Shown here: in pieces, positions 1-64,000 of the stretch | Layout of the letters: each line of letters begins with the position of its first letter | Numbering within the stretch: the first letter of the stretch is position 1 | Assembly (NCBI GenBank): GCA_027533105.1 | Contig: JAPZTW010000001.1 | Coordinates: 1-64,000 of the forward strand | Reading direction: 5' to 3' | Source of the DNA: Sphingomonadaceae bacterium | Lineage (GTDB): Bacteria; Pseudomonadota; Alphaproteobacteria; Sphingomonadales; Sphingomonadaceae | DNA: 64,000 nt | Notes under the pieces: model-generated | Seen by the model: the letters and a program-made list of their open reading frames with translations, nothing else | What the model was told of the DNA's origin: nothing | The model's database searches: none | Made by a program: the position numbers and the translations under genes

Positions 1-3
1 CTA

Positions 4-836
4 GGTTCTGTACTCATTAAGCTTGCAGATTGATCGCGAGATTGATTCAAGGTTTTCGAAGGGAGCCTTGGGATGGCGCGATACGATTTGAGCGAGGAGG
101 AGTGGCGTCTGATCGCGCCGCTGTTGCCGAACAAGCCACGCGGGGTCGCGCGGGTCGATGACCGGCGGGTGATCAACGGTATCTTCTATGTGCTGCGAAC
201 AGGGTCACCCTGGCGCGATCTGCCGGAGCGATACGGTCCGCACACGACGGTCTACAATCGCTTCAACCGCTGGGCGAAGGCAGGAGTCTGGCTGGATGTG
301 TTCGAGACGCTGGCGTCTCGCTCACCCCAGTCGATGCAATTGATCGACAGTTCGATCATTCGCGCGCACCAGCACGCCGCCGGGGGTAAAAAGGGGGTCC
401 GGATCACGCCATTGGCCGTTCTCGTGGCGGACTGAGCACCAAGATCCATGCGGTCGTTGATCAGGATGGGCTGCCGGTGCGCTTGCTGCTCTCGCCCGGT
501 CAGTCATCCGACATGGGCGCGGTCCCGCAACTGCTCGCCGGACTGCCGGTCCCTACTGCGGTCGTCGCCGACCGGGGCTACGACTCCAATGCCGTACTCG
601 AACTGATTAACGGCTCGGGCGCGATCGCCAGCATCCCGAGTTGCTCGCGCCGCGTCATCAAACGCTCCATCGATCCGGCAATCTATCGACAGCGCAATCT
701 CGTCGAGCGCTTCTTCTGCAAACTCAAACAGTTCCGGCGTGTCGCAACACGCTTCGACAAACTCGCTCGCAACTTTCTCGCCGCCGTTGCCCTCGCTTCA
801 ACGCGCCTATGGCTCAGAGCTTATGAGTCCACGCCC
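4..836 (+). mobile_element. Complete IS5-family (IS427-like) insertion sequence
   Basis: An 833-bp element bounded by imperfect terminal inverted repeats. The left end reads GGTTCTGTACTCATTAAGCT and the right end, read inward, GGGCGTGGACTCATAAGCT; the shared core is TG-ACTCAT followed by AAGCT. A TA dinucleotide inside CTAG flanks both ends (2-3 and 837-838), which is the 2-bp target duplication expected of the IS427 group of IS5 elements. The element carries one transposase in two overlapping frames. It lies about 13 bp beyond the 3' end of the neighbouring minus-strand gene, so it may not disrupt that gene. Both ends and the reading frames look intact, so it is probably a recent or active copy. 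Confidence 0.88.
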
Positions 837-839
837 TAG
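73..839 (+). CDS. IS5-family DDE transposase, made by -1 frameshift
   Basis: The first frame (73-435) holds the N-terminal helix-turn-helix part and the first catalytic Asp in LIDSS (about residue 92). The rest lies in the -1 frame up to 839, with the second Asp in VVADRGYDS (about 167) and the Glu in RNLVERFF (about 212), completing the DDE triad. Slipping back one base at the heptamer A-AAG-GGG (390-396) joins the frames and restores the family motif GGPDHAIGRSRGGLSTKIHA, giving about 255 residues. The stop codon TAG (837-839) uses the TA target duplication plus one flanking G, so termination depends on the insertion site. A sequencing error or inactivating mutation could mimic a programmed shift, but the slippery sequence sits exactly at the frame change. 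Confidence 0.85.
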
Positions 840-849
840 GCCAGCGCAC

Positions 850-1293
850 TTATCGGACGATTGCGCTGTAGGCGATTCGGCCTTGCCCGCGCGCGGCCGT
901 GCGCGGGTCGACGCGCCAGCGCACGTGGGTCACGTCCTCCGGTGTGGCGATCCGGTTGCCGACCCGCAGCATGGCGAGCTTGCCCCAGGTCTTGCCGCCG
1001 TCGATCGAGACTTCCTCGTCGCCATTGGCGCTGCCCTGGAACTGGACCGAGCGGGGCAGGGGATTCGTCACGGTAAAGCCGCCATCGCCGCCCATCCGGT
1101 ACCAGCGCACCACATAGACCACGCGGTCACCCCTGCTGAGGTCGCTGGCGGGTTCGAGCATGCGCCCGGCGTCCGGCGTGATCCGTTCGACGAAGACCGC
1201 GCTATCCAGCGCAACCGCCGGGCTGGCCTGCGCGATCGTCGCGCTGGCGGCCAGGAACAGGCCGGTTAATGCGGCAAAGGCAGAGCGATTCAT
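850..1293 (-). CDS. Secreted protein of unknown function
   Basis: A 147-residue protein with a clear Sec signal peptide (MNRSAFAALTGLFLAASA, cleavage after AQA near residue 23). The mature part is a compact beta-rich domain containing VVYVVRWYRMGG, FTVTNPLPRSVQF and SIDGGKTWGKL, resembling the DUF11-like adhesion or repeat-type domains of secreted alphaproteobacterial proteins. The ATG at 1293 is preferred over an upstream TTG because it has a GAGGGG ribosome site about 11 bases upstream and begins the signal peptide cleanly. The adjacent IS stops just past its 3' end. Location is probably periplasmic or extracellular. No enzymatic motif is visible and function is unknown. Confidence 0.75.
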   Translation of the reverse strand: MNRSAFAALTGLFLAASATIAQASPAVALDSAVFVERITPDAGRMLEPASDLSRGDRVVYVVRWYRMGGDGGFTVTNPLPRSVQFQGSANGDEEVSIDGGKTWGKLAMLRVGNRIATPEDVTHVRWRVDPRTAARGQGRIAYSAIVR

Positions 1294-1410
1294 CCCCGTT
1301 AGTCCCCTCAAGTTGCGACATTGCTTGTCACAGCAAGGGGCAAAGGAATGGTTAATTCCGCCTTAGCCATGTTACGAAATCGGGGTCGCGAAATATGCCG
1401 CGAAACCCCG

Positions 1411-1439
1411 TTGACAGCCCCGCCGTGCTGGCCTAGTGG
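1411..1439 (+). promoter_or_regulatory. Probable promoter of tRNA-Asp
   Basis: A perfect TTGACA -35 hexamer at 1411-1416 is followed 17 bases later by TAGTGG at 1434-1439 as the likely -10. Transcription would begin near 1446, just before the pairing leader of tRNA-Asp. The -35 match and spacing are good; the -10 is weak by E. coli standards but tolerable for alphaproteobacterial sigma-70. Confidence 0.55.
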
Positions 1440-1445
1440 CGCGGC

Positions 1446-1543
1446 TCCCAAGTGGCTGCGCGGGTGTAGCTCAGTTGGTTAGAGTGTCGGCCTGTCACGC
1501 CGAAGGTCGCGGGTTCGAGCCCCGTCACTCGCGCCACTTGGGA
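1446..1543 (+). repeat. Inverted repeat flanking tRNA-Asp (leader-trailer helix)
   Basis: The 11-mer TCCCAAGTGGC at 1446-1456 is the exact reverse complement of GCCACTTGGGA at 1533-1543. The arms bracket the tRNA, and the right arm includes the discriminator base and the encoded CCA. In a precursor transcript they would form a helix stacked on the acceptor stem. It is followed by TTTTC (1546-1550), so it may also serve as a terminator. Seen directly; the role is inferred. Confidence 0.7.
1460..1536 (+). tRNA. tRNA-Asp (GTC anticodon)
   Basis: A 77-nt cloverleaf with encoded CCA. The acceptor stem GCGGGTG pairs with CACTCGC (one G-T). The D-arm contains AGCTCAGTTGGTTAGAG, the anticodon loop is CTGTCAC with GTC at 1494-1496, and the T-arm contains GGTTCGAGCCC. 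Anticodon GTC reads GAC and GAT (Asp). A TTGACA promoter lies upstream and an 11-bp inverted repeat surrounds the gene. Confidence 0.97.
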
Positions 1544-1550
1544 AGTTTTC

Positions 1551-2633
1551 TCAAAAAGCTTCGGAATAATCCACGGTCTGGCTGCCACTCGGCAGGCTGA
1601 CGATCATGCCGTCATGCGCCACGCGCAGATCGCCCGGCCAGACCTTGCCCGCATCGCCCAGGAACAGCCGCTCGATCAGCTTGACCGGCGGGGCAGGGAC
1701 CACGTGGTAGAGCACCAGCGACTTGACCCCGGCTTCCTTGGCGGCGCGCGCGGCGTCTTCCGGGCTGGCGTGGTAGCCCGGGATATCGGCCATGATCTTC
1801 GCCTGATCGCCCCGGCCGCGCTCGGCCAGCTTCGCGCCCATCGCGCCGATCATCTTCGGGTTCAGCGCTTCATGGAACATCACGTCCGCGCCCTTGGCCG
1901 CCGCGACGAAATCGGGGGCGTAGATGGTGTCGCCGCTGATCGCCACGGACCGCCCCTTGTAATCCAGCCGGAAGCCGAACGCGGGCTTCACCGGATCGTG
2001 AATGACCCGAATCGCGGTGATCTTCACCCCGCCCTGGTCGTAAACGACCTGGCTGGCCTGACCTTCGGGCAGGGTAATGATGCGGGCCGCTCCGCCGAAC
2101 CCGCCGGGGCGCGCCACGGCCGGGCCGTGGTGGGCGATACGAAAGCCCTTGTCGCGTTCATAGACCTGCAGCAGCCCGGCGATCACCTGATCGGTGCCTT
2201 CCGGCCCGCTGACCGGCAGCGGGGTGCCGCGCGAACCGGCGATCCAGGCCTGCAGCAGCAGTTCGCCCAGGCCATCGATGTGATCGGAATGGAGGTGGGT
2301 CAGGTAGGCACCCTGCAGCTTGTCCATCGGAAAGCCCATCCGGCCCAGCTTGCGGATCGAACCGGCCCCGGCATCGAAGACGAAACCCTGCTGGCCGGCC
2401 AGGACCGCCAGGCATGGCCCGGCACGGTCGGCATCGGGCATGGGGGAGCCGGAACCGCAGACATAGACATGGACGCCATCGGGCAGGGCGGCCGAACGAT
2501 CGATGCCGACGTTCTGGTCAATCGCGGTGTCGAAGGCGCGCTGTGCAAGCCGGTCGCGGCCCAGGAACAGGGCAAGGCCGACTGCCAGAACCACTACGGC
2601 AATCCCAAGTCCCAGCTTGCGCTTCATGCCCAT
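1551..2633 (-). CDS. Membrane-anchored metallo-beta-lactamase-fold hydrolase (RNase Z / arylsulfatase type)
   Basis: 360 residues. An N-terminal hydrophobic segment (about residues 6-26, LGLGIAVVVLAVGLALFLG) looks like an uncleaved signal anchor. The MBL zinc motif THLHSDHIDG (HxHxDH) is near residue 112, with further metal or active-site residues in SGDT, FHEA and the C-terminal LYHVVPAP. The overall pattern is that of the RNase Z/ElaC and phosphodiesterase-like branch, but the membrane anchor points to a periplasmic hydrolase of small substrates rather than a tRNA 3' processing enzyme. The start at 2633 has a GGGGAG ribosome site. It is convergent with tRNA-Asp and divergent from the next gene. 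The substrate is unknown. Confidence 0.8.
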   Translation of the reverse strand: MGMKRKLGLGIAVVVLAVGLALFLGRDRLAQRAFDTAIDQNVGIDRSAALPDGVHVYVCGSGSPMPDADRAGPCLAVLAGQQGFVFDAGAGSIRKLGRMGFPMDKLQGAYLTHLHSDHIDGLGELLLQAWIAGSRGTPLPVSGPEGTDQVIAGLLQVYERDKGFRIAHHGPAVARPGGFGGAARIITLPEGQASQVVYDQGGVKITAIRVIHDPVKPAFGFRLDYKGRSVAISGDTIYAPDFVAAAKGADVMFHEALNPKMIGAMGAKLAERGRGDQAKIMADIPGYHASPEDAARAAKEAGVKSLVLYHVVPAPPVKLIERLFLGDAGKVWPGDLRVAHDGMIVSLPSGSQTVDYSEAF

Positions 2634-2701
2634 TGCCGGCTCTCCCCATGGTGTCGGTGGGCAGATTGCCGAGGTTGGCGGCTTGCGGCAAGGTATAAGG
2701 C

Positions 2702-3178
2702 ATGAACCCGGATGAGGCCTTGCGCGAAACGCTGCAACTCGTCGCCAGGGCCATGGCTCCGGCGCGGCATGACTGGTGGATAGTGGCGAGCGCGGCCTGC
2801 CGCCTGCATGGGATCGATTCCGGTGCGGTGCGCGATGTCGATGTGCTGCTGGATGAGCACGATCTTGCGGCAGTGCTGGTGCCCCTCGGCCTCAGTCCTG
2901 CGGCGGGAACCAGCGATGGCCTGTTCCGCTCACGCTGTTTCGTCAGCTGGGATGGCGCACCGTTGACGGTGGAATTCTTCGCCGGGTTCGAGCTGTGCGA
3001 AGCGGGGCAGTGGAGCGAGGTGCGGCTTCAGACCCGCGAATGGCGCGGCCTTGACGGGCTGGAACTGCCGGTGCCGCAACGGGGGGAACTGGCGGACCTG
3101 TTGCGCCGGTTCGGGCGGCCCAAGGACCTGGCCCGGGCCGACCGGCTCAGCCCCAGCGGCCCGTTTCCATCCAGATAA
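2702..3178 (+). CDS. Nucleotidyltransferase-fold small protein
   Basis: 158 residues, cytosolic. The N-terminal half resembles the minimal nucleotidyltransferase fold: IVASAACRLHG (helix before the active site), then VRDVDVLLDEHDL, where the D-V-D pair matches the metal-binding DxD of that superfamily, and a third acidic residue is possible in LTVEFF. The C-terminal ELADLLRRFGRPKDLARA resembles the end of such proteins. The usual GS motif is replaced by ASAAC, so catalytic activity is uncertain. No HEPN or toxin partner lies next to it. The 3' end overlaps the convergent DUF2842 gene by 32 bp. Function is inferred from motifs only. Confidence 0.55.
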   Translation: MNPDEALRETLQLVARAMAPARHDWWIVASAACRLHGIDSGAVRDVDVLLDEHDLAAVLVPLGLSPAAGTSDGLFRSRCFVSWDGAPLTVEFFAGFELCEAGQWSEVRLQTREWRGLDGLELPVPQRGELADLLRRFGRPKDLARADRLSPSGPFPSR

Positions 3179-3362
3179 GGAAGCGCCTGAGCGGCAGCAG
3201 CCAGACAACGCCCAGCAGGATATAGACCGGCGTCTGGATCAGCGCGTGCCAGTCGGTGATCAGCGGCGCGACATAGCGGGCGACCAGCAGGCCATAGACC
3301 AGCAGGGCAGCCATCAGGCCCAGCACGCCAACGGGAATTCGCCAGGTTGGTTCAGTGCGCAT
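3147..3362 (-). CDS. DUF2842 family membrane protein
   Basis: 71 residues with two predicted membrane helices (about 10-30, VGVLGLMAALLVYGLLVARY, and 42-60, TPVYILLGVVWLLPLRRFL) and a short cytosolic tail ending in METGRWG. Length, topology and the C-terminal motif fit DUF2842, a family of small inner-membrane proteins largely confined to Alphaproteobacteria. The start codon overlaps the fau stop as ATGA, so the two are translationally coupled. Function is unknown. Confidence 0.75.
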   Translation of the reverse strand: MRTEPTWRIPVGVLGLMAALLVYGLLVARYVAPLITDWHALIQTPVYILLGVVWLLPLRRFLIWMETGRWG

Positions 3363-3949
3363 CAGAACGGTCCATAAAGTCGGGTGGGGGTGATCACCGC
3401 GTCGAGCGGGCGATCATGGGGTTCGGTCGGCAGGCTGTCGACCAGCTGGCAGTCCCAGGCGAGGCCGATGGCGAGGCGCGGTGGATGTTCGGCAAGGAAG
3501 CGGTCGTAATGGCCGCCGCCCTGGCCCAGCCGCTCACCTTGGGCGGTAAACCCGACCAGGGGGCAGAACACGACATCGGGAACCAGCAGCTGCGCATCGG
3601 CAGGCGGCTGCAGCGCGTTGCCCGTGCCATCATCAAAAGGCGAGGCACCAAGATCCTCAGCGAAGGGATTTTCCCATTCGCGAAACTGCATTGGCGCCGT
3701 CCGCCCGCTAAACCAGGGCAGGGCGATCCGGTGTCCGCGCTCATGAAACCAGCGGGCATAATAGGTTGCGGGTGCTTCGCTCGGCATCTCGAAATAGGCG
3801 GCGATGATCGCGCCTTCGGGAATCATCGCCACGATCGGGTTGGGTGGCCGGCGAAACAGCAGACCACGCTGCGACTGCGGGATCGCGTCGTTCACGAAGC
3901 TGCGCCGCGCGGCCCTCAGCTTCGTGCGCAGCGCCTTCTTGTCGTCCAA
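3362..3949 (-). CDS. fau: 5-formyltetrahydrofolate cyclo-ligase
   Basis: 195 residues, the normal family length. The enzyme converts 5-formyl-THF to 5,10-methenyl-THF with ATP, returning stored folate to one-carbon metabolism in the cytosol. The N-terminus KKALRTKLRAARRSF matches the family's basic opening helix, and the ATP/folate site GQGGGHYDRFL is present near residue 147. It is placed downstream of the putative 6S RNA and zapA, as in E. coli zapA-ssrS-ygfA, and is followed by DUF2842 with a 4-base overlap. Expression may be linked to processing of the 6S transcript, as known for ygfA. Confidence 0.92.
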   Translation of the reverse strand: MDDKKALRTKLRAARRSFVNDAIPQSQRGLLFRRPPNPIVAMIPEGAIIAAYFEMPSEAPATYYARWFHERGHRIALPWFSGRTAPMQFREWENPFAEDLGASPFDDGTGNALQPPADAQLLVPDVVFCPLVGFTAQGERLGQGGGHYDRFLAEHPPRLAIGLAWDCQLVDSLPTEPHDRPLDAVITPTRLYGPF

Positions 3950-3965
3950 CGCAAACTCCTGCTGG

Positions 3966-4105
3966 AAAGGGTGACGGGACCACCATGGGCCGTTGCCGGG
4001 AAATCCTCTGACGCCTTAACGTCAGGTGGGAACCATGTGTGCCGGACCAGGGTCCGACCAGGGACAGCCCCCATTGGATTGCTTATAGCCTCAGGGATAT
4101 TCTGT
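3966..4105 (-). ncRNA. ssrS: Probable 6S RNA (ssrS)
   Basis: The 206-bp gap between zapA and fau encodes no protein. On the minus strand it carries features of alphaproteobacterial 6S RNA: an opening ATATCCCTGAGG, a self-complementary GGACCCTGGTCC, and an apical hairpin with CTGACG paired to CGTCAG around a TTAAGG loop (4008-4025 on the plus strand), followed by CAACGGCCCATGGTGGTCCC. The position between zapA and the 5-formyl-THF cyclo-ligase gene is the conserved location of 6S RNA. 6S binds sigma-70 RNA polymerase and represses transcription in stationary phase. Both ends are estimates and I could not fold it computationally. Confidence 0.7.
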
Positions 4106-4155
4106 CGGTTCGCACCGGGCAGTACCCGTCATGGCTATAGATAGGGATGAACCGT

Positions 4156-4449
4156 CTAAGCCTCAAGGGCCTGGGCCGCTGCTTCCAGCCGCGCCGCCAG
4201 GGCTTCGAGCTGATCGGCATTATCTGGCTGCGCGCTCGACGGAGCCGTCTTGCCCCTCGTCTCATGCAGTTCGTCGGCCAGCAGCAGGGCGGCGAACAGT
4301 AACTGGCGCACTTCGCCCAGCGACGCCCCGCCAACCTGTGCGACCTTCTCGTCGATCAGGCGGCCCAGGCTGGCGACATGGGCCTCCTCGCCCGCGGCGC
4401 AGGCCACGGTATAGCTGCGGCCACCAATCTGCAGGGTCACGTTGCTCAT
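4156..4449 (-). CDS. zapA: Cell division protein ZapA
   Basis: 97 residues. The N-terminal domain (MSNVTLQIGGRSYTVAC, then EEAHVASLGRLIDEKV) followed by the helical LGEVRQLLFAALLLADELHE and a C-terminal coiled coil is the ZapA pattern. ZapA bundles FtsZ protofilaments and stabilises the Z-ring at mid-cell. A 68-residue coiled-coil gene precedes it by 7 bp in the same operon, and the putative 6S RNA follows. The length is slightly shorter than E. coli ZapA (109), normal for this class. Confidence 0.9.
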   Translation of the reverse strand: MSNVTLQIGGRSYTVACAAGEEAHVASLGRLIDEKVAQVGGASLGEVRQLLFAALLLADELHETRGKTAPSSAQPDNADQLEALAARLEAAAQALEA

Positions 4450-4456
4450 CGCCGGA

Positions 4457-4663
4457 TCACCCCTGCGCGCTTTCGATCAACTGGTCGATCTGAGCCAGCG
4501 AATCGGTTACCGCTGCGCGTAACCGGTCATGCCTGGCCTGCAGGTCGGCAAGCTCACCAGGTGTTTCAGCGGAAGGTTGGCGACGCGCAGCCGCCTCGAT
4601 CCGCGCGAGGGCGGCCTCGATCCGCGCCAGCGCGCGGCTGCTGCGATCTGCGTCCATGGGCAT
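4457..4663 (-). CDS. Small coiled-coil protein upstream of zapA
   Basis: 68 residues, almost entirely heptad-like helix (SSRALARIEAALARIEAAARR, then ELADLQARHDRLRAAVTDSLAQIDQLI). It is co-oriented with zapA, ends 7 bp before it and probably shares its transcript. Small coiled-coil genes occupy this place in other sphingomonads. A ZapB-like or ZapA-partner role is an attractive inference but there is no diagnostic motif. The start is ATG at 4663 or 4657, neither with a strong ribosome site. Confidence 0.65.
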   Translation of the reverse strand: MPMDADRSSRALARIEAALARIEAAARRQPSAETPGELADLQARHDRLRAAVTDSLAQIDQLIESAQG

Positions 4664-4826
4664 CGGCTAGCGCATTCATGCTCCGGCGCAAAGCCTTGGC
4701 CACCAGCTTTCCCACCATTTGGGAGCATCCCGGTGCCCCTGCGCTTGACGGGGCGGGGTGCCTCCGCAAAGGAGACCGCACATCGAATCGGTGGCCCATT
4801 CCTGCCCTTTTCGGGAGAGCCCTAGC

Positions 4827-6797
4827 ATGACCCTCGACGCGTCCCGCCTTGCGCCCATGGCCAATGCCATCCGCGCTCTTTCCATGGACGCGGTCCAGGC
4901 AGCCAATTCGGGCCATCCCGGCATGCCGATGGGCATGGCCGATGTCGCGACAGTGCTTTACAGCCAGTTCCTGAAGTTCGATCCCGCAGCGCCGAAATGG
5001 CCGGACCGCGACCGGTTCGTGCTCTCGGCCGGGCATGGTTCGATGCTGATTTATTCGCTGCTCCACCTGACCGGCTATGCCGCGCCGACGATGGATGACA
5101 TCCGCAATTTCCGCCAGCTGCACAGCCCCTGCGCCGGTCACCCGGAAAGCGTCGAGCTGGACGGGGTGGAATGCACCACCGGTCCGCTGGGCCAGGGGCT
5201 GGCCATGGCGGTCGGCATGGCGATCGCCGAACGGCACCTCAACGCCCAGTTCGGTGATGGTCTGGTCGATCACAAGACCTGGGTGATTGCCGGTGATGGC
5301 TGCCTGATGGAAGGCGTCAACCACGAGGCGATCGGTCTGGCCGGGCACCTCAAGCTCGGCCGCCTCAACGTGCTGTGGGATGACAACCGGATCACCATCG
5401 ACGGCGATACCGACCTTTCGACCAGCGAGGACATCGCCGCGCGCTATGCCGCGACTGGCTGGCACGTCACGTCGTGCGATGGTCACGATTTTGCCGGCAT
5501 CGCCCGCGCCCTGGCCGAGGCCGAGGCCGATCCGCGCCCCTCGCTGGTCGCTTGCCGCACCGTGATCGGCAATGGCGCGCCGAACAAGCAGGGCACGCAT
5601 AACGTCCACGGTAGCCCGCTGGGCGCCGACGAAGTCGCCGCCGCTCGGGCTCACCTGGGCTGGGCAGCCGCCCCGTTCGAGGTTCCGGGCGATATCCTGG
5701 CCGACTGGCGGGCGCTGGGTGCCAAGGGTGCGGCCGCCCGCGGCGAATGGGAAAAGCGGATTGCCGCCGACCCGCAGGGCAGGGAATTCGCCCGCCGGAT
5801 GGCTGGCAAGCTGCCCGAAATGGACGAAGCCAATGCCGCCTTCGCCGCCTGGCTGGGCCAGTCGCAGAAGGTCGCCACCCGCAAGGCCTCGGAACTGGCG
5901 CTGGAAGTGCTTACCGCCGCCGTGCCGGAAATGGTCGGCGGCTCGGCCGACCTGACCGGCTCCAACAATACCAAGACCAAGGCCACCGGCCCGTTTTCGG
6001 CCAGCGACTATTCTGGCCGCTACCTCTATTACGGCATCCGCGAATTCGGCATGGCTGCGGCCATGAACGGCATGGCGCTGCACGGCGGGATTATCCCCTA
6101 TGGCGGCACCTTCCTGGTCTTCTCGGACTATTGCCGCAACGCGATCCGCCTTTCCGCGCTCCAGCATCGGCGCGTGGTCTATGTGCTGACGCATGACAGC
6201 ATCGGCCTGGGTGAGGATGGCCCGACCCACCAGCCGGTTGAGCACGTGATGAGCCTGCGGCTGATCCCCAACCTTTATGTCTTCCGCCCGGCTGACGTGA
6301 TCGAAACGGCGGAATGCTGGAATATCGCGCTGCAGAGCACCGAGACGCCTTCGGTTCTCGCGCTGACCCGCCAGAACCTGCCGCAGCTGCGCAGCACCGG
6401 CGAAATGCTGAGCGCGAAGGGCGGCTATCGCCTGCGCGGCGCGACTGCCGCGCGCAAGGTGGTGCTGGTCGCCACCGGTTCGGAAGTGGCATTGGCCTGT
6501 GATGTGCGCGATGCGCTGGAAGCCAAGGGCATTGGCGCCGATGTCGTTTCGATGCCCTGCATGGAACTGTTCGATGCCCAGGATGCGGCCTACAAGGCCG
6601 ATGTGCTGCCGGCAGATGCCCTGCTGGTCTCGATCGAGGCGGGGGTTACCTGGGGCTGGCAGAAGTATGTCCGCGATGGCCTGACCATCGGCATCGACAG
6701 CTTCGGCGCCTCGGCCCCGGCCGAAGTCCTGTTTCCACATTTCGGCTTCTCGGTGGAAGCCATTGTTCCGAAAATCGAAGCCAGACTGGCGGGTTAG
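4827..6797 (+). CDS. tkt: Transketolase
   Basis: 656 residues, the usual bacterial length. It transfers two-carbon ketol units between sugar phosphates using thiamine diphosphate, linking the pentose phosphate pathway to glycolysis. Visible motifs: the opening [20 protein letters not shown] with its substrate-binding His, [15 protein letters not shown], the ThDP motif [13 protein letters not shown] to DDNRITIDG, the central [10 protein letters not shown], and [20 protein letters not shown] of the pyrimidine domain. The ATG at 4827, preceded by GGGAGAG, is chosen over in-frame upstream codons because family homology begins here. It heads the tkt-gap-pgk-fda group and is divergent from zapA. 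Confidence 0.96.
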
Positions 6798-6811
6798 AAG
6801 GAGTTCTTCAC

Positions 6812-7819
6812 ATGGCAATCAAGGTTGCGATCAACGGCTTCGGGCGCATCGGGCGCAATGTGGCACGTGCGATCATCGAGCGGACCGACCACGATCTGGA
6901 ACTGGTCTCGATCAACGATCTCGCCTCGCCCAAGGCCAATGCCATGCTGTTCGCGCGTGACAGCGTGCATGGCGCTTTCCCCGGCACGGTCGAGGTGGAT
7001 GGCAATGACCTGGTGATCAACGGCAAGCGCATCCACGTGACTGCCGAGCGCGATCCCGCCAACCTGCCGCACGGTGCGCAGGGGATCGACATCGTGCTGG
7101 AATGCACCGGCTTCTTCACGGACCGCGCCTCGTGCGAAAAGCACCTGGCCGCTGGCGCCAAGAAGGTGCTGATCTCGGCCCCCGGCAAGAATGTCGACCT
7201 GACCGTCGTTTACGGCGTCAACCACGACAAGCTGGAAGCGGCCCACACCATCGTTTCCAACGCATCGTGCACCACCAACTGCCTGGCTCCCTTCGCCAAG
7301 GTGCTGAACGACGCGATCGGGATCGAGCGCGGGCTGATGACCACGGTTCACGCCTATACCAACGACCAGAAGATCCTCGACCAGATCCACGAGGATCCGC
7401 GCCGCGCCCGCGCTGCTGCCATGTCGATGATCCCGACCACCACTGGTGCCGCCCGCGCCGTGGGCGAAGTGCTGCCTGAACTGAAGGGCAAGCTCGACGG
7501 TTCGGCGATCCGCGTGCCGACCCCGAACGTCTCGGTGGTCGACCTGACCTTCCAGCCCAAGCGTGACACCACCAAGGAAGAGGTCAATGCCCTGCTCAAG
7601 GCAGCGGCGGAAGGCCCGCTGAAGGGCGTCCTGGGCTATTCCGACGAGCCGCTGGTCTCGATCGATTACAACCACTGCCCGAACAGCTCGACCATCGACA
7701 GCCTGGAAACGGCCGTGATCGACGGCAAGCTGGTGCGCGTGCTGAGCTGGTACGACAACGAATGGGGCTTCTCCAACCGCATGGTCGATACGGCCGGCGC
7801 GATGGGCAAGCTGCTGTAA
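6812..7819 (+). CDS. gap: Glyceraldehyde-3-phosphate dehydrogenase, type I
   Basis: 335 residues. It catalyses the NAD(P)-dependent oxidative phosphorylation of glyceraldehyde-3-phosphate, or the reverse. The NAD-binding start [12 protein letters not shown], the active-site [12 protein letters not shown] (Cys near residue 153), the substrate motif [16 protein letters not shown] and [13 protein letters not shown] near the end are all intact. It begins 14 bp after tkt with a GAAGGAG ribosome site and is followed by a REP-like element before pgk. Confidence 0.97.
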
Positions 7820-7824
7820 GCGAG

Positions 7825-7905
7825 CGTCGTCCCGGGCTTGACCCGGGACCGCTGGCGGCCAGGCCGGGCCAATCGGCCTGCGATCCCGGCCTGCGCCGGG
7901 ATGAC
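7825..7905. repeat. REP-like palindromic element between gap and pgk
   Basis: About 80 bp made of hairpins: GTCCCGGG/CCCGGGAC around a 5-nt loop (7829-7849), GGCC-rich palindromes in the middle, and ATCCCGGC/GCCGGGAT around CTGC (7883-7902). The outer ends, CGTCGTCCCGG and CCGGGATGACG, are near-perfect inverted copies of each other, so the unit is one large palindrome. It resembles the CCGGGATGACG-type dispersed intergenic repeats of alphaproteobacteria. It ends directly at the pgk ribosome site and could tune read-through or mRNA stability between gap and pgk. Confidence 0.7.
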
Positions 7906-7915
7906 GGAGAAGACC

Positions 7916-9118
7916 ATGACCAAGTTCCGCACGCTCGACGATCTGGGTGACCTGACCGGCAAGGTCGCGCTGGTGCGCGTCGACCTGAACCTGCCGATGC
8001 AGGAAGGATCGGTCACCGACGATACGCGCGTGCGGGCTTCGGCCCCGACGATCCTGGAACTTGCCAGCAAGGGCGCCAAGGTGCTGCTGCTGGCCCACTT
8101 CGGGCGGCCGAAGGGCGAGAAGGTCTCGACCATGTCGGTGTCGATGACCCTCGATGCCGTCCAGGCCGTGCTCGGCAAGGAAGTGATGTTCGTGCCGGAA
8201 GTGGCGGGTGACGTTGTCAAGCAGGCCGTCGGCATTCTCCGTCCGGGCGATATCGCCATGCTGGAAAACACCCGGTTCTGGAAGGGTGAGGAAAAGAACG
8301 ATCCGGACCTCGCCAGGGCCATCGCGGCCAATGGCGACATCTACGTCAACGACGCCTTTTCCGCCGCGCACCGCGCCCATGCCAGCACCGAGGGGCTGGC
8401 CCACATCCTGCCGGCCTATGCCGGTCGCTCGATGGAAGCCGAGCTCAAGGCGCTGGACGCCGCGCTGGGCACCCCGGTGCGCCCGGTTGCTGCGGTGGTG
8501 GGCGGGGCCAAGGTTTCGTCCAAGCTCGACGTGCTGACGCACCTTGTTACCCAGGTCGATCACCTGATCATCGGCGGCGGCATGGCCAATACCTTCCTCG
8601 CCGCGCGCGGGGTCAATGTCGGCAAGTCGCTGTGCGAACACGATCTGGCGGCGACGGCGGAAGCCATCCTTGAAGCGGCGGACAAGGCGGGCTGCACGGT
8701 TCACCTGCCTTACGACGTGGTTGTGGCCAAGGAATTCGCCGCCAAACCGGCCAGCTTGCGGACCTGCAACGTCCACGAAGTCGCGGCGGACGAGATGATT
8801 CTCGATGTCGGCCCGCAGGCCGTCGAGGCCCTGGCCGATGTGCTTAAGACCTGCCGCACCCTGGTCTGGAACGGGCCGCTCGGCGCGTTCGAGATCGAGC
8901 CGTTCGATGCGGCGACCGTTGCGCTGGCGCGGAGCGCGGCCGCGCTCAGCAAGGAAGGCGTGCTGACCTCGGTCGCCGGTGGCGGCGATACCGTGGCCGC
9001 GCTCAACCATGCCGGGGTTGCTTCTGACTTTACCTATATCTCCACCGCCGGCGGGGCCTTCCTCGAATGGATGGAAGGCAAGGAACTGCCCGGCGTGAAG
9101 GCGCTGGAAACAGCCTGA
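7916..9118 (+). CDS. pgk: Phosphoglycerate kinase
   Basis: 400 residues, normal length. It transfers the acyl phosphate of 1,3-bisphosphoglycerate to ADP. The N-terminal [14 protein letters not shown], the substrate motif [32 protein letters not shown], the hinge region [10 protein letters not shown] and the C-terminal nucleotide site [11 protein letters not shown] are all present. The ATG at 7916 (GGAG 7 bases upstream, abutting the REP-like unit) is preferred over an in-frame start at 7838 that would translate the repeat. It probably belongs to the tkt-gap operon. Confidence 0.97.
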
Positions 9119-9175
9119 CAATTTGACCGCTCGCGCGCTTGCGGCCCTGCCGCAGGCCCGCTATGGCCCGCGACA

Positions 9176-9187
9176 GCATACGTATGC
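9176..9187. promoter_or_regulatory. Perfect 12-bp palindrome upstream of the aldolase gene
   Basis: GCATACGTATGC is a perfect palindrome 21 bp upstream of the aldolase ATG, in an otherwise GC-rich 89-bp gap. Its AT-rich centre and placement make it a possible binding site for a dimeric regulator of aldolase expression. No regulator is identified and it could be chance. Confidence 0.3.
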
Positions 9188-9207
9188 AAAGAACAGGGAC
9201 GGACAGC

Positions 9208-10101
9208 ATGAACTTCGCCGAAATGACCGCCAAGATGGCCGCCGGTAACGGTTTTATCGCCGCGCTTGACCAGTCGGGTGGCTCGACGCCCAAGGCGCTG
9301 GCCGGTTACGGGATCGGCGAGGACGCCTGGACCACCGAGGCCGAGATGTTCGACCTGATCCACTCCATGCGCGAACGGATCATCACCTCGCCCGCTTTCG
9401 ATGGCAGCAAGGTAATCGGCGCGATCCTGTTCGAGCGGACCATGGATGGCACCGCCGGAGGAAAGCCGGTGCCGCAGGCGCTGATCGACAAGGGCGTGGT
9501 GCCCTTCATCAAGATCGACAAGGGGCTTGAGGCCGAGGAAAACGGCGTCCAGCTGATGAAGCCGATGCCGGAACTCGATGCCCTGCTGGCCCGTTCCAAG
9601 GCGCTCGGCGTGTTCGGCACCAAGGAACGCTCGGTAATCAATTCGGCCAACCGCGCGGGCATTGCCGCCGTGGTCAAGCAGCAGTTCGAAGTCGGCCAGC
9701 AGGTGTTGGCCCACGGGATGATGCCGATCATCGAGCCCGAAGTGAACATCAAGAGCGAGACCCGCGCCGAATGCGACGCGATCCTGCTCGATGAAATCCT
9801 GAAGAACCTGGCTGAGCTGCCCGAAGGCCAGCAGGTGATGCTCAAGCTGTCGCTGCCGGTTGAGCCTGGCAAGTTCGACCCGCTGGTCGATCACCCCAAG
9901 GTGCTGCGCGTCGTGGCGCTGTCGGGCGGCTACAAGCGCCCGGAAGCCTGCGTTGAACTGTCGAAGAACCGTGGCATCATCGCTAGCTTCAGCCGCGCGC
10001 TGCTGGAAGACCTGCGGCACCAGATGACCCAGGCCGAATTCGATGCGGCGCTGGGCGAGGCGATCGACCAGATCTATCGTGGGTCGACCCAGAAGATCTG
10101 A
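9208..10101 (+). CDS. fda: Class I fructose-bisphosphate aldolase
   Basis: 297 residues, the length of the short bacterial class I (Schiff-base) aldolases such as staphylococcal Fda. It cleaves fructose-1,6-bisphosphate to dihydroxyacetone phosphate and glyceraldehyde-3-phosphate. The hallmark start GNGFIAALDQSGGSTPKAL is followed by GAILFERTMD, VVPFIKIDKGL, MPIIEPEVNIKSETR and VMLKLSLPVEPG, where the Schiff-base Lys is expected, and a late LSGGYKRPEAC. The ATG at 9208 fits the family start. No zinc motif of class II enzymes is seen. It closes the carbohydrate group and is followed by a strong hairpin. Confidence 0.93.
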   Translation: MNFAEMTAKMAAGNGFIAALDQSGGSTPKALAGYGIGEDAWTTEAEMFDLIHSMRERIITSPAFDGSKVIGAILFERTMDGTAGGKPVPQALIDKGVVPFIKIDKGLEAEENGVQLMKPMPELDALLARSKALGVFGTKERSVINSANRAGIAAVVKQQFEVGQQVLAHGMMPIIEPEVNIKSETRAECDAILLDEILKNLAELPEGQQVMLKLSLPVEPGKFDPLVDHPKVLRVVALSGGYKRPEACVELSKNRGIIASFSRALLEDLRHQMTQAEFDAALGEAIDQIYRGSTQKI

Positions 10102-10128
10102 TCCCCCCTATCGGCTTGAATTGTTGGC

Positions 10129-10158
10129 CCGGCTCGGATTTACTGCAATCCGAGCCGG
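10129..10158 (+). terminator. Strong hairpin after the aldolase gene
   Basis: CCGGCTCGGATT (10129-10140) pairs perfectly with AATCCGAGCCGG (10147-10158) around a TACTGC loop: a 12-bp GC-rich stem 27 bases past the aldolase stop. There is no following T-run, so it may act as a factor-assisted terminator or an mRNA 3'-end stabiliser for the glycolytic transcript. Confidence 0.6.
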
Positions 10159-10188
10159 TCGCCAGACGTGCCGGCATGGGGAGAATGC

Positions 10189-11679
10189 ATGGCGCGCAGC
10201 GGGGCGAATGGCGGCAGGGGTGGAACGGTCTCTGTCGCTGATCTGGTCAGCAGGATCGAAGCCGGACCGCAGGGGCCGAAAACCGTTGTCGTCTTCGATT
10301 TCGACGGCACCCTGATCGCGGGCTATTCCGCGAGCGCCTTCTTCCAGGCGCATTTGCGCAAGGGCGATTACAACGCCTTCGATCTGGCCGAGGCCGGGGT
10401 GGCGATCTGGCAATCGGTGGCCAAGGCGATCGAGATGCAGGACCTGCTGAACAAGGCGGTTGGCAAGTGGAAGGGCAAGAAAGAGTCTGAGCTGCTCGAA
10501 CTGGGCGAGAAGATCTTCGACAAGAAACTGTCGGACAAGGTCTATCCTGAAATGGTCACCCTGCTGATGGCCCACCGCAAGGCCGGGCACACCATTGCCA
10601 TCGCCAGTTCCGCCACCCGCTTCCAGGTTGAGCCGACCGCCCGCTTCCTGGGGATCGAGCACGTGATGACCTCGACCGTGGAGGTCAATCGGCGCGGGGT
10701 GCTGACCGGGCGGATGCTGGAGCCGCAGATGTGGGGCAAGGGCAAGGCCGATGCGGTCAAGGCCTTCGTCAAGGCGCGCAAGGCCAGGCTGGCCGACACC
10801 TGGTTCTATGCCGATGGGGACGAGGAGATCGGCCTGATGCAGGCGGTCGGCCACCCCGTTCCCACCAATCCGGGCAAGGAACTGGCCGCAACCGCGCGCG
10901 CGGAAGGCTGGGATATCCTGCGCCACTCCAGCCGCGGTTCGACCACGCCCGAACTGCTCACCCGCACTGCCACGGGCCTGATGAGCCTGTTCCCGCTGCT
11001 CTATACCGGGATCGGGGTAGGGCTGCTGACCCGCAACAAGCGCAATGCCGCCAACCTGACCCTGCCGATGTGGGCGGACAGCGTGATGCTGGCATCGGGG
11101 GTGAAGCTGCGGGTTTCGGGGCGCGAGCATCTCAGCTCGCACCGGCCGGCCGTTTTCCTGTTCAACCATCGCAACAATTTCGACGCCTTCTTCGTTGGCG
11201 CCTTGGTCCGCACAGACCTCGCCTGGGTGGGCAAGGCCGAACTCAAGAAGAACCCGATCAGCGCCATGCTGAGCCGCCTCGTACCCGTCGCTTTCGTCGA
11301 GCGGAGCGGCGGTTCGCCCGAGGAGGCCGCCAAGGCGCTGGAGCCGGTCGCTAAGATGGTCCGCGAAGGCTGTTCGATCATGATCGCGCCCGAAGGCACG
11401 CGCGTGCGCGATATGACGGTCGATGTCGGGCCCTTCAAGAAGGGCGCGTTCCACATGGCTCGCAGCCTCGGCATTCCGCTGGTGCCGATCGTGATCCGTA
11501 ACGCACTGGACGTGGCCGGACGCGATGCGGTCATGCTGCGATCGGGTACGGTCGACATTGCCGTGCTGCCGCCAGTCGAGACGAAGGGCTGGACCGAGAA
11601 GTCAGTCTCCGCAAAGGTCGAGGAAGTGCGGCAGATGTTTGTAGATACCCTGAAGGATTGGCCCGATGTCGATGATTGA
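10189..11679 (+). CDS. HAD-IB phosphatase fused to PlsC-type acyltransferase
   Basis: 496 residues in two domains. The first (about 20-240) is a HAD-IB hydrolase with motif I VFDFDGTLIAGYSA, motif II in AIASSATRF and motif III in WFYADGDEE. The second (about 290-490) is a 1-acyl-glycerol-3-phosphate acyltransferase with the NHRNNFD block (HX4D) and the PEGTR block. Such fusions are known in actinobacteria and some proteobacteria and could couple acylation of lysophosphatidate with dephosphorylation toward diacylglycerol. The ATG at 10189 has a GGGGAG site. It overlaps the following lipase gene by 14 bp. The exact substrate of the HAD domain is not known. Confidence 0.85.
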   Translation: MARSGANGGRGGTVSVADLVSRIEAGPQGPKTVVVFDFDGTLIAGYSASAFFQAHLRKGDYNAFDLAEAGVAIWQSVAKAIEMQDLLNKAVGKWKGKKESELLELGEKIFDKKLSDKVYPEMVTLLMAHRKAGHTIAIASSATRFQVEPTARFLGIEHVMTSTVEVNRRGVLTGRMLEPQMWGKGKADAVKAFVKARKARLADTWFYADGDEEIGLMQAVGHPVPTNPGKELAATARAEGWDILRHSSRGSTTPELLTRTATGLMSLFPLLYTGIGVGLLTRNKRNAANLTLPMWADSVMLASGVKLRVSGREHLSSHRPAVFLFNHRNNFDAFFVGALVRTDLAWVGKAELKKNPISAMLSRLVPVAFVERSGGSPEEAAKALEPVAKMVREGCSIMIAPEGTRVRDMTVDVGPFKKGAFHMARSLGIPLVPIVIRNALDVAGRDAVMLRSGTVDIAVLPPVETKGWTEKSVSAKVEEVRQMFVDTLKDWPDVDD

Positions 11680-12499
11680 ATTCACTTTTCCGGGCGCGAA
11701 AGGGATTCCGATCTTCGCCACGAGCTGGATGCCCGGCGGCGTGCCGGTCGATCACATCGTCCTGGCCCATGGCTATGGCGAACATCTCGGCCGCTATCAG
11801 GCTGTCGCCGACGTGCTGAATGCCGCAGGCTACGCGGTCCACGCACTGGATCATCGTGGGCACGGCAAGTCTGGCGGCCCCCGCGCGGTGATTGACAGCT
11901 TTACCAATGCTGATGCCGACCTGGACCAATTGGTCGACCGGGTACGCAAGGAAGCCGGGCTGTCACGGGTCAAGCTGATCGGCCATTCAATGGGTGGATC
12001 GCTGGCGCTCAATTACGCGCTGAACCATCCGGAGAAACTGTCGGGCCTGATCCTTTCAGGGCCGGCCATTGGCGGCGGGTTGCCGCCATTCCAGACCAGG
12101 CTCCTCGCCATTATCTCGCGGATCGCACCGCGTCTTGGCATGATCAGGCTCGATGCTGATGCCGTCAGCCGCGATCCGCAAGTGGTGGCGGCATACAAGG
12201 CCGATCCGCTGGTTTTTCATGGCAAAGTCCCGGCTCGCACCGCCCGCGAGATGATGCATGCGGTCACCACCTATCCACCCCGCGTCGGCGCGATGCAGGT
12301 GCCATGCCTGCTGATGCATGGCAGCGCCGATACACTCGTCCGCGCTGCCGATGCCCAGCCGGTGTTCGATGCGATCGGCAGTCCGGACAAGACCGTCCGG
12401 ATCTTTGACGGGCTATACCACGAGATCTTCAACGAGCCTGAACGGATGGAAGTGCTGGGGATTGTCCGCGACTGGCTGGATGCCCATCCGCCAGCCTAG
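11666..12499 (+). CDS. Alpha/beta hydrolase, monoacylglycerol lipase type
   Basis: 277 residues, a full serine hydrolase. The oxyanion region HGYGEHLGRY, the Asp-bearing LDHRGHGKSGG and the nucleophile elbow GHSMGGSLAL are typical of monoacylglycerol lipases (Hydrolase_4); the acid lies in MHGSADTLV and the base in GLYHEIFNE. It overlaps the HAD-PlsC fusion by 14 bp, so coupling with acylglycerol turnover is likely. It is convergent with plsB. It would release glycerol and fatty acid from monoacylglycerols, but lysophospholipase activity is an alternative. Confidence 0.85.
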   Translation: MSMIEFTFPGAKGIPIFATSWMPGGVPVDHIVLAHGYGEHLGRYQAVADVLNAAGYAVHALDHRGHGKSGGPRAVIDSFTNADADLDQLVDRVRKEAGLSRVKLIGHSMGGSLALNYALNHPEKLSGLILSGPAIGGGLPPFQTRLLAIISRIAPRLGMIRLDADAVSRDPQVVAAYKADPLVFHGKVPARTAREMMHAVTTYPPRVGAMQVPCLLMHGSADTLVRAADAQPVFDAIGSPDKTVRIFDGLYHEIFNEPERMEVLGIVRDWLDAHPPA

Positions 12500-12510
12500 C
12501 CGCCCCCACT

Positions 12511-14817
12511 TTAGCCCCCTAGCGCCTCGCGGCATTGCACCTCGATCTGATCGAGCGCGGCGAGGGTCGCGCGCAGGACCTTCGACCGTCCCTCGCGCCG
12601 TGCGGCCAGGTCTGGGCCAGGTTCGACCAGCCTGACATTGCTCGCCAGTTGCCAGGCCGTGGCGAACAACTGGCGCGAAACCGCCTCGGGATTGCGGATG
12701 GTCTGTTCCAGCAGATACTGCCGCCCCAGGCCATCAGCGGCGGTGAGCACGTCCTTTTCCTGTGCAGCCGTATCGACCGGCAGGGTCAGCAACACGTCAA
12801 GCACAATGCGATAAGCCTCAAGGAACGGACGCAGCGCGGCATGGGCCAGCCCCACGCCGAACAGGCTGTCCAGCACCTCGCGCCCCGATCCAGCCTCGGC
12901 CAACTTGCGCCGCCAGTCCTGGTCGATCAGGTCCATCTCCGCCGCGAGCCCATCCTCGAAGGCCGGGCGTTCGCGGAAGAAAAATTCGAACTTCAGCGAT
13001 TCACGTAGGGCCAGCGCGGTCTCGAAGAATTGCGCCTCGCGCCGCGCGGGCGGTGCGGCCACGGCGCTCATGGCCGAGACCTCGGCAATCGCCCGCTCCA
13101 GCACGAAATGGAGCATCGAATTGCGATAGAAGGCCGCACCGATGTGCTGGCCCTCGGCAATACCATAGACCGGCACCGGCCCGCCATCGAAGCGGGTGAC
13201 CACGCCCGATTCCATCAGGGTATCGAGCACGGCGTCGAGCGCGGCGGGATCTTCCAGAGCGGCACTGTCGGCCAGCGGTTGTCCCCGCAGCCGTGCATGG
13301 TTCACCAGCATGGCGGCAAAGCGCGCGAGCCGTTCGCGGGGTATCGAGCGACCGCCCGTGGCGAGCAGCGCAAAGGTAACCAGGGCAATCCCGGTGATCG
13401 GGGTGGCCTGGTTGATCCGCCACGAGACCGCGAGCGACAGCTTATTCAGCGCCAGTTGCGCCTCGGGTGTCTTGCCATCTGAATGCGGATCGGGCGGGCC
13501 AAGCGCCTCGCGCATCGACAGCGGCTCCGCCACCCGCAGATAGGCCTTGCCGTAGGAGGTCCGCAGACTGCGCAGGTACCGCAGCATCCAGCCAAGGTTC
13601 TCGGGCTTTTTTTTGCCGCCCTTTGCCTCGTTGGCGAAGTCCTTGGTTTCGTAGACCTGGTCATAGACCAGCGCTACGGGCACCAGCATGATGTCGTCGA
13701 TCCGGCCCTGGCGATAGGCGTCGACGACGTAGGTCAGCAGGCCCAGCTTGGGCGGCAGCAGCTTGCCGGTGCGCGAACGGGTGCCTTCCGGAAACCACGA
13801 GAGGTTGAAGCGCCGCTCGATCAGGTATGCGAGGTATTCGCGCAGGACGAAGCGATAGGTCGCGTTCTCGCGAATGTCGCGGCGCAGGAAGATATAGCCG
13901 GCGCGGCGCATGATCGGGCCCATCGGCCAGAACGACATGTTGATGCCCGCGAACAGGCTGGGCAGCGGCAGGCCATGATCGGCCAGCACGGTATTGACGA
14001 TGGGCGCGTCGACATTGGCCTTGTGCGCCGGCAGGATCAGCGCGGGATAGCGCGCGAAGACATCGTGCAGCTGCTCCAGCTGTTCCGGTTCGACATCGAC
14101 CGTGCCATAGGCCTTTTCATAGGCCGCGCGGAAGAAGCGCAGCATACCCTCGATCGCAAAGGGATTATGCCCGGTCCGCAGCTCTTCCAGATAGCCGCGT
14201 GCCTCGGCCAGCAGTTCGGTCTCGGTGCGCCCCGTTTCCTCCACCAGACGCGCCAGGCCGGCGGCAAAGCCGGGCGCAGCGATCACATCGGCCGGTTCGA
14301 CCCGCGGCATCTTGAACCGCTTGCCGTAGAGCGGGTACTCGGCCCGCTCGAGCGAAAGCTCGGCCTGTCGCGCAACGAAATCAGCAAAGTCGGTGCCGCG
14401 TCCACCGGTGCGCTGCTTCCACCTGGCCCGCAGCAGCCCCAGCGCGGCGGGCTGGGCCACCACCACGCGCCAGCGCGGATCGGCCGCGTCTCGTTCGCGC
14501 CGCTTGACGCTCTCCGCCGGTTCGCGCGGGTCGCCCAAACCGAGCAGGGCACGCCAGCCGCTGGGCAGTTCGCCCTTGCGCGGCAACCAGGCGATCCGCA
14601 GCGGTGCCAGTTCCACCGCGTCGTCATCGAGCGAGGCGACCAGTCTTGCCACCTCGACCGAGAAGGGCGCATCGCTGCGCTCGATTGCCACCAGTCGTCC
14701 GGCAAGGCCGGCAGTGTGCCGTTCCAGCAGCTCGCGCTCGGTCTGCCCGCGATAGAGCGCAAGGAAGATCCGCTGGACCTTGGGTTCGGTGTCGGGAGTG
14801 GAGGCCGCGGTCGCCAT
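12511..14817 (-). CDS. plsB: Glycerol-3-phosphate O-acyltransferase PlsB
   Basis: 768 residues, close to E. coli PlsB (807). It carries out the first acylation of sn-glycerol-3-phosphate in phospholipid synthesis at the inner membrane. The catalytic block LPAHKANVDAPIV (HX4D), the following NMSFWPMGPIMRRAGYIFLRR and FPEGTRSRTGKLLPPKLGLL are the PlsB signatures, with long helical N- and C-terminal parts. It lies 2 bp after gpsA on the same strand, so substrate formation and use are encoded together. PlsB rather than PlsX/PlsY is not universal in Alphaproteobacteria. Confidence 0.93.
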   Translation of the reverse strand: MATAASTPDTEPKVQRIFLALYRGQTERELLERHTAGLAGRLVAIERSDAPFSVEVARLVASLDDDAVELAPLRIAWLPRKGELPSGWRALLGLGDPREPAESVKRRERDAADPRWRVVVAQPAALGLLRARWKQRTGGRGTDFADFVARQAELSLERAEYPLYGKRFKMPRVEPADVIAAPGFAAGLARLVEETGRTETELLAEARGYLEELRTGHNPFAIEGMLRFFRAAYEKAYGTVDVEPEQLEQLHDVFARYPALILPAHKANVDAPIVNTVLADHGLPLPSLFAGINMSFWPMGPIMRRAGYIFLRRDIRENATYRFVLREYLAYLIERRFNLSWFPEGTRSRTGKLLPPKLGLLTYVVDAYRQGRIDDIMLVPVALVYDQVYETKDFANEAKGGKKKPENLGWMLRYLRSLRTSYGKAYLRVAEPLSMREALGPPDPHSDGKTPEAQLALNKLSLAVSWRINQATPITGIALVTFALLATGGRSIPRERLARFAAMLVNHARLRGQPLADSAALEDPAALDAVLDTLMESGVVTRFDGGPVPVYGIAEGQHIGAAFYRNSMLHFVLERAIAEVSAMSAVAAPPARREAQFFETALALRESLKFEFFFRERPAFEDGLAAEMDLIDQDWRRKLAEAGSGREVLDSLFGVGLAHAALRPFLEAYRIVLDVLLTLPVDTAAQEKDVLTAADGLGRQYLLEQTIRNPEAVSRQLFATAWQLASNVRLVEPGPDLAARREGRSKVLRATLAALDQIEVQCREALGG

Positions 14818-14819
14818 GG

Positions 14820-15842
14820 TCAGCCCGGCTCCGCTTCGGATCCGGCGGCCGTGCTCAGCAGGCCGCGGAAGGCGCTGGTCGCCGGCGCACCTTCATGGAC
14901 CACAGCATAGACTTCGCGCACGATCGGCAATTCGATTCCGCGTTCGCAGGCCATCTGCCAGACCGGGCCGACGCTCTTTACGCCTTCGGCGACCTGGCTC
15001 ATCCCGGCCAGCACCTGTTCGATCGTCTTGCCCGAACCAAGCTCAAGCCCGACCGTGCGGTTGCGGCTTTGCGGGCTGGTGCAGGTGGCCAGCAGATCGC
15101 CCATGCCGGCGAGGCCCATCAGCGTTTCGGCACGGCCACCCAGGGCAACGCCCAACCGCATCATCTCGGCCTGGCTGCGGGTGAGCAGGGCGGAACGGGT
15201 ATTGACCCCGGCACCCAGCGCGTCGCCCATGCCGGTGGCGATGGCGAAGATGTTCTTCAGCGCGCCGCCCAGTTCGGCGCCAACCACGTCGTCATTGGTG
15301 TAGACCCGGAACAGTCCGGTCCGGAACAGGCCCTGCAATTCGCGCACGATCACCTCGTCATCCATCGCGATGACGGCGGCGGCGGCGAGGCCGGACATGA
15401 TTTCCTTGGCGAGGTTGGGCCCGGTCAGCACACCGAGCGGATGGCCGGGCAGTTCCTCGCCAATCACCTCGGTCATCCGCTTGCCCGTAGAGAGTTCGAA
15501 ACCCTTGGCCAGGCTGATGATCGGCACCCAGGGGCGGATGAAGGGGCGGATTGCGGCCGCGGTTTCGCGGGTTACCTGCGAAGGCACGCCGAATACGATC
15601 ACGTCGGCACCGCTGACCGCTTCGGCCAGTTCGGTTGTGGCGCGCAGGCTTGGGGTCAGGCGGGCATCGGGCAGGTAGCGGCGGTTGGTGGAGTGCTGGT
15701 TGATCTCCGCAACCGTATCCGGGCTGCGGGCCCAGAGCGTGGTCGGCGCATTGCGCGCCACCAGCGAGGCCACGGTCGTTCCCCAGGAGCCGCCGCCCAG
15801 CAGGCCAACCTTCAACTCGCGCGTCAGACCTTTCTTGCCCAC
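14820..15842 (-). CDS. gpsA: NAD(P)H-dependent glycerol-3-phosphate dehydrogenase
   Basis: 340 residues. It reduces dihydroxyacetone phosphate to sn-glycerol-3-phosphate for phospholipid synthesis. The Rossmann start VGLLGGGSWGTTVAS, the motif SLAKGFELSTGK, LTGPNLAKEIMSG, the active-site Lys in GGALKNIFAIATG and TRSQAEMMRLGVALGG are all present. The start is GTG at 15842, with GAGAGGGG 5 bases upstream. It forms a two-gene operon with plsB. Confidence 0.95.
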   Translation of the reverse strand: MGKKGLTRELKVGLLGGGSWGTTVASLVARNAPTTLWARSPDTVAEINQHSTNRRYLPDARLTPSLRATTELAEAVSGADVIVFGVPSQVTRETAAAIRPFIRPWVPIISLAKGFELSTGKRMTEVIGEELPGHPLGVLTGPNLAKEIMSGLAAAAVIAMDDEVIVRELQGLFRTGLFRVYTNDDVVGAELGGALKNIFAIATGMGDALGAGVNTRSALLTRSQAEMMRLGVALGGRAETLMGLAGMGDLLATCTSPQSRNRTVGLELGSGKTIEQVLAGMSQVAEGVKSVGPVWQMACERGIELPIVREVYAVVHEGAPATSAFRGLLSTAAGSEAEPG

Positions 15843-15940
15843 TCAGCCCCTCTCATAGTGGTTTTTTCGCAACTTGCGGCAGGAGCGGCCAATGCGCAAG
15901 CGGCTTGCAAGGTGCGCCCTGGGGTGCCAAGCGATCCGGC

Positions 15941-16720
15941 ATGACCGAAGCCCGCATTCTCCCGCTCGAAGGCATCCACAACTTCCGTGATTACGGCGGG
16001 TATGAAGGCCTGGATGGCCGCAAGGTCCGTTCTGGACTGCTCTGGCGCTCGGCCCAGCACGGCGAAGCGACCGATGCCGATCTGGCCGAAGTGCAGCGCC
16101 TTGGCCTGGCCACAGTGATCGACCTGCGCGGGACCAGCGAGCGCATGGCGAACCCCTGCCGCCGCGCGCCGGGATTTGCCGCCGAAGTCCTGCATAGCCC
16201 GGGCGAAACAGCGGGCCTCGCGCTGCATGTCGAGGCGGCCGAGGGTGCTCTGACGCGGGAGCAGGCGCGGGCGGCGATGATGCGGCTCTATGAAGGCATT
16301 GCCCATCGCGACAACTTCGTGCCGATGCTGCGGACCTATTTCGACGCCCTGCTGCGCGCGCCGCAGCCCAGCCTGGTCCATTGCGTGGCGGGCAAGGACC
16401 GGACCGGCTTTGCCGTGGCGCTGGCCCAGCACGTGCTGGGCGTCGCGCGCGATGCAATTGTGGCCGATTACCTCCTCACCAACGTGGCAGGGAACATCGA
16501 GCGGCGGATCGAGCAGGGGGCCGAGACGATCCGCGCCAAATACGGTTCGATCGACGAAGCCACGATCCGCACCCTGATGGGCGTTGAGGAAGACTATATC
16601 GTCACCGCGCTCGACCGGGCCGAAGCGGCGCATGGTTCGCTCGACAGCTACCTAGAAACCGTGCTGGGCGTCGATGCGGCTGCGCGCGAACGGCTGCGCG
16701 CGCATTACCTCGTCGATTAG
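15941..16720 (+). CDS. Tyrosine-protein phosphatase (DSP-like)
   Basis: 259 residues. The N-terminus EGIHNFRDYGGYEGLDGRKV and LLWRSAQHGEATDADL are typical of the Y_phosphatase3 family (LipA/IphP type). The active site VHCVAGKDRTGFAVAL contains the CX5R motif (Cys near 148, Arg near 154), and the general acid is likely in the DLRGTSER or mid regions. The family can act on phosphotyrosine, phosphoserine or phosphoinositides. No signal peptide is seen with the ATG at 15941. Its stop codon overlaps that of the convergent hydrolase gene. Confidence 0.85.
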   Translation: MTEARILPLEGIHNFRDYGGYEGLDGRKVRSGLLWRSAQHGEATDADLAEVQRLGLATVIDLRGTSERMANPCRRAPGFAAEVLHSPGETAGLALHVEAAEGALTREQARAAMMRLYEGIAHRDNFVPMLRTYFDALLRAPQPSLVHCVAGKDRTGFAVALAQHVLGVARDAIVADYLLTNVAGNIERRIEQGAETIRAKYGSIDEATIRTLMGVEEDYIVTALDRAEAAHGSLDSYLETVLGVDAAARERLRAHYLVD

Positions 16721-17589
16721 AGGAAAGCGCGGATTTCCGCCATGAACCGGTCGAACTGGTCATGGTGCAGCCAGTGCCCGGCGTTCTCGAACTCGATCAC
16801 CTTGGGATCATTGTTGAACACCGCGAGCCGGCCGTCCTTTTCCGGGTTCGAAGCCCAGGAATTGGCGCCGTAGAGCAGCAACATCGGGCAGGTGATCGCC
16901 GCCCAGAGCTCCTCGGTGCGCGATTCCGGCACGTCCTCGAACGGCCAGACGTTGAGGTAGGGGTCGAACTTCCAGCTCCAGGTGCCGTCTTCGTTGCGGC
17001 TGGCGCCGTGGATGGTCAGGTGGCGGGCCTGCTCGTCGGTGAGGAAGGAGTTTTCCTCCTTCATCCGGGCATAGGCCGCCTCGATGCTGGGATAGCGGCG
17101 CGGGATGCGGCCGGCGGCGGCGCGGCGCTTGTCGATCCATTCGCGGAAGCGGTTGGCATAGCCCGCCGCCTCGCGCTCGGCGCGGGTTTTGGGCGAGGGG
17201 CCGAGCCCTTCGATATTGACGAAGCGGCGGACCTTTTCGGGGTAAAGCCCGGTGTACCGCGAGGCGACATTACCGCCCAACGAGTGTGCCACGATGGTCA
17301 CTTCATCGTACCCAAGTGTGTGCACCAGCTGCGCAAAGTCATACACAAAGGCGTTCATCTCGTAATTGCCGTCCGGAGCCCAGGCGCTGTCGCCATGGCC
17401 GCGCAGGTCGGGCGCGATGACATGCCAGTCCTTCGCCAGCTCCTCGGCCACCCAGTCCCACGAGCGGCAGTGATCGCGCCCGCCATGCTGGAGGATCAGC
17501 GGCGGGGCGCCGGGGTTGCCCCAGTCAACATAGTGGAGCCGCAGGCGCTGCGAGATGAAGCTGTTGGAGGTCGGGCCGTGGATCGTCAT
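16717..17589 (-). CDS. Alpha/beta hydrolase
   Basis: 290 residues. The oxyanion motif QHGGRDHCRSWDWVAEEL, DLRGHGDSAWAPDG and the nucleophile elbow AHSLGGNVASRY give a serine hydrolase; the acid is probably in LLLYGANSWAS or nearby and the His in NAGHWLHHDQFDRF. Insertion of a long cap (FREWIDKRRAAAGRIPRRYP) resembles epoxide-hydrolase or C-C hydrolase-like members, but Ser at the elbow excludes epoxide or haloalkane hydrolysis by an Asp nucleophile. The ATG at 17589 is preferred over an upstream in-frame codon. It is divergent from trxB. The substrate is unknown. Confidence 0.82.
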   Translation of the reverse strand: MTIHGPTSNSFISQRLRLHYVDWGNPGAPPLILQHGGRDHCRSWDWVAEELAKDWHVIAPDLRGHGDSAWAPDGNYEMNAFVYDFAQLVHTLGYDEVTIVAHSLGGNVASRYTGLYPEKVRRFVNIEGLGPSPKTRAEREAAGYANRFREWIDKRRAAAGRIPRRYPSIEAAYARMKEENSFLTDEQARHLTIHGASRNEDGTWSWKFDPYLNVWPFEDVPESRTEELWAAITCPMLLLYGANSWASNPEKDGRLAVFNNDPKVIEFENAGHWLHHDQFDRFMAEIRAFL

Positions 17590-17709
17590 GGCCCATGCCT
17601 TTGCTCCGAACCGCACGGGGCGTCAATCTGTGGGGAAAGGGCCGCGCGCGGGTTTGCATGGGGGCGGGGCGCTCCCTAGATGGGACCAAACCCAATTCAG
17701 GACATGACG

Positions 17710-18657
17710 ATGGCGACCCATACCACCAAGATGCTGATTATCGGCTCCGGCCCGGCCGGGCTTTCCGCCGCGATCTATGGCGCGCGCGCCGGGATGCAGC
17801 CGATCGTGGTGCAAGGCCTCCAGCCGGGCGGGCAGCTGACCATCACCACCGATGTCGAGAACTACCCCGGCTTTCGCGACGTGATCCAGGGCCCTTGGCT
17901 GATGCAGGAAATGCAGGCCCAGGCCGAACATGTCGGCACCCGGATGCTCTGGGACACGATCACCGAGGTTGACCTTTCGGGCCCGCCGTTCCGCGCGGTC
18001 GGGGACAGCGGCGATATCTATGAAGGCGAAACGCTGGTGATCGCCACCGGGGCCCAGGCCAAATGGCTGGGCGCGCCGGGCGAGCAGGAGTTTTCCGGCA
18101 AGGGCGTTTCGGCCTGCGCCACCTGCGACGGGTTCTTCTATCGCGGCAAGAAGGTCGTGGTGATCGGCGGCGGCAATACCGCGGTGGAAGAGGCGCTCTA
18201 CCTCACCAACCATTCGCAGGACGTGACGCTGATTCACCGCCGCGATTCGCTGCGCGCGGAAAAGATCCTGCAGGATCGCCTGTTCGCCCATCCCAACATC
18301 AAGGTGCTGTGGAACAAGGCGGTCGAGCGGTTCGTGGGAGAGGGCGGCCTCACTGGCGTCGAGCTGAAGGACACGGTGACTGGCGAAACCACGGTCGAAC
18401 CGGCCGACGGGGCCTTTGTGGCGATCGGCCATGCCCCGGCGACCGAACTGTTCAAGGGCAAGCTGGAACTGGATGGCGGCGGCTACATCGTGGTCGAGGC
18501 CGGCACGCCCAAGACCGCGATCCCCGGCGTCTTCGCCTGTGGCGACGTGATGGACCACACCTATCGCCAGGCCGTGACCGCCGCGGGCACGGGCTGCATG
18601 GCAGCGCTCGATGCCGAGCGGTTCCTGGCCGCGCGGGAATTCGCCGCGCGCGGCTAA
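17710..18657 (+). CDS. trxB: Thioredoxin-disulfide reductase
   Basis: 315 residues. This FAD enzyme passes electrons from NADPH to thioredoxin in the cytosol. Motifs: the FAD-binding IIGSGPAGLSAAIYGARA, redox-active CATCDG (CxxC) near residues 136-139, the NADPH-binding VVIGGGNTAVEEAL with HRRDSLRAEK, and the C-terminal FAD motif GVFACGDVMDHTYRQAVTAAGTG. The start at 17710 is placed 7 bases after AGGA; an ATG at 17704 is possible. Its stop overlaps the stop of the convergent exosortase-associated hydrolase. Confidence 0.95.
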   Translation: MATHTTKMLIIGSGPAGLSAAIYGARAGMQPIVVQGLQPGGQLTITTDVENYPGFRDVIQGPWLMQEMQAQAEHVGTRMLWDTITEVDLSGPPFRAVGDSGDIYEGETLVIATGAQAKWLGAPGEQEFSGKGVSACATCDGFFYRGKKVVVIGGGNTAVEEALYLTNHSQDVTLIHRRDSLRAEKILQDRLFAHPNIKVLWNKAVERFVGEGGLTGVELKDTVTGETTVEPADGAFVAIGHAPATELFKGKLELDGGGYIVVEAGTPKTAIPGVFACGDVMDHTYRQAVTAAGTGCMAALDAERFLAAREFAARG

Positions 18658-19469
18658 GCGAGGCTGCGCAGCACCGCCAGGATCTGGCCCTGGAGCCAGA
18701 TCCGCGCCTGCGGTTCGACAAAGCTGTGGCTGGCGTCAGGGCACTGGCGCAGGCGCGGGTCGGCCTTGTCCCAATTGGCGAGAAACGCCTGGGCCGTGCG
18801 GTCATTCTGCGCGAGCAGGATCGTGACCGGCCCATCGAAGCCCGCCAGCCCTGCGGCCATCTGCTGGGCGAGGGACGAGGGCGGTGCATCGGTCTTGGCC
18901 GCTTCGGCCAGCGAGGCGGCCATCTGCCCCACCTTCACCTTGCCGGTCAGCAGGCGCCAGACCGCGCGCGGATCGGTCAGGCGCTTGAGGTAATGGCGGC
19001 GCAGCACCGAGGGCGGCATCGGCGTGGGGGCGGGGGTTTCCTCGACAGCTTCCGCCGCAGCGGCTGCCGGTTCGAAGGTCCAGGGATTGGCCAGGACCAG
19101 TCCGTCCAGCCCCGCACCGCCCGCCAGCATCAGCGCGCTGGCAGCATCGCAATTGCCGAAGGCGACGATCCGCTTCAGCGTCGGCACATGGGCGCGAAAG
19201 GCGGCAATCGCGGCGGCAATGTCAGGGCCGGAAGCGCCAAAGCCCGCATTCTCTCCCGCGCTGTCACCCACCCCGCGCCGGTCGAAGCGGAAGGCGGGAA
19301 AGCCCGCCAAGGCGACCTTCTCCGCGATCTGCGCCTGGCTGCTCCACGGGCCGGAGCGCAACTCGTTGCCGCCCGACACGATCAGCAACCCGGTGCGCCC
19401 CGGCGCCGGATCGAGCGTGCCAACCAGTTCGGCCCCTTCGCAGGGAAAGGTAACATGGCGGCGGCTCAT
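18654..19469 (-). CDS. Exosortase A system-associated hydrolase 1
   Basis: 271 residues, alpha/beta hydrolase fold. It opens with FPCEGAELVGTLDPAP and GLLIVSGGNELRSG, then FDRRGVGDSAGENAGF, characteristic of the hydrolase-1 family found only beside xrtA loci. The nucleophile elbow reads AFGNCDAASAL (Cys or Asp at the usual Ser place), and a late DASHSF supplies a likely His. It is the last gene of a four-gene minus-strand unit, overlapping hydrolase 2 by ATGA. The GNCD elbow suggests a Cys nucleophile, perhaps a thioesterase or transferase. The substrate is unknown. Confidence 0.85.
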   Translation of the reverse strand: MSRRHVTFPCEGAELVGTLDPAPGRTGLLIVSGGNELRSGPWSSQAQIAEKVALAGFPAFRFDRRGVGDSAGENAGFGASGPDIAAAIAAFRAHVPTLKRIVAFGNCDAASALMLAGGAGLDGLVLANPWTFEPAAAAAEAVEETPAPTPMPPSVLRRHYLKRLTDPRAVWRLLTGKVKVGQMAASLAEAAKTDAPPSSLAQQMAAGLAGFDGPVTILLAQNDRTAQAFLANWDKADPRLRQCPDASHSFVEPQARIWLQGQILAVLRSLA

Positions 19470-20137
19470 GCCCGCACCGCCATGGTCAGGTAAGCGGCCA
19501 GGGCATCGGCCTGGCTCGGGGCATAGTCAGGCTCGGCCCGCAACCACAGCGGACTGCCACCAACAACATCCTGCGCGATCTCGGCTAGCGTAGCGGGCTG
19601 GGCCGCCTGCAAGTGCTGGACCATGCCCGCGCCCAGCCGATAGCCGGCCAGTTCGATCCCGTGTTCCTGGGCTTCGACCAGCAGGCCTTCGCCGCTTTCC
19701 TCGCGCCCGGCCTCGCGGGCCGACAGCACCCTTGCGCGCAGCATCGTGCGCAGCAGGCTGGAACCTTTCACCGGGCCATAGCACCAGCCCGGCAGCCCCG
19801 GCGGAACGATCAGGCCACCACCGCGCACGGCCAGCACATGGGTGGCGCGAAAATGGTCGGCGGCAGCAGTCATGGCGCTAGCCCAATCGGCCAGGGTCAG
19901 GCCGGTCAGGTCGGCCGTGCTTTCGTTGGTGCCAGGCAGATCGGGCAGGAAGCTGTCGACCCCGCTGCCATCCAGCCGCCGCATCACCTCGACACAGAGG
20001 CGGCGCAGCTTGTGGCCTTCATCGAACAGGGCCGGGATTATCAGCAGGCGCACCGCCTGGCCCCGGTCGAACGCCAGCGCATATTCAGGCGCGCCGGGAT
20101 CGCTTGGCCGGGGGCAGGGGTAGCTGGCTGGGGTCAC
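19466..20137 (-). CDS. Exosortase A system-associated hydrolase 2
   Basis: 223 residues, alpha/beta hydrolase-like. The region LLIIPALFDEGHKLRRLCVEVMR and the following SFLPDLPGTNES match the hydrolase-2 family of xrtA loci. The position expected for a nucleophile elbow reads LAVRGGGLIV and has no Ser, Cys or Asp, and no convincing catalytic His is seen near the C-terminus, so it may be non-catalytic. GTG start at 20137; it overlaps the ACP stop (GTGA) and the hydrolase 1 start (ATGA), so all three are coupled. Confidence 0.8.
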   Translation of the reverse strand: MTPASYPCPRPSDPGAPEYALAFDRGQAVRLLIIPALFDEGHKLRRLCVEVMRRLDGSGVDSFLPDLPGTNESTADLTGLTLADWASAMTAAADHFRATHVLAVRGGGLIVPPGLPGWCYGPVKGSSLLRTMLRARVLSAREAGREESGEGLLVEAQEHGIELAGYRLGAGMVQHLQAAQPATLAEIAQDVVGGSPLWLRAEPDYAPSQADALAAYLTMAVRA

Positions 20138-20397
20138 GCCGCCTCGCGCTTGGCCTCGGCAAAGGCGAGCAGCGCGCCATAGGTTTCGAGCAGCTCGCCA
20201 TCGACCTCGTCATCCTCGATCACGATGTCCAGGCGGTCTTCCATTTCGGTCAGCAGACCGGCAACGGCCATCGAATCCAGTTCGGGCAGGTGGCCGAACA
20301 GGCCGGTATCCGCGTCAAAGCCATCGGCCTGGCCGGGCTTGAGGCCCAGCACGTCGGTCAGGATCTTGCGGAGTTGCTGATCGGTGGTCGAAGACAT
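20134..20397 (-). CDS. Acyl carrier protein of the exosortase-associated module
   Basis: 87 residues, acidic and helical, with the phosphopantetheine site in LPELDSMAVAGLLTEMEDRL (DSM, Ser near residue 42) and the ACP-like end LLETYGALLAFAEA. The ATG at 20397 has AGGA 8 bases upstream. It is a dedicated carrier distinct from the fatty-acid AcpP by its LPELDSM core. It sits between a GNAT-like gene and hydrolase 2, and across a divergent promoter from an AMP-forming acyl ligase that could load it. The thioester it carries is unknown. Confidence 0.88.
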   Translation of the reverse strand: MSSTTDQQLRKILTDVLGLKPGQADGFDADTGLFGHLPELDSMAVAGLLTEMEDRLDIVIEDDEVDGELLETYGALLAFAEAKREAA

Positions 20398-20443
20398 CGT
20401 CTGTTCCTGCATCGCGGCCCGCAGGCCCCCTCTGCGCGCGCCT

Positions 20444-21457
20444 CTAGCCAGCCCTGCGCCCCGGCACAAGGCGGCGCAGCGCCTTGCGGGCGATTGCCGG
20501 CCAGGTTCCCGGCCATTTCGCGCGGAAGGCCTCGATCCGGTAACGCGGGCGCACGTCCTCCATCCAGTCGCGCTTGTAGGGATCGTCGCCCGTGCCGAAA
20601 TCGACCAGGTCCACCTTGTCCTCGTCGATCACCCGCGCCAGCAGGGCGGCGGTCAGCGTCGTTCCGGGCGAAAGCGGCTTGGCGGCTTCGACATGGGCCA
20701 GCTTGTGAATGAAGGCGGTGCCGCCTTCCACGGTCCAGAACTGGGCGGCCACCGCTTCCCCATTGGCGCGAGCCACACCCAGCCGCAACCGCCCGGCGCG
20801 GCCTTCGGCCTCGGCAAAGCGGCGCAGGAACTCGGGCGATCCTTCCTCGCCCTTCCAGCTCTGGGCATAGATCGCTTCGTAGGCGGCCCAGCTTTCCGGA
20901 TTGAACGCGGTTTCGATCGAGACCGCCACCTTGGCCGCCTTGCGCTTCAAGGTGGTGCGCACCGGGCCGGGCCGGGTGGCAAGATAAGCGGCATAGCTGC
21001 GGCCATTGACCGGCAGCACGTGATTGACGTCGCACTGTTCGACAAAGGTGGTCCAGCCCGCACGGCGCAGGGCGGCGGCCAGAGCCGTGGTTGTGCCATC
21101 CTCGTCCGGGAAAGGTGACAGGACCAGGTGCGGGGTCTGACCAGCGAGATCGGCCGCCAGGGCAGCGAGCAGCCCGGCGCGATCGGCATCCGGCGTGAAC
21201 AGCGGCGCGACCCGGAACGAATACCAGTTGGCGAGACAATGGACCTGGCGGCCACGGCGCAGCAGCGGCATGACGGCACGCTCCCGGCCAGCCTTGGCCA
21301 CGGCGATCAGGGGGAACAGATCGCAGACCTCGACCAGACCCTGCCACCACTCGATCCGGTCAAAGGGCGCGCGGGCCTGCGGCGCGGCCAGCAGCAAGGC
21401 AAGCTGCGCATCGGCTTGCACTTCCTTAAGATCATCGTGATAGACAACGCGAACCAA
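20444..21457 (-). CDS. GNAT / FemAB-like acyltransferase, exosortase-associated
   Basis: 337 residues. The fold resembles the FemAB/GNAT acyltransferases: FDRIEWWQGL at the start, NHVLPVNGRSYAAYLATRPG, then the acetyltransferase-like LRLGVARANGEAVAAQFWTVEGGTAFIHKLAHVEAAKPLSPGT and VDLVDFGTGDDPYKRDWM. I chose a TTG start at 21457 (first codons give VRVVYHDDL); a longer frame would run into the divergent acyl ligase gene. It is first in the minus-strand unit with the ACP and hydrolases. It may transfer an acyl or aminoacyl group from the ACP; the acceptor is unknown. Confidence 0.75.
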   Translation of the reverse strand: MVRVVYHDDLKEVQADAQLALLLAAPQARAPFDRIEWWQGLVEVCDLFPLIAVAKAGRERAVMPLLRRGRQVHCLANWYSFRVAPLFTPDADRAGLLAALAADLAGQTPHLVLSPFPDEDGTTTALAAALRRAGWTTFVEQCDVNHVLPVNGRSYAAYLATRPGPVRTTLKRKAAKVAVSIETAFNPESWAAYEAIYAQSWKGEEGSPEFLRRFAEAEGRAGRLRLGVARANGEAVAAQFWTVEGGTAFIHKLAHVEAAKPLSPGTTLTAALLARVIDEDKVDLVDFGTGDDPYKRDWMEDVRPRYRIEAFRAKWPGTWPAIARKALRRLVPGRRAG

Positions 21458-21494
21458 GTTTGCCGAACCCCCATCAGCGGAGCACCGCCAGGCC
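21458..21494. promoter_or_regulatory. 37-bp divergent interval between two TTG starts
   Basis: Only 37 bp separate the GNAT and acyl ligase genes, which diverge and both appear to start with TTG. This is too short for two ordinary non-overlapping promoters, so their promoters must overlap each other or lie inside the opposite coding regions. No clear -35/-10 pair is seen here. Confidence 0.35.
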
Positions 21495-23042
21495 TTGTCT
21501 CTTTCCGATCCCGTCGCGATCAGTCCGCTGGACCATCTCGCCCTGCGCGGTGAAGACAATGCGCCTGCGCTGGTGCTGCGCGATCGCACTCTTAGCTACA
21601 AGGACTTAAGGGAAAGTGTCGCCCGGCTGGCAGGCTGGCTGCAAGGCCAGGTGGCAGAGCCGGGCGCGCGGGTGGCGTCATGGGCCGCCAAGGGCGAACT
21701 GACCTGTCTGTTGCCGCTGGCGGCGGCGCGGGCCGGGCTGGTCCATGTGCCGATCAACCCGCTGCTGAAGCGCGCGCAGGTGGCGCATATCCTGGCCGAT
21801 AGCGGCGCGCGGCTGCTGATCGGCACCGAAGCCCGGCTGGCGACGCTGGAACCGGGCGATGCCCCCGCGGACTGCGCCGTAAAGGCTGAAAAGGCCGTGC
21901 TGGCGGAATATCATGAGGGCGCCGCGCTGGCCCCTTCGCAGGGCGATCCGGCCCGGTTGGCGGCAATCCTTTATACCAGCGGCTCTACCGGGCGTCCCAA
22001 GGGGGTGATGCTGAGCCATGCCAATCTGTGGCTCGGCGCGGAGAGCGTTGCCTCCTATCTGGATCTTGGGCCAGCTGACGTCACGCTGGCCGTGCTGCCT
22101 CTGTCGTTCGATTATGGCCAGAACCAGCTGCTCAGCACTTGGTATGCCGGGGGCAGTGTCGCCCCACTCGATTACCTGACCCCGCGTGACGTCGTGAAGG
22201 CGGTGGAACGCCACGGCGTCACCACGCTGGCGGCCGTCCCGCCGCTGTGGGTGCAATTGACCGAGCTGGACTGGCCGGCTGAAACTGCCAGAAAGCTGCG
22301 CCGCCTGACCAATTCGGGTGGCGCGCTGACGGTCGATCTGGTGGCGCGGCTGCGGGGGCTGTTTCCGGCGGCGCGGTTGTTCCCGATGTATGGCCTGACC
22401 GAGGCTTTCCGCTCGACCTATCTCGATCCGGCGCTGGTGGATACGCATCCGACCTCGATGGGCAAGGCGATCCCCCATGCCGAAATCCTGGTGATCGGCG
22501 ATGATGGCGCCGTGACAGCCGATGGCGAGGAGGGCGAGCTGGTCCACTGCGGGCCGCTGGTGGCGCAGGGCTATTGGCAGGACCCGGAACGGACCGCTGA
22601 ACGGTTCAAACCGGCCCCGGCAGCCTCGCGCTATGGCGGGATCGCGGTCTGGTCGGGCGACCGGGTGCGGCGCGATGGCGATGGCCTGCTCTATTTCGTC
22701 GGACGCCGTGACGCCATGATCAAGAGCGCAGGCAACCGGATCAGCCCGCAGGAGATCGAGGAGGCCGCGCTGGCGACCGGTCTGGTGGCCGAGGCCGTGG
22801 CGCTGGGCATCCCCGACGAGCGGCTTGGGCAGGCGGTGCACCTCGTCGTGCGGGCCGCGCCGCAAAGTTCGGACGCAATGGAAGATTTGCCCCGTAAACT
22901 TATGCAGGATTTGCCGAATTTCATGCAGCCGAAGGTCATTCACTGGCGTGACGTCATGCCGATTTCCCCCAATGGCAAGCTGGATCGCACCGGGCTTTAT
23001 CAGGAGCTGACCCGGGGGATGGCGCAGGAGCTGACGTCGTGA
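21495..23042 (+). CDS. AMP-forming acyl-CoA/acyl-ACP ligase, exosortase A-associated
   Basis: 515 residues of the ANL adenylating superfamily. Motifs: P-loop-like AILYTSGSTGRPKGVMLSH, the motif MYGLTEAFRSTYLDP, then WSGDRVRRDGDGLLYFVGRRDAMIKSAGNRISPQEIEEA with the Asp and hinge, and a catalytic Lys in PNGKLDRTG. It activates a carboxylic acid as its adenylate and would pass it to CoA or, given the divergent ACP gene, to that carrier. TTG start at 21495. It overlaps the decarboxylase gene by 4 bp. The substrate is unknown. Confidence 0.9.
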   Translation: MSLSDPVAISPLDHLALRGEDNAPALVLRDRTLSYKDLRESVARLAGWLQGQVAEPGARVASWAAKGELTCLLPLAAARAGLVHVPINPLLKRAQVAHILADSGARLLIGTEARLATLEPGDAPADCAVKAEKAVLAEYHEGAALAPSQGDPARLAAILYTSGSTGRPKGVMLSHANLWLGAESVASYLDLGPADVTLAVLPLSFDYGQNQLLSTWYAGGSVAPLDYLTPRDVVKAVERHGVTTLAAVPPLWVQLTELDWPAETARKLRRLTNSGGALTVDLVARLRGLFPAARLFPMYGLTEAFRSTYLDPALVDTHPTSMGKAIPHAEILVIGDDGAVTADGEEGELVHCGPLVAQGYWQDPERTAERFKPAPAASRYGGIAVWSGDRVRRDGDGLLYFVGRRDAMIKSAGNRISPQEIEEAALATGLVAEAVALGIPDERLGQAVHLVVRAAPQSSDAMEDLPRKLMQDLPNFMQPKVIHWRDVMPISPNGKLDRTGLYQELTRGMAQELTS

Positions 23043-24265
23043 AGCCGCTTGGTCCGATCCCCGCAGGTTATGGCGCTATCGATGGCGAACTGGCGGTTGC
23101 CGGGCGCAAGGCGAGCGAACTGGTCGAACAGGCGGGGCGCACGCCGCTGTTCGTCTATTCGCGCGAGCTGGTCGAACAGCGCGTGGCTGACCTGCGCGCG
23201 GCCCTGCCGGAGCGGGTGGCGCTGCACTATGCGGTCAAGGCCAATCCCTTCGCTCCGCTGCTGGCGGCCATGACCGGACTGGTTGACGGCTTCGACATTG
23301 CTTCGGGTGGGGAGCTGGAGATGGTTCGCGCGGCCGGGATCGATCCGGCGCGGATCAGCTTTGCCGGGCCGGGCAAGCGCGATGCGGAACTGGAAGCGGC
23401 GATTGCCGCCCGGGTTACGCTGAACCTCGAATCCGAGGGCGAAGCCGCGCGAGCGTTGACCCTTGCGGATCGGTTGGGTGTGGTTCCGAAGCTGGCGGTG
23501 CGGGTCAATCCCGATTTCGACCTCAAGGGTTCGGGCATGAAGATGGGCGGCGGGGCCAAGCCGTTCGGCGTCGATGCCGAGCGGGTGCCGGCCCTGGTCC
23601 GCACGATCCTGGGGGCTGGAGCAGACTGGCAGGGGTTCCACATCTTCGCCGGCAGTCAGGCGCTCGATGCCGCAGCGATTGCCGATACCCAGGCCCAGAC
23701 GATCGCGCTGGCCGCGCGCCTCAGCCGCGAAGTGGGCCAGCCCTTGGCCAAGTGCAACCTGGGTGGGGGCTTCGGCATTCCCTATTTTCCGGGCGACGTG
23801 CCGCTCGATCTGGCCGCGGTTGGGGCGGCGCTGGGCGAACGGCTGGCGCAGCTGCCCGCTGACCTTGCCGAGACGCGGTTCTGCATCGAGCTGGGCCGCT
23901 ATCTCGTTGGCGAGGCTGGGGTTTACCTGACCCGGATCGTCGACCGCAAGGTCAGCCACGGGGAGACCTATCTCGTCACCGATGGCGGTCTACATCACCA
24001 GCTGGCGGCTTCGGGCAATTTCGGCACGGTGGTGCGGCGGAACTATCCGGTTGCGATCGCCAACCGGTTCGACGCGCCGGTCGAGGAAGAAGCCAGCGTG
24101 GTCGGGTGCCTGTGCACCCCGCTTGACCGGCTGGCCGACAAGGCCGGGTTCCCCCGCGCCGAAGTGGGCGATCTGGTCGCCGTGTTTTGCGCCGGAGCCT
24201 ATGGCGCCAGCGCCAGCCCGGCAATGTTTCTGGGCCAGGGACCGGCCGCCGAACTGCTGGTCTGA
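23039..24265 (+). CDS. PLP-dependent decarboxylase, exosortase A-associated
   Basis: 408 residues, fold-type III, related to diaminopimelate and ornithine decarboxylases. The PLP lysine is in LHYAVKANPFAPLL (near residue 67). Phosphate-binding GGGFGIPYF is present, and the usual EPGR is ELGRYLV here. The catalytic Cys motif reads CTPLDRLAD and the late motif is AGAYGASASP. It should make an amine from an amino-acid-like substrate and shares an operon with the acyl ligase. The specificity residues do not let me name the amino acid; as LysA itself it would be odd in this place. Confidence 0.88.
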   Translation: MKPLGPIPAGYGAIDGELAVAGRKASELVEQAGRTPLFVYSRELVEQRVADLRAALPERVALHYAVKANPFAPLLAAMTGLVDGFDIASGGELEMVRAAGIDPARISFAGPGKRDAELEAAIAARVTLNLESEGEAARALTLADRLGVVPKLAVRVNPDFDLKGSGMKMGGGAKPFGVDAERVPALVRTILGAGADWQGFHIFAGSQALDAAAIADTQAQTIALAARLSREVGQPLAKCNLGGGFGIPYFPGDVPLDLAAVGAALGERLAQLPADLAETRFCIELGRYLVGEAGVYLTRIVDRKVSHGETYLVTDGGLHHQLAASGNFGTVVRRNYPVAIANRFDAPVEEEASVVGCLCTPLDRLADKAGFPRAEVGDLVAVFCAGAYGASASPAMFLGQGPAAELLV

Positions 24266-24302
24266 GCGCTCCACCCGGGCAAGTTCCGGTCTTCAAGCCA
24301 AC

Positions 24303-24337
24303 CAGCCGAAAACCGGCTGAAATCCGGAAATTCCCGG
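24303..24337 (+). terminator. Tandem hairpins between the ligase/decarboxylase genes and the polysaccharide operon
   Basis: CAGCCG/CGGCTG with an AAAAC loop (24303-24319) and CCGG/CCGG with an AAATTC loop (24324-24337), followed by TTTAG. The pair sits 38 bp after the decarboxylase stop and could terminate that transcript before the polysaccharide genes. A TAATAT at 24349 may be part of the next promoter but has no good -35 partner. Modest evidence. Confidence 0.4.
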
Positions 24338-24453
24338 TTTAGCTAACGTAATATTCACCCTTTTTGCCGATAGCCGAGCCTGAATAGCCGGGCCTTCGTG
24401 CGGGAAGGGCATGCCCAAGCGGCGGCGCGGCGATCACGTGAAGGATATGCCCG

Positions 24454-25098
24454 ATGCCGTCCATTCGTTCATCCCGCCTGCTGGCCAGTAGCGCCGTGGC
24501 CTGCCTGGCGCTGGCCGGGTGTGCCGGGAGCGGAGGTGGTCCGCAGCTGCCGCCTGCCGCTTTCGTGGCGATGCAGGAAGGCCCGGGCGAGGAATACGTC
24601 ATCGGCCCGCTGGATGAGCTGACGATCTTCGTCTGGCGCAATCCCGAACTGGGCGCGCAGGTTCAGGTGCGGCCCGACGGGCGGATCACCACGCCGCTGA
24701 TCACCGACATGCCGGCCGTGGGCAAGACCCCCAAGATGCTGGCTGACGACATCACCCTGCAACTCTCGCAGTACATCCAGGAACCGCTGGTCTCGGTGAT
24801 CGTGAACAAGTTTGCCGGCACCTTCAGCCAGCAGGTGCGGATCGTCGGGGCGACGACCAAGCCGGCCTCGATCCCCTATCGCGCCAACATGACGCTGCTC
24901 GACGCGATGATCGCGGTGGGCGGCCTCAGCGAATTTGCCGCCGGCAACCGCGCGCGCCTGATCCGCTTCGACAAGCAGACCGGCGGGCAGACGGAATACG
25001 CGATCCGCCTGGCCGATCTGCTCCGCAAGGGCGACAGCAAGGCCAACGTCATGCTGATGCCTGGCGATGTGATCATCATCCCCGAAAGCACGTTCTGA
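24454..25098 (+). CDS. XrtA-system polysaccharide export lipoprotein (Wza-type)
   Basis: 214 residues. A lipoprotein signal peptide with lipobox LALAGC (Cys near residue 23) precedes the poly-export domain (EEYVIGPLDELTIFVWRNPELGAQVQVRPDG, then QQVRIVGATTKPASIPYRANMTLLDAMIAVGG, a SLBB-like domain) and ends with MLMPGDVIIIPES. It forms the outer-membrane/periplasmic channel for the polymer. It is the first gene of a long co-directional operon with chain-length, kinase and OMP genes; a 188-bp gap before it is likely to hold the operon's promoter. Confidence 0.92.
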   Translation: MPSIRSSRLLASSAVACLALAGCAGSGGGPQLPPAAFVAMQEGPGEEYVIGPLDELTIFVWRNPELGAQVQVRPDGRITTPLITDMPAVGKTPKMLADDITLQLSQYIQEPLVSVIVNKFAGTFSQQVRIVGATTKPASIPYRANMTLLDAMIAVGGLSEFAAGNRARLIRFDKQTGGQTEYAIRLADLLRKGDSKANVMLMPGDVIIIPESTF

Positions 25099-25119
25099 GC
25101 AGGGGCGCGCGGGGCTGGC

Positions 25120-26640
25120 ATGAACAACATCTACGACGAACTGCGATCCGCGATCTTTTCGGTCTGGCACCGGCGCTGGCTGGCGCTGGGCGTGGCCTGG
25201 GCGGTCTGCCTGCTGGGGTGGCTGGTCGTGGCGCTGGTTCCCAATACCTATGAATCGAAGGCCCGGATTTTCGTCCAGCTCGACGATGCCCTGTCGGAAG
25301 TGACCGGCGTCGGCGTCGGCAACCGCAAGCGCGATATCGACCGGGTGCAGCAGACGCTGACCAGCGCGATCAACCTGGAAAAGGTGATCCGCTCCACCGC
25401 GATCGGCGACGAGATCACCTCGCCCAAGCAGATGGAAGCCGCCGTGCTGGGCCTGGCCAAGAAGGTGAAGGTCGAAAGCGAGAAGGACAACCTGTTCGCG
25501 ATCACCGCCGAATTCGGCGATGGCGACCGCTCCGATGCCGAGAACGCCAAGATCGCGCAGGACATCGTCCAGAAGATGATCGACATCTTCCGCGAGGAGA
25601 ACCTGGCCGGCAACCGGGGCGAGATGACCCAGTCGCTGACCTTCATGGACCAGCAACTGGGCCAGCGACAGAAGGAACTGGAAGCGGCGGAGCAGAAGCG
25701 GCTCGCTTTCGAGGCCGCCAATCCCGACCTGATCCAGGGCGGGGCGGGGGCGCTCCAGCGGCTTGAGGCGGCGCGCTCGGAAATGCGCGGGATCGATGCC
25801 GATCTGGCGGCGGCCCAGTCGGCCCTCGCTGCGATCAACGGCCAGCTCGCGGGTACGCCGCAGACCTTGCCGGGCATGGGGCCGCAAGGCGGGGCGCGCG
25901 GCGCTCTGGCCGAAGCCCAGGCCATGCTCGCCGGTCTGCGCGCGCGCGGGCTGACCGAGAACCACCCCGACGTGATCGCCGCCAAGAACCAGATCAACCT
26001 GCTGCGCGGCGCGGCCGCCAGCGAAACCGGGCCCACGGGCATTCCCAACCCGGCCTATTCCTCGCTCCAATCGATCCGCGCCGAGCGGCAGGCCAGCGTC
26101 CAGGCCCTGATGGCCCGCCGCGCGGCGCTGCAATCGGATATCAGCCGGATCACCACGGCCCAGATTTCCAACCCGGAACTGGCCGCCGAACACCAGCGGA
26201 TCAACCGCGACTACGACGTGCTCAAGCAGCAATATGACAAGCTGTTGCAGGACCGCGAGGAACTGCGCCTGCGTGGCCAGGTGGAAACCGAACACAATGC
26301 GGTGAAGTTCGAGGTGATCGACCCGCCGACCACCCCGCGCGCCCCGGTTGCGCCCAACCGGCCGCTGCTGCTGCTGGCCGTGCTGGTGGTGGGGCTGGGC
26401 GCGGGCGTCGGCGCGGCTTTCGCCATCGGCCAGCTGCGCTCCACTTTCGCGACCACTGCCCGGCTTGAGCGGGCCCTTGGGCTGCCGGTGCTGGGCGCGA
26501 TCACCCACACCCTGAATGACCAGGCCCGGCTGCTGCGCAAGCGGCGGATGAAGCAGTTCTACATGGCGAGCGCCGCCTTGGGTGGGATCTTCATGCTGCT
26601 GCAGGTGGCCGAGATCATCCAGGTCCGGACGGTGGGCTGA
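25120..26640 (+). CDS. XrtA-system polysaccharide chain-length determinant (Wzz/GNVR)
   Basis: 506 residues, a polysaccharide co-polymerase of the inner membrane. An N-terminal transmembrane helix (about 22-40, LALGVAWAVCLLGWLVVALVPN), a long periplasmic coiled-coil segment (QQLGQRQKELEAAEQKRLAFEAAN onward) and a proline-rich stretch before the second helix (PRAPVAPNRPLLLLAVLVVG) follow the Wzz plan. It lacks the fused kinase domain, which is encoded by the next gene 11 bp away. It controls polymer length and works with the kinase and export lipoprotein. Confidence 0.92.
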   Translation: MNNIYDELRSAIFSVWHRRWLALGVAWAVCLLGWLVVALVPNTYESKARIFVQLDDALSEVTGVGVGNRKRDIDRVQQTLTSAINLEKVIRSTAIGDEITSPKQMEAAVLGLAKKVKVESEKDNLFAITAEFGDGDRSDAENAKIAQDIVQKMIDIFREENLAGNRGEMTQSLTFMDQQLGQRQKELEAAEQKRLAFEAANPDLIQGGAGALQRLEAARSEMRGIDADLAAAQSALAAINGQLAGTPQTLPGMGPQGGARGALAEAQAMLAGLRARGLTENHPDVIAAKNQINLLRGAAASETGPTGIPNPAYSSLQSIRAERQASVQALMARRAALQSDISRITTAQISNPELAAEHQRINRDYDVLKQQYDKLLQDREELRLRGQVETEHNAVKFEVIDPPTTPRAPVAPNRPLLLLAVLVVGLGAGVGAAFAIGQLRSTFATTARLERALGLPVLGAITHTLNDQARLLRKRRMKQFYMASAALGGIFMLLQVAEIIQVRTVG

Positions 26641-26651
26641 GGGGACAGGCA

Positions 26652-27704
26652 ATGACTGAACAGACCAAGATCCCCGTGCCGCCGCAGGACGAACCGGACG
26701 GCGCCAAGCCCAGCCTGATCGAGCGCGTGGTCCGCAATTACGACCTGGTGCGACTGGCCCCGGCGCCGATCCCCGATCACCTCGTTCCGCCTCCGTCGCA
26801 GCGCCGCCGCTATCGCCGCGCCGACGAACCGGCTGAGGCAACTGCCGCGCCCGAACCGGCGGTCAGCGCCGCCCGACCGGAAGTGGTCGTGCCCGAAGTG
26901 ATCGAGCCTGCGACGGCAACATTTGCCGTACCGGCTCCCGCCGCACCCGTCGCGCCGGTGCGCTTCACCGGGAAGGCCCATCCGGTCAAGCGCGAGCACC
27001 TGCGCGATCAGGGGCTGATCGTGCCCGAAGGTTCGGTCACCGCACTGCTGGAGGAATTCCGCATCATCAAGCGCCAGCTGCTGTTCAATGCCTCGCAGCT
27101 GCAACAGCAGGGCATGGGCATGGCCGCCCAGCGCGTGCTGATCTGCTCGCCGCATCCCGGAGAGGGCAAGACCTTCACCGCCGTCAACCTGGCGCTGTCG
27201 ATCGCGGCGGAAAAGGAAACCGAGGTGCTGCTGGTCGATGCCGACTTTGCCAAGCCATCGGTGCTGTCCGCGCTGGGCCTGCCCGGCGGCAAGGGGCTGA
27301 TGGACGCCCTGGCCGACCCGACGCTTGACGTGGCCGATTGCGTGGTCGGCACCGATATCGCCGGCCTGTGGGTGCTGCCCACCGGCAATGCGACGACTTC
27401 GGATAGCGAATACCTGTCCAGCTCGCGCACCCGCGATGTGCTCGACCGGCTGACCGAGGGCGCGCCCAACCGCTTCGTGATCTTCGATTCGCCGCCGGCC
27501 CTCGCTGCCTCGCCCGCCGCCGAACTAGCCAAGTACGTCGGCCAGGCCGTGGTTGTCGCCCGCGCCGACCGGACTGGGCAGGGATCGCTGGAAGACGCCA
27601 TCGGGCTCCTTTCGGGCTGCCCGAACATCCAGTTGCTGCTCAATGCCGTCCACTTCAGCCCCAGCGGTCGCCGCTTCGGCTCCTACTATGGTTACGGGGG
27701 GTAA
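26652..27704 (+). CDS. XrtA-associated bacterial tyrosine autokinase (CpsD/Wzc-cytoplasmic type)
   Basis: 350 residues, cytoplasmic. An N-terminal proline/alanine-rich tail precedes the kinase P-loop SPHPGEGKTFTAVNLALS (near 167-174), Walker A' VLLVDADFAKPSVLSALGL and Walker B RFVIFDSPPALAAS. The C-terminus ends in a short tyrosine-bearing tail, GRRFGSYYGYGG, the likely autophosphorylation cluster. BY-kinases regulate polysaccharide assembly through their Wzz partner; here the partner is the preceding membrane protein. Confidence 0.9.
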   Translation: MTEQTKIPVPPQDEPDGAKPSLIERVVRNYDLVRLAPAPIPDHLVPPPSQRRRYRRADEPAEATAAPEPAVSAARPEVVVPEVIEPATATFAVPAPAAPVAPVRFTGKAHPVKREHLRDQGLIVPEGSVTALLEEFRIIKRQLLFNASQLQQQGMGMAAQRVLICSPHPGEGKTFTAVNLALSIAAEKETEVLLVDADFAKPSVLSALGLPGGKGLMDALADPTLDVADCVVGTDIAGLWVLPTGNATTSDSEYLSSSRTRDVLDRLTEGAPNRFVIFDSPPALAASPAAELAKYVGQAVVVARADRTGQGSLEDAIGLLSGCPNIQLLLNAVHFSPSGRRFGSYYGYGG

Positions 27705-27706
27705 TC

Positions 27707-29458
27707 ATGGCCTCGCATCACAAGTTTCTGATCGCGCTGCTGGGCAGTGGAGCCGCCCTGGCCCTGCCGCTGGCGGCCCAGGCCCAGACCCTGGCCTATG
27801 GCGATGTCTCGGGCGGCGGATCGCGCAGCAGCGCGTCCCCCGGGGACAGCGACGAAGCCAGCGAGGATAATGGCGGCGATGCCGTTGGCAGCCGTCCGCG
27901 CCGCGAAAAGCGCGTCAAGGTCACGCCTTACATCGAGGCCCAGCAGGTCGCCTTTGCCGAGATCAGCCCCGGCAACGAGGTGCTGACCTATTCGGTGCTG
28001 TCGGCCGGGGTCGATGCGGCGATTGCCGGGCGGAACAATTCGGCCTCGCTCTCGCTGCGTTATGAGCGGCGCTTTGGCTGGGGCAACAACACGACGGACA
28101 GCGATGCGGTCAGTGGCCTGGCCCGCGCCTCGATGGCGGTGGTGCCGCGCACCCTGACGATCGAGGCCGGCGCCCTTGCCGCGCGCACCAGCGTTGAAAA
28201 CAATGGCGCGGCTATGACCAGCGGGCTGGAGTTCGGGGATTCAGTCACCCAGATCTATTCGGTCTATGCCGGGCCAAGCCTGACCACCAATGCCGGCGCG
28301 GTCGCGATCACCGGATCCTATCGCTTGGGCTATACCCGGGTTGAATCGCCCAATGCCGTGCCGGTCGCACCGGGCCAGCCGGCGATCGATGTGTTCAACG
28401 ATTCGGTCACGCACAATGCCGCCGTCCGGGCCGGAGTGAAGCCGGGCGATGTCCTGCCGGTCGGGCTGGGGGTGGGCGCGGGCTATAACCGCGAAGACAT
28501 CTCCAATCTCGATCAACGGGTCGAGGACCGCTGGGTGCGGGGTGATGTGACCGTGCCGGTCACCGACCAGCTCCATGTGGTTGGCGGCGTGGGCTATGAA
28601 AAGGTCCGCGTGTCCAGCCGCGACGCGGTGCGCGATCCGGTCACCGGCAATCCGGTAATCGGCAGCGACGGCCGCTATGTGACTGACAAGACCGCACCGC
28701 GCACTATTGCCTATGACGCCGATGGGCTGATCTGGGACGCCGGGGTAATCTGGCGGCCCAGCCGCCGCACCGCGCTCGAGGCCCATGTCGGGCGGCGTTA
28801 TGGCTCGACCAGCTATTACGGCAGCTTTGCCTATGCCCCCGATGCGCGCAGCAGCATCAACGTGTCGGTCTATGACTCGATCAACGGCATCGGCGGCCAG
28901 CTGAACAATGCCCTGGCGGCCCTGCCGACCGAATTCGAAGCCGTGCGCAACCCGCTGACCGGCAGCCTCAACGGCTGCGTCCAGGCCGGCGGCACGGTGG
29001 CAGCGGGGCAGAGCCCCTGCCTGTCGAGCGCGCTGGCTTCGGTCCGCAGCTCGGTCTTCCGTTCGCGCGGGGTGATGGCCAGCTACAGCGTTTCGGGCAC
29101 CCGCCTGCAATATGGCTTTGGCGGCGGCTATGACCGGCGCAAGTTCATTGCCGCACCCGGCACGGTGCTGGCGGCAGCCAATGGCGTGATCGACGAGAAC
29201 GTCTGGGTTGCGGCCTATCTCAGCGGCCGGATCGACCGGAATTCCGGTTTCTCGACCAACATCTACGCCAATTGGTACCAAAGCGGAGAAGCCTTGGCTG
29301 GCGATGTCAGCGGGATCGGCGCATCCGCAGCCTACTATCGCAACCTGACCAGCAAGCTGACCGCCACGGCGGCTGTCGGTGTCGACGGGGTCAAGCGCGA
29401 GACGCTGGAAGACATCTGGTCGGCCCAGGCCATGGTTGGCCTGCGCTATTCGTTCTGA
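27707..29458 (+). CDS. XrtA/PEP-CTERM-associated outer membrane beta-barrel protein
   Basis: 583 residues. A signal peptide (MASHHKFLIALLGSGAALAL, cleavage near AQAQT) is followed by a charged segment and then repeated beta-strands with aromatic ends (SLSLRYERRFGWG, AVAITGSYRLGYTRVE, VHVVGGVGYEKVRVSS-type strands). The last residue is Phe after MVGLRYSF, as expected for a BAM-inserted barrel. The family accompanies xrtA loci (TIGR03016-like); it probably assists polymer or protein passage at the outer membrane. Only 2 bp separate it from the kinase gene. Confidence 0.88.
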   Translation: MASHHKFLIALLGSGAALALPLAAQAQTLAYGDVSGGGSRSSASPGDSDEASEDNGGDAVGSRPRREKRVKVTPYIEAQQVAFAEISPGNEVLTYSVLSAGVDAAIAGRNNSASLSLRYERRFGWGNNTTDSDAVSGLARASMAVVPRTLTIEAGALAARTSVENNGAAMTSGLEFGDSVTQIYSVYAGPSLTTNAGAVAITGSYRLGYTRVESPNAVPVAPGQPAIDVFNDSVTHNAAVRAGVKPGDVLPVGLGVGAGYNREDISNLDQRVEDRWVRGDVTVPVTDQLHVVGGVGYEKVRVSSRDAVRDPVTGNPVIGSDGRYVTDKTAPRTIAYDADGLIWDAGVIWRPSRRTALEAHVGRRYGSTSYYGSFAYAPDARSSINVSVYDSINGIGGQLNNALAALPTEFEAVRNPLTGSLNGCVQAGGTVAAGQSPCLSSALASVRSSVFRSRGVMASYSVSGTRLQYGFGGGYDRRKFIAAPGTVLAAANGVIDENVWVAAYLSGRIDRNSGFSTNIYANWYQSGEALAGDVSGIGASAAYYRNLTSKLTATAAVGVDGVKRETLEDIWSAQAMVGLRYSF

Positions 29459-29478
29459 GCCCGACGGAGGATTTGAGG

Positions 29479-30687
29479 ATGTTCAACGATTTCTACGGGC
29501 TGACCGGACGGCCATTCCAGCTGACGCCCGATCCGGCGTTCTATTTCGAGAGCCTGACGCACCGCAAGGCGCTGTCCTACCTGTCCTATGGCCTGGCCCA
29601 GGGTGAAGGTTTCGTGGTGATCACGGGCGAGGTCGGGGCCGGCAAGTCCACCCTGGTCGCGCACCTGATGGCCACGATTGACCCGGCCCGGCTGACGGCT
29701 GCCCAGATCGTGACCAGCAAGCTCGATGGCGAGGAACTGGTCCATGTCGTGGCCCAGGCCTTTGGCCTGATTGTCGACGGGCATGACAAGGCCTCGGCGC
29801 TGGGCGCGATTGAGGCTTTCCTGCATGACGAGGCCCGCGCCGGGCGGCGCTGCCTGCTGGTGGTCGATGAAAGCCAGAACCTGCAGTTCGAGGCGCTGGA
29901 AGAATTGCGGATGCTGTCCAACTTCCAGCTGGGCGCGCATCCCCTCTTGCAGACCCTGCTGCTGGGCCAGCCGGAATTCCGCGACACGATCCAGGGCCAC
30001 CCGCAGCTGGAGCAATTGCGCCAGCGCGTGATCGCCGCCCATCACCTTGAGGCGATGGAGCTGGGCGAAGTGCAGCCCTATATCGAGCATCGCCTGAAAT
30101 GCGTGGGCTGGACCGGCAATCCGCAGTTCGACCAGCGCGTCTTCACCGAGCTTTACGAGGCTTCGGGCGGGGTGCCGCGCCGGATCAACCAGATCTGCAA
30201 CCGCCTGATGATGCTGGGTGCAGTCGAACAGCGCACCCGGATCGACGGGGCCATGCTGAGCCAGGTGCTCGACGAACTGGAGATCGACGGCACGCTGCAG
30301 TTGAAGCGTCCGGCCCCGCAGGCCGCGCCGCAGCCGGCAGCGGTCGAGGCGCCCGTCACGGCCCCGACTGCGGCAAAGGCCGCGCCGTTTGCCGCACCCG
30401 TCGCGCCGAGCGAAGTGGCGGGCGTGGCACTGGCGCAATTGCAGGCCATGCTGGCCGAGCGCGATGCCCAGATCGCCGAACTGCAGCAGGCCGTGATCGA
30501 GCTGGCCAACGAGCAGGAAGCGGCTGCTCCCCAGCAGGGCGTCTCGGCTGATGTCGTTGCAGCGCTGGAGAACCGTTTCGAGGCGCTCGAAGCCAAGATG
30601 ATCGAGCAGGAGCGGACCATCCGTCACACGCTGACCATGCTGATCGAGTGGATCGAGGCCGAAGACGCCGATCGCGCTGCAGCCTGA
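29479..30687 (+). CDS. XrtA-associated AAA ATPase
   Basis: 402 residues. The start YGLTGRPFQLTPDPAFYF and Walker A ITGEVGAGKSTLVAHL (about 50-58), Walker B CLLVVDESQNL and GGVPRRINQICNRLMML match the ExeA/GspA-like ATPases of the TIGR03015 type that occur in PEP-CTERM loci. The C-terminal third is Ala/Pro-rich and then a coiled coil (LAERDAQIAELQQAVIEL). The ATG at 29479 has GAGG just before it. It is thought to support assembly or export; the mechanism is unknown. Confidence 0.9.
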   Translation: MFNDFYGLTGRPFQLTPDPAFYFESLTHRKALSYLSYGLAQGEGFVVITGEVGAGKSTLVAHLMATIDPARLTAAQIVTSKLDGEELVHVVAQAFGLIVDGHDKASALGAIEAFLHDEARAGRRCLLVVDESQNLQFEALEELRMLSNFQLGAHPLLQTLLLGQPEFRDTIQGHPQLEQLRQRVIAAHHLEAMELGEVQPYIEHRLKCVGWTGNPQFDQRVFTELYEASGGVPRRINQICNRLMMLGAVEQRTRIDGAMLSQVLDELEIDGTLQLKRPAPQAAPQPAAVEAPVTAPTAAKAAPFAAPVAPSEVAGVALAQLQAMLAERDAQIAELQQAVIELANEQEAAAPQQGVSADVVAALENRFEALEAKMIEQERTIRHTLTMLIEWIEAEDADRAAA

Positions 30688-30703
30688 ACGAAGGGAACCG
30701 AGC

Positions 30704-31582
30704 GTGGCGGCCATTCCCGACCGGATAGTCAACGGCCTGTCGGTCGACGTCGAGGACTGGTTCCAGGTCGGCGCCTTCGAAGGCGTGATCGACCGGGAGG
30801 CCTGGGATGCGCTGCCCGACCGGGTCGAGCGCAATCTCGACGAGATCCTCGCGCTGTTCGCGGCCTGCGAGGTGAAGGCCACTTTCTTTACCCTGGGCTG
30901 GGTGGCGCAGCGGCATGGCCCGCTGATGCGCCGGATTGTCGCCGCGGGTCACGAACTTGCGAGCCATGGCTGGGATCATGCGCGGGTCTTCACCCTGGGC
31001 AGGGAGGCCTTCGCGGCAGATGTCGAGCGCGCCCGCAAGGTGCTGGAGGATGCGGCGGGTGTGGCGATCACCGGCTATCGTGCGCCCAGCTTCTCGATCG
31101 ACCAGCGCACCCCCTGGGCCTATGACGTGCTGGCGGAGCAGGGCTATGCCTATAGCTCCAGCGTCGCGCCGATCGTTCACGATCACTATGGCTGGCGCGA
31201 AGCGCCGCGCTTTGCCTTTCGCCCGCTGGACGGGAGCGATCTGGTCGAGATTCCGGTCACCACCGCCGAATTCGCCGGGCGGCGGCTGGCGGCGGGCGGG
31301 GGCGGGTTCTTCCGGGTCCTGCCCTATGCCTTCTCGCGCTGGGCGATCCGCCAGGTCAACGGCACCGACCGGCGTCCGGCCGTGTTCTATTTCCACCCCT
31401 GGGAGATCGACCCGGCCCAGCCGCGCGTTCCCGGCGCCCCGCTGCGTTCGCGGCTGCGGCATTACACCAACCTTTCGGCGATGGCCGGCAAGCTGGAACA
31501 GCTGATCTGCGAATTTGAGTGGGGCCGGATGGACGAGCTGGCCCGGCGCGAGGCCCGGCAGGCCCTGGACCTCGCCGCGTGA
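30704..31582 (+). CDS. XrtA-system polysaccharide deacetylase (NodB fold, DUF3473)
   Basis: 292 residues. The NodB motif 1 LSVDVEDWFQV (catalytic/metal Asp), motif 2 HELASHGWDHARVF (HxxxH zinc ligands), YRAPSFSI and a late FYFHPWEID are visible, with the DUF3473 tail. It would remove acetyl groups from the sugar polymer, probably in the periplasm or at the inner membrane, though no signal peptide is seen. GTG start at 30704; the stop overlaps the following GTG (GTGA). Confidence 0.92.
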   Translation: MAAIPDRIVNGLSVDVEDWFQVGAFEGVIDREAWDALPDRVERNLDEILALFAACEVKATFFTLGWVAQRHGPLMRRIVAAGHELASHGWDHARVFTLGREAFAADVERARKVLEDAAGVAITGYRAPSFSIDQRTPWAYDVLAEQGYAYSSSVAPIVHDHYGWREAPRFAFRPLDGSDLVEIPVTTAEFAGRRLAAGGGGFFRVLPYAFSRWAIRQVNGTDRRPAVFYFHPWEIDPAQPRVPGAPLRSRLRHYTNLSAMAGKLEQLICEFEWGRMDELARREARQALDLAA

Positions 31583-32652
31583 ACGCGCCGTTCCGCCTTG
31601 ATGACCGGGTGATCGAGATCGACCTCGCCGATCCGGGCGAGGCGGCGCAGATCGAGGCCTTTGTGGCCGCGCAGTCCAACGCGACCCCGTTTCACCGCCC
31701 GGCCTGGCTGACGGCGGTGGCGGCGGGCAGCGGCAATCGCGCGCTGCTCCTCGCGATTGAACGCGGCGGCATGATCGCGGCGATCCTGCCGCTGCTTGAC
31801 GTGCGTTCGCCGCTGTTCGGCAAGGTGCTGGTCTCCAGCGGCTTTGGCGTCGGCGGCGGGATCCTTGCCGAGCGTGCGGTCGATGCGGACCTGCTGATCG
31901 AAGCGGCCGAGCGCGAAGCTCTGGCGCGCGGCTGTCCGACCATCGAACTGCGCGGCGGGCCGCTGCCCGAAGGACGCACTGGCTGGCGGGTGCGCAGCGA
32001 TAGCCACTGCGGCTATGTCGCCGACCTCGCTCCCGACGATGACGCCCAGCTGGCCGCGATCCCGCGCAAGCAGCGCGCCGAGGTGCGCAAGGGGCTGGCA
32101 GCCGACCTGACCGTGCGGATCGGCACCGGACCGGATGACCGCGCGGCCCATTACGCCGTCTATGCCGAAAGCGTCCGCAATCTCGGCACGCCGGTCTTTC
32201 CGAAGCGGCTGTTTGCGGAAGTGCTCGATGCTTTTGGCCCCGATGCCGATATCCTGACCGTGTTCCACCAGGGCACGCCGGTCGCGAGCGTGCTCTCGCT
32301 CTATCATGGCGGCGCGGTCATGCCCTATTGGGGCGGAGGTACTCGCGCCGCGCGGGCCCTGCGCGCCAATGACCGGATGTATTTCGAACTGATGCTGCAC
32401 GCCCGCAGGCGCGGCTGCGGCCGGTTCGACTTTGGCCGCTCCAAGGTCAATTCCGGGGCCGGGGACTTCAAGAAGAACTGGGGCTTTGCGGCCAGTCCGC
32501 TGGGCTATGCCAGCTGGACCGCGCCGGGCGCCGAGCCCCGCGATGCCGACCCCACCAGCGCGCGCCATGCCCGGCGGATCGCGCTGTGGAAGCGCTTGCC
32601 GCTGCCTTTCGCCAACCTGTTCGGGCCGTTCATTTCCCGGGGCCTGGCATGA
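31579..32652 (+). CDS. FemAB family XrtA-associated protein
   Basis: 357 residues. The opening DDRVIEIDLADPGEAAQIEAFV and TPFHRPAWLTAV, then VASVLSLYHGGAVMPYWGGGTRAARALRANDRM and FDFGRSKVNSGAGDFKKNWGF match FemAB/GNAT-like proteins of PEP-CTERM loci. Homologues transfer an acyl or aminoacyl group; acceptor unknown. GTG start at 31579 is coupled to the deacetylase stop (GTGA) and the stop is coupled to the glycosyltransferase (ATGA). It is a second FemAB/GNAT-like protein in the locus besides the one at 20444-21457. Confidence 0.88.
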   Translation: MNAPFRLDDRVIEIDLADPGEAAQIEAFVAAQSNATPFHRPAWLTAVAAGSGNRALLLAIERGGMIAAILPLLDVRSPLFGKVLVSSGFGVGGGILAERAVDADLLIEAAEREALARGCPTIELRGGPLPEGRTGWRVRSDSHCGYVADLAPDDDAQLAAIPRKQRAEVRKGLAADLTVRIGTGPDDRAAHYAVYAESVRNLGTPVFPKRLFAEVLDAFGPDADILTVFHQGTPVASVLSLYHGGAVMPYWGGGTRAARALRANDRMYFELMLHARRRGCGRFDFGRSKVNSGAGDFKKNWGFAASPLGYASWTAPGAEPRDADPTSARHARRIALWKRLPLPFANLFGPFISRGLA

Positions 32653-33887
32653 CCAACGAAATCCTGTTCATCTCGCATCGGATGCCGTTCCCGCCCGATC
32701 GGGGTGACAAGATCCGCTCGCACCACGTGCTGAAACGGCTGGCGGCGCTGGCACCAGTCCATGTTGCGACCTTCGCCGATGACGAACGCGATATTGCCGA
32801 GGAAGTGGAACTGGCCGCCCTTGCTCGGTCCTATCGTCTGGTCCGGCGGGTCAAGCCGCTGGTCCTGTCGGGCGTCCAGGCCATCGTCCAGAACAAGCCG
32901 GTCAGCCTGACCGCCTTTTCGAACAGCGAGCTGGCCGGTTACATCGAAACAGTGCTGCGGGAACGGCCGATCTCGACCATCTATGTCTTTTCCGGGCAGA
33001 TGGGCCAGTACATCCCGGACTGGTTCAAGGGGCGGGTCGTGTTCGACTTCGTCGATGTCGATTCGGCCAAGTTCGAAGCCTATGCCGAGCGCGACACGGG
33101 GCTGCGGCGCTGGATCCATGCGCGCGAAGCCAGGCTGCTGCAGGCCGAGGAAGCCCGCCAGGCCGCGCGCGCCGATCTCAGCCTGCTGATCTCGCCCGAG
33201 GAGGCAGCCCTGTTCCGGGCGCGCCTGGCCCCGGAACAGGCGGCGGTCACCGAGGTGCGATCGATGCGCAACGGGATTGAAAGCCGTTACTTCGATCCGG
33301 CGGCCGTGCGGCCCGAACCGCGCCTGCTCGATTGCCCCGGCCCGCGGATCATCTTCACCGGGCAGATGGACTATGCCCCGAACATCGAGGCCGCGCTGCG
33401 CGTGATCGAGCGCCTGCTGCCCGGCATCCGCGAACTGCTGCCCAATGCCACTTTCCACGTGGTCGGACGCAATCCGCCGGACGAGCTGACCCGTCATCAT
33501 GAACGCGCCGGGGTCCACGTCTGGGGCGGGGTGGACGACATGCGCACCTGGCTGGCGGCGGCCGAACTCGCCCTGGTTCCGCTCGAAATTGCCCGCGGCA
33601 TCCAGAACAAGGTGCTGGAAGCCATGGCGATGAACCTGCCGGTCGTGCTGACCCCTTCGGCCGCGACCGGGATCGGCGCGGTCGATGGCCAGCATTTCGT
33701 GGTGGCCGATAGCGATGCCGAACTGATCGACCGCGTTACGGCGCTGCTCTCCCATCCACGCCAGGGCTGGAGCATGGGGCTGGAAGCCCGCCGCTTCGTG
33801 GTTGATCACCTCAGCTGGCAAGCCAGCCTGGCGCCCCTCGCGGAAATGATCGGCGCAGCCGGAACGCAGCGGCGCAATGCCGCCTGA
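32649..33887 (+). CDS. XrtA-system glycosyltransferase (TIGR03087-like, GT4 type)
   Basis: 412 residues, GT-B fold. The N-terminus ILFISHRMPFPPDRGDKIRSHHVL is characteristic of the PEP-CTERM family of sugar transferases. The C-terminal half has ITFTGQMDYAPN-type and VVGRNPPDELTRHHERAGVHVWGGVDDM, then LVPLEIARGIQNKVLEAMAMNLPVV, with the E-x7-E-like nucleotide-sugar region. It adds sugar to the polymer at the cytosolic face. It overlaps xrtA by 11 bp. Confidence 0.9.
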   Translation: MTNEILFISHRMPFPPDRGDKIRSHHVLKRLAALAPVHVATFADDERDIAEEVELAALARSYRLVRRVKPLVLSGVQAIVQNKPVSLTAFSNSELAGYIETVLRERPISTIYVFSGQMGQYIPDWFKGRVVFDFVDVDSAKFEAYAERDTGLRRWIHAREARLLQAEEARQAARADLSLLISPEEAALFRARLAPEQAAVTEVRSMRNGIESRYFDPAAVRPEPRLLDCPGPRIIFTGQMDYAPNIEAALRVIERLLPGIRELLPNATFHVVGRNPPDELTRHHERAGVHVWGGVDDMRTWLAAAELALVPLEIARGIQNKVLEAMAMNLPVVLTPSAATGIGAVDGQHFVVADSDAELIDRVTALLSHPRQGWSMGLEARRFVVDHLSWQASLAPLAEMIGAAGTQRRNAA

Positions 33888-35424
33888 AGCCATCCTGACT
33901 GTTTCCGCCACGGCGGATGACCTGCGCTGGCGCCAGGCGCTGGTGCGGCTCGGAGGCGTCTGGCTGGCCCTGATCCTCGCATTCCTGCCGGATTGGCGGG
34001 ACATGGCGGTGCAGTGGTGGGATAGCTCCACGTACAACCACATCCTGTTGATCCCGGCGATCCTGGCCTGGCTGGTCTGGCTGCGGCTTGACCAGTTGCG
34101 CCAGCTTGTTCCGCAGGCCTGGGGTCCCGGCGCGGCCTTTGTCGCAGCCGCCCTGGCGCTGTGGGTGCTGGGCGCGTTCTCCGGCTTCAACCTGTTTCGG
34201 CAGGCGGGGGCCGTGGCGCTGTTACCAGCCAGCCTGATCCTGCTGCTGGGGCCGCGCGTTGCGGTGGGCCTGCTGTTTCCGCTGTGCTACATGGCCTTCC
34301 TCGTCCCGTTCGGCGACGAACTGGTTCCGGCGCTGCAAACCCTTACCGCCGCGCTGACGATCGCGCTGGTTCACCTCAGCGGGGTTCCGGCCGTGGTCAA
34401 CGGCGTGCTGATCGATACGCCGGCGGGCCTGTTCGAAGTGGCCGAAGCCTGTTCGGGGGTAAAGTTCCTGATCGCCATGGTGGCGCTGGGCGCGCTGGTG
34501 GCGAATGTCTGCTTCCGGTCCTGGCCGCGCCGGGCCCTGTTCATGCTGCTCTGCGTGGTCGTGCCGATCCTTGCCAACGGGGTGCGCGCCTGGGGCACGA
34601 TCTACATCGCGCAATATGTCGGCGCCGAAGTCGCCGGGGGCTATGACCACATCATCTATGGCTGGGTGTTCTTTGCCGTGGTGATCGGCGCGATCCTCGG
34701 TCTGTCGTGGCGCCACTTCGATCGCGGCGTGGACGAACCGATGATCGATGCGGCGCAGATCAACCGGCTTGACTGGCTGGACCGCATCTCGCGCCGTCCA
34801 CTGGCCGATTGGCTGGCCATCCTGCTGTGCGGGGCGCTGGTGCTGGGTGCGCAAGGGTGGGCACGGGCCGCGGATCGCCTGGCCGCGCCCTTGCCGGGGC
34901 AGATCTTCCTGCCGGAAGTGCCGGGCTGGCAGCGGGTGGACTATGCGCCCGCAACCTGGTGGGAACCGCGTGCCAGCGGGGCGCAACATCGGCTGCTGGG
35001 CCGCTATGCCGATCGCGACGGGCGCCAGGTCGATGTGTTCCTGGCCCTGTACGACCGCCAGGGCGAAGGACGCGAAGCCAGCGGATTTGGGGAAGGGGCG
35101 CTGATGCCCGACAGTCCCTGGGCCTGGATCGCCGCCGGTCCGGCCAGTCCCGGGGCCCGCAGCGAGCGCCTGATGGCCAATGGCCGGACCGAACGGCTGA
35201 CCCAGACCTATTTCCGCCATGCCGACCTGCTGAGCGGCAGCGCGCTGCGGCTCAAGCTCGCGACGATGCAGGATCGCCTGCTGCTGCAGCGCGAGCCGAC
35301 CGTCATGCTGATCCTCTCGACCGAGCCACGGCCGGACGAGGATGGCGCAGCCACGCTCGATCGCTTCCGTCAGTCCACCGGCCCGGTTGGGCCGTGGATA
35401 GACCGCATCGTCGCGCTTCGGTAA
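33877..35424 (+). CDS. xrtA: Exosortase A with fused EpsI-like domain
   Basis: 515 residues, an inner-membrane protease/transpeptidase that cleaves PEP-CTERM signals. About eight membrane helices fill residues 1-290. The catalytic Cys is in EACSGVKFL (about 192), the Arg in ILANGVRAWG (about 237) and the His in GYDHIIYGW (about 258), completing the exosortase triad. Residues about 330-515 form a periplasmic EpsI-like domain (LPEVPGWQRVDYAP onward). It lies inside the polysaccharide operon, between the glycosyltransferase and amidotransferase. No target protein is encoded nearby. Confidence 0.95.
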   Translation: MPPEAILTVSATADDLRWRQALVRLGGVWLALILAFLPDWRDMAVQWWDSSTYNHILLIPAILAWLVWLRLDQLRQLVPQAWGPGAAFVAAALALWVLGAFSGFNLFRQAGAVALLPASLILLLGPRVAVGLLFPLCYMAFLVPFGDELVPALQTLTAALTIALVHLSGVPAVVNGVLIDTPAGLFEVAEACSGVKFLIAMVALGALVANVCFRSWPRRALFMLLCVVVPILANGVRAWGTIYIAQYVGAEVAGGYDHIIYGWVFFAVVIGAILGLSWRHFDRGVDEPMIDAAQINRLDWLDRISRRPLADWLAILLCGALVLGAQGWARAADRLAAPLPGQIFLPEVPGWQRVDYAPATWWEPRASGAQHRLLGRYADRDGRQVDVFLALYDRQGEGREASGFGEGALMPDSPWAWIAAGPASPGARSERLMANGRTERLTQTYFRHADLLSGSALRLKLATMQDRLLLQREPTVMLILSTEPRPDEDGAATLDRFRQSTGPVGPWIDRIVALR

Positions 35425-35436
35425 GCGCTTCATCCC

Positions 35437-37335
35437 ATGTGCGGAATCGCGGGCATCTTTCATCTGGCCACGCCCAAGCCGGTCGACCCGGCGCGGATCG
35501 AGCGGATGTGCGGGGCCATGGCTCATCGCGGGCCGGATGGGCAGGGGGTCTGGACCGCACCCGGTGTCGGGCTGGGCCACGTCCGCCTGTCGATCATCGA
35601 TCTGGCCGGATCGCCGCAGCCGATGGCCGCCAGCGATGGCCGGGCGATGCTGGTCTTCAATGGCGAGATCTACAATTTCCGCGAACTGCGCGAGGAACTG
35701 CGCGCTACCGGGGCCGAATTCCGGACCGACGGCGATAGCGAGGTGATCCTGGCCGCCTGGCAGCGCTGGGGCCCCGATTGCCTGCCGCGCCTGCACGGCA
35801 TGTTCGCCTTCGCGATCTATGACCTGACGGCGCGCACGCTGTTCCTGGCGCGAGACCGCCTGGGCGTGAAGCCGCTGTTCTATGCTCCCTTGAGCGATGG
35901 CAGCCTGGCCTTTGCTTCCGAACTCAAGGGGCTGCTGGCCCATCCGCTGCTGCGGCGCGAAGTCGATCCGCTGGCGGTGGAGGATTACCTCGCCTGGGGC
36001 TATGTCCCCGATCACCGCTCGATCCTGGCCGGGGTCCACAAGCTGCCGGCCGGGCACAGCCTGCTGCTGCGCCACGGCGCGCCGCTGCCGAAGCCAGCCC
36101 AGTGGTGGGATATCAGCTTTGCTCACCGCCGCCAGGGCCGCGCCGCCGATCTGGAAGCGGAACTGCTGCACCTGCTGCGCCAGGCCGTCACCTCGCGGAT
36201 GGTCGCCGATGTGCCGCTGGGGGCCTTCCTGTCCGGCGGGGTCGACAGTTCCAGCGTGGTCGCGCTGATGGCGGAAGCCAGTCAGGCACCGGTCAAGACC
36301 TGTTCGATCGGGTTCGACGAGGCGGCGCTGGACGAAACCGCCTATGCAAAGCTCGTGGCCGACCGGTTCGGGACCGATCACTATGTTCGCCTCGTTGGCA
36401 GCGACGATTTCGAGCAGGTCGACAACCTGGTCGGCATGTTCGACGAACCCTTTGCCGATGCTTCGGCCCTGCCGACCTGGCGGGTCAGCCAGCTGGCGCG
36501 CGAAACCGTCACGGTCGCGCTCTCGGGCGATGGCGCGGACGAGGCGCTGGCCGGTTATCGCCGCCATCGTTTTCAGCACGCCGAAGAGCGCGTGCGCGGT
36601 TTGTTGCCGGCTGCCCTGCGCCGTCCGGTATTCGGCGGGCTGGGGGCGATCTATCCCAAAGCCGACTGGGCACCGCGACCACTGCGCGCCAAGGCGACGC
36701 TTCAGGCGCTCGCGCTCGACGGGGCCGATGGCTATGCCCGCGCAGTCGGTTTCACCCCGCCGGAACTGCGCGACCGACTCTACTCGCCGGAGTTCCTGCG
36801 ACTGCGCGGTGACTATCGGGCCGAACAGCCTTTTGCCGAGCTGATGCGCGGTGCGCCGGCGCGGTCGGGTCTGGACCGGGCGCAATATGCCGATCTCAAG
36901 TTCTGGTTGCCGGGCGATATCCTGACCAAGGTCGATCGTACCTCGATGGCGGTCAGCCTCGAAGCGCGCGAGCCGCTGCTCGATCACCGCCTGATCGAGT
37001 TCGCCGCAGCTCTGCCGGATCGGCTGCGGCTGCGCGGTGGGCAGGGCAAGTGGCTGATGAAACAGGCGATGCGGCGCTATCTGCCTGATGAAGTGCTGTT
37101 CCGGCCCAAGCAGGGGTTCGTCACGCCGATCAGCCAGTGGCTGCGCGGGCCGCTGGCCGGATCGGCACGGGCCATCGCCAGCAGCGCAGCCCTGGCCCGG
37201 ACCGGCTGGTTCGATGCTCCGGCCCTTGCCCGCATTACGGAAGAGCACATAAGTGGCAGCGCGGATCACGGCCGCCTGCTGTGGCAGCTGCTGATGCTGG
37301 ACCGTTCGCTGGCCCGGCTGGGGATCATTTCCTGA
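35437..37335 (+). CDS. XrtA-system amidotransferase (asparagine synthase-like)
   Basis: 632 residues. It begins MCGIAGIFHL, giving the N-terminal nucleophile Cys2 of a class II glutamine amidotransferase, followed by MAHRGPDGQG and SIIDLAGSPQPM. The synthetase domain has the PP-loop LSGGVDSSSVVALMAEAS (about 265-278) and LSGDGADEALAGY. AsnB-like members in PEP-CTERM loci probably amidate a carboxyl group of the polymer or a precursor rather than make free asparagine. It closes the operon. Confidence 0.92.
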   Translation: MCGIAGIFHLATPKPVDPARIERMCGAMAHRGPDGQGVWTAPGVGLGHVRLSIIDLAGSPQPMAASDGRAMLVFNGEIYNFRELREELRATGAEFRTDGDSEVILAAWQRWGPDCLPRLHGMFAFAIYDLTARTLFLARDRLGVKPLFYAPLSDGSLAFASELKGLLAHPLLRREVDPLAVEDYLAWGYVPDHRSILAGVHKLPAGHSLLLRHGAPLPKPAQWWDISFAHRRQGRAADLEAELLHLLRQAVTSRMVADVPLGAFLSGGVDSSSVVALMAEASQAPVKTCSIGFDEAALDETAYAKLVADRFGTDHYVRLVGSDDFEQVDNLVGMFDEPFADASALPTWRVSQLARETVTVALSGDGADEALAGYRRHRFQHAEERVRGLLPAALRRPVFGGLGAIYPKADWAPRPLRAKATLQALALDGADGYARAVGFTPPELRDRLYSPEFLRLRGDYRAEQPFAELMRGAPARSGLDRAQYADLKFWLPGDILTKVDRTSMAVSLEAREPLLDHRLIEFAAALPDRLRLRGGQGKWLMKQAMRRYLPDEVLFRPKQGFVTPISQWLRGPLAGSARAIASSAALARTGWFDAPALARITEEHISGSADHGRLLWQLLMLDRSLARLGIIS

Positions 37336-37342
37336 CCATGCC

Positions 37343-37392
37343 TTGACCGCGAGTGCGCTTAGGCTAGCTTTCCCCTGAATCCATTGGATTCA
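37343..37392 (+). promoter_or_regulatory. Promoter and palindromic operator of the HlyD/ABC operon
   Basis: TTGACC (37343-37348) and TAGCTT (37365-37370), 16 bp apart, form a plausible promoter. Directly downstream, TGAATCCA-T-TGGATTCA (37376-37392) is a perfect 8-bp inverted repeat with a single central base, where transcription should start. It ends 15 bp before the HlyD start. Architecture resembles a TetR-family operator of YbhGFSR-like pumps. No regulator gene is adjacent. Confidence 0.5.
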
Positions 37393-37407
37393 ATCGGGAG
37401 AGCAGGG

Positions 37408-38430
37408 ATGGGCGAACAGCCCGCAGGGGTCGCAGGGAAACGCCGTTTGCGGACGGTGATCATTGTCGCGGTGTTGGCCGTCGCGGTCTATTTCGGCGGG
37501 CGGGCGCTGGGGCTGTGGGGCGCCGACGATGGCCGCCTCAAGCTATATGGCAATGTCGAGATTCGCGAAGTGCAACTGGGCTTTCGCGTCGGCGGCCGGA
37601 TTGACCGCATCCTGGTGGACGAGGGCGATATGGTGAAGCCGGGCGAGGTTCTGGCCCGGCTCGATACCCGCCCGATCGATGACCGCCTGGCCGGAGCCGA
37701 CGCCCGCTACGAGGCGGCCAGTGCTTCGGCCAACCGCGACGTGAACGGGCTGCGCCCGCAGGAGATCGGCAGCGCCCGCGCCGCGGTGACAGCGGCCGAG
37801 GCCCGCCTTGCCGAAGCGCGGCGCCAGTTTGACCGCCGCCGGGCCCTGGTCGACAAGGGCTTCATCAGCCGCGCCGATGTCCAGACCGCCGAGGCCGAGG
37901 TTCAGGCCGCGACTGCAGCGCTGGCGACGGCCCGCAACCAGCTCTCGCTGGCCGAAGAAGGCGTCCGCGCCGAGGATCGCGCCGCCAGCGCCGCGACGCG
38001 CAATGTCGCCGAGGCCGAGCGCCGCGCGGTCCAGACCGATCTGTCCGATGCCTATCTCATCGCGGTCGAGGGCGGCCAGGTGCTGACCCGTGCGCGCGAG
38101 GCCGGGGCGATTGTCCAGCCGGGTCAGACCGTGCTGACCCTGGCGCTGACCCAACCGGTGCGGGTGCGCGCCTATGTCTCGGGCGCGGACCTGCCGAAGA
38201 TCCGGCCGGGCATGAGCGTGACCGTTTCCACCGATGGCACGACCCAGACCTGGCCAGCCAGGATCGGTTTCATTTCGGGCGTGGCCGAATTCACGCCGAA
38301 GACCGTACAGACCGAGCAACTGCGGACCGATCTGGTCTATCGGGTGCGACTGACGGTCGAGGACCCCACCGGCGCGCTGCGCCAGGGCCAGCCGGTCACC
38401 GTGCACGTTCCCGCCAGCGGAAAGCGCTGA
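37408..38430 (+). CDS. HlyD-family periplasmic adaptor (YbhG-like)
   Basis: 340 residues, membrane fusion protein. N-terminal anchor helix (about 13-31, LRTVIIVAVLAVAVYFGGRAL), then barrel-sandwich strands (KLYGNVEIREVQLGFRVGGRI), a long helical hairpin rich in Ala/Glu/Arg (AAVTAAEARLAEARRQFDRR) and a C-terminal beta domain (VRVRAYVSGADLPKIRPG). The ATG at 37408 has GGGAG upstream. It joins the inner-membrane ABC exporter encoded next to an outer-membrane channel supplied elsewhere. Confidence 0.92.
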   Translation: MGEQPAGVAGKRRLRTVIIVAVLAVAVYFGGRALGLWGADDGRLKLYGNVEIREVQLGFRVGGRIDRILVDEGDMVKPGEVLARLDTRPIDDRLAGADARYEAASASANRDVNGLRPQEIGSARAAVTAAEARLAEARRQFDRRRALVDKGFISRADVQTAEAEVQAATAALATARNQLSLAEEGVRAEDRAASAATRNVAEAERRAVQTDLSDAYLIAVEGGQVLTRAREAGAIVQPGQTVLTLALTQPVRVRAYVSGADLPKIRPGMSVTVSTDGTTQTWPARIGFISGVAEFTPKTVQTEQLRTDLVYRVRLTVEDPTGALRQGQPVTVHVPASGKR

Positions 38431-38439
38431 AGGCCGGGC

Positions 38440-40164
38440 ATGGCGGAGGCACCGCTCCTCCGGCTCGAAGGCGTCAGCAAACGCTTCAAGGGCGCGCGGC
38501 GCGGGGCAGCGCCGGTCGACGCGCTGCGCGGCGTGTCGCTGTCGCTGGCTCCCGGTCGCAAGCTGGGGCTGGTCGGCCCGGATGCGGGCGGCAAGACCAC
38601 ACTGATGCGGATCATGGCCGGACTGGTGGAGGCCGATGCCGGCGCGGTCGAGCTGTTCGGCCAGCCGGTCAGCGAACTGGACCGCAATCTCGTTGGTTAC
38701 ATGCCGCAAAGCGGCGCGCTTTATGCCGAACTGACCGTGCGGCAGAACCTGGAGCTCTATGCCCGGCTGCGGGGGGTTGAGCCCCTGGAACAGCCGGACC
38801 GGATGGAACAACTTTACCGGCTGACCGGCCTTGCCGCTTTCACCGAGCGACCGGCCGGGAAGCTGTCGGGCGGGATGCGGCAGAAACTGGCCATGGCCTG
38901 TGCCGTGGTGGCAGCGCCTCGGCTGATGCTGCTGGACGAGCCCTCGGTCGGGGTCGATCCGGTCTCGCGGCGCGAGATCTGGCAACTGGCGCTGGACCTG
39001 GCGGGCGAAACCAGCAGCATCGTCTGGACCACCAATATCATCGAGGATGCGGCCCGGTGCGACGAGCTGCTGCTGCTCCACGAAGGTGCGGTGCTTTATG
39101 CCGGTCCGCCCGATGGGTTGGCCGGCCACGCCGCGGGGCAGTGCTTCAGCCGGCCGCTGAGTGACGATGGCCCCCGTCAGGCCTTGCAGGCCTTGCAGCT
39201 CCAGGCCGGAGTGATCGGCGGACGGATTGCCGGACCACGCCTGCATGCCCTGACACGGACAAGCTCTCCACCATCCGGCCCTGGCTGGCAGGCGGTAGCC
39301 CCGTCGGCCGACGATGGCTTTTCGGTCATGCTCGACCGCGGTGAAGACCTTCAGCCCAGCCAGCTGGCAGAAGCCTTTCCGCTGCGGCTCGACCAGGCGG
39401 ACCAGCCCGCCATCGCGGCCATTGGCATGACCAAGCGCTATGGCGATTTCACGGCAGCTCAGGACATTTCCTTCACTGTCCACCCGGGCGAGATTTTCGG
39501 TCTGCTCGGCCCGAATGGTGCGGGCAAGTCGACAACGTTCCGGATGCTGTGCGGCCTTGCCAGACCAAGCGCCGGGCGCGGTACCGTGGCCGGGCGCGAT
39601 CTTTCCGGCGGTCGCGCCGCCGCGCGCGAGGCTATGGGCTACATGCCGCAGCGCTTCTCGCTTTATGGCGACCTGTCGGTGGCGGCCAACCTGCGGTTCG
39701 TGGCGGGCAGCTATGGCCTGAAAGGGCCGGCCGCGCGGGCCGCGATCGAACGGGTGGTAGCCGCGCTTGACCTTGGGCCGCACTGGCAGGCGATGTCCGG
39801 GCTCCTGCCGCTGGGCGTCAAGCAGCGCCTAGCGCTGGGGGCGGCCGTGATGCACACCCCGCCGGTGCTATTCCTCGATGAGCCGACTTCGGGGGTCGAT
39901 CCGCTGGTCCGGCGCGAGTTCTGGCATCACATCAACGCGATTGCCGCACGCGGTACCGCCGTGCTGGTGACAACCCATTTCATGGACGAAGCCGAGAATT
40001 GTGACCGGCTGCTGCTGATCAACCAGTCCGAGGCGATCGCCACCGGCACGCCGCGGGATCTGCGCCGCAACGCCCTGCCCGGGCTGGCAGCCGATACGCT
40101 TGAGGAAGCCTTCTTCGCGCTGATCGAGGCCCAGCGCCAGGTCCCGGCCGAGGTGGCGGCATGA
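38440..40164 (+). CDS. Tandem-NBD ABC transporter ATPase (YbhF-like)
   Basis: 574 residues, two nucleotide-binding domains in one chain. NBD1: Walker A GPDAGGKTT, Q-loop GYMPQ, signature LSGGMRQKLAMA, Walker B LMLLDEP, and TTNIIEDA where the H-loop His should be. NBD2: Walker A GPNGAGKSTT, Q-loop GYMPQ, altered signature LPLGVKQRLALG, Walker B VLFLDEP and H-loop THFMDEAENC. It powers export by the two permeases that follow; it overlaps the first by 4 bp. Layout matches E. coli YbhF. Confidence 0.92.
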   Translation: MAEAPLLRLEGVSKRFKGARRGAAPVDALRGVSLSLAPGRKLGLVGPDAGGKTTLMRIMAGLVEADAGAVELFGQPVSELDRNLVGYMPQSGALYAELTVRQNLELYARLRGVEPLEQPDRMEQLYRLTGLAAFTERPAGKLSGGMRQKLAMACAVVAAPRLMLLDEPSVGVDPVSRREIWQLALDLAGETSSIVWTTNIIEDAARCDELLLLHEGAVLYAGPPDGLAGHAAGQCFSRPLSDDGPRQALQALQLQAGVIGGRIAGPRLHALTRTSSPPSGPGWQAVAPSADDGFSVMLDRGEDLQPSQLAEAFPLRLDQADQPAIAAIGMTKRYGDFTAAQDISFTVHPGEIFGLLGPNGAGKSTTFRMLCGLARPSAGRGTVAGRDLSGGRAAAREAMGYMPQRFSLYGDLSVAANLRFVAGSYGLKGPAARAAIERVVAALDLGPHWQAMSGLLPLGVKQRLALGAAVMHTPPVLFLDEPTSGVDPLVRREFWHHINAIAARGTAVLVTTHFMDEAENCDRLLLINQSEAIATGTPRDLRRNALPGLAADTLEEAFFALIEAQRQVPAEVAA

Positions 40165-41294
40165 GCGGGCGCGATCCGCTGGTCTGGCGGCGCGCTGCCG
40201 CGATCCGGGCGAAGGAATGGGCCCAGGTCTGGCTCGACCCGTCGACCTTCGGGCTGGTTGTCCTGATGCCGCTGATCCTGATGTTCCTGTTCGGCAGCGC
40301 GGTGACTCTCGATGTGCGCGAGACCAGAACCGGGCTGGTCGACCTCGATCATTCCGAGGCCAGCGTGGACCTGGCCGCGTCGCTGGCGTCGAACGCCTAT
40401 TTCGCGATCGAGAGCGGGCCTTCGGTCGCCGCGCTTGAACCGGCATTACGTGCCGGGCAGTTGCGCGGGATCGTGGTGATCCCGGACGGGTTCGAGCGCG
40501 GCCTGGTGGCGGGGCAACCGCTTGACGTGCAATTGCTGACCGACGGGACCCAGGTCAACATCGCCACCTTCCTCACCGCCCATCTGCGCGGGGCAATGCG
40601 CGACTGGACCCAGGCCCGGGCGCGTGAAGCGGGTGTGGTCGTCCAGCCGGTCGTGCGCCTCCTGCCGCGCTATACCTACAATCCCGAGCTGGAGAGCCGC
40701 TACATGCTGGTGCCCGGCGCGATCGGCATCGTCATGGCGATGATCGGCAGCTTGCTGACCGCGCTGATCATGGCCCGCGAGTACGAGCGCGGAACGATGG
40801 AAGGGCTGCTCTCCACCCCGATCCCGATCCCGGCGCTCGTGCTCAGCAAGCTGCTGCCCTATTACGTGCTGGGGCTGGCTTCGACCGCGATCTGCGTGGC
40901 GGTGGCGGTCTTCGGGTATGGTCTGCCGTTCCGCGGTTCGCTGCTGGCGCTGTTCGTCATCGCCTCGGCCTTCCTGGCCGCCGTGCTGGGGCAGGGGCTG
41001 CTGATCTCGGCCGCGACCAAGAACCAGTTCGTCTCCACCCAGTTCGCGCTGCTCTCGGGCTTTCTCCCCTCGCTGCTGCTGTCGGGCTTCCTGTTCGAGA
41101 TCGATTCGATGCCCACGGCGATCCAGTGGCTGACCTATATCGTCCCGGCCCGGTACCTGATCCCGCCGCTGCAGAGCGTGTTCCTGGTTGGCGATGTCTG
41201 GTCGATGTTCCTGCCCAACATCCTGGCGCTGCTGGCGATCGGCGGGTTCTTCTTCCTGCGCGTGACCCGCGCCATCACCCGGCGGATCGCATGA
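40161..41294 (+). CDS. ABC-2 type permease (YbhS-like)
   Basis: 377 residues. One N-terminal helix (about 31-50, LVVLMPLILMFLFGSAVTLD), a large periplasmic loop to about residue 185, then five clustered helices (IGIVMAMIGSLLTALIMAREYERGT onward) ending FFFLRVTRAITRRIA. The REYERGTMEGLLSTP motif is the usual coupling region of this family. ATGA-coupled to both the ATPase gene and the second permease. Exports drugs or other small hydrophobic compounds. Confidence 0.9.
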   Translation: MSGRDPLVWRRAAAIRAKEWAQVWLDPSTFGLVVLMPLILMFLFGSAVTLDVRETRTGLVDLDHSEASVDLAASLASNAYFAIESGPSVAALEPALRAGQLRGIVVIPDGFERGLVAGQPLDVQLLTDGTQVNIATFLTAHLRGAMRDWTQARAREAGVVVQPVVRLLPRYTYNPELESRYMLVPGAIGIVMAMIGSLLTALIMAREYERGTMEGLLSTPIPIPALVLSKLLPYYVLGLASTAICVAVAVFGYGLPFRGSLLALFVIASAFLAAVLGQGLLISAATKNQFVSTQFALLSGFLPSLLLSGFLFEIDSMPTAIQWLTYIVPARYLIPPLQSVFLVGDVWSMFLPNILALLAIGGFFFLRVTRAITRRIA

Positions 41295-42403
41295 GCGGCG
41301 CGCTGGCCCGGGTCATCGCCATGGCGCTGAAGGAGCTGAAGGTCGTGCTGCTTGACCGCCGGGTGCTGACCACGCTGGTGATCAGCCCGATTGTCCAGCT
41401 GATCCTGTTCGGCTTTGCGACAACGCTTGAGGTCCGCAACTTCGACCTTGGCATCGTCAATCGCGATCAGGGCGTCGTGTCCGAGCAGTTTCTGGCGAGC
41501 GCGGCTGCAACGCGCAATGTCCGCGAGCTGGTCTACTATCCCAGCGAAGCCGCCCTGGCCGAGGCGATCGAGCGGCGCGAGGTGCTGGGCGGGTTGATCC
41601 TCCCCGCCGACCTTTCGGCGCGGCACCAGCGCGGCGAGACAGCCGAGATCGGCCTGCTGCTCGACGGGCGGCGGATCAACGCGGCCCAGATCGTCGCCGG
41701 GTACCTCAACGAGATTGCGCTCCAGACCGGGGCCACCTTGCAACCCGGAGGCATGCCGCCTGCGCCGGCGGTCAGCGAGCGGCACTGGTTCAACGCCAAC
41801 CTCGATTACAGCTGGTTCACCCTGCCGGGCATGATCACGCTGATTACCACGGTAATCGTCCTGTCGGTTTCGGTCCAGGCCATCGCCCGCGAGCGCGAAT
41901 TCGGCACCTGGGACGAGGTGCGGGCGCTGCCTTATCGGCCGTGGGAAATCATCGCGGGCAAATGCGTGCCGGCCTTCACCGTCGGAGTGGTAAACGGCAC
42001 GCTTTACATCGTGGTCATACCGCTGGTCTCCAGCGTGCCGTTCCTCGGCTCATACCCGCTGATGATCCTGTCGATCGCCTGCTTCAGCCTGGCTGTCACG
42101 GCAATCGGGCTGGCGATTTCCACCCTGGCGCAAAACCAGCAGCAAGCCTTCCTGGGCGGCTTCCTGGTGATTGTGCCGATGATGCTACTGTCCGGCTATG
42201 CCAGTCCGATCGATGGAATGCCGGACTGGCTGAAGCCGATTGCGGCGGTCGATCCGCTCAGTCACATGCTGGTCATCTGCCATGGCCTGTTCCTCAAGGA
42301 ACTGCCGGTTTCCGCCGTGATGAGCCAGATCTGGCCCATGCTCGCAGTGGCTGTAACGGCCTTCGTTCTTGCCACCGTTTCCCTGCGCAGACGTACGGAC
42401 TGA
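41291..42403 (+). CDS. ABC-2 type permease (YbhR-like)
   Basis: 370 residues, paralogue of the preceding permease: first helix about 25-43 (LVISPIVQLILFGFATTLEV), long periplasmic part, then ITLITTVIVLSVSVQAIAREREFGTWDEVRALP with the family coupling motif and further helices to the C-terminus. The ATG at 41291 overlaps the previous stop (ATGA). It completes the HlyD-ATPase-permease-permease set, functioning as a heterodimeric channel. Confidence 0.9.
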   Translation: MSGALARVIAMALKELKVVLLDRRVLTTLVISPIVQLILFGFATTLEVRNFDLGIVNRDQGVVSEQFLASAAATRNVRELVYYPSEAALAEAIERREVLGGLILPADLSARHQRGETAEIGLLLDGRRINAAQIVAGYLNEIALQTGATLQPGGMPPAPAVSERHWFNANLDYSWFTLPGMITLITTVIVLSVSVQAIAREREFGTWDEVRALPYRPWEIIAGKCVPAFTVGVVNGTLYIVVIPLVSSVPFLGSYPLMILSIACFSLAVTAIGLAISTLAQNQQQAFLGGFLVIVPMMLLSGYASPIDGMPDWLKPIAAVDPLSHMLVICHGLFLKELPVSAVMSQIWPMLAVAVTAFVLATVSLRRRTD

Positions 42404-42447
42404 TCCGGAACGAGACCGATGTCCTTGCCGCACCTTAAAAATTTCCT

Positions 42448-42476
42448 TTGCCAAGGGACTCCGCCTTGAGTTAGAT
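42448..42476 (+). promoter_or_regulatory. Possible promoter of the RpfF-like gene
   Basis: TTGCCA (42448-42453) and TTAGAT (42471-42476) are separated by 17 bp, 65 bp upstream of the RpfF-like ATG, with an AT-rich AAAAATTT just upstream that could act as an UP element. The -10 matches only three of six consensus positions, so this is a suggestion. Confidence 0.4.
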
Positions 42477-42540
42477 TCTTTTAAGGGGACGCCATAGCGT
42501 TTTCCGGCACCCGCCGGGAATGGTCACGCACGAGGGATTC

Positions 42541-43503
42541 ATGGATCGGATTTCGAGCGATCTGCCAGGGGCTCAATCGTCGCGCGACGATGGCGAAATG
42601 GAACTTTTCGGGGTGGAGACCGACGCTGCGGCAGTGCTGGCCCAGGCCCGCGTGCGGCTGTCGATTCCCGATGAACTCTTCGCCCTGAACGAACTCGATG
42701 TGCTCTACAGCGAGGGCGAGCAGGCCCTGTGGACTTACATGAGCCCAGCCGGTCGCCCCAGCTTTACGCCGACCATGCTGGGTGATTTCGTCAACTGGCA
42801 GCGCCTGATCGCGGCGCACTTCGGCCCCGAACGCGTGCCGTTGCGTTATCTGGTGCTGGGCAGCCGCGCCCCGGGCGTGTTCTGCTTTGGCGGCGATCTG
42901 GAACTGTTTGCCAGCTTCATCCGCCAGGGCAACCGTGATGCGCTTGCCGCCTATGGCTATCGCTGTGTTGAAATCCTCCATCGCAACATCAATGCGCTCG
43001 ACCTGCCGATCCTGACGATTGGCCTGGTGCAGGGACAGGCGCTGGGCGGCGGTTTCGAAGCCCTGTTGTCGTTCGACTACATCATTGCCGAGCGCGGCTC
43101 GACCTTCGGCCTGCCCGAGGTGATGTTCGGCCTGTTCCCGGGCATGGGTGCCCACGCGATCCTGTCGCGCAAGCTTGGCCAGGCGATTGCCGACCGGATC
43201 ATCATGGGGAATGAAACCTATTCGGCCGAGGCCATGTACGAGCTGGGCATTGTCCATCAGCTGGCCGAACCCGGCGCGGGTGAGGCAGCCGTGCGGGATT
43301 TCATGGCCAAGTCCGCCCGCCGCCATGCCGGCATGGTCGGCGCGCGCTGTGCCAGCCGCCGGGCCAACGAGGTGACCCTCGCGGAACTGCGCGATATCGT
43401 CGATGACTGGGCCGATGCGGCGCTGCAATTGCGTGAGCAGGATCTGAAGCTGATGCAGCGCCTGGCCGGCGCGCAGTCCCGCCTGGCCCGAACGGCGGCC
43501 TGA
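42541..43503 (+). CDS. rpfF: RpfF-type crotonase, putative DSF-family signal synthase
   Basis: 320 residues. Crotonase-fold enzyme; RpfF hydrolyses 3-hydroxyacyl-ACP and dehydrates the product to cis-2-unsaturated fatty acid signals. Resemblance to Xanthomonas RpfF as I remember it runs over most of the length: FCFGGDLELFASFIRQG, GLVQGQALGGGFEALLSFD and GLPEVMFGLFPGMGA. The two catalytic glutamates (about residues 173 and 193) are spaced 20 apart, exactly as Glu141 and Glu161 of RpfF. The N-terminal extension of about 30 residues is longer. ATG at 42541 follows GAGGG. No rpfC or rpfG neighbour is present. Confidence 0.85.
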   Translation: MDRISSDLPGAQSSRDDGEMELFGVETDAAAVLAQARVRLSIPDELFALNELDVLYSEGEQALWTYMSPAGRPSFTPTMLGDFVNWQRLIAAHFGPERVPLRYLVLGSRAPGVFCFGGDLELFASFIRQGNRDALAAYGYRCVEILHRNINALDLPILTIGLVQGQALGGGFEALLSFDYIIAERGSTFGLPEVMFGLFPGMGAHAILSRKLGQAIADRIIMGNETYSAEAMYELGIVHQLAEPGAGEAAVRDFMAKSARRHAGMVGARCASRRANEVTLAELRDIVDDWADAALQLREQDLKLMQRLAGAQSRLARTAA

Positions 43504-44619
43504 TCAGCCTTCCTCGCCGTGCCCCAGCGCCAGGTAATCGGCGCTCTGCATTTCCTGTAGCCGGCTGACGGTCCGTTCGAATTCGAACCGACCGTCACCC
43601 TTGGCATAAAGCTCGTCGGGTTCGGCGTCGGCGGTGGCCAGCAGCTTGACCTTGTGCTCGTAGAGGGCGTCGATCAGGGTGACGAACCGGGCCGCCTCGT
43701 TGCGGTTTTCCGGCCCCATCCGCGGAATGCCGACCAGGATCACCGTGTGATAGGTCTGGGCAATCGCCAGATAGTCCGCCGCGCCGCGTGCCTCGGCGCA
43801 GAGCCGCTTGAAGCTGAACACGGCAACGCCCTTCAGGCTCTTGGGTACGTGCAGCTTGCGCCCGCCACCCAGGTCCAGCTCCGCCGCCGGGACATGGGCC
43901 GCGTCCTCGGGCGGATAGTCGGTCAGCCGGAAAAAGGCTTCGCGCACCTGGGCCGTCGCCGCATCGCCCAGCGGGGTGTGCCAGGTCGCCATACCGCCCA
44001 GTCGCTCGAGCCGGTAATCGACCGGGCCGTTGAGCGCCATGACGTCAAGCTCGCGCTCGATCAGGGCAATAAAGGGCAGGAAGTGCTCGCGATTGAGACC
44101 GTCCTTGTAGAGCTCTGACGGGGCGCGGTTGCTGGTGGTGACGATCACCAGGCCATGATCGCGGATCAGGGCCGTGAACAGCCGGCTCATGATCATGGCA
44201 TCGGCGGAATTGTTCACCACCATCTCGTCGAAGGCGAGCACCTTGAGCTCGCTCGCCAGGGCGGCGGCCACCGGCGGGATCGGATCGCCGGTCTCGCTCT
44301 TGCGCGCCTCGCGCAGGCGGGCATGGACTTCGAGCATGAAGGCGTGGAAATGGGCGCGCCGCTTGGCCGGGATCGCCAGGCATTCGTGGAACAGGTCCAT
44401 CAGCATGGACTTGCCGCGGCCCACGCCGCCCCAGAGATAGAGCCCCCGGGGCGAGGCCGGCTTGCGGCCTAGCAGCCGGCCGATCAAGCCCGGTTGGCCG
44501 AGGTTCTCGAGCTCGCCCTGCAAGCGATCAAGTCGCTCGGCGGCGGCGCGCTGTTCGGGATCGGGCCGCAACTCGCCCGCCGCCACGAGGGCATTGTAGC
44601 GGGCGAGAACCCTGGTCAT
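43504..44619 (-). CDS. zapE: Cell division protein ZapE (AFG1-like ATPase)
   Basis: 371 residues. Walker A YLWGGVGRGKSMLMDLFHE, the following HFHAFMLEVHARL, Walker B LAFDEMVVNN, and arginine-bearing VTTSNRAPSELYKDGLNREHFLPFI are the ZapE/AFG1 signatures. ZapE acts on the Z-ring under stress and mitochondrial AFG1 affects respiratory complexes. It overlaps the thioesterase gene by ATGA; proximity to sdhB is common in alphaproteobacteria. Confidence 0.94.
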   Translation of the reverse strand: MTRVLARYNALVAAGELRPDPEQRAAAERLDRLQGELENLGQPGLIGRLLGRKPASPRGLYLWGGVGRGKSMLMDLFHECLAIPAKRRAHFHAFMLEVHARLREARKSETGDPIPPVAAALASELKVLAFDEMVVNNSADAMIMSRLFTALIRDHGLVIVTTSNRAPSELYKDGLNREHFLPFIALIERELDVMALNGPVDYRLERLGGMATWHTPLGDAATAQVREAFFRLTDYPPEDAAHVPAAELDLGGGRKLHVPKSLKGVAVFSFKRLCAEARGAADYLAIAQTYHTVILVGIPRMGPENRNEAARFVTLIDALYEHKVKLLATADAEPDELYAKGDGRFEFERTVSRLQEMQSADYLALGHGEEG

Positions 44620-45092
44620 CGCGGGGCGGTGGGCTTGCGGATCGTTCCTGAAAAGGCAGCGACAAGCTCGCCTTCACCTTGCTCCACAACCCCGCGCAGG
44701 AACACCAGCCGACGCGTTTCCTTGAGCACTTCGGTTACGGCATCGCAGGGCACGCCTGGTTTGCCGGCACCGATGAACTGCACCGAAAGGTCAAGGGTGA
44801 CTGCCGTCCCGGCCTCGATGATCCCCAGCTGGCGGGCGCAGGCGAACAGGGCGATGTCGATCAGCGACAAGACCGTGCCGCCGTGGATGTTGTTGCCAAG
44901 ATTGGTGTGGCGATGCTCCGGAAACATCCGGAGCCGGGCCTTGCCATCCGCGTCACCGCGCACCAGCAGCTTGGGGAACATCCAGCTGTTGAAGCGGGTG
45001 GAATCGTTCAGCTGCCAGGTAAACCAGCCGGGATTGTCCGGATCGGGCTCGCTCCGAAAGCCGCGGTCGTCGCCGTTGGCCGTCTCACTCAA
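44616..45092 (-). CDS. PaaI-type hotdog thioesterase
   Basis: 158 residues. The hotdog core contains [21 protein letters not shown] (NIHGG is the PaaI-type active-site motif), [17 protein letters not shown] and a final strand with [14 protein letters not shown]. It probably hydrolyses acyl-CoA thioesters in the cytosol. A TTG at 45092 is chosen as start because its TTGA overlaps the sdhB stop and GGAG lies 7 bases upstream; a longer frame would be antisense to nothing but overlap sdhB by about 100 bp. Confidence 0.82.
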
Positions 45093-45871
45093 ACGTGCCG
45101 CTCCGCCTGCATCTTCTTGATTTCGGCGATCGCGCGGGCCGGCGAAAGCCCCTTGGGGCAGACGTTGGCGCAGTTCATGATCGTGTGGCATCGATAGAGG
45201 CGGAAGGGATCTTCCAGCTCGTCCAGTCGCTCACCGGTCATCTCGTCGCGGCTGTCGGCCAGCCAGCGATAGGCCTGGAGCAGGATCGCCGGGCCCAGGA
45301 ACTTGTCGCTGTTCCACCAGTAGCTGGGGCACGAGGTGGAGCAGCAGGCGCACAGGATGCACTCATACAGCCCATCCAGCTTTTCGCGCTGTTCGGGGCT
45401 CTGCAGGCGTTCCTTGCCCGAAGGCGTTGTGCTGACCGTCTGCAGCCAGGGCCGGATCGAGGCGTACTGGGCATAGAAGTGGGTGAAATCGGGCACCAGG
45501 TCCTTGATCACTTCCATGTGCGGCAGCGGGGTGATGCGGATTTCGCCCGACAGGTCTTCGATCGCCGTGGTGCAGGCCAGGCCGTTGCGGCCATTGATGT
45601 TCATCGCGCAGGACCCGCAAATCCCTTCGCGGCACGAGCGGCGGAAGGTCAGCGTCGGGTCCATTTCCGACTTCACCTTGATCAGCGCGTCGAGCACCAT
45701 CGGGCCGCACTGGTCGAGATCGATTTCGAAGGTGTCGTAACGCGGGTTTTCCCCGCTGTCGGGATCATAGCGATAGACGGTGAACTTCTTCGCGCGGGCC
45801 GCGCCCTCGGCCTTGTGGTGCCGGCCCTGGCCCTTGATCTTGCTGTTCGCAGGAAGCGTGAAAGTCGCCAT
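45089..45871 (-). CDS. sdhB: Succinate dehydrogenase iron-sulfur subunit
   Basis: 260 residues. It carries electrons from SdhA flavin to quinone through three clusters. Ligand sets are complete: [2Fe-2S] [14 protein letters not shown] with a following C in GLACTT, [4Fe-4S] [16 protein letters not shown] and [3Fe-4S] [17 protein letters not shown]. The ATG at 45871 follows AGGG. No sdhC, sdhD or sdhA lies in the window; the next gene upstream is a haloalkane dehalogenase. Confidence 0.97.
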
Positions 45872-45960
45872 GTCTGTCCCTGTCACTTATGCGGGTTCAA
45901 CCCGATTCCGCCATTCCCTCTAGCGATTCAGGCGCGCGGGGCAAGCGGTACGAAAGGCTG

Positions 45961-46848
45961 TCAGCCTCCTAGCCGTGCGGCATCGGCAATGGCTGCGGCA
46001 AAGCCGGCCGGATCGTCTTCCTGAATGAAGTGTCCGCCGTGCAAGGTGCGATGCGGCATGCCGCGCGTTCCCGGCACCCGTTCCAGCCACAGAGCAGCCC
46101 CGCCGCGCGTGATCGGATCGCCATCCGAGAAGCAGCAGACGAACGGCTTTTCCCAGCGCTTGAACACTTCCCAGGCGCGCAATTGATCGGGCACTGCGGG
46201 ATTGCCCTTGAACGGCACCAGCGGTGGATAGGCGCGCGCGGCCGCCTTGCTGGCCCGGGTGGGGAAGGGCGCGTCATAGGCGGCCACTTCTTCCGGCGTC
46301 AGCGCCCGCTTGGTACCCCGCTTGACGATCCCGCCGATCGGGAACAGCGGGCTGTACTTGGCAAAGGCCCGCCAGATCGCGAAGGCGCGGGGGGCATCCT
46401 GGCCATCGGGGAGACCGCCATTAGAAAGGGCCACGGCCGCGAACCGGTCGGGCAGTTCAGCCACGACGCGCAGGCCGATCAGCGAGCCCCAGTCCTGGCA
46501 ACCCAGCGTCACGCCCTTGAGGTCCAGCGCCTCGACCCATTCGCGGATCCAGGCGACCTGCCCGGCATAGGAATAGCTGGCCTGGCCGAGCAGCTTGTCA
46601 GACCGGCCGAACCCGATCAGGTCCGGCACCAGCACGCGATAGCCCTGTTCGGTCAGCAACGGGATCATGTGCCGCCAGAGATAGCACCAGGTTGGCTCAC
46701 CATGCAGCAGCAGCACCGCCGGACCATCGCGCGGGCCTTCATCGAGGTAATGGACGCGCAGGCCGCCGTGCAATTCAAGATAATGCGGCGTGAAGCCGAA
46801 GCCGGGCAAATCGGCAAATCGATCGTCGGGTGTCCGATAGACCTGCAT
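45961..46848 (-). CDS. Haloalkane dehalogenase (HLD-I subfamily)
   Basis: 295 residues, alpha/beta hydrolase. It hydrolyses carbon-halogen bonds in haloalkanes. The oxyanion motif LLHGEPTWCYLW, the elbow GCQDWGSLIG with Asp nucleophile (about 119) and the adjoining halide-binding Trp (about 120), an acid in FSDGDPIT and the base His in LHGGHFIQED are the HLD-I pattern. No signal peptide. It is on the same strand as sdhB, 89 bp upstream of its ATG, and may share its promoter. Confidence 0.88.
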   Translation of the reverse strand: MQVYRTPDDRFADLPGFGFTPHYLELHGGLRVHYLDEGPRDGPAVLLLHGEPTWCYLWRHMIPLLTEQGYRVLVPDLIGFGRSDKLLGQASYSYAGQVAWIREWVEALDLKGVTLGCQDWGSLIGLRVVAELPDRFAAVALSNGGLPDGQDAPRAFAIWRAFAKYSPLFPIGGIVKRGTKRALTPEEVAAYDAPFPTRASKAAARAYPPLVPFKGNPAVPDQLRAWEVFKRWEKPFVCCFSDGDPITRGGAALWLERVPGTRGMPHRTLHGGHFIQEDDPAGFAAAIADAARLGG

Positions 46849-46915
46849 TGACGCTTTCTCCCCGTGTAGTTTCTGGCATCATGTATCGGGCCAGGATCAA
46901 AGGGAAGGGGCGGCG

Positions 46916-47548
46916 ATGGGCTTTGCGCAATGGTATGATGATCACGTGGTGCCGCGGCTGATCCGCTGCGCCTGCTCCGGCCCGGCAATCATGGCGCTGC
47001 GTGAAAAAGTTGTGCCACTGGCCAGCGGGGCCGTGTTCGAGCTGGGCTGCGGCGGCGGGTTGAACCAGCGGTTCTATGATGCCTCGCGGATCACCAGCTA
47101 TGCCGGCCTCGACCCTTCGGGCAAGGGGCTGGAATTCGCCCGCTCCGAGGCCGGGCGCAAGGGCTGGGCGCACGACATCCGCGAGGGGGTGGGTGAGGCG
47201 ATTCCCTTTGCGGACAACAGTTTCGATTCGGTGGTCTGCACCTTCACGCTCTGCTCGGTCCACGATCCGGTTCAGACGCTGCACGAAATGCGCCGGGTGT
47301 TGAAGCCCGGTGGCCGGCTGTTGTTTGCCGAGCATGGCGCGGCGCCCGATCCGGGTGTGCGGCGCTGGCAGGAACGGATCGAGCCGGTGTGGAAACGCCT
47401 GGCCGGGGGCTGCCACCTGACCCGTCCAGTATCAGGATCAATCCAGCAGGGCGGCTTCGCGGTCGAGCCTTTCGGTGCACGCTACGCGCCCAAAACCCCG
47501 CGTTTTGCGGGCTGGATGGAGTGGGGCGAAGCAACAAAGGCCGGGTAG
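46916..47548 (+). CDS. Class I SAM-dependent methyltransferase
   Basis: 210 residues. N-terminal FAQWYDDHVVPRLIRCACSG is followed by motif I AVFELGCGGGLNQRFY, motif II-like GLDPSGKGLEFARS, and CTFTLCSVHDPVQTLHEMRRVLKPGGRLLFAEH, typical of Methyltransf_11. It resembles METTL7/Ubi-type small-molecule or lipid methyltransferases. The ATG at 46916 has GAAGGGG upstream. It is divergent from the dehalogenase and ends inside a perfect palindrome. Confidence 0.85.
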   Translation: MGFAQWYDDHVVPRLIRCACSGPAIMALREKVVPLASGAVFELGCGGGLNQRFYDASRITSYAGLDPSGKGLEFARSEAGRKGWAHDIREGVGEAIPFADNSFDSVVCTFTLCSVHDPVQTLHEMRRVLKPGGRLLFAEHGAAPDPGVRRWQERIEPVWKRLAGGCHLTRPVSGSIQQGGFAVEPFGARYAPKTPRFAGWMEWGEATKAG

Positions 47549-47565
47549 CACTGCTACCCGGCCTT
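47537..47565. terminator. 29-bp palindromic terminator between convergent genes
   Basis: AAGGCCGGGTAGCA (47537-47550), one C, and TGCTACCCGGCCTT (47552-47565) form a perfect 14-bp inverted repeat with a one-base centre. It contains the stop codon of the methyltransferase and precedes the rne stop by about 33 bases. On the minus strand it is followed by TTTGTTG, so it may terminate rne transcripts; the symmetric form could serve both directions. Confidence 0.7.
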
Positions 47566-47597
47566 CGTCAGACTGCCAGAAAGTTTGGCCTAAAGGC

Positions 47598-50252
47598 TTA
47601 GTCGCCGAAGGTCCGTTGCCACCAGCCACGGCGAGGCGTGGCACCAGCGTCGTCGGCTTCCGCCGTTTCTACAGCAGCAGAAGCCTCAGCTTCGGCAACC
47701 GGCTCGGTTGCCTTCTTGCGGCTCCGCTTGGGCTTGGCAGGGGCTTCCTCGGCCGCTGCTTCGACAACTGGTTCGGCCGGGGTTTCGACAACCACGTCAG
47801 CCTCGGCATCCGCCTTCTTCTTGCGGGTGCGCTTGGGCTTGGCGGGAGCTTCCTCGGCCGCGGCCTCGGGTTCGGCAGGCGCCTCCACCGGAGCCTCAGC
47901 GACGACTTCGGCTTCGACATCCGCCTTCTTCTTGCGGGTGCGCTTCGGCTTGGCAGGAGCTTCTTCGGCCACCGGCTCAGCCTCGGCAGCGGGTTCGCCC
48001 GCTACCTCGTCGCTGGCCGACTGCTCATCGCTGCCGCCGGCTTCGCCCTGGTCATCGCGATTGCCGTTGCGACCGCGTCCACCGCGACGGCGACGGCGAC
48101 GCTTGCGCGGGCTTTCCTCGTCGCGACCGCCACGTTCGCCTTCCTCGCGCTCGTCGCCGTCGTCACCGGCGGCTTCGGCTTCGTCGGTTTCACCGGCTTC
48201 GCCTTCGCGGTCGCCTTCCTCGCGGTCACGATCGCGACCGCCCCGGCGGCGACGGCGACGGCGACGCTTGCCGCGTCCTTCGCCGTCTTCGCCACGGGAT
48301 TCGCGGCGTTCCTCGCGCTCTTCCTCGGCTTCGTCCTCATCGTCCTCGATGTCGACGCTATCGTCTTCGTCCTCGAACGTGATCGTTTCGAACTTCGGCA
48401 CGAATTCCGGACGCGGGCCGGACGAGCCGACACGCATCTTCGCGCCTTCGTTTTCACCCTCGGGCAGGACTTCGACCCGCACGCCATAACGGGCCTCGAT
48501 CTCGGCGAGATCGGCGCGCTTGGCGTTGAGCAGATAGACCGCCGCTTCGGTGCTGGCGAAGAGCGAGATGATCGAGCCCTTGCCCTTGGCGGCTTCGTCC
48601 TCGATCAGGCGCAGCGCGGACAGGCCCGCGCTTGAAGCGGTGCGAACGAGGCCGGTGCCATCGCAGTGCGGGCACTGGCGGGTGGTCGCTTCCAGCACGC
48701 CGGTGCGCAGCCGCTGGCGGCTCATTTCCATCAGGCCGAAGCTCGAGATCCGGCCGACCTGGATGCGGGCGCGGTCGTTCTTGAGCGCGTCCTTCATGGC
48801 CTTCTCGACCTTGCGGACGTTCGAGCCATATTCCATGTCGATGAAGTCGATCACGACCAGCCCGGCCATGTCGCGCAGGCGCAGCTGGCGGGCGATTTCG
48901 CGCGCGGCTTCAAGGTTGGTGTTGAGCGCCGTCGCCTCGATCCCGTGTTCCTTGGTGGAACGGCCCGAGTTGATATCGATCGAAACCAGCGCTTCGGTCG
49001 GGTTGATGACGATGTAGCCGCCGCTCTTCAGCTGGACGACCGGATCGTACATCGCGGTCAGCTGGTCTTCCGCGCCATAGCGCTGGAACAGCGGCACCGG
49101 ATCGGCATAATGCTTCACCCGCTTGGCGTGGCTGGGCATCAGCATCTTCATGAAATCGCGGGCGAGGCGATAGCCATCGTCACCCTCGACCACCACTTCC
49201 TCGATCTCGCGGTTGTAGATGTCGCGGATCGCGCGCTTGATCAGGTCGCTGTCCGAATGGATCAGCGCCGGCGCGGTGCTCTTCAGCGTGGTTTCGCGAA
49301 TATCGTCCCACAGCCGGGCGAGATAGTCGAAGTCACGCTTGATTTCGGTCTTGGTGCGCTGGAGCCCGGCGGTGCGGACGATGCAGCCCATCGACTTGGG
49401 CAGGTCCATTTCGGCAATGATCGACTTCAGCCGCTTGCGGTCGGCGGCCGAGCTGATCTTGCGGCTGATCCCGCCGCCGTGGCTGGAATTGGGCATCAGC
49501 ACGCAATAGCGGCCGGCCAAGCTGAGATAGGTGGTCAGCGCGGCGCCCTTGTTGCCGCGCTCTTCCTTGACGACCTGAACGAGGAGCACCTGGCGGCGCT
49601 GGATCACGTCCTGGATCTTGTAGCGACGGCGCAGCGCCATGCGCTTGGCGCGCACCTCGTCGGCTTCCTTGGCCTTGCCACGGCCCTGGCGGCGCTTGCC
49701 GCGACGCGGGCGTTCCTCGCCCGAAGCCTCGGCGGCTTCCTCGCTTTCGTGATCGAAGGCGTTCTCGATCGCGCCATCCTCGATGGTGGCGACCTCGTCC
49801 TTTTCGGCGGTGTCGACCTCGGTCACGCCGCCCATTTCGTCGTCGTGATAGGCCTCGTGCGTGGTCCCGGCGAGGTCGTCGGCCAGGCTTTCACCCAGCT
49901 CGTCATCGCCGACAAAGTCTTCCTCACCTTCGGCAATGGCGCGCAGCGCGGCCTCTTCCTCGGCGTGGGCGGCCTCTTCGGCCAACAGGGCTTCGCGATC
50001 TTCCTTGGGGATCTGGTAGTAATCCGGGTGGATTTCGCTGAAGGCCAGGAAGCCGTGGCGATTGCCGCCGAAATCGACGAAGGCCGCCTGTAGCGACGGT
50101 TCGACCCGCGTAACCTTGGCTAGATAGATGTTGCCTTTGATCTGCTTGTGTTCAGCAGATTCAAAGTCGAATTCCTCAATCCGGTTGCCCTTGAGCACCG
50201 CCACCCGGGTTTCTTCCTGGTGGCGCGCATCGATCAGCATGCGCATTGTCAT
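47598..50252 (-). CDS. rne: Ribonuclease E
   Basis: 884 residues. The endonuclease starts mRNA decay and processes rRNA/tRNA precursors at the membrane-associated degradosome. It has an S1 domain split by a long acidic insert (about residues 90-200), then RNase H-like and DNase I-like parts: MGCIVRTAG, the catalytic Asp pair in SIDINSGRST and GLVVIDFIDM, and the zinc-link CPHCDGTG. The C-terminal tail (from about 630) is Arg- and acidic-rich with AKPKRTRKKK-type repeats that should bind RNA. ATG at 50252 with GGAG. It is divergent from amiC. Confidence 0.96.
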   Translation of the reverse strand: MTMRMLIDARHQEETRVAVLKGNRIEEFDFESAEHKQIKGNIYLAKVTRVEPSLQAAFVDFGGNRHGFLAFSEIHPDYYQIPKEDREALLAEEAAHAEEEAALRAIAEGEEDFVGDDELGESLADDLAGTTHEAYHDDEMGGVTEVDTAEKDEVATIEDGAIENAFDHESEEAAEASGEERPRRGKRRQGRGKAKEADEVRAKRMALRRRYKIQDVIQRRQVLLVQVVKEERGNKGAALTTYLSLAGRYCVLMPNSSHGGGISRKISSAADRKRLKSIIAEMDLPKSMGCIVRTAGLQRTKTEIKRDFDYLARLWDDIRETTLKSTAPALIHSDSDLIKRAIRDIYNREIEEVVVEGDDGYRLARDFMKMLMPSHAKRVKHYADPVPLFQRYGAEDQLTAMYDPVVQLKSGGYIVINPTEALVSIDINSGRSTKEHGIEATALNTNLEAAREIARQLRLRDMAGLVVIDFIDMEYGSNVRKVEKAMKDALKNDRARIQVGRISSFGLMEMSRQRLRTGVLEATTRQCPHCDGTGLVRTASSAGLSALRLIEDEAAKGKGSIISLFASTEAAVYLLNAKRADLAEIEARYGVRVEVLPEGENEGAKMRVGSSGPRPEFVPKFETITFEDEDDSVDIEDDEDEAEEEREERRESRGEDGEGRGKRRRRRRRRGGRDRDREEGDREGEAGETDEAEAAGDDGDEREEGERGGRDEESPRKRRRRRRGGRGRNGNRDDQGEAGGSDEQSASDEVAGEPAAEAEPVAEEAPAKPKRTRKKKADVEAEVVAEAPVEAPAEPEAAAEEAPAKPKRTRKKKADAEADVVVETPAEPVVEAAAEEAPAKPKRSRKKATEPVAEAEASAAVETAEADDAGATPRRGWWQRTFGD
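47714..47971 (-). repeat. Three tandem Lys/Arg repeats in the RNase E tail
   Basis: Three copies of a segment reading EEAPAKPKR(T/S)RKK, about 105-111 bp apart, sit in the last 120 residues of RNase E, separated by Glu/Ala/Val-rich spacers. DNA of the copies is similar, so they arose by duplication. Such basic patches are known to bind RNA in RNase E tails. Confidence 0.7.
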
Positions 50253-50783
50253 TTACAAATCTCCGTGCGCGCCACGGCAAGCCTGGCCGCAAACGGGCCT
50301 GACCTGTGCAAGTGACGCGATTCTGTGCGGAACGACCGCCGGCCGGGGCAAAGGCCCCGCTGTGCCAGGCGGTAGTGTGGGAAGTGCCAGCGCCGAAAAG
50401 CGCGCCGGCGGCGTTGTTTGCATCTGCGGGAACGATATGGCGCTGCATCATCTGACGCGCCGGTCCATATGCCCACGCGGCCATTGCCCTGGTGGGCAAG
50501 GACTTGGCAGGCAACGAACCAATTCTCATTCCGGCATCAACCTGTGTCACCGGGCGAACGGCCCGGAATTCCTTGGCAGAGGCAACCTTGCAGATCGGCT
50601 CGATCCGTTGCCGGGACGCCACGCTCCACTGAAGCGCGCAACACCGCAACTGACCACGATCGGTCACCCCGCGGCGGCATGACTAGCACTGGCCGGGGCA
50701 GGCGGCAAGGGTGCGGGGACAAAAGGGGAAAGCCGCGGACGAACAATTGCCGCCGTCGATTCCGGGCGTTAGCACGAGTGGTA
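50253..50783. other. 531-bp intergenic region between rne and amiC
   Basis: A long non-coding gap between divergent genes. The rne side has a GGAG ribosome site and should hold the long 5' leader by which RNase E levels are autoregulated in other bacteria; the amiC side has only weak ribosome signals. I see no convincing protein, tRNA or known RNA motif and no clear -35/-10 pairs. Several short GC-rich inverted repeats are present, none decisive. Confidence 0.5.
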
Positions 50784-51668
50784 ATGCTACGCACCTTGCG
50801 GATCTTGTTGCTGTTCCTGGCGCCCGTGGCGATTTTTGCCGCAATGGTGGCCGTGGACCGCACCTTTGGCGGGCCGGGCCGGGGCTATGGTTATGTGGTC
50901 CGGGTGGATCTGCCGGGCGACGACGATCTGGCCGGCTTGCCGGTGGTGCGCGGGCCGATGGATGCCAGTCGTCCCCTGGTCGTGATCGATCCCGGCCACG
51001 GTGGCAAGGACCCCGGGGCCGGGGCCGATAACCTGAAGGAAAAGGACCTGGTGCTTCGCCTCGCCACGGCGCTGCGGGACGAATTGCTGCGCCAGGGCGG
51101 GATCCGCGTTGCCCTGACCCGCGAGGACGATCGCTATCTGCCGCTCCCGGTCCGGCCCGATATTGCCCGGCGGCTCAAGGCTGACCTGTTCATCTCCATC
51201 CACGCCGACAGCACCGAGGTTGGCAACGGGGCCAGCGGGGCCACGGTCTATGTCCTCTCCGACAAGGGCAGCAACGAGGCCGCCGAGCGCATCGCAAGGC
51301 GCGAGAATGCTGCTGACGAGGTCAACGGGATCCGCATCGCCGAACAGAGCGACGGGGTCGGTGCGATCCTGGTGGACCTGTCGCAGCGCGAGATGCGGGC
51401 GCTGTCCGAAGCCTTCGGCGGTCTGGTCGTGCGCGAAGGCGATGGGAAACTGCCGTTTCGCGAAACCTCGGTCCAGTCGGCCGCTTTCGCAGTGCTGAAG
51501 GCACCCGATATCCCTTCGGTGCTGGTCGAAAGCGGTTACATAAACAATACCGTCGACCGCTCGCGACTGGCCTCGGGCGAGGGACAGCGCGCCTTCGCGA
51601 CCGTGCTGGCCAGCGCGATCCGGGTCCATTTTGCGCGGCAAAGCGCTCCGCCGCCCGCCTTTCCCTAG
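50784..51668 (+). CDS. N-acetylmuramoyl-L-alanine amidase (Amidase_3)
   Basis: 294 residues. An N-terminal membrane segment (LRILLLFLAPVAIFAAMVAV) anchors it to the periplasmic side. The zinc amidase domain contains VVIDPGHGGKDPGA (His), KEKDLVLRLA (Glu), LFISIHADS (His) and VLVESGYINN (catalytic Glu). It cleaves the stem peptide from murein during cell separation, like AmiC, but lacks the AMIN domain. ATG at 50784; the ribosome site is weak. PBP1A follows 37 bp away. Confidence 0.9.
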   Translation: MLRTLRILLLFLAPVAIFAAMVAVDRTFGGPGRGYGYVVRVDLPGDDDLAGLPVVRGPMDASRPLVVIDPGHGGKDPGAGADNLKEKDLVLRLATALRDELLRQGGIRVALTREDDRYLPLPVRPDIARRLKADLFISIHADSTEVGNGASGATVYVLSDKGSNEAAERIARRENAADEVNGIRIAEQSDGVGAILVDLSQREMRALSEAFGGLVVREGDGKLPFRETSVQSAAFAVLKAPDIPSVLVESGYINNTVDRSRLASGEGQRAFATVLASAIRVHFARQSAPPPAFP

Positions 51669-51705
51669 CAATGCCCTTTGCCCCCATGCTAGAGTCCGCC
51701 GCACG

Positions 51706-54240
51706 ATGACTGACGGTGCCGAATCCATCCGCCTGCGCATCCGCCGCGAAGCCGGTGGGCTGCTGACGCGGCTGCGCGAACACCCTGTGGGGGAATCGAT
51801 CCGTCACAACTGGCAAACCAGCAAGCCGTTCCGCATGGGCGGCTATGCGATCGGCGCCATGCTGCTGCTCTATTTCGTGGCCTGGGCCTCGGTCTTGCGC
51901 AATCTGCCATCGGCCGACCGCTTGCTGAGCTATCAGCCGCCGCTGCCGACCATGGTGCGCGGCGTGAATGGCGAGATCGTCTACAGCTACGCCCGCGAGC
52001 GGCGCGTGCAATTGCGGTTTGTCGATTTTCCCAAGCCGCTGATTGACGCCTATCTTTCGGCCGAGGACAAGACCTTCTGGTCACACGGCGGGATCGATTT
52101 CACCGGGTTTGCCGGGGCCGTGATCGATTATGTGTCCAAGCTGGGATCCGGCGAACGGGCGGTCGGTGGTTCGACCATTACCCAGCAGGTCGCCAAGAAC
52201 ATCCTGATCGGTGACGAATACTCGATCACCCGCAAGTTCAAGGAAATGGTCCTCGCCCGCCGGATCGAGGGCGTGCTGAACAAGCAGCAGATTCTCGAGC
52301 TCTATCTTAACGAGATCCCGCTCGGTCGGCAGAGCTTCGGTGTCCAGGCCGCCGCGCGCGCCTATTTTGGCAAGGATGTGGGTGACCTCAAGCTGCATGA
52401 GGCAGCCTTTCTCGCCATCCTGCCGAAGGCGCCGGAGCGCTATGGCCGCGAAAAGTACCAGCAGCAGGCCATCGAACGGCGCAATTACGTGCTCGACCAG
52501 ATGGTCGACAATGGCTGGGCCACTCCCGCCCAGGCAGCCGAAGCCAAGGCACAACCGCTCGGGCTGATGCCCCGTCAGGCCGAATCCTGGGACCCTTCGG
52601 TTGGCTATTTCGTCGAGGAAGTGCGCCGCCAGCTGATCGAGAAGTATGGCGAAACCGCCGAGGCTGGCCCGAACAGCGTCTATGCCGGCGGTCTGTGGGT
52701 GCGGACTTCGCTTGATCCGCAACTGCAGAAGGCATCGCAGGACGCGCTGCGCACCGGGCTGATCCGTTATCACGGCGGGCGGGCCTGGTATGGGCCGCTG
52801 GCCAAGGTCGACCTCGATCCGGACAACTGGCAAAGTCAGCTGATCGTCCAGGGCCTGTCGATTTCCTACCAGAACTGGCGGGTCGGCATCGTGATCTCGC
52901 GGCAGGGGAGCCAGGCGCGGATCGGCTTTGGCGATGGCAGCACGGCCGCACTGACGGGCTTGCCCGATGGGCTGCGCGCCGGCCATGTGATCGCTGCTGC
53001 GCCGATCAGCGGCTCGACCTGGACCGTCAAGACCGTGCCCGAGGTTTCGGGCGGCATGGCGGTGGTCGATCCCAATTCGGGCCGGGTCCTGGCGATCCAG
53101 GGCGGCTTTGACAGCGGTCTTGGCAGCTTCAACCGCGCCACCCAGGCCCAGCGCCAGCCGGGCTCGACAATCAAGCCCTTCGTCTATGCCGCCGGTCTCG
53201 ACCAGGGGATGACCCCGGCTTCCGAAGTGCTGGACGGCACTTTCTGCGTCTACCAGGGCGCGCAACTGGGCCAGAAGTGCTTCCGCAACTTCGACATGCG
53301 CGGGGCCGGAGGCACGCATACGATGCGCTGGGGCCTGGAACAGTCGCGCAACCTGATGACCGTGCGGATCGCCAATGACGCCGGGATGGACAATGTGGTG
53401 CGCGAGATCGACCGGGTCGGCATCGGCCGTTACGCGCCCTACCTGTCGTTCGCGCTGGGGGCCGGGGAAACCACCGTCCTCAAGATGGCCAACGCCTATG
53501 CCGCCCTTGCCAACAACGGGGTGCAGTTCCCGCCGACGCTGATCGACTTCATCCAGGATCGCAATGGCAAGGTGATCTGGCGGGCCGACAATCGCCGCTG
53601 CGAGCAATGCAACATGGCGCGCTGGGATGGCAAGCCGATGCCGCGCCTCGCTTCTCGCGGCAAGCAGGTCATGGACCCGCGCACGGCCTTCCAGGTGGTC
53701 CACATGCTGCAGGGCGTGGTCACCCGCGGCACGGCGACGGTGCTACGCGATCTCAATCTGCCGCTGTTCGGCAAGACCGGGACGACCACCGGCCCCACCA
53801 ACGTCTGGTTCGCCGGCGGCTCACAGGACATCGTCGGGGCCGTCTATCTCGGGTTCGACCAGCCGCGCTCGCTGGGCGGATATGCCCAGGGCGGCTCGAT
53901 TGCGGCGCCGATGTTCCGGCAGTTCGTTCAGGAAAGCCGCAATCGCTGGAGCGACCGACCCTTCGTCGCCCCGGCCAACATCCACTGGGTCAAAATCGAC
54001 CGGGTGACCGGCAAGCGCGTCTTTGCCGGCGATCCGACCGACGATCCCAAGTCCGGCATCATCTGGGAGGCCTTCAAGGCCGATAGCGAGGCCCAGCGGA
54101 CCACCCGGCAGGATGAACTGGCCAAGCAGCGTGACGCGCTGATTGCTGCAATCAAGCGCGGCGCGAAGGCCAGTGAAGCCGGTGAAGGGGCCGAAGCCGT
54201 GCCCTCGATCCCCGCCGATAGCAGCGTTGTCATCCAGTAA
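51706..54240 (+). CDS. mrcA: Penicillin-binding protein 1A
   Basis: 844 residues. Bifunctional murein synthase of the inner membrane. One N-terminal helix (about 43-62, GGYAIGAMLLLYFVAWAS), the glycosyltransferase motifs SAEDKTFWSHGGIDF and GGSTITQQVAKNI, then a transpeptidase with PGSTIKPFVYAA (SxxK), SRN and GKTGTTTGPTN (KTG). The ATG at 51706 fits the family. Organised with amiC upstream and prfB downstream, a conserved alphaproteobacterial order. Confidence 0.95.
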   Translation: MTDGAESIRLRIRREAGGLLTRLREHPVGESIRHNWQTSKPFRMGGYAIGAMLLLYFVAWASVLRNLPSADRLLSYQPPLPTMVRGVNGEIVYSYARERRVQLRFVDFPKPLIDAYLSAEDKTFWSHGGIDFTGFAGAVIDYVSKLGSGERAVGGSTITQQVAKNILIGDEYSITRKFKEMVLARRIEGVLNKQQILELYLNEIPLGRQSFGVQAAARAYFGKDVGDLKLHEAAFLAILPKAPERYGREKYQQQAIERRNYVLDQMVDNGWATPAQAAEAKAQPLGLMPRQAESWDPSVGYFVEEVRRQLIEKYGETAEAGPNSVYAGGLWVRTSLDPQLQKASQDALRTGLIRYHGGRAWYGPLAKVDLDPDNWQSQLIVQGLSISYQNWRVGIVISRQGSQARIGFGDGSTAALTGLPDGLRAGHVIAAAPISGSTWTVKTVPEVSGGMAVVDPNSGRVLAIQGGFDSGLGSFNRATQAQRQPGSTIKPFVYAAGLDQGMTPASEVLDGTFCVYQGAQLGQKCFRNFDMRGAGGTHTMRWGLEQSRNLMTVRIANDAGMDNVVREIDRVGIGRYAPYLSFALGAGETTVLKMANAYAALANNGVQFPPTLIDFIQDRNGKVIWRADNRRCEQCNMARWDGKPMPRLASRGKQVMDPRTAFQVVHMLQGVVTRGTATVLRDLNLPLFGKTGTTTGPTNVWFAGGSQDIVGAVYLGFDQPRSLGGYAQGGSIAAPMFRQFVQESRNRWSDRPFVAPANIHWVKIDRVTGKRVFAGDPTDDPKSGIIWEAFKADSEAQRTTRQDELAKQRDALIAAIKRGAKASEAGEGAEAVPSIPADSSVVIQ

Positions 54241-54265
54241 GCTTTACCCAAGGACACCGACCCCC

Positions 54266-54814
54266 ATGCGCCCGATCTTCCGCCGTCTTGCCGCCATTGC
54301 CCTGCTGCTGCCGCTCGGCCAGCCCGCGCTGGCCAACCTGCCCGAAGGGACCAAGGCCCCGACCTTTGCCACCCAGGGCGCCAAGGCCGGCAAGCCGTTT
54401 GGCTTCAATCTGGCCACTGCGCTGCGCAAGGGGCCGGTTGTGCTCTATTTCTATCCCAAGGCCTTCACCCAGGGCTGCACCCTGGAAGCGAACGCCTTTG
54501 CCGAGGCGACGCCCCAGTTCGCGGCGGCCGGGGCCACCGTGATCGGGATGTCCGCCGATGACCTGCCGACGTTGCAGAAGTTCTCGACCGAAGCCTGCCG
54601 CGACAAGTTTGCCGTCGCGATGGCCACGCCCGCGATCATCAAGGCCTATGATGTCGACCTGAAGCGCGAAGGCGTCTCGACCGGCCTGACCTCGCGCACC
54701 AGCTACGTCATCGGCCAGGATGGCCGGATCCGGTTTGTCCATTCCAACATGGATTATCGCGATCACGTGCGGCTCACGCTGGCCGCGGTGCAGGAACTGC
54801 GCAAGAAGCGCTGA
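54266..54814 (+). CDS. Exported peroxiredoxin (BCP/AhpC-like)
   Basis: 182 residues. An N-terminal signal (RRLAAIALLLPLGQPALA) precedes the peroxiredoxin domain with YFYPKAFTQGCTLEA (PxxxTxxC, peroxidatic Cys near 76) and later VIGQDGRIRFVH. It would reduce peroxides outside the cytosol. The usual BCP resolving Cys five residues after the first is absent; a later Cys in STEACRDKF could serve. ATG at 54266 with AGGA. Confidence 0.85.
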   Translation: MRPIFRRLAAIALLLPLGQPALANLPEGTKAPTFATQGAKAGKPFGFNLATALRKGPVVLYFYPKAFTQGCTLEANAFAEATPQFAAAGATVIGMSADDLPTLQKFSTEACRDKFAVAMATPAIIKAYDVDLKREGVSTGLTSRTSYVIGQDGRIRFVHSNMDYRDHVRLTLAAVQELRKKR

Positions 54815-54901
54815 TCCGCCCCGCCGCCTTTACAATCGCCGTCCTTGCGCTAAGCGGGCGCCGCGCGGGCCGGTGGCCCGGATTGATGGAGTTTCAGAAT
54901 C

Positions 54902-56029
54902 ATGCGTGCCGAAGGGCAGGCCCATATCGACCGGATCGAAGCAGCGCTCGCGCTGGTGCGCAAGTTCCTCGACTGGGACCGTGCGCTGCGGCGGCTCGAC
55001 GAGTTGAACGCCCGGGTCGAGGACCCGAAGCTCTGGGATAATCCCAAGGAAGCCGAGGCGGTCATGAAGGAACGCCGCCGGCTCGATGCGGCGGTCGGCA
55101 CGGTCAACGACATCTCGAGCCAGATGGCCGACGCGATCGAGTTCGTCGAACTGGGCGAAATGGAAGGTGACGAAGCCACGATCGAGGAAGGGCTCGATGC
55201 CCTGGCCCGCCTGGCTGTCCGCGCCGATGCCGACAAGGTCCAGGCCCTGCTCGCGGGTGAGGCCGATGGCAACGATACCTATATCGAAATCCACGCCGGG
55301 GCGGGCGGCACTGAAAGCCAGGACTGGGCGGAAATGCTGTTCCGCATGTACACCCGCTGGGCGGAAAAGCGCGGTTTCAAGGTCGATACCATCGAATACC
55401 AGGCGGGCGAACAGGCGGGGATCAAGTCGGCCACGATCCTGGTCAAGGGCGAGAATGCCTATGGCTATGCCAAGACCGAAAGCGGTGTGCACCGGCTCGT
55501 TCGGATCAGCCCCTATGACAGTTCGGCCCGCCGCCACACCAGCTTCAGCTCGGTCTGGGTCTATCCGGTGATCGATGACAGTTTCTCGATCGACATCAAT
55601 CCGGCCGACCTCAAGATTGACACCTACCGCGCCAGCGGTGCCGGTGGCCAGCACGTCAACACCACCGATTCCGCGGTGCGCATCACCCACGTGCCCAGCG
55701 GCATCGTTGTGGCCAGCCAGCAGGACCGCAGCCAGCACAAGAACCGCGAAATCGCGATGGGGATGCTGAAGTCGCGGCTTTACGAAGAGGAAATGCGTAA
55801 GCGCGAGGAAGCCGCCAGCGCCGAACACGCCGCCAAGACCGATATCGGCTGGGGCCATCAGATCCGTTCCTATGTTCTCCAGCCGTATCAGATGGTAAAG
55901 GACCTGCGCACCGGCGTGACCAGCCCGACCCCGTCGGACGTGCTCGATGGTGCGCTCGACCCGTTCATGGCCGCCGCGCTGGCCCAGCGCGTAACCGGCG
56001 AGAAGGTCGACGTGGAGGATGATGATTGA
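54902..56029 (+). CDS. prfB: Peptide chain release factor 2
   Basis: 375 residues. Recognises UGA and UAA stop codons and releases the peptide. The GGQ catalytic motif is in ASGAGGQHVNTTDSAV and the anticodon tripeptide region reads RISPYDSSARRHTSF, i.e. SPY instead of the usual SPF. The frame is continuous from the ATG at 54902 with no CTTTGA frameshift site at the normal place near codon 26, so autoregulation by +1 shift is absent. It overlaps the next gene by TTGA. Confidence 0.95.
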   Translation: MRAEGQAHIDRIEAALALVRKFLDWDRALRRLDELNARVEDPKLWDNPKEAEAVMKERRRLDAAVGTVNDISSQMADAIEFVELGEMEGDEATIEEGLDALARLAVRADADKVQALLAGEADGNDTYIEIHAGAGGTESQDWAEMLFRMYTRWAEKRGFKVDTIEYQAGEQAGIKSATILVKGENAYGYAKTESGVHRLVRISPYDSSARRHTSFSSVWVYPVIDDSFSIDINPADLKIDTYRASGAGGQHVNTTDSAVRITHVPSGIVVASQQDRSQHKNREIAMGMLKSRLYEEEMRKREEAASAEHAAKTDIGWGHQIRSYVLQPYQMVKDLRTGVTSPTPSDVLDGALDPFMAAALAQRVTGEKVDVEDDD

Positions 56030-56751
56030 GAGCTTTGGCGCTCCTTGCGTCGCTAGTCCTGCTTTCGGCCTGCGGCGAGGCCGGGGATCCCGGGCGGGCT
56101 GAATCCTCGCAAGCCTTCCCGCAGGCATGGCGACCGGTTTCCACGCTGTCGGGCAACGAGTTCCGCAACGAGGACCAACGCGACAACCTGGGCGAGGCCG
56201 AGGTGGTGATGGACCTGGCCGCGATCGGCGCGGGGACCACCGTGGCCGATATCGGGGCGGGCGAGGGCTATTACACCGTGCGCCTGGCCGAGCGGGTCGG
56301 AGCCAAGGGGCGCGTGCTGGCGCAGGATATCGACCCCGGCGCGATCCAGCGCCTTGGCCAGCGGGTCGAACGCGAACGGCTCGACAATGTCTCGATCAAG
56401 ACCGGCGCGCCCGACGACCCGCGCCTTCCGGCCAACAGCTTTGACCGGATCTTCCTGGTGCACATGTATCACGAAGTGACCGAGCCCTACGCCTTCCTGT
56501 GGCGGATGCGCCCGGCGCTGCGGGCGGGCGGGCAGGTGATCGTGGTCGATGTCGATCGTCCGACCGATCAGCACGGCATCCCGCCCCAATTGCTGTTCTG
56601 TGAATTTCAGGCGGTGGGCTTCCGCCTGGTGGAATTTGTGCGTAGACCGGAACTCAACGGCTATTATGCACAGTTCGAGGCGGTTGGGCCCCGGCCTGAG
56701 CCAGCCGCAATCAAGCCATGCAATACGGCCAAGGGAAAGACAGAATCATAA
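56026..56751 (+). CDS. Lipoprotein-signal SAM-dependent methyltransferase
   Basis: 241 residues. It begins MRALALLASLVLLSACGEAG, a lipoprotein signal with LSAC lipobox (Cys16), followed by a methyltransferase-like domain: TVADIGAGEGYYTVRLAERVG (motif I), RVLAQDIDPGAIQRLGQR and LVHMYHEVTEPYAFLWRM. A methyltransferase outside the cytosol is unusual because SAM is cytosolic. TTG start at 56026 is coupled to the prfB stop. It overlaps the next ATG (TAATG). Confidence 0.8.
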   Translation: MRALALLASLVLLSACGEAGDPGRAESSQAFPQAWRPVSTLSGNEFRNEDQRDNLGEAEVVMDLAAIGAGTTVADIGAGEGYYTVRLAERVGAKGRVLAQDIDPGAIQRLGQRVERERLDNVSIKTGAPDDPRLPANSFDRIFLVHMYHEVTEPYAFLWRMRPALRAGGQVIVVDVDRPTDQHGIPPQLLFCEFQAVGFRLVEFVRRPELNGYYAQFEAVGPRPEPAAIKPCNTAKGKTES

Positions 56752-58157
56752 TGACGTTCAAGGGGTTGACGCCGATTGTTTATGGTGGCCGCGAGGTTTG
56801 GCCGCTGGTTGAAGGCGGCAAAGGCGTTTCGGCCACGAACCACGCCAGTTCGGGTGCCTGGGCGGCGGCGGGCGGGATCGGCACGGTCAGCGCGGTCAAT
56901 GCCGACAGCTATGACGCCGAAGGCAAGATCATTCCCCAGATCTACAAGGCGATGACCCGCCGCGAGCGGCACGAGGAACTGATCCGCTATGGCATCGATG
57001 GTGCCGTGGAACAGGTGAAGCGCGCTTACGATATCGCTAGTGGCAAGGGCGCGATCAATATCAACGTCCTGTGGGAAATGGGCGGCGCGCAGCAGATTCT
57101 CGAAGGCGTGCTGGAACGGGCCAAGGGCCTGGTCACCGGGGTCACCTGCGGCGCGGGCATGCCCTACAAGCTCTCCGAAATCGCGGCCCGGTTTGGCGTC
57201 TACTACCTGCCGATCGTCAGTTCGGCCCGGGCCTTCCGCGCGCTCTGGAAGCGCGCCTATTCCAAGGTGCCCGAATGGCTGGGCGCAGTGGTTTACGAGG
57301 ATCCCTGGCTGGCGGGCGGTCATAACGGCCTGTCCAACGCGGAAGACCCGCTCAAGCCCGAAGATCCCTATCCCCGCGTCAAGGCACTGCGGGAAACCAT
57401 GCGGGCCGAGGGCGTTTCGGAAGAGGTGCCGATCGTCATGGCCGGGGGCGTCTGGTTCCTGCGCGAATGGGAAAACTGGATCGACAATCCCGAACTGGGC
57501 AAGATCGCCTTCCAGTATGGCACCCGTCCGCTGCTGACCCAGGAAAGCCCGATCCCGCAGGCATGGAAGGACCACCTGCGCACGCTGGAGCCGGGCGACG
57601 TGTTGCTGCACCGCTTCTCGCCGACCGGTTTCTATTCCTCGGCCGTCCGCAATCCCTTCCTGCGCATGCTTGAGGCACGCAGCGAGCGGCAGGTGCCCTA
57701 TTCCAAGGTCCAGGCCGGAGAGCACACCGTGCAACTGGATGTCGGGGTGCGCGGCAAGAACTTCTGGGTTGCGCCCCGTGATCTGGAACGCGCTCGCAAT
57801 TGGGCCGCCCAGGGCTTCACCGAGGGGCTGCGCACCCCGGACGACACGATCGTGTTCGTATCGCCCGAGGAGCGCGGCACGATCCAGCAGGACCAGAAGG
57901 ACTGCATGGGCTGCCTCAGCCACTGCGGGTTCTCGTCATGGAAGGATCATGACGATTACACCACCGGGCGCCTGGCCGATCCCCGCAGCTTCTGCATCCA
58001 GAAGACCCTGCAGGATATCGCCCATGGCGGCGATGTGGACCAGAACCTGATGTTCGCGGGCCATGCGGCCTATCGCTTCAAGCAGGACCCGTTCTATTCG
58101 AACAACTTCACCCCCACGGTGAAGGAACTGGTCGATCGCATCCTGACCGGGGACTGA
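56751..58157 (+). CDS. Nitronate monooxygenase-like flavoprotein with C-terminal Cys cluster
   Basis: 468 residues, about 100 longer than typical NMOs. The TIM-barrel motifs VTCGAGMPYKL, YYLPIVSSARAFRAL, VMAGGVWF and KIAFQYGTRPLL match the 2-nitropropane dioxygenase family, which oxidises nitronates with FMN; the domain also matches enzymes of unknown substrate. After residue 370 a motif DCMGCLSHCGFSSW places Cys at about 385, 388, 392 and a fourth at about 415, suggesting a metal or Fe-S cluster. ATG at 56751. Confidence 0.82.
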   Translation: MTFKGLTPIVYGGREVWPLVEGGKGVSATNHASSGAWAAAGGIGTVSAVNADSYDAEGKIIPQIYKAMTRRERHEELIRYGIDGAVEQVKRAYDIASGKGAININVLWEMGGAQQILEGVLERAKGLVTGVTCGAGMPYKLSEIAARFGVYYLPIVSSARAFRALWKRAYSKVPEWLGAVVYEDPWLAGGHNGLSNAEDPLKPEDPYPRVKALRETMRAEGVSEEVPIVMAGGVWFLREWENWIDNPELGKIAFQYGTRPLLTQESPIPQAWKDHLRTLEPGDVLLHRFSPTGFYSSAVRNPFLRMLEARSERQVPYSKVQAGEHTVQLDVGVRGKNFWVAPRDLERARNWAAQGFTEGLRTPDDTIVFVSPEERGTIQQDQKDCMGCLSHCGFSSWKDHDDYTTGRLADPRSFCIQKTLQDIAHGGDVDQNLMFAGHAAYRFKQDPFYSNNFTPTVKELVDRILTGD

Positions 58158-58166
58158 GCCGCAGGA

Positions 58167-58691
58167 TCAGGCCGGGCTGCGGCGCGGGTCGGGGCCAAAC
58201 CGGTTTGGTCCCGCCGTGCCCGGCAGCGCGAGCAGCAGGACCAGCGCCACGTTGGCCAGGATCACGATCCAATCGACGGCCCAGGTCATCCGGTCGAGCT
58301 CGATCCGGGCCTGCATGCCCTGTGACAGGGCGATGCCGGTCCGCACCAGCCAGACGGTGAAGCCCGGCAAGGCCAGCCAGACCGCCCAGCCACCGCGGCC
58401 CTGATCGTGCAGGCGCCGCACCAGCAGCGCCGGAACCGGGATGGCAAGGATCAGGGTCAATCCATTGCTGACCAGCGCGCGAACCGGATAATCGGCGACT
58501 AGCGCGGTGACAAAGGACACCAGCAGCATCGTGAAGGCGGCCGCAAGGGCATAACTGACCAGCTCCGAACGGGTCGCCCGGCCAGCCCCAGTGAAGGCCA
58601 GCGCGACAGTGCGCCTTACCGGGACAGGTTGCGGAGCCTCGCCAGCGAGCAAGCGGCGTCTCTCAGTCCAGTTCCCAGGCGCGCTCGCCAT
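58167..58691 (-). CDS. DUF805 family membrane protein
   Basis: 174 residues with four membrane helices (FTGAGRATRSELVSYALAAAF, then VRALVSNGLTLILAIPVPAL, GGWAVWLALPGFTVWLVRT, and DWIVILANVALVLLLALPG), RRLHDQGRGGWA as the family motif and a polar C-terminus. It shares 29 bp with the 3' end of the ammonium transporter gene; a TTG at 58652 would avoid the overlap and has GAGAG before it. Function is unknown. Confidence 0.75.
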   Translation of the reverse strand: MASAPGNWTERRRLLAGEAPQPVPVRRTVALAFTGAGRATRSELVSYALAAAFTMLLVSFVTALVADYPVRALVSNGLTLILAIPVPALLVRRLHDQGRGGWAVWLALPGFTVWLVRTGIALSQGMQARIELDRMTWAVDWIVILANVALVLLLALPGTAGPNRFGPDPRRSPA

Positions 58692-59970
58692 GGCTGGTGA
58701 TGTCCAGCCCTTCGCGCTCGTCATCCTCGCTGACGCGCATCGGGAAGGCGAGGCTGACCAGCACCGCGATCACCGCGCTGGCAATGGCGGACCACAGGGC
58801 AACCACCCCGACGCCAACGGCCTGGGCGGCGACCTGGTTGATCATGCCGATGCCTTCGGCATAGCCCGATCCGCCAAGATCCGCTGAAAGGAACACCCCG
58901 AGCAGCAGCGATCCGGTGATCCCGCCAACCCCGTGGACGGCAAAGACATCGAGCGAATCGTCGATCTGCAGCTTCTGCTTCACCAGCTGGATCATCGGGT
59001 AGCAGACCAGCGCGGCCAGCGTGCCGAAGATGATCGCCGCGCCCGGCGAGATCAGTCCGGCAGCCGGGGTAACGGTGGCCAGCCCCGCGATCGCGCCGGT
59101 CGCGAAGCCGACCGAGGTGGGCTTGCCCACGGAAATCCGTTCGATCAGCAGCCAGACCAGCGCGGCCACGCTGGCGGCCAGGTGCGTGTTGATGATCGCG
59201 CTGGCCGCGTCATCGCTGGCGGCCAGGGCGGAGCCGCCGTTGAACCCGAACCAGCCCACCCACAGCATGGCGGCCCCGGCCATGGTCAGGGCCGGGCTGT
59301 GGGGCAGCATCAGGGTCTTGGGAAAGCCCTGCCGCTTGCCGAGCAGCAGCGCCACGACCAGCGCCGAGACCCCGGCCGTGGTGTGGACCACGATCCCGCC
59401 CGCGAAATCGAGCGTGCCCATGGTCGTTGCCAGCCAGCCGTTGCCCCAGACCCAGTGCGCCACCGGGGCATAGACGATCAGGCCCCACAAGGCGCAGAAC
59501 CCCACGACCCAGCCAAACCGGGCGCGATCGACCCAGGCCCCGGCCATCAGCGCCGGGGTGATCGCCGCGAAAGTCAGCTGGAACAGCGCGAAAGTGCGCT
59601 CGGAAATGGCCAGCTCGCCGCGCAGCAGGCCCTCGGTGCCGATCAGCATCCAGGCGTTGCCGGCGCCCAGCCAGCCATTGGTCACATCGCCAAAGGCCAG
59701 GGTATAGCCGGCCACGATCCACAGCACCGAAGCCATCGCCGCGATCGCGCCGACCTGGACCAGGACCGAAAGGAAGTTCTTGGCGCGCACCAGTCCGCCG
59801 TAGAACAGGGCCAGGCCGGGCATGGTCATCAGCAGGACCAGCGCTGCGGAGGTCAGGATCCAGGCCGTATCGCCGGTATCGAGCGTGCCGGGCACCAGGT
59901 CCTGGGCCAATGCGGGGCTGGCGGTCAGCAAGGCGGTTGCCCCTGCGGCGATCCGAGTGACTGTGCCCAC
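58663..59970 (-). CDS. amt: Ammonium transporter
   Basis: 435 residues, Amt/Mep/Rh family. A signal-like N-terminus (TALLTASPALAQ) precedes eleven helices. The twin His of the conduction pore are in LDFAGGIVVHTTAG and DVFAVHGVGGITG, and the family motif GLALFYGGLVRAKNFL is near residue 55. GTG start at 59970 with GGAG. No glnK/glnB PII gene is adjacent, unlike the common glnK-amtB pair. Confidence 0.94.
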   Translation of the reverse strand: MGTVTRIAAGATALLTASPALAQDLVPGTLDTGDTAWILTSAALVLLMTMPGLALFYGGLVRAKNFLSVLVQVGAIAAMASVLWIVAGYTLAFGDVTNGWLGAGNAWMLIGTEGLLRGELAISERTFALFQLTFAAITPALMAGAWVDRARFGWVVGFCALWGLIVYAPVAHWVWGNGWLATTMGTLDFAGGIVVHTTAGVSALVVALLLGKRQGFPKTLMLPHSPALTMAGAAMLWVGWFGFNGGSALAASDDAASAIINTHLAASVAALVWLLIERISVGKPTSVGFATGAIAGLATVTPAAGLISPGAAIIFGTLAALVCYPMIQLVKQKLQIDDSLDVFAVHGVGGITGSLLLGVFLSADLGGSGYAEGIGMINQVAAQAVGVGVVALWSAIASAVIAVLVSLAFPMRVSEDDEREGLDITSHGERAWELD

Positions 59971-60086
59971 TTCCGCTTCTCCCCCAGTTACGGCCCGCGA
60001 CCTGGTTGTGCGGTGCGACTCCGTGTAACCACGGGCTTAGAGCAAGTTTCGGGGCCGGGGCAAGCGAGCCTGCTTGGGGGGCGGGA

Positions 60087-61106
60087 TCAGGCCCAGCCTT
60101 GCAGCACCTGGTCGGGCGGGCGGTGGCCATCGACCCAGAAGCGGATATTGGCGATCACCTTTTCCCCGGCATGGGCGCGTCCCTCGATGGTCGCGCTGCC
60201 AAGATGCGGCAGGGTAATCACGTTGGGCAGGGCGATCAGCCGCGGATCGACTGCCGGTTCGCGGGCATAGACATCAAGACCCGCGCCACCCAGGTGTCCG
60301 CTTTGCAGCGCGGCGATCAGCGCTTCCTCGTCGATCAGGTCTCCGCGCGCGGTGTTGATCACGAAGGCTTCGGGCTTGAGCAGGGCCAGGCGGCGCGCAT
60401 CGAGCAGGTGGTGGGTTTCCGCGCTCGACGGGCAATGCAGCGAAATGATGTCGGCTTCGGCCAGCAGCCGATCGAGATCGGCCTCATAGCGCACGCCCAG
60501 CATGGTTTCGATCGAACCGGGCAGGGGGCGGCGGTTGTGATAGACCACCTCCATTCCGAAGGCCCGCGCACGGTGGGCCACAGCCTGCCCGATCCGGCCC
60601 ATGCCGACGATCGCCAGGCGCTTGCCGCCGATCGAACGGCCAAGCATCGCCGTGGGGGCCCAGCCGGTCCAGGCCCCGTCGCGCACCAGCCGGCTGCCTT
60701 CACCAAGCCGGCGCGGCACCGAGAGGATCAGCATCATGGTGAGGTCGGCCGTATCGTCGGTGAAGACCCCGGGGGTATTGGTGACGATAATCTTCCTTGC
60801 CCGGGCGGCGGCCAGGTCGATGTGCTCGATCCCCGCGCCGAAATTCGCGATCAGGCCCAGCCGGTCACCCGCTTCCTCGATCATCGCCGCGTCGATCCGG
60901 TCGGTTACGGTGGGAACCAGCACATCGGCATCGCGCATCGCCGCGACCAAGCCATCGCGGCCCAGCGGGGCATCGGCCGTGTTTGTCACCACGTCGAACA
61001 GTTCCGCCATCCGCGCCTCGACCGAGGGGAGCAGGCGGCGGGTGATATGGACCCGCGGCTTGCCGGAAACGCGGCGGGCGAGGGGCGTGTCGGATACGAT
61101 TGGCAT
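60087..61106 (-). CDS. D-2-hydroxyacid dehydrogenase (glyoxylate/hydroxypyruvate reductase type)
   Basis: 339 residues. The NAD(P)-binding GKRLAIVGMGRIGQAVAHRAR, catalytic Arg in VINTARGDLIDEEAL, Glu in VYAREPAVDPR and His in LPHLGSATIEGR match the family. It reduces a 2-ketoacid such as glyoxylate or hydroxypyruvate; specificity cannot be read. The ATG at 61106 is opposite the SH3 gene. No linked pathway genes. Confidence 0.9.
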   Translation of the reverse strand: MPIVSDTPLARRVSGKPRVHITRRLLPSVEARMAELFDVVTNTADAPLGRDGLVAAMRDADVLVPTVTDRIDAAMIEEAGDRLGLIANFGAGIEHIDLAAARARKIIVTNTPGVFTDDTADLTMMLILSVPRRLGEGSRLVRDGAWTGWAPTAMLGRSIGGKRLAIVGMGRIGQAVAHRARAFGMEVVYHNRRPLPGSIETMLGVRYEADLDRLLAEADIISLHCPSSAETHHLLDARRLALLKPEAFVINTARGDLIDEEALIAALQSGHLGGAGLDVYAREPAVDPRLIALPNVITLPHLGSATIEGRAHAGEKVIANIRFWVDGHRPPDQVLQGWA

Positions 61107-61183
61107 GGTTATCCGCTAGGCCCGGGTGGGGCAGGCGGTCAAGCCGCTTGAACCTGCTGCCGCGCCGCCGCTATCAGCGAATC

Positions 61184-61654
61184 ATGCCGCGTAACCGAAT
61201 CCTTGCCCTGTCGCTTGCCGTGCTGGCCTGGACTGCTCCGGCCGGCGCGCAGGAAATCGAAGTGCCCTATTGGGCCTCGATCCGGGCCAGCGAAGTCAAC
61301 ATGCGGGTGGGCCCGGCAGAGGATTACCGGATCGCCTGGGTCTATCGCCGCCCGCAGCTGCCGCTCAAGGTGCTGCGGGTCAAGGATGGCTGGCGCCTGG
61401 TGCAGGATCCCGATGGCGCGAAAGGCTGGATCCTCTCGCGCTTTCTGACGCGTGAGCGCACCGCCTATGTGATCGGTCAGGAACCCGCCGAAATGCGTGC
61501 TGCCGCCGATAGCGCGGCCAAGGTCAACTGGCGGCTTTCGCCAGGTATCGTTGGCCTGCTGGGCGATTGCGAAGAGGGCTGGTGCGAATTCGCGCTGGGC
61601 CAGCGCAAGGGCTTTGTCCGGCAGGACCGGCTGTGGGGGGCGGGGGAGCCCTGA
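61184..61654 (+). CDS. Secreted SH3-domain protein
   Basis: 156 residues. A signal peptide (MPRNRILALSLAVLAWTAPA, cleavage AGAQ) is followed by two SH3b-like repeats: IRASEVNMRVGPAEDYRIAWVY with GWRLVQDPDGAKGWILSRFL, and a second copy around CEEGWCEFALGQRKGFVRQDRLW. Proteins like this bind murein or peptides in the periplasm. ATG at 61184. It is convergent with the thiolase gene. Confidence 0.85.
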   Translation: MPRNRILALSLAVLAWTAPAGAQEIEVPYWASIRASEVNMRVGPAEDYRIAWVYRRPQLPLKVLRVKDGWRLVQDPDGAKGWILSRFLTRERTAYVIGQEPAEMRAAADSAAKVNWRLSPGIVGLLGDCEEGWCEFALGQRKGFVRQDRLWGAGEP

Positions 61655-61673
61655 GGCTCCCCCCGCCGGTCAA

Positions 61674-62870
61674 TCAGGCCAGCTCGATCGCGAGCGCCGT
61701 AGCCTCGCCGCCGCCGATGCACAGGCTGGCCACGCCCTTCGTCTTGCCGTGCCGCTTCAGCGCGGCGATTAGCGTCGTGACGATCCGCGCGCCCGAGGCG
61801 CCGATCGGGTGACCCAGCGCGGTGGCCCCACCGTGGACATTGATCTTCTCATGCGGGATGCCGAGGTCGTGCATGGCGAACATGGCGACGCAGGCGAAGG
61901 CTTCGTTCACTTCGAACAGGTCGACATCGTCGAGCTTCCAGCCAGCGCGTTCCAGCACCTTGTTGATAGCGCCGACCGGGGCGGTGGTGAAATCCTTCGG
62001 CTCCTGCGCGTGGGCGGCAACGGCCACTACCTTGGCCACCGGCGTCGCGCCCTTGGCCGCGGCGACGCTGGCGCGGGTCAGGACCAGCGCGGCGGCACCG
62101 TCGGAGATCGAGCTGGAGGTTGCGGCGGTGATCGTGCCGTCCTTGGCAAAGGCGGGCTTCAGGCTGGGGATCTTGTCCGGGCGACCCTTGCCGGGCTGCT
62201 CGTCGGTATCGACCACGGTTTCGCCCGCGCGACTGACCACGGTGACGGGCACCACTTCATCGGCAAAGGCCCCATCGGCAATCGCGGCCTGGGCGCGGCG
62301 CAGCGATTCGATCGAATAGGCGTCCTGCGCCTCGCGCGTCAGCTGATAGGCATTGGCGGTGTCCTGCGCGAAGGTCCCCATCGCCCGGCCCGGCTCATAG
62401 GCATCTTCAAGGCCATCGAGGAACATGTGGTCATAGGCCGTGTCATGGCCGATCCGCGCGCCCGAGCGGTGCTTCTTGAGGATGTAGGGCGCGTTGGTCA
62501 TCGATTCCATGCCACCGGCGACGACCAGGTCGATCGTCCCGGCGGCGAGGGCTTCGGCGCCCATGATTAGGGTCTGCATGCCCGAGCCGCAGACCTTGTT
62601 GACCGTGGTAGCCTGGACCGACTTGGGCAGGCCGGCCTTGATCGTGGCCTGGCGGGCCGGGGCCTGGCCCAGCCCGGCGGGCAGGACGCAACCCATGTAG
62701 ACCCGCTCGATCTCCTCGCCCTTCACGCCCGCGCGCTCGACCGCGGCCTTGATCGCCGTGGCGCCGAGATCGGTGGCCGAGACATCGGCCAGCGCGCCCT
62801 GCATCCCGCCCATCGGGGTGCGGGCATAGGACAGGATGACGATCGGATCGGCGGGGGAGAGCTGCGGCAT
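61674..62870 (-). CDS. Acetyl-CoA C-acetyltransferase (thiolase)
   Basis: 398 residues. Catalytic motifs KVCGSGMQTL (nucleophile Cys about 94), GGATALGHPIGASGAR (His about 356) and CIGGGEATAL (Cys about 384) are intact. It joins two acetyl-CoA or cleaves 3-ketoacyl-CoA, in polyhydroxyalkanoate, fatty-acid or amino-acid metabolism. No phaB/phaC neighbour is present. ATG at 62870. Confidence 0.94.
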   Translation of the reverse strand: MPQLSPADPIVILSYARTPMGGMQGALADVSATDLGATAIKAAVERAGVKGEEIERVYMGCVLPAGLGQAPARQATIKAGLPKSVQATTVNKVCGSGMQTLIMGAEALAAGTIDLVVAGGMESMTNAPYILKKHRSGARIGHDTAYDHMFLDGLEDAYEPGRAMGTFAQDTANAYQLTREAQDAYSIESLRRAQAAIADGAFADEVVPVTVVSRAGETVVDTDEQPGKGRPDKIPSLKPAFAKDGTITAATSSSISDGAAALVLTRASVAAAKGATPVAKVVAVAAHAQEPKDFTTAPVGAINKVLERAGWKLDDVDLFEVNEAFACVAMFAMHDLGIPHEKINVHGGATALGHPIGASGARIVTTLIAALKRHGKTKGVASLCIGGGEATALAIELA

Positions 62871-63052
62871 GATCTGGCCTTTCGCGAAACTGGGAAAGCG
62901 CGCCTTCTAATGCTGCACTGCGGCAATGGCAATTGGGGCGAATTCGCCGGGCGGGCGGCGGACAGTCGCGGGGCTTGCCAGCAACCGATTCTTGCCTGAA
63001 AAGCGTGGCAAACAGCAACTGGACGCCAGCGGCGCCAAATTGGAGAGCGATC

Positions 63053-64000
63053 ATGAGCGCAAGCGAAATTGCCCGGATGGATGGTGTCCTCGCCAAGCAG
63101 AGGGCGGCCTTTACCGCCGCCCAGCCCGAACCGCTGTCGGTCCGGCGCGACCGGATCGACCGGGCGATTGCCCTGCTGATCGATCACAAGGACGCCTTCG
63201 CTAAGGCCGTCTCGGCCGATTTCGGCCACCGCAGCATCGAGCAGACGCTGATGACCGACATCATGCCCTCGGTCGGTGCGCTCAAGCATGCCCGCAAGCA
63301 TTTCGAAGCCTGGTCGCGCAATGAAAAGCGCAAGGCAATGTTCCCGCTCGGCCTGCTGGGCGCCAAGGCCGAAGTGCGCTGGCAGCCCAAGGGCGTGGTG
63401 GGCGTGATCGCACCGTGGAACTTCCCGGTCGGCATGGTGATGGTGCCGATGGCTGGCATTCTGGCCGCCGGGAACCGGGCGATGATCAAGCCGAGCGAAT
63501 TTACCGAGCGCGTGTCCGAACTGTTCGCCGAAGTAGTCCCGCAGTATTTCGCCGAAGAGGAAATGGCCGTGTTCACCGGCGCGGTCGAGGTTGGCAGCGC
63601 TTTCTCCAAGCTGGCCTTCGATCACCTGATCTTCACCGGGGCGACCAGCGTGGGCAAGCACATCATGCGCGCGGCGGCAGAAAACCTGGTGCCGGTAACG
63701 CTGGAACTGGGCGGCAAGAGCCCCACCTTCATCGGGCGCAGCGCCAACAAGAGCAAGGCCGGGCAGCGCATCGCCATGGGCAAGATGATGAACGCCGGGC
63801 AGATCTGCCTTGCTCCCGATTACCTGCTGGTCGCCAAGGAGCAGGAAGAGGAAGTGATCGGCAGCGTCGTCAGCTCGGTCAGCGCCATGTACCCGACCCT
63901 GCTGGCCAACGACGATTACACGTCGGTCGTCAACGGCCGCAATCGCGAGCGACTGGAAGGCTATCTGGCCGATGCGCGCGAGAAGGGGGCGGAACTGATC
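63053..64000 (+). CDS. Coniferyl-aldehyde-dehydrogenase-like enzyme (cut by window end)
   Basis: The first 316 codons of an aldehyde dehydrogenase that continues past the window. ATG at 63053 follows GGAGAG. Motifs: VVGVIAPWNFPVGMVMVPM, HLIFTGATSVGKHIMRAAAENLVPVTLELGGKSPTFIG (catalytic Glu in LELGG) and NAGQICLAPDYLLV with the nucleophile Cys. The LAPDY after Cys and the short N-terminus favour the coniferyl aldehyde dehydrogenase group (CalB-like), which oxidises aromatic or long-chain aldehydes. The complete gene needs the next sequence. Confidence 0.88.
   Translation, partial: MSASEIARMDGVLAKQRAAFTAAQPEPLSVRRDRIDRAIALLIDHKDAFAKAVSADFGHRSIEQTLMTDIMPSVGALKHARKHFEAWSRNEKRKAMFPLGLLGAKAEVRWQPKGVVGVIAPWNFPVGMVMVPMAGILAAGNRAMIKPSEFTERVSELFAEVVPQYFAEEEMAVFTGAVEVGSAFSKLAFDHLIFTGATSVGKHIMRAAAENLVPVTLELGGKSPTFIGRSANKSKAGQRIAMGKMMNAGQICLAPDYLLVAKEQEEEVIGSVVSSVSAMYPTLLANDDYTSVVNGRNRERLEGYLADAREKGAELI

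Follow-up and report, generated by a model that had tools for sequence, protein, structure and literature searches.

What does a carrier protein-based gene set make when it is lodged in the exopolysaccharide (EPS) cluster of an exosortase A (XrtA) system, and where is its product delivered? The question is raised by a block of six genes in a 64,000-nucleotide stretch of Sphingomonadaceae DNA, the whole of which is called the window. A preliminary description of the window had suggested that an activated acid is joined to a separately made amine by a GNAT protein; this is probably wrong, and the genes agree better with an assembly line of an already known type. We consider it reasonably probable that ligase, acyl carrier protein (ACP) and decarboxylase, here called the trio, form an assembly line of the VinN/VinL/VinO type, whose aminoacyl product goes onto the polysaccharide of the XrtA locus or its precursor. 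In the accessible portions of the open-access full-text literature, no paper was found that assigns a substrate to the families of ligase, decarboxylase and hydrolase associated with exosortase A, or that links GABA to exosortase.

Layout and conservation of the gene block

Open reading frame analysis of the window recovered all six genes where they had been placed, including the 4-bp overlap between ligase and decarboxylase on the plus strand. The block and its context comprise:

18654..19469, minus strand: hydrolase 1 (TIGR03100), alpha/beta hydrolase with Cys107-His248-Asp223; candidate aminoacyl transferase or thioesterase
19466..20137, minus strand: hydrolase 2-like alpha/beta hydrolase, Arg at the nucleophile place; likely non-catalytic partner
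20134..20397, minus strand: dedicated ACP, 87 aa, predicted 4'-phosphopantetheine serine S42 in ELDSM
20444..21457, minus strand: GNAT (PF13480), predicted FemX-like aminoacyl-transferase fold; accessory
21495..23042, plus strand: VinN-type standalone adenylating ligase (TIGR03098), D206, S274 and R306 at the places of VinN D230, S299 and R331; A10 lysine K495
23039..24265, plus strand: BtrK-clade PLP decarboxylase (TIGR03099), motif CTPLD
24454..26640, plus strand: XrtA exopolysaccharide export protein and chain-length determinant (context)
30704..31582, plus strand: XrtA system polysaccharide deacetylase (TIGR03006)
31519..32652, plus strand: FemAB family XrtA-associated protein (TIGR03019)
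33877..35424, plus strand: exosortase A, xrtA (TIGR03109)

On the minus strand, ACP, hydrolase 2 and hydrolase 1 overlap by 4 bp at each junction, and the GNAT gene lies upstream, separated from the ACP gene by 46 bp. The block had been located beside xrtA; both do belong to the same EPS cluster, but xrtA starts (33877) 9.6 kb away from the block. Equally, the attribution to exosortase A-associated families holds for the ligase (652.9 bits against TIGR03098, an NCBIfam exosortase A-associated model with a cut-off of 592.35), the decarboxylase (603.8 bits against TIGR03099, cut-off 478.45) and hydrolase 1 (231.7 bits against TIGR03100, cut-off 168.45), but only weakly for hydrolase 2, which falls below the cut-off of TIGR03101 (28.1 bits, cut-off 202.75). 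The names of these four models state no substrate or product. The grouping of the six genes is not chance, as homologues of the other five recur in the same locus with the decarboxylase in 73 to 80 of 80 loci of sphingomonads and relatives (ligase 80, ACP 79, GNAT 79, hydrolase 2 76, hydrolase 1 73; phmmer E <= 1e-5; the best 80 of 104 loci found with the decarboxylase query, including those cut by contig ends), which bears out the co-occurrence expected of the block.

Signatures of the ligase, carrier protein and decarboxylase

Judged from its residues, the ligase best matches a VinN-type amino-acid pocket. With the pocket segment, VinN is the top match (49.8 bits versus 33.0 for the next), and the A5 stretch aligns to VinN without gaps. 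The pocket residues D230, S299 and R331, taken from the accessible parts of two reports (PMC7756342; PMC11253843) and mapped on the assumption that the PDB chain numbering is shifted by 16 residues, find their counterparts in D206 and R306 in 121/121 and Ser or Thr at position 274 likewise in 121/121 ungapped rows (124 rows in total, with some genomes represented twice, three rows from below-cut-off loci, L168-L170, and three gapped rows left out). Two of the gapped rows stem from one genome (G240), whose trimmed copy carries Asp and Arg. Position 207 (VinN F231) is Tyr in 111 rows and Ala in 10, and the place of VinN K330 is taken by Phe. Where the decarboxylase of a locus is a more distant BtrK-like one, the pocket Arg is found in 12/12 additional ligases versus 0/7 lower-scoring ligases of such loci; this contrast is in part a product of selection, as the best-scoring ligase of each locus was chosen for the 12. 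As a whole, the window ligase obtains 263.1 with the amino acid adenylation model, a small margin over the 249 with a fatty acid CoA ligase model, the order being opposite for the ligase of genome G107 (251.5 versus 298.7); its best PDB matches over the entire length are two-domain gramicidin synthetase LgrA entries, for which the scores of both domains are summed, and VinN is set apart from other PDB matches by the pocket segment only.

A standalone carrier is encoded near the ligase or decarboxylase, with its predicted phosphopantetheine serine, Ser42, invariant in 14/14 sequences. The ACP gene lies in the same 20-kb stretch as the module in 13/15 module loci; none was seen in the 20-kb stretch at L178 or at L175, which belongs to genome G102 with an ACP at L176 instead. 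For G264, no ACP was found in the 20 kb around ligase and decarboxylase. In below-cut-off loci, ACP matches are weak (14-32 bits, 11/15 loci).

The best PDB match of the decarboxylase is BtrK (212 bits versus 147 for the top diaminopimelate decarboxylase), and in a search with the family profile BtrK reaches 361 bits versus 239 for the next entry. In the tree, BtrK and the XrtA enzymes fall into a group of 31 rows (support 99/96), within which BtrK is closest to below-cut-off relatives rather than to the XrtA rows, and the 13 diaminopimelate decarboxylase rows form a separate group (99/98). A CTPxD motif is present in BtrK and in 79/80 sphingomonad rows, the remaining row being gapped there, versus CE(S/T)(G/S)D in all 13 rows of diaminopimelate decarboxylases; since 12 of these 13 are genome matches labelled by score and motif (the other being an Aquifex PDB entry), the motif count is partly circular, but the tree is not. 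In place of CE(S/T)GD and RPxxY, the window enzyme carries CTPLD and a stretch that closes with RxNYP, and the same genome encodes another enzyme, which does have CETGD and RPAMY (L219). One diaminopimelate decarboxylase row, L221, displays CESSD and lacks RP. Motif and tree lead us to reject a free-amine decarboxylase of the diaminopimelate (DAPDC), ODC or ADC type.

A proposed pathway and its known relatives

The dedicated carrier, activating ligase and PLP decarboxylase of the preliminary description can thus be recognized, and as the decarboxylase groups with BtrK and the ligase pocket is of VinN type, the two enzymes most likely act in sequence on one carrier-held amino acid. The ligase would load L-aspartate, or less likely glutamate, through the side-chain carboxyl onto the ACP; subsequently the decarboxylase would take off the alpha-carboxyl group from the ACP-bound amino acid, leaving a beta-alanyl (or gamma-aminobutyryl) group that would pass to the XrtA-locus polysaccharide or its lipid-linked precursor. 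This transfer might be performed by hydrolase 1 with its Cys nucleophile and hydrolase 2 as non-catalytic partner and/or, where present, by the GNAT of FemX fold. By analogy, beta-alanyl-ACP is the likely product of the trio on the basis of the BtrK relation, the VinN pocket, the ACP serine and the AfcQ/AfcK/AfcP precedent, with gamma-aminobutyryl-ACP possible. The sequences themselves show the families, the clade, the residues of pocket and active site, the co-occurrence and the polysaccharide setting; from these we infer which amino acid is loaded, what receives the product and which enzyme transfers it. If correct, the gene set gains a concrete substrate, aspartate, together with two measurable species, namely an ACP-bound intermediate lighter by 44 Da and beta-alanine in polysaccharide as the product; a trick known from antibiotic assembly enters cell-surface chemistry, and a gene set of unknown purpose becomes a testable pathway with a handle on the chemistry of the XrtA system.

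The loaded acid is tentatively assigned by homology, as BtrK uses Glu, and VinN and AfcQ use Asp-type acids. According to the accessible parts of the respective reports, VinN/VinL/VinO of vicenistatin biosynthesis cover the same three roles and share D230, S299 (Ser or Thr here) and R331, but load 3-methylaspartate for a polyketide synthase, with K330 where Phe is found here (PMC11284099; PMC11253843); VinO acts after thioester formation (PMC11284099). A standalone VinN-type ligase with the VinN Arg and a standalone carrier are equally described, in the sections available, for AfcQ/AfcK/AfcP (AFC-BC11, Burkholderia; PMC12186527) and BolO/BolC/BolN (bolagladin; PMC7756342), together with a PLP decarboxylase for carrier-bound Asp as predicted here: AfcP acts in vitro on AfcK-loaded Asp, the three Afc proteins turning carrier-bound aspartate into beta-alanine, and the BtrK-like BolN is proposed to act likewise. 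Both systems feed lipopeptides, with no exosortase or EPS cluster described for them in those sections. From butirosin biosynthesis (BtrJ/BtrI/BtrK), BtrK is the closest solved decarboxylase and, in the part of the report consulted, acts on glutamyl-ACP with an 87-residue carrier (PMC7857480). The product of this system belongs to an aminoglycoside. BtrJ is a ligase of a type other than the one here.

Of the candidate transfer enzymes, hydrolase 1 has a Cys-His-Asp triad invariant among ungapped rows of the alignment, whereas hydrolase 2 displays Arg at the nucleophile place as read from the alignment (gapped rows left out, 3-4 of 84 and 4 of 87) and is, from its residues, likely a non-catalytic partner. 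Fold comparison of hydrolase 1 retrieved generic alpha/beta hydrolases only (feruloyl esterases, lipases) among the best 50 matches listed, which names no reaction; alternatively, the enzyme may be a thioesterase. The GNAT had been described as FemAB-like, which agrees with its structure model (pLDDT 93.6), for which FemX ranks first in the fold search (TM 0.59-0.64 for Weissella FemX entries) and FemX, MprF, Sba18 and A-PGS entries head the match list, although the protein belongs to PF13480 and not to the XrtA FemAB family TIGR03019, a separate open reading frame at 31519-32652. The predicted FemX-type fold is common to FemABX and MprF aminoacyl transferases, but the donor of known members is aminoacyl-tRNA, whereas the GNAT here neighbours an ACP gene. 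Homologues occur in 15/39 genomes, two of which (G340 and G288) carry the GNAT on a different contig from the module, and in 15/27 genomes with XrtA and decarboxylase; as they are absent from the other 12, the GNAT is ruled out as an obligate joining enzyme.

Distribution, probable recipient and alternative products

The co-occurrence with xrtA, put forward earlier as a check, is pronounced: among 348 Pseudomonadota genomes, the decarboxylase exceeds its cut-off in 27/36 genomes with XrtA versus 3/312 without (Fisher value 2.6e-29, genomes treated as independent and kinship uncorrected), and the ligase does so in 29/30 genomes with such a decarboxylase. The decarboxylase accompanies XrtA in 8/10 families, in one of them (f40) in 3/9 genomes. 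In five of the 27 genomes (G102, G264, G284, G288, G295), ligase and/or decarboxylase are more than 100 kb from xrtA or on another contig, and in G102 they are also far from each other. TIGR03099 above cut-off is absent from 9/36 XrtA genomes, which rules out the trio as a general XrtA requirement. Hydrolase 1 is above cut-off in 26/348 genomes, every one with both XrtA and decarboxylase; in the 27th such genome it is fused to hydrolase 2 (166.0 bits in one scan and 170.6 in another, versus the cut-off of 168.45), and it was not found in the three genomes with decarboxylase but without XrtA. Of genomes without an exosortase A model match, G107 harbours the over-cut-off trio and G217 a below-cut-off relative of the module among glycosyltransferases and polysaccharide genes; counting against the pathway, G342 has the trio beside housekeeping genes and outside any polysaccharide locus. 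Along with the EPS cluster of the window, the G107 context agrees with the polysaccharide setting originally assumed and, as exosortase A is not matched there, points to polysaccharide as the recipient. The XrtA system polysaccharide deacetylase could be what exposes an amine acceptor.

Delivery of the aminoacyl group to a lipid or small molecule that the EPS locus would make but that stays unattached to the polysaccharide, such as an N-acyl-beta-alanine lipid or a short beta-alanine oligomer resembling AFC-BC11, is unlikely: although AfcQ/AfcK/AfcP yield acylated (beta-Ala)n in Burkholderia, as given in the accessible text (PMC12186527), and the decarboxylase in G288 is adjoined by an acyltransferase of TIGR03694, a family with ties to N-acyl amino acid synthases, the 30 open reading frames scanned in and around the EPS cluster of the window contain, ligase aside, no match to a fatty acyl-AMP ligase, PKS or NRPS model, and the G107 and G217 loci argue for polysaccharide. 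Production by the trio of an amine-bearing acceptor, with which exosortase A would release PEP-CTERM proteins, would suit the finding that hydrolase 1 is restricted to genomes in which both systems occur, and the amine lipid proposed as archaeosortase acceptor in the available part of one report (PMC7157517); it is nevertheless improbable, as the trio is not present wherever XrtA sorts PEP-CTERM proteins (8 of the 9 XrtA genomes without TIGR03099 have PEP-CTERM matches) and G107 and G342 possess the trio without a match to the exosortase A model.

In the original reading, the GNAT joins an ACP-bound, activated acid to an amine that the decarboxylase sets free from ornithine, lysine, arginine or diaminopimelate. 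Every protein class for this is at hand; the BtrK grouping with loss of the diaminopimelate motifs, the ligase pocket with its Asp and Arg, and the 12 genomes without GNAT make it very doubtful. Release of free beta-alanine or GABA by the hydrolases for use elsewhere, for example in coenzyme A, would account for two alpha/beta hydrolase genes coupled to the ACP gene and the full triad of hydrolase 1, yet hardly seems credible with hydrolase 1 not found in the three decarboxylase genomes without XrtA and with ordinary biosynthetic routes to beta-alanine in existence.

Under the preferred pathway, with a beta-alanyl group on the EPS, a further step is conceivable, if improbable: in genomes with XrtA, trio and hydrolase 1, the group would offer its free amine as nucleophile to exosortase A, joining PEP-CTERM proteins covalently to polysaccharide. 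Sortase offers a parallel, in that it couples proteins to the cross-bridge of lipid II, which is built by FemAB. A protein-polysaccharide junction of this kind would predict the observed confinement of hydrolase 1 to genomes that own both systems; in the nine XrtA genomes that lack the trio, a different amine would serve.

Gene block and surroundings

All six open reading frames that the preliminary description had placed beside the exosortase A gene xrtA (33877-35424, plus strand) were confirmed at their positions, as was the 4-bp overlap within the plus-strand pair, in which the ligase comes first.

18654-19469, minus strand, hydrolase 1
19466-20137, minus strand, hydrolase 2
20134-20397, minus strand, acyl carrier protein (ACP)
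20444-21457, minus strand, GNAT
21495-23042, plus strand, ligase
23039-24265, plus strand, decarboxylase

On the minus strand the GNAT is followed by the ACP, hydrolase 2 and hydrolase 1; neighbours among these three share 4 bp. Membership in exosortase A-associated families (NCBIfam), equally claimed, holds over cut-off for the ligase (TIGR03098), decarboxylase (TIGR03099) and hydrolase 1 (TIGR03100), but hydrolase 2 (TIGR03101) scores far below. The surrounding XrtA EPS cluster encodes an export protein, chain-length determinant, ATPase, deacetylase, FemAB, glycosyltransferase, xrtA and amidotransferase, with an autokinase scoring below cut-off. In 80 sphingomonad and related loci (the best 80 of 104 from the decarboxylase query, including loci cut by contig ends), the decarboxylase shares its locus with the ligase in 80, the ACP and the GNAT in 79 each, hydrolase 2 in 76 and hydrolase 1 in 73. 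Just 3' of the XrtA cluster (37384-42403), an HlyD-like protein, a two-domain ABC ATPase and two ABC-2 permeases (RbbA-like) are encoded, and a single ORF at 10168-11679 combines HAD-IB phosphatase and 1-acylglycerol-3-phosphate acyltransferase domains.

Probable carrier-bound decarboxylation

By analogy with characterized systems, the trio of ligase, ACP and decarboxylase very probably performs carrier-bound decarboxylation of an amino dicarboxylate. The closest PDB relatives of the whole ligase are amino acid adenylation domains, though in NCBIfam the amino acid adenylation model (263.1) is only slightly ahead of fatty acid CoA ligase models (249). For the pocket segment (residues 197-340), VinN is the top PDB match (49.8 bits; next 33.0), with a gap-free alignment across YGLTEAFRSTYL. 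Two papers describe VinN D230 as coordinating the amino group of methyl-aspartate and propose S299 and R331 to recognise its alpha-carboxyl (PMC7756342, PMC11253843); these residues align with D206, S274 and R306 of the window ligase. Asp206, Ser or Thr274 and Arg306 are each present in 121/121 ungapped rows (out of 124, some genomes occurring twice). In loci whose BtrK-like decarboxylase is more distantly related, the Arg is kept in the best-scoring ligase (12/12, one per locus) versus 0/7 lower-scoring ligases, a contrast partly built in as the 12 were picked by score; even so, the Arg accompanies the decarboxylase, a pattern that a role in holding the carboxyl removed by this enzyme would explain. 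Three loci (L194, L197, L198; decarboxylase near 10.7, 11.0 and 8.1 kb) combine two or three adenylating ligases with a BtrK-group decarboxylase and are possibly uncharacterised clusters for amino acid-derived products; in their best-scoring ligase the Arg motif takes the form HR.

BtrK is the top PDB match of the decarboxylase (phmmer, 212 bits; best diaminopimelate decarboxylase 147), and a 13-sequence profile gives BtrK 361 bits versus 239 for the next PDB entry. A 52-row tree unites BtrK, the XrtA enzymes and below-cut-off relatives, some of which are BtrK's nearest neighbours, in a 31-row group (99/96) separate from 13 diaminopimelate decarboxylase rows (99/98); 15 XrtA rows and two rows from genomes without exosortase A match form one group (100/100). 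The motif CE(S/T)(G/S)D of those 13 rows, whose glutamate selects the distal amine in the diaminopimelate decarboxylase family, corresponds to CTPxD in BtrK and in 79/80 sphingomonad decarboxylase rows, the remaining row being gapped there. Equally, RPxxY, which 12 of these 13 rows have, gives way to a segment that ends in RxNYP. The window genome also encodes a separate enzyme with CETGD (L219). CTxxD decarboxylases were seen in four further loci from four genomes (L222, L223, L224, L225; three of family f38), with no ligase or ACP match in the 10-19 kb read around them.

Ser42 of the ACP is invariant (14/14). In the PDB its profile has a single strong match, the uncharacterised protein 2lki (111 bits, next 38), ordinary and aminoacyl carriers following weakly. 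Burkholderia AfcQ, AfcK and AfcP were reconstituted, AfcQ loading Asp through its side chain and AfcP decarboxylating AfcK-bound Asp in a cycle that can repeat (PMC12186527); thioester formation must precede decarboxylation for vicenistatin (PMC11284099); and beta-alanine did not rescue a bolN deletion (PMC7756342). On these precedents, the trio in the window would be expected to yield beta-alanyl-ACP. Gamma-aminobutyryl-ACP is a possible alternative product, since BtrK uses Glu, decarboxylating glutamyl-BtrI on a carrier of 87 residues (PMC7857480).

Relation to exosortase A

The co-occurrence with xrtA proposed for checking was found: among 348 Pseudomonadota genomes, in which XrtA (36), decarboxylase (30) and ligase (29) were counted over cut-off, decarboxylase and XrtA occur together in 27. 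Nine genomes have XrtA without decarboxylase and three the reverse, namely G107 and G342, whose genome searches gave no exosortase A match, and G146, with a match below cut-off; exosortase matches below cut-off in the absence of XrtA were seen in 44 genomes, and G146 is the sole one of these to have the decarboxylase. Ligase and/or decarboxylase lie away from xrtA in 5 of the 27 (G102, G264, G284, G288, G295). All 36 XrtA genomes, with or without the trio, have matches to the FemAB and deacetylase families of the XrtA system (34 and 36 over cut-off).

A general need of the trio for sorting is ruled out because PEP-CTERM matches occur in 8/9 XrtA genomes without decarboxylase and 21/27 with it. 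Despite xrtA and the cluster, the genome of the window (G000) has a sole TIGR02595 PEP-CTERM match (E <= 0.01; G000:C12:210412-210486), and six XrtA genomes of its family have none at this threshold. N-acyl amino acid synthases have reportedly been linked to the exosortase system, by Craig et al. in 2011. Searches of open-access exosortase papers, covering acyl carrier protein, decarboxylase, ligase and FemAB, found no function assigned to these families, and a term search of the 2006 system-defining paper (PMC1569441) found ligase, decarboxylase, acyl carrier, hydrolase and FemAB absent.

Transfer and recipient of the group

Candidates for moving the group that the trio would make are hydrolase 1, hydrolase 2 and the GNAT. 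Hydrolase 1 is over cut-off in 26/348 genomes, all among the 27 with XrtA and decarboxylase; about four weaker matches elsewhere reach 75-113 bits, and in the 27th genome, G124, hydrolase 2 and hydrolase 1 are fused into one protein that scores close to the cut-off of 168.45 (166.0 bits in the genome search, 170.6 as protein). With hydrolase 1 so closely tied to genomes owning both systems, a junction role is conceivable. The triad of hydrolase 1 is invariant in ungapped rows (Cys 81/81, Asp 80/80, His 80/80; 84 rows), Cys107 sitting at the strand-turn-helix of the nucleophile elbow in the predicted model (pLDDT 89.2). Since thioester exchange with an ACP is well served by a Cys nucleophile, a transferase is plausible; hydrolase 1 might alternatively be a thioesterase. 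Hydrolase 2 has Arg at the nucleophile place (83/83 ungapped rows of 87), which together with the G124 fusion suggests that the two hydrolases probably work as partners. For the GNAT, the predicted model (pLDDT 93.6) has its best fold matches in the aminoacyl transferases FemX, MprF, Sba18 and A-PGS, and GNAT homologues occur in 15/39 genomes searched, all within the 27.

The most likely recipient is a surface polysaccharide, given the gene context in three genomes. In G107, one strand encodes in order ligase, decarboxylase, ACP, glycosyltransferase 2, a polysaccharide deacetylase and a protein resembling Wzy_C (26.4 bits, where Pfam requires 31.7); upstream, the opposite strand has two more glycosyltransferases. 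In G217, which like G107 gave no hit with the exosortase A model, a below-cut-off pair is surrounded by an initiating sugar transferase, glycosyltransferases, a hexapeptide transferase and a Wza-type exporter; the G346 locus resembles it. The counter-case is the sphingomonad-family genome G342 (L172:8126-12491), where ACP, ligase and decarboxylase adjoin housekeeping genes, a thioredoxin reductase and a type III PKS-like gene, and where genome searches gave no hydrolase 1 match and no GNAT homologue.

Close to ligase or decarboxylase, a TIGR03694 acyltransferase was seen at L184:7996-8847 (245.6 bits), with blastp relatives likewise placed in L178, L186, L175 and L183. Of the 15 module loci, 4 have a further amidotransferase resembling asparagine synthase close to genes of the module; the L181 protein, the one scored, reaches 275 bits against TIGR03108, well under the cut-off of 816.9.

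L175:11109-12962, second amidotransferase
L180:14726-16579, second amidotransferase
L181:12567-14468, second amidotransferase
L185:1-1566, second amidotransferase
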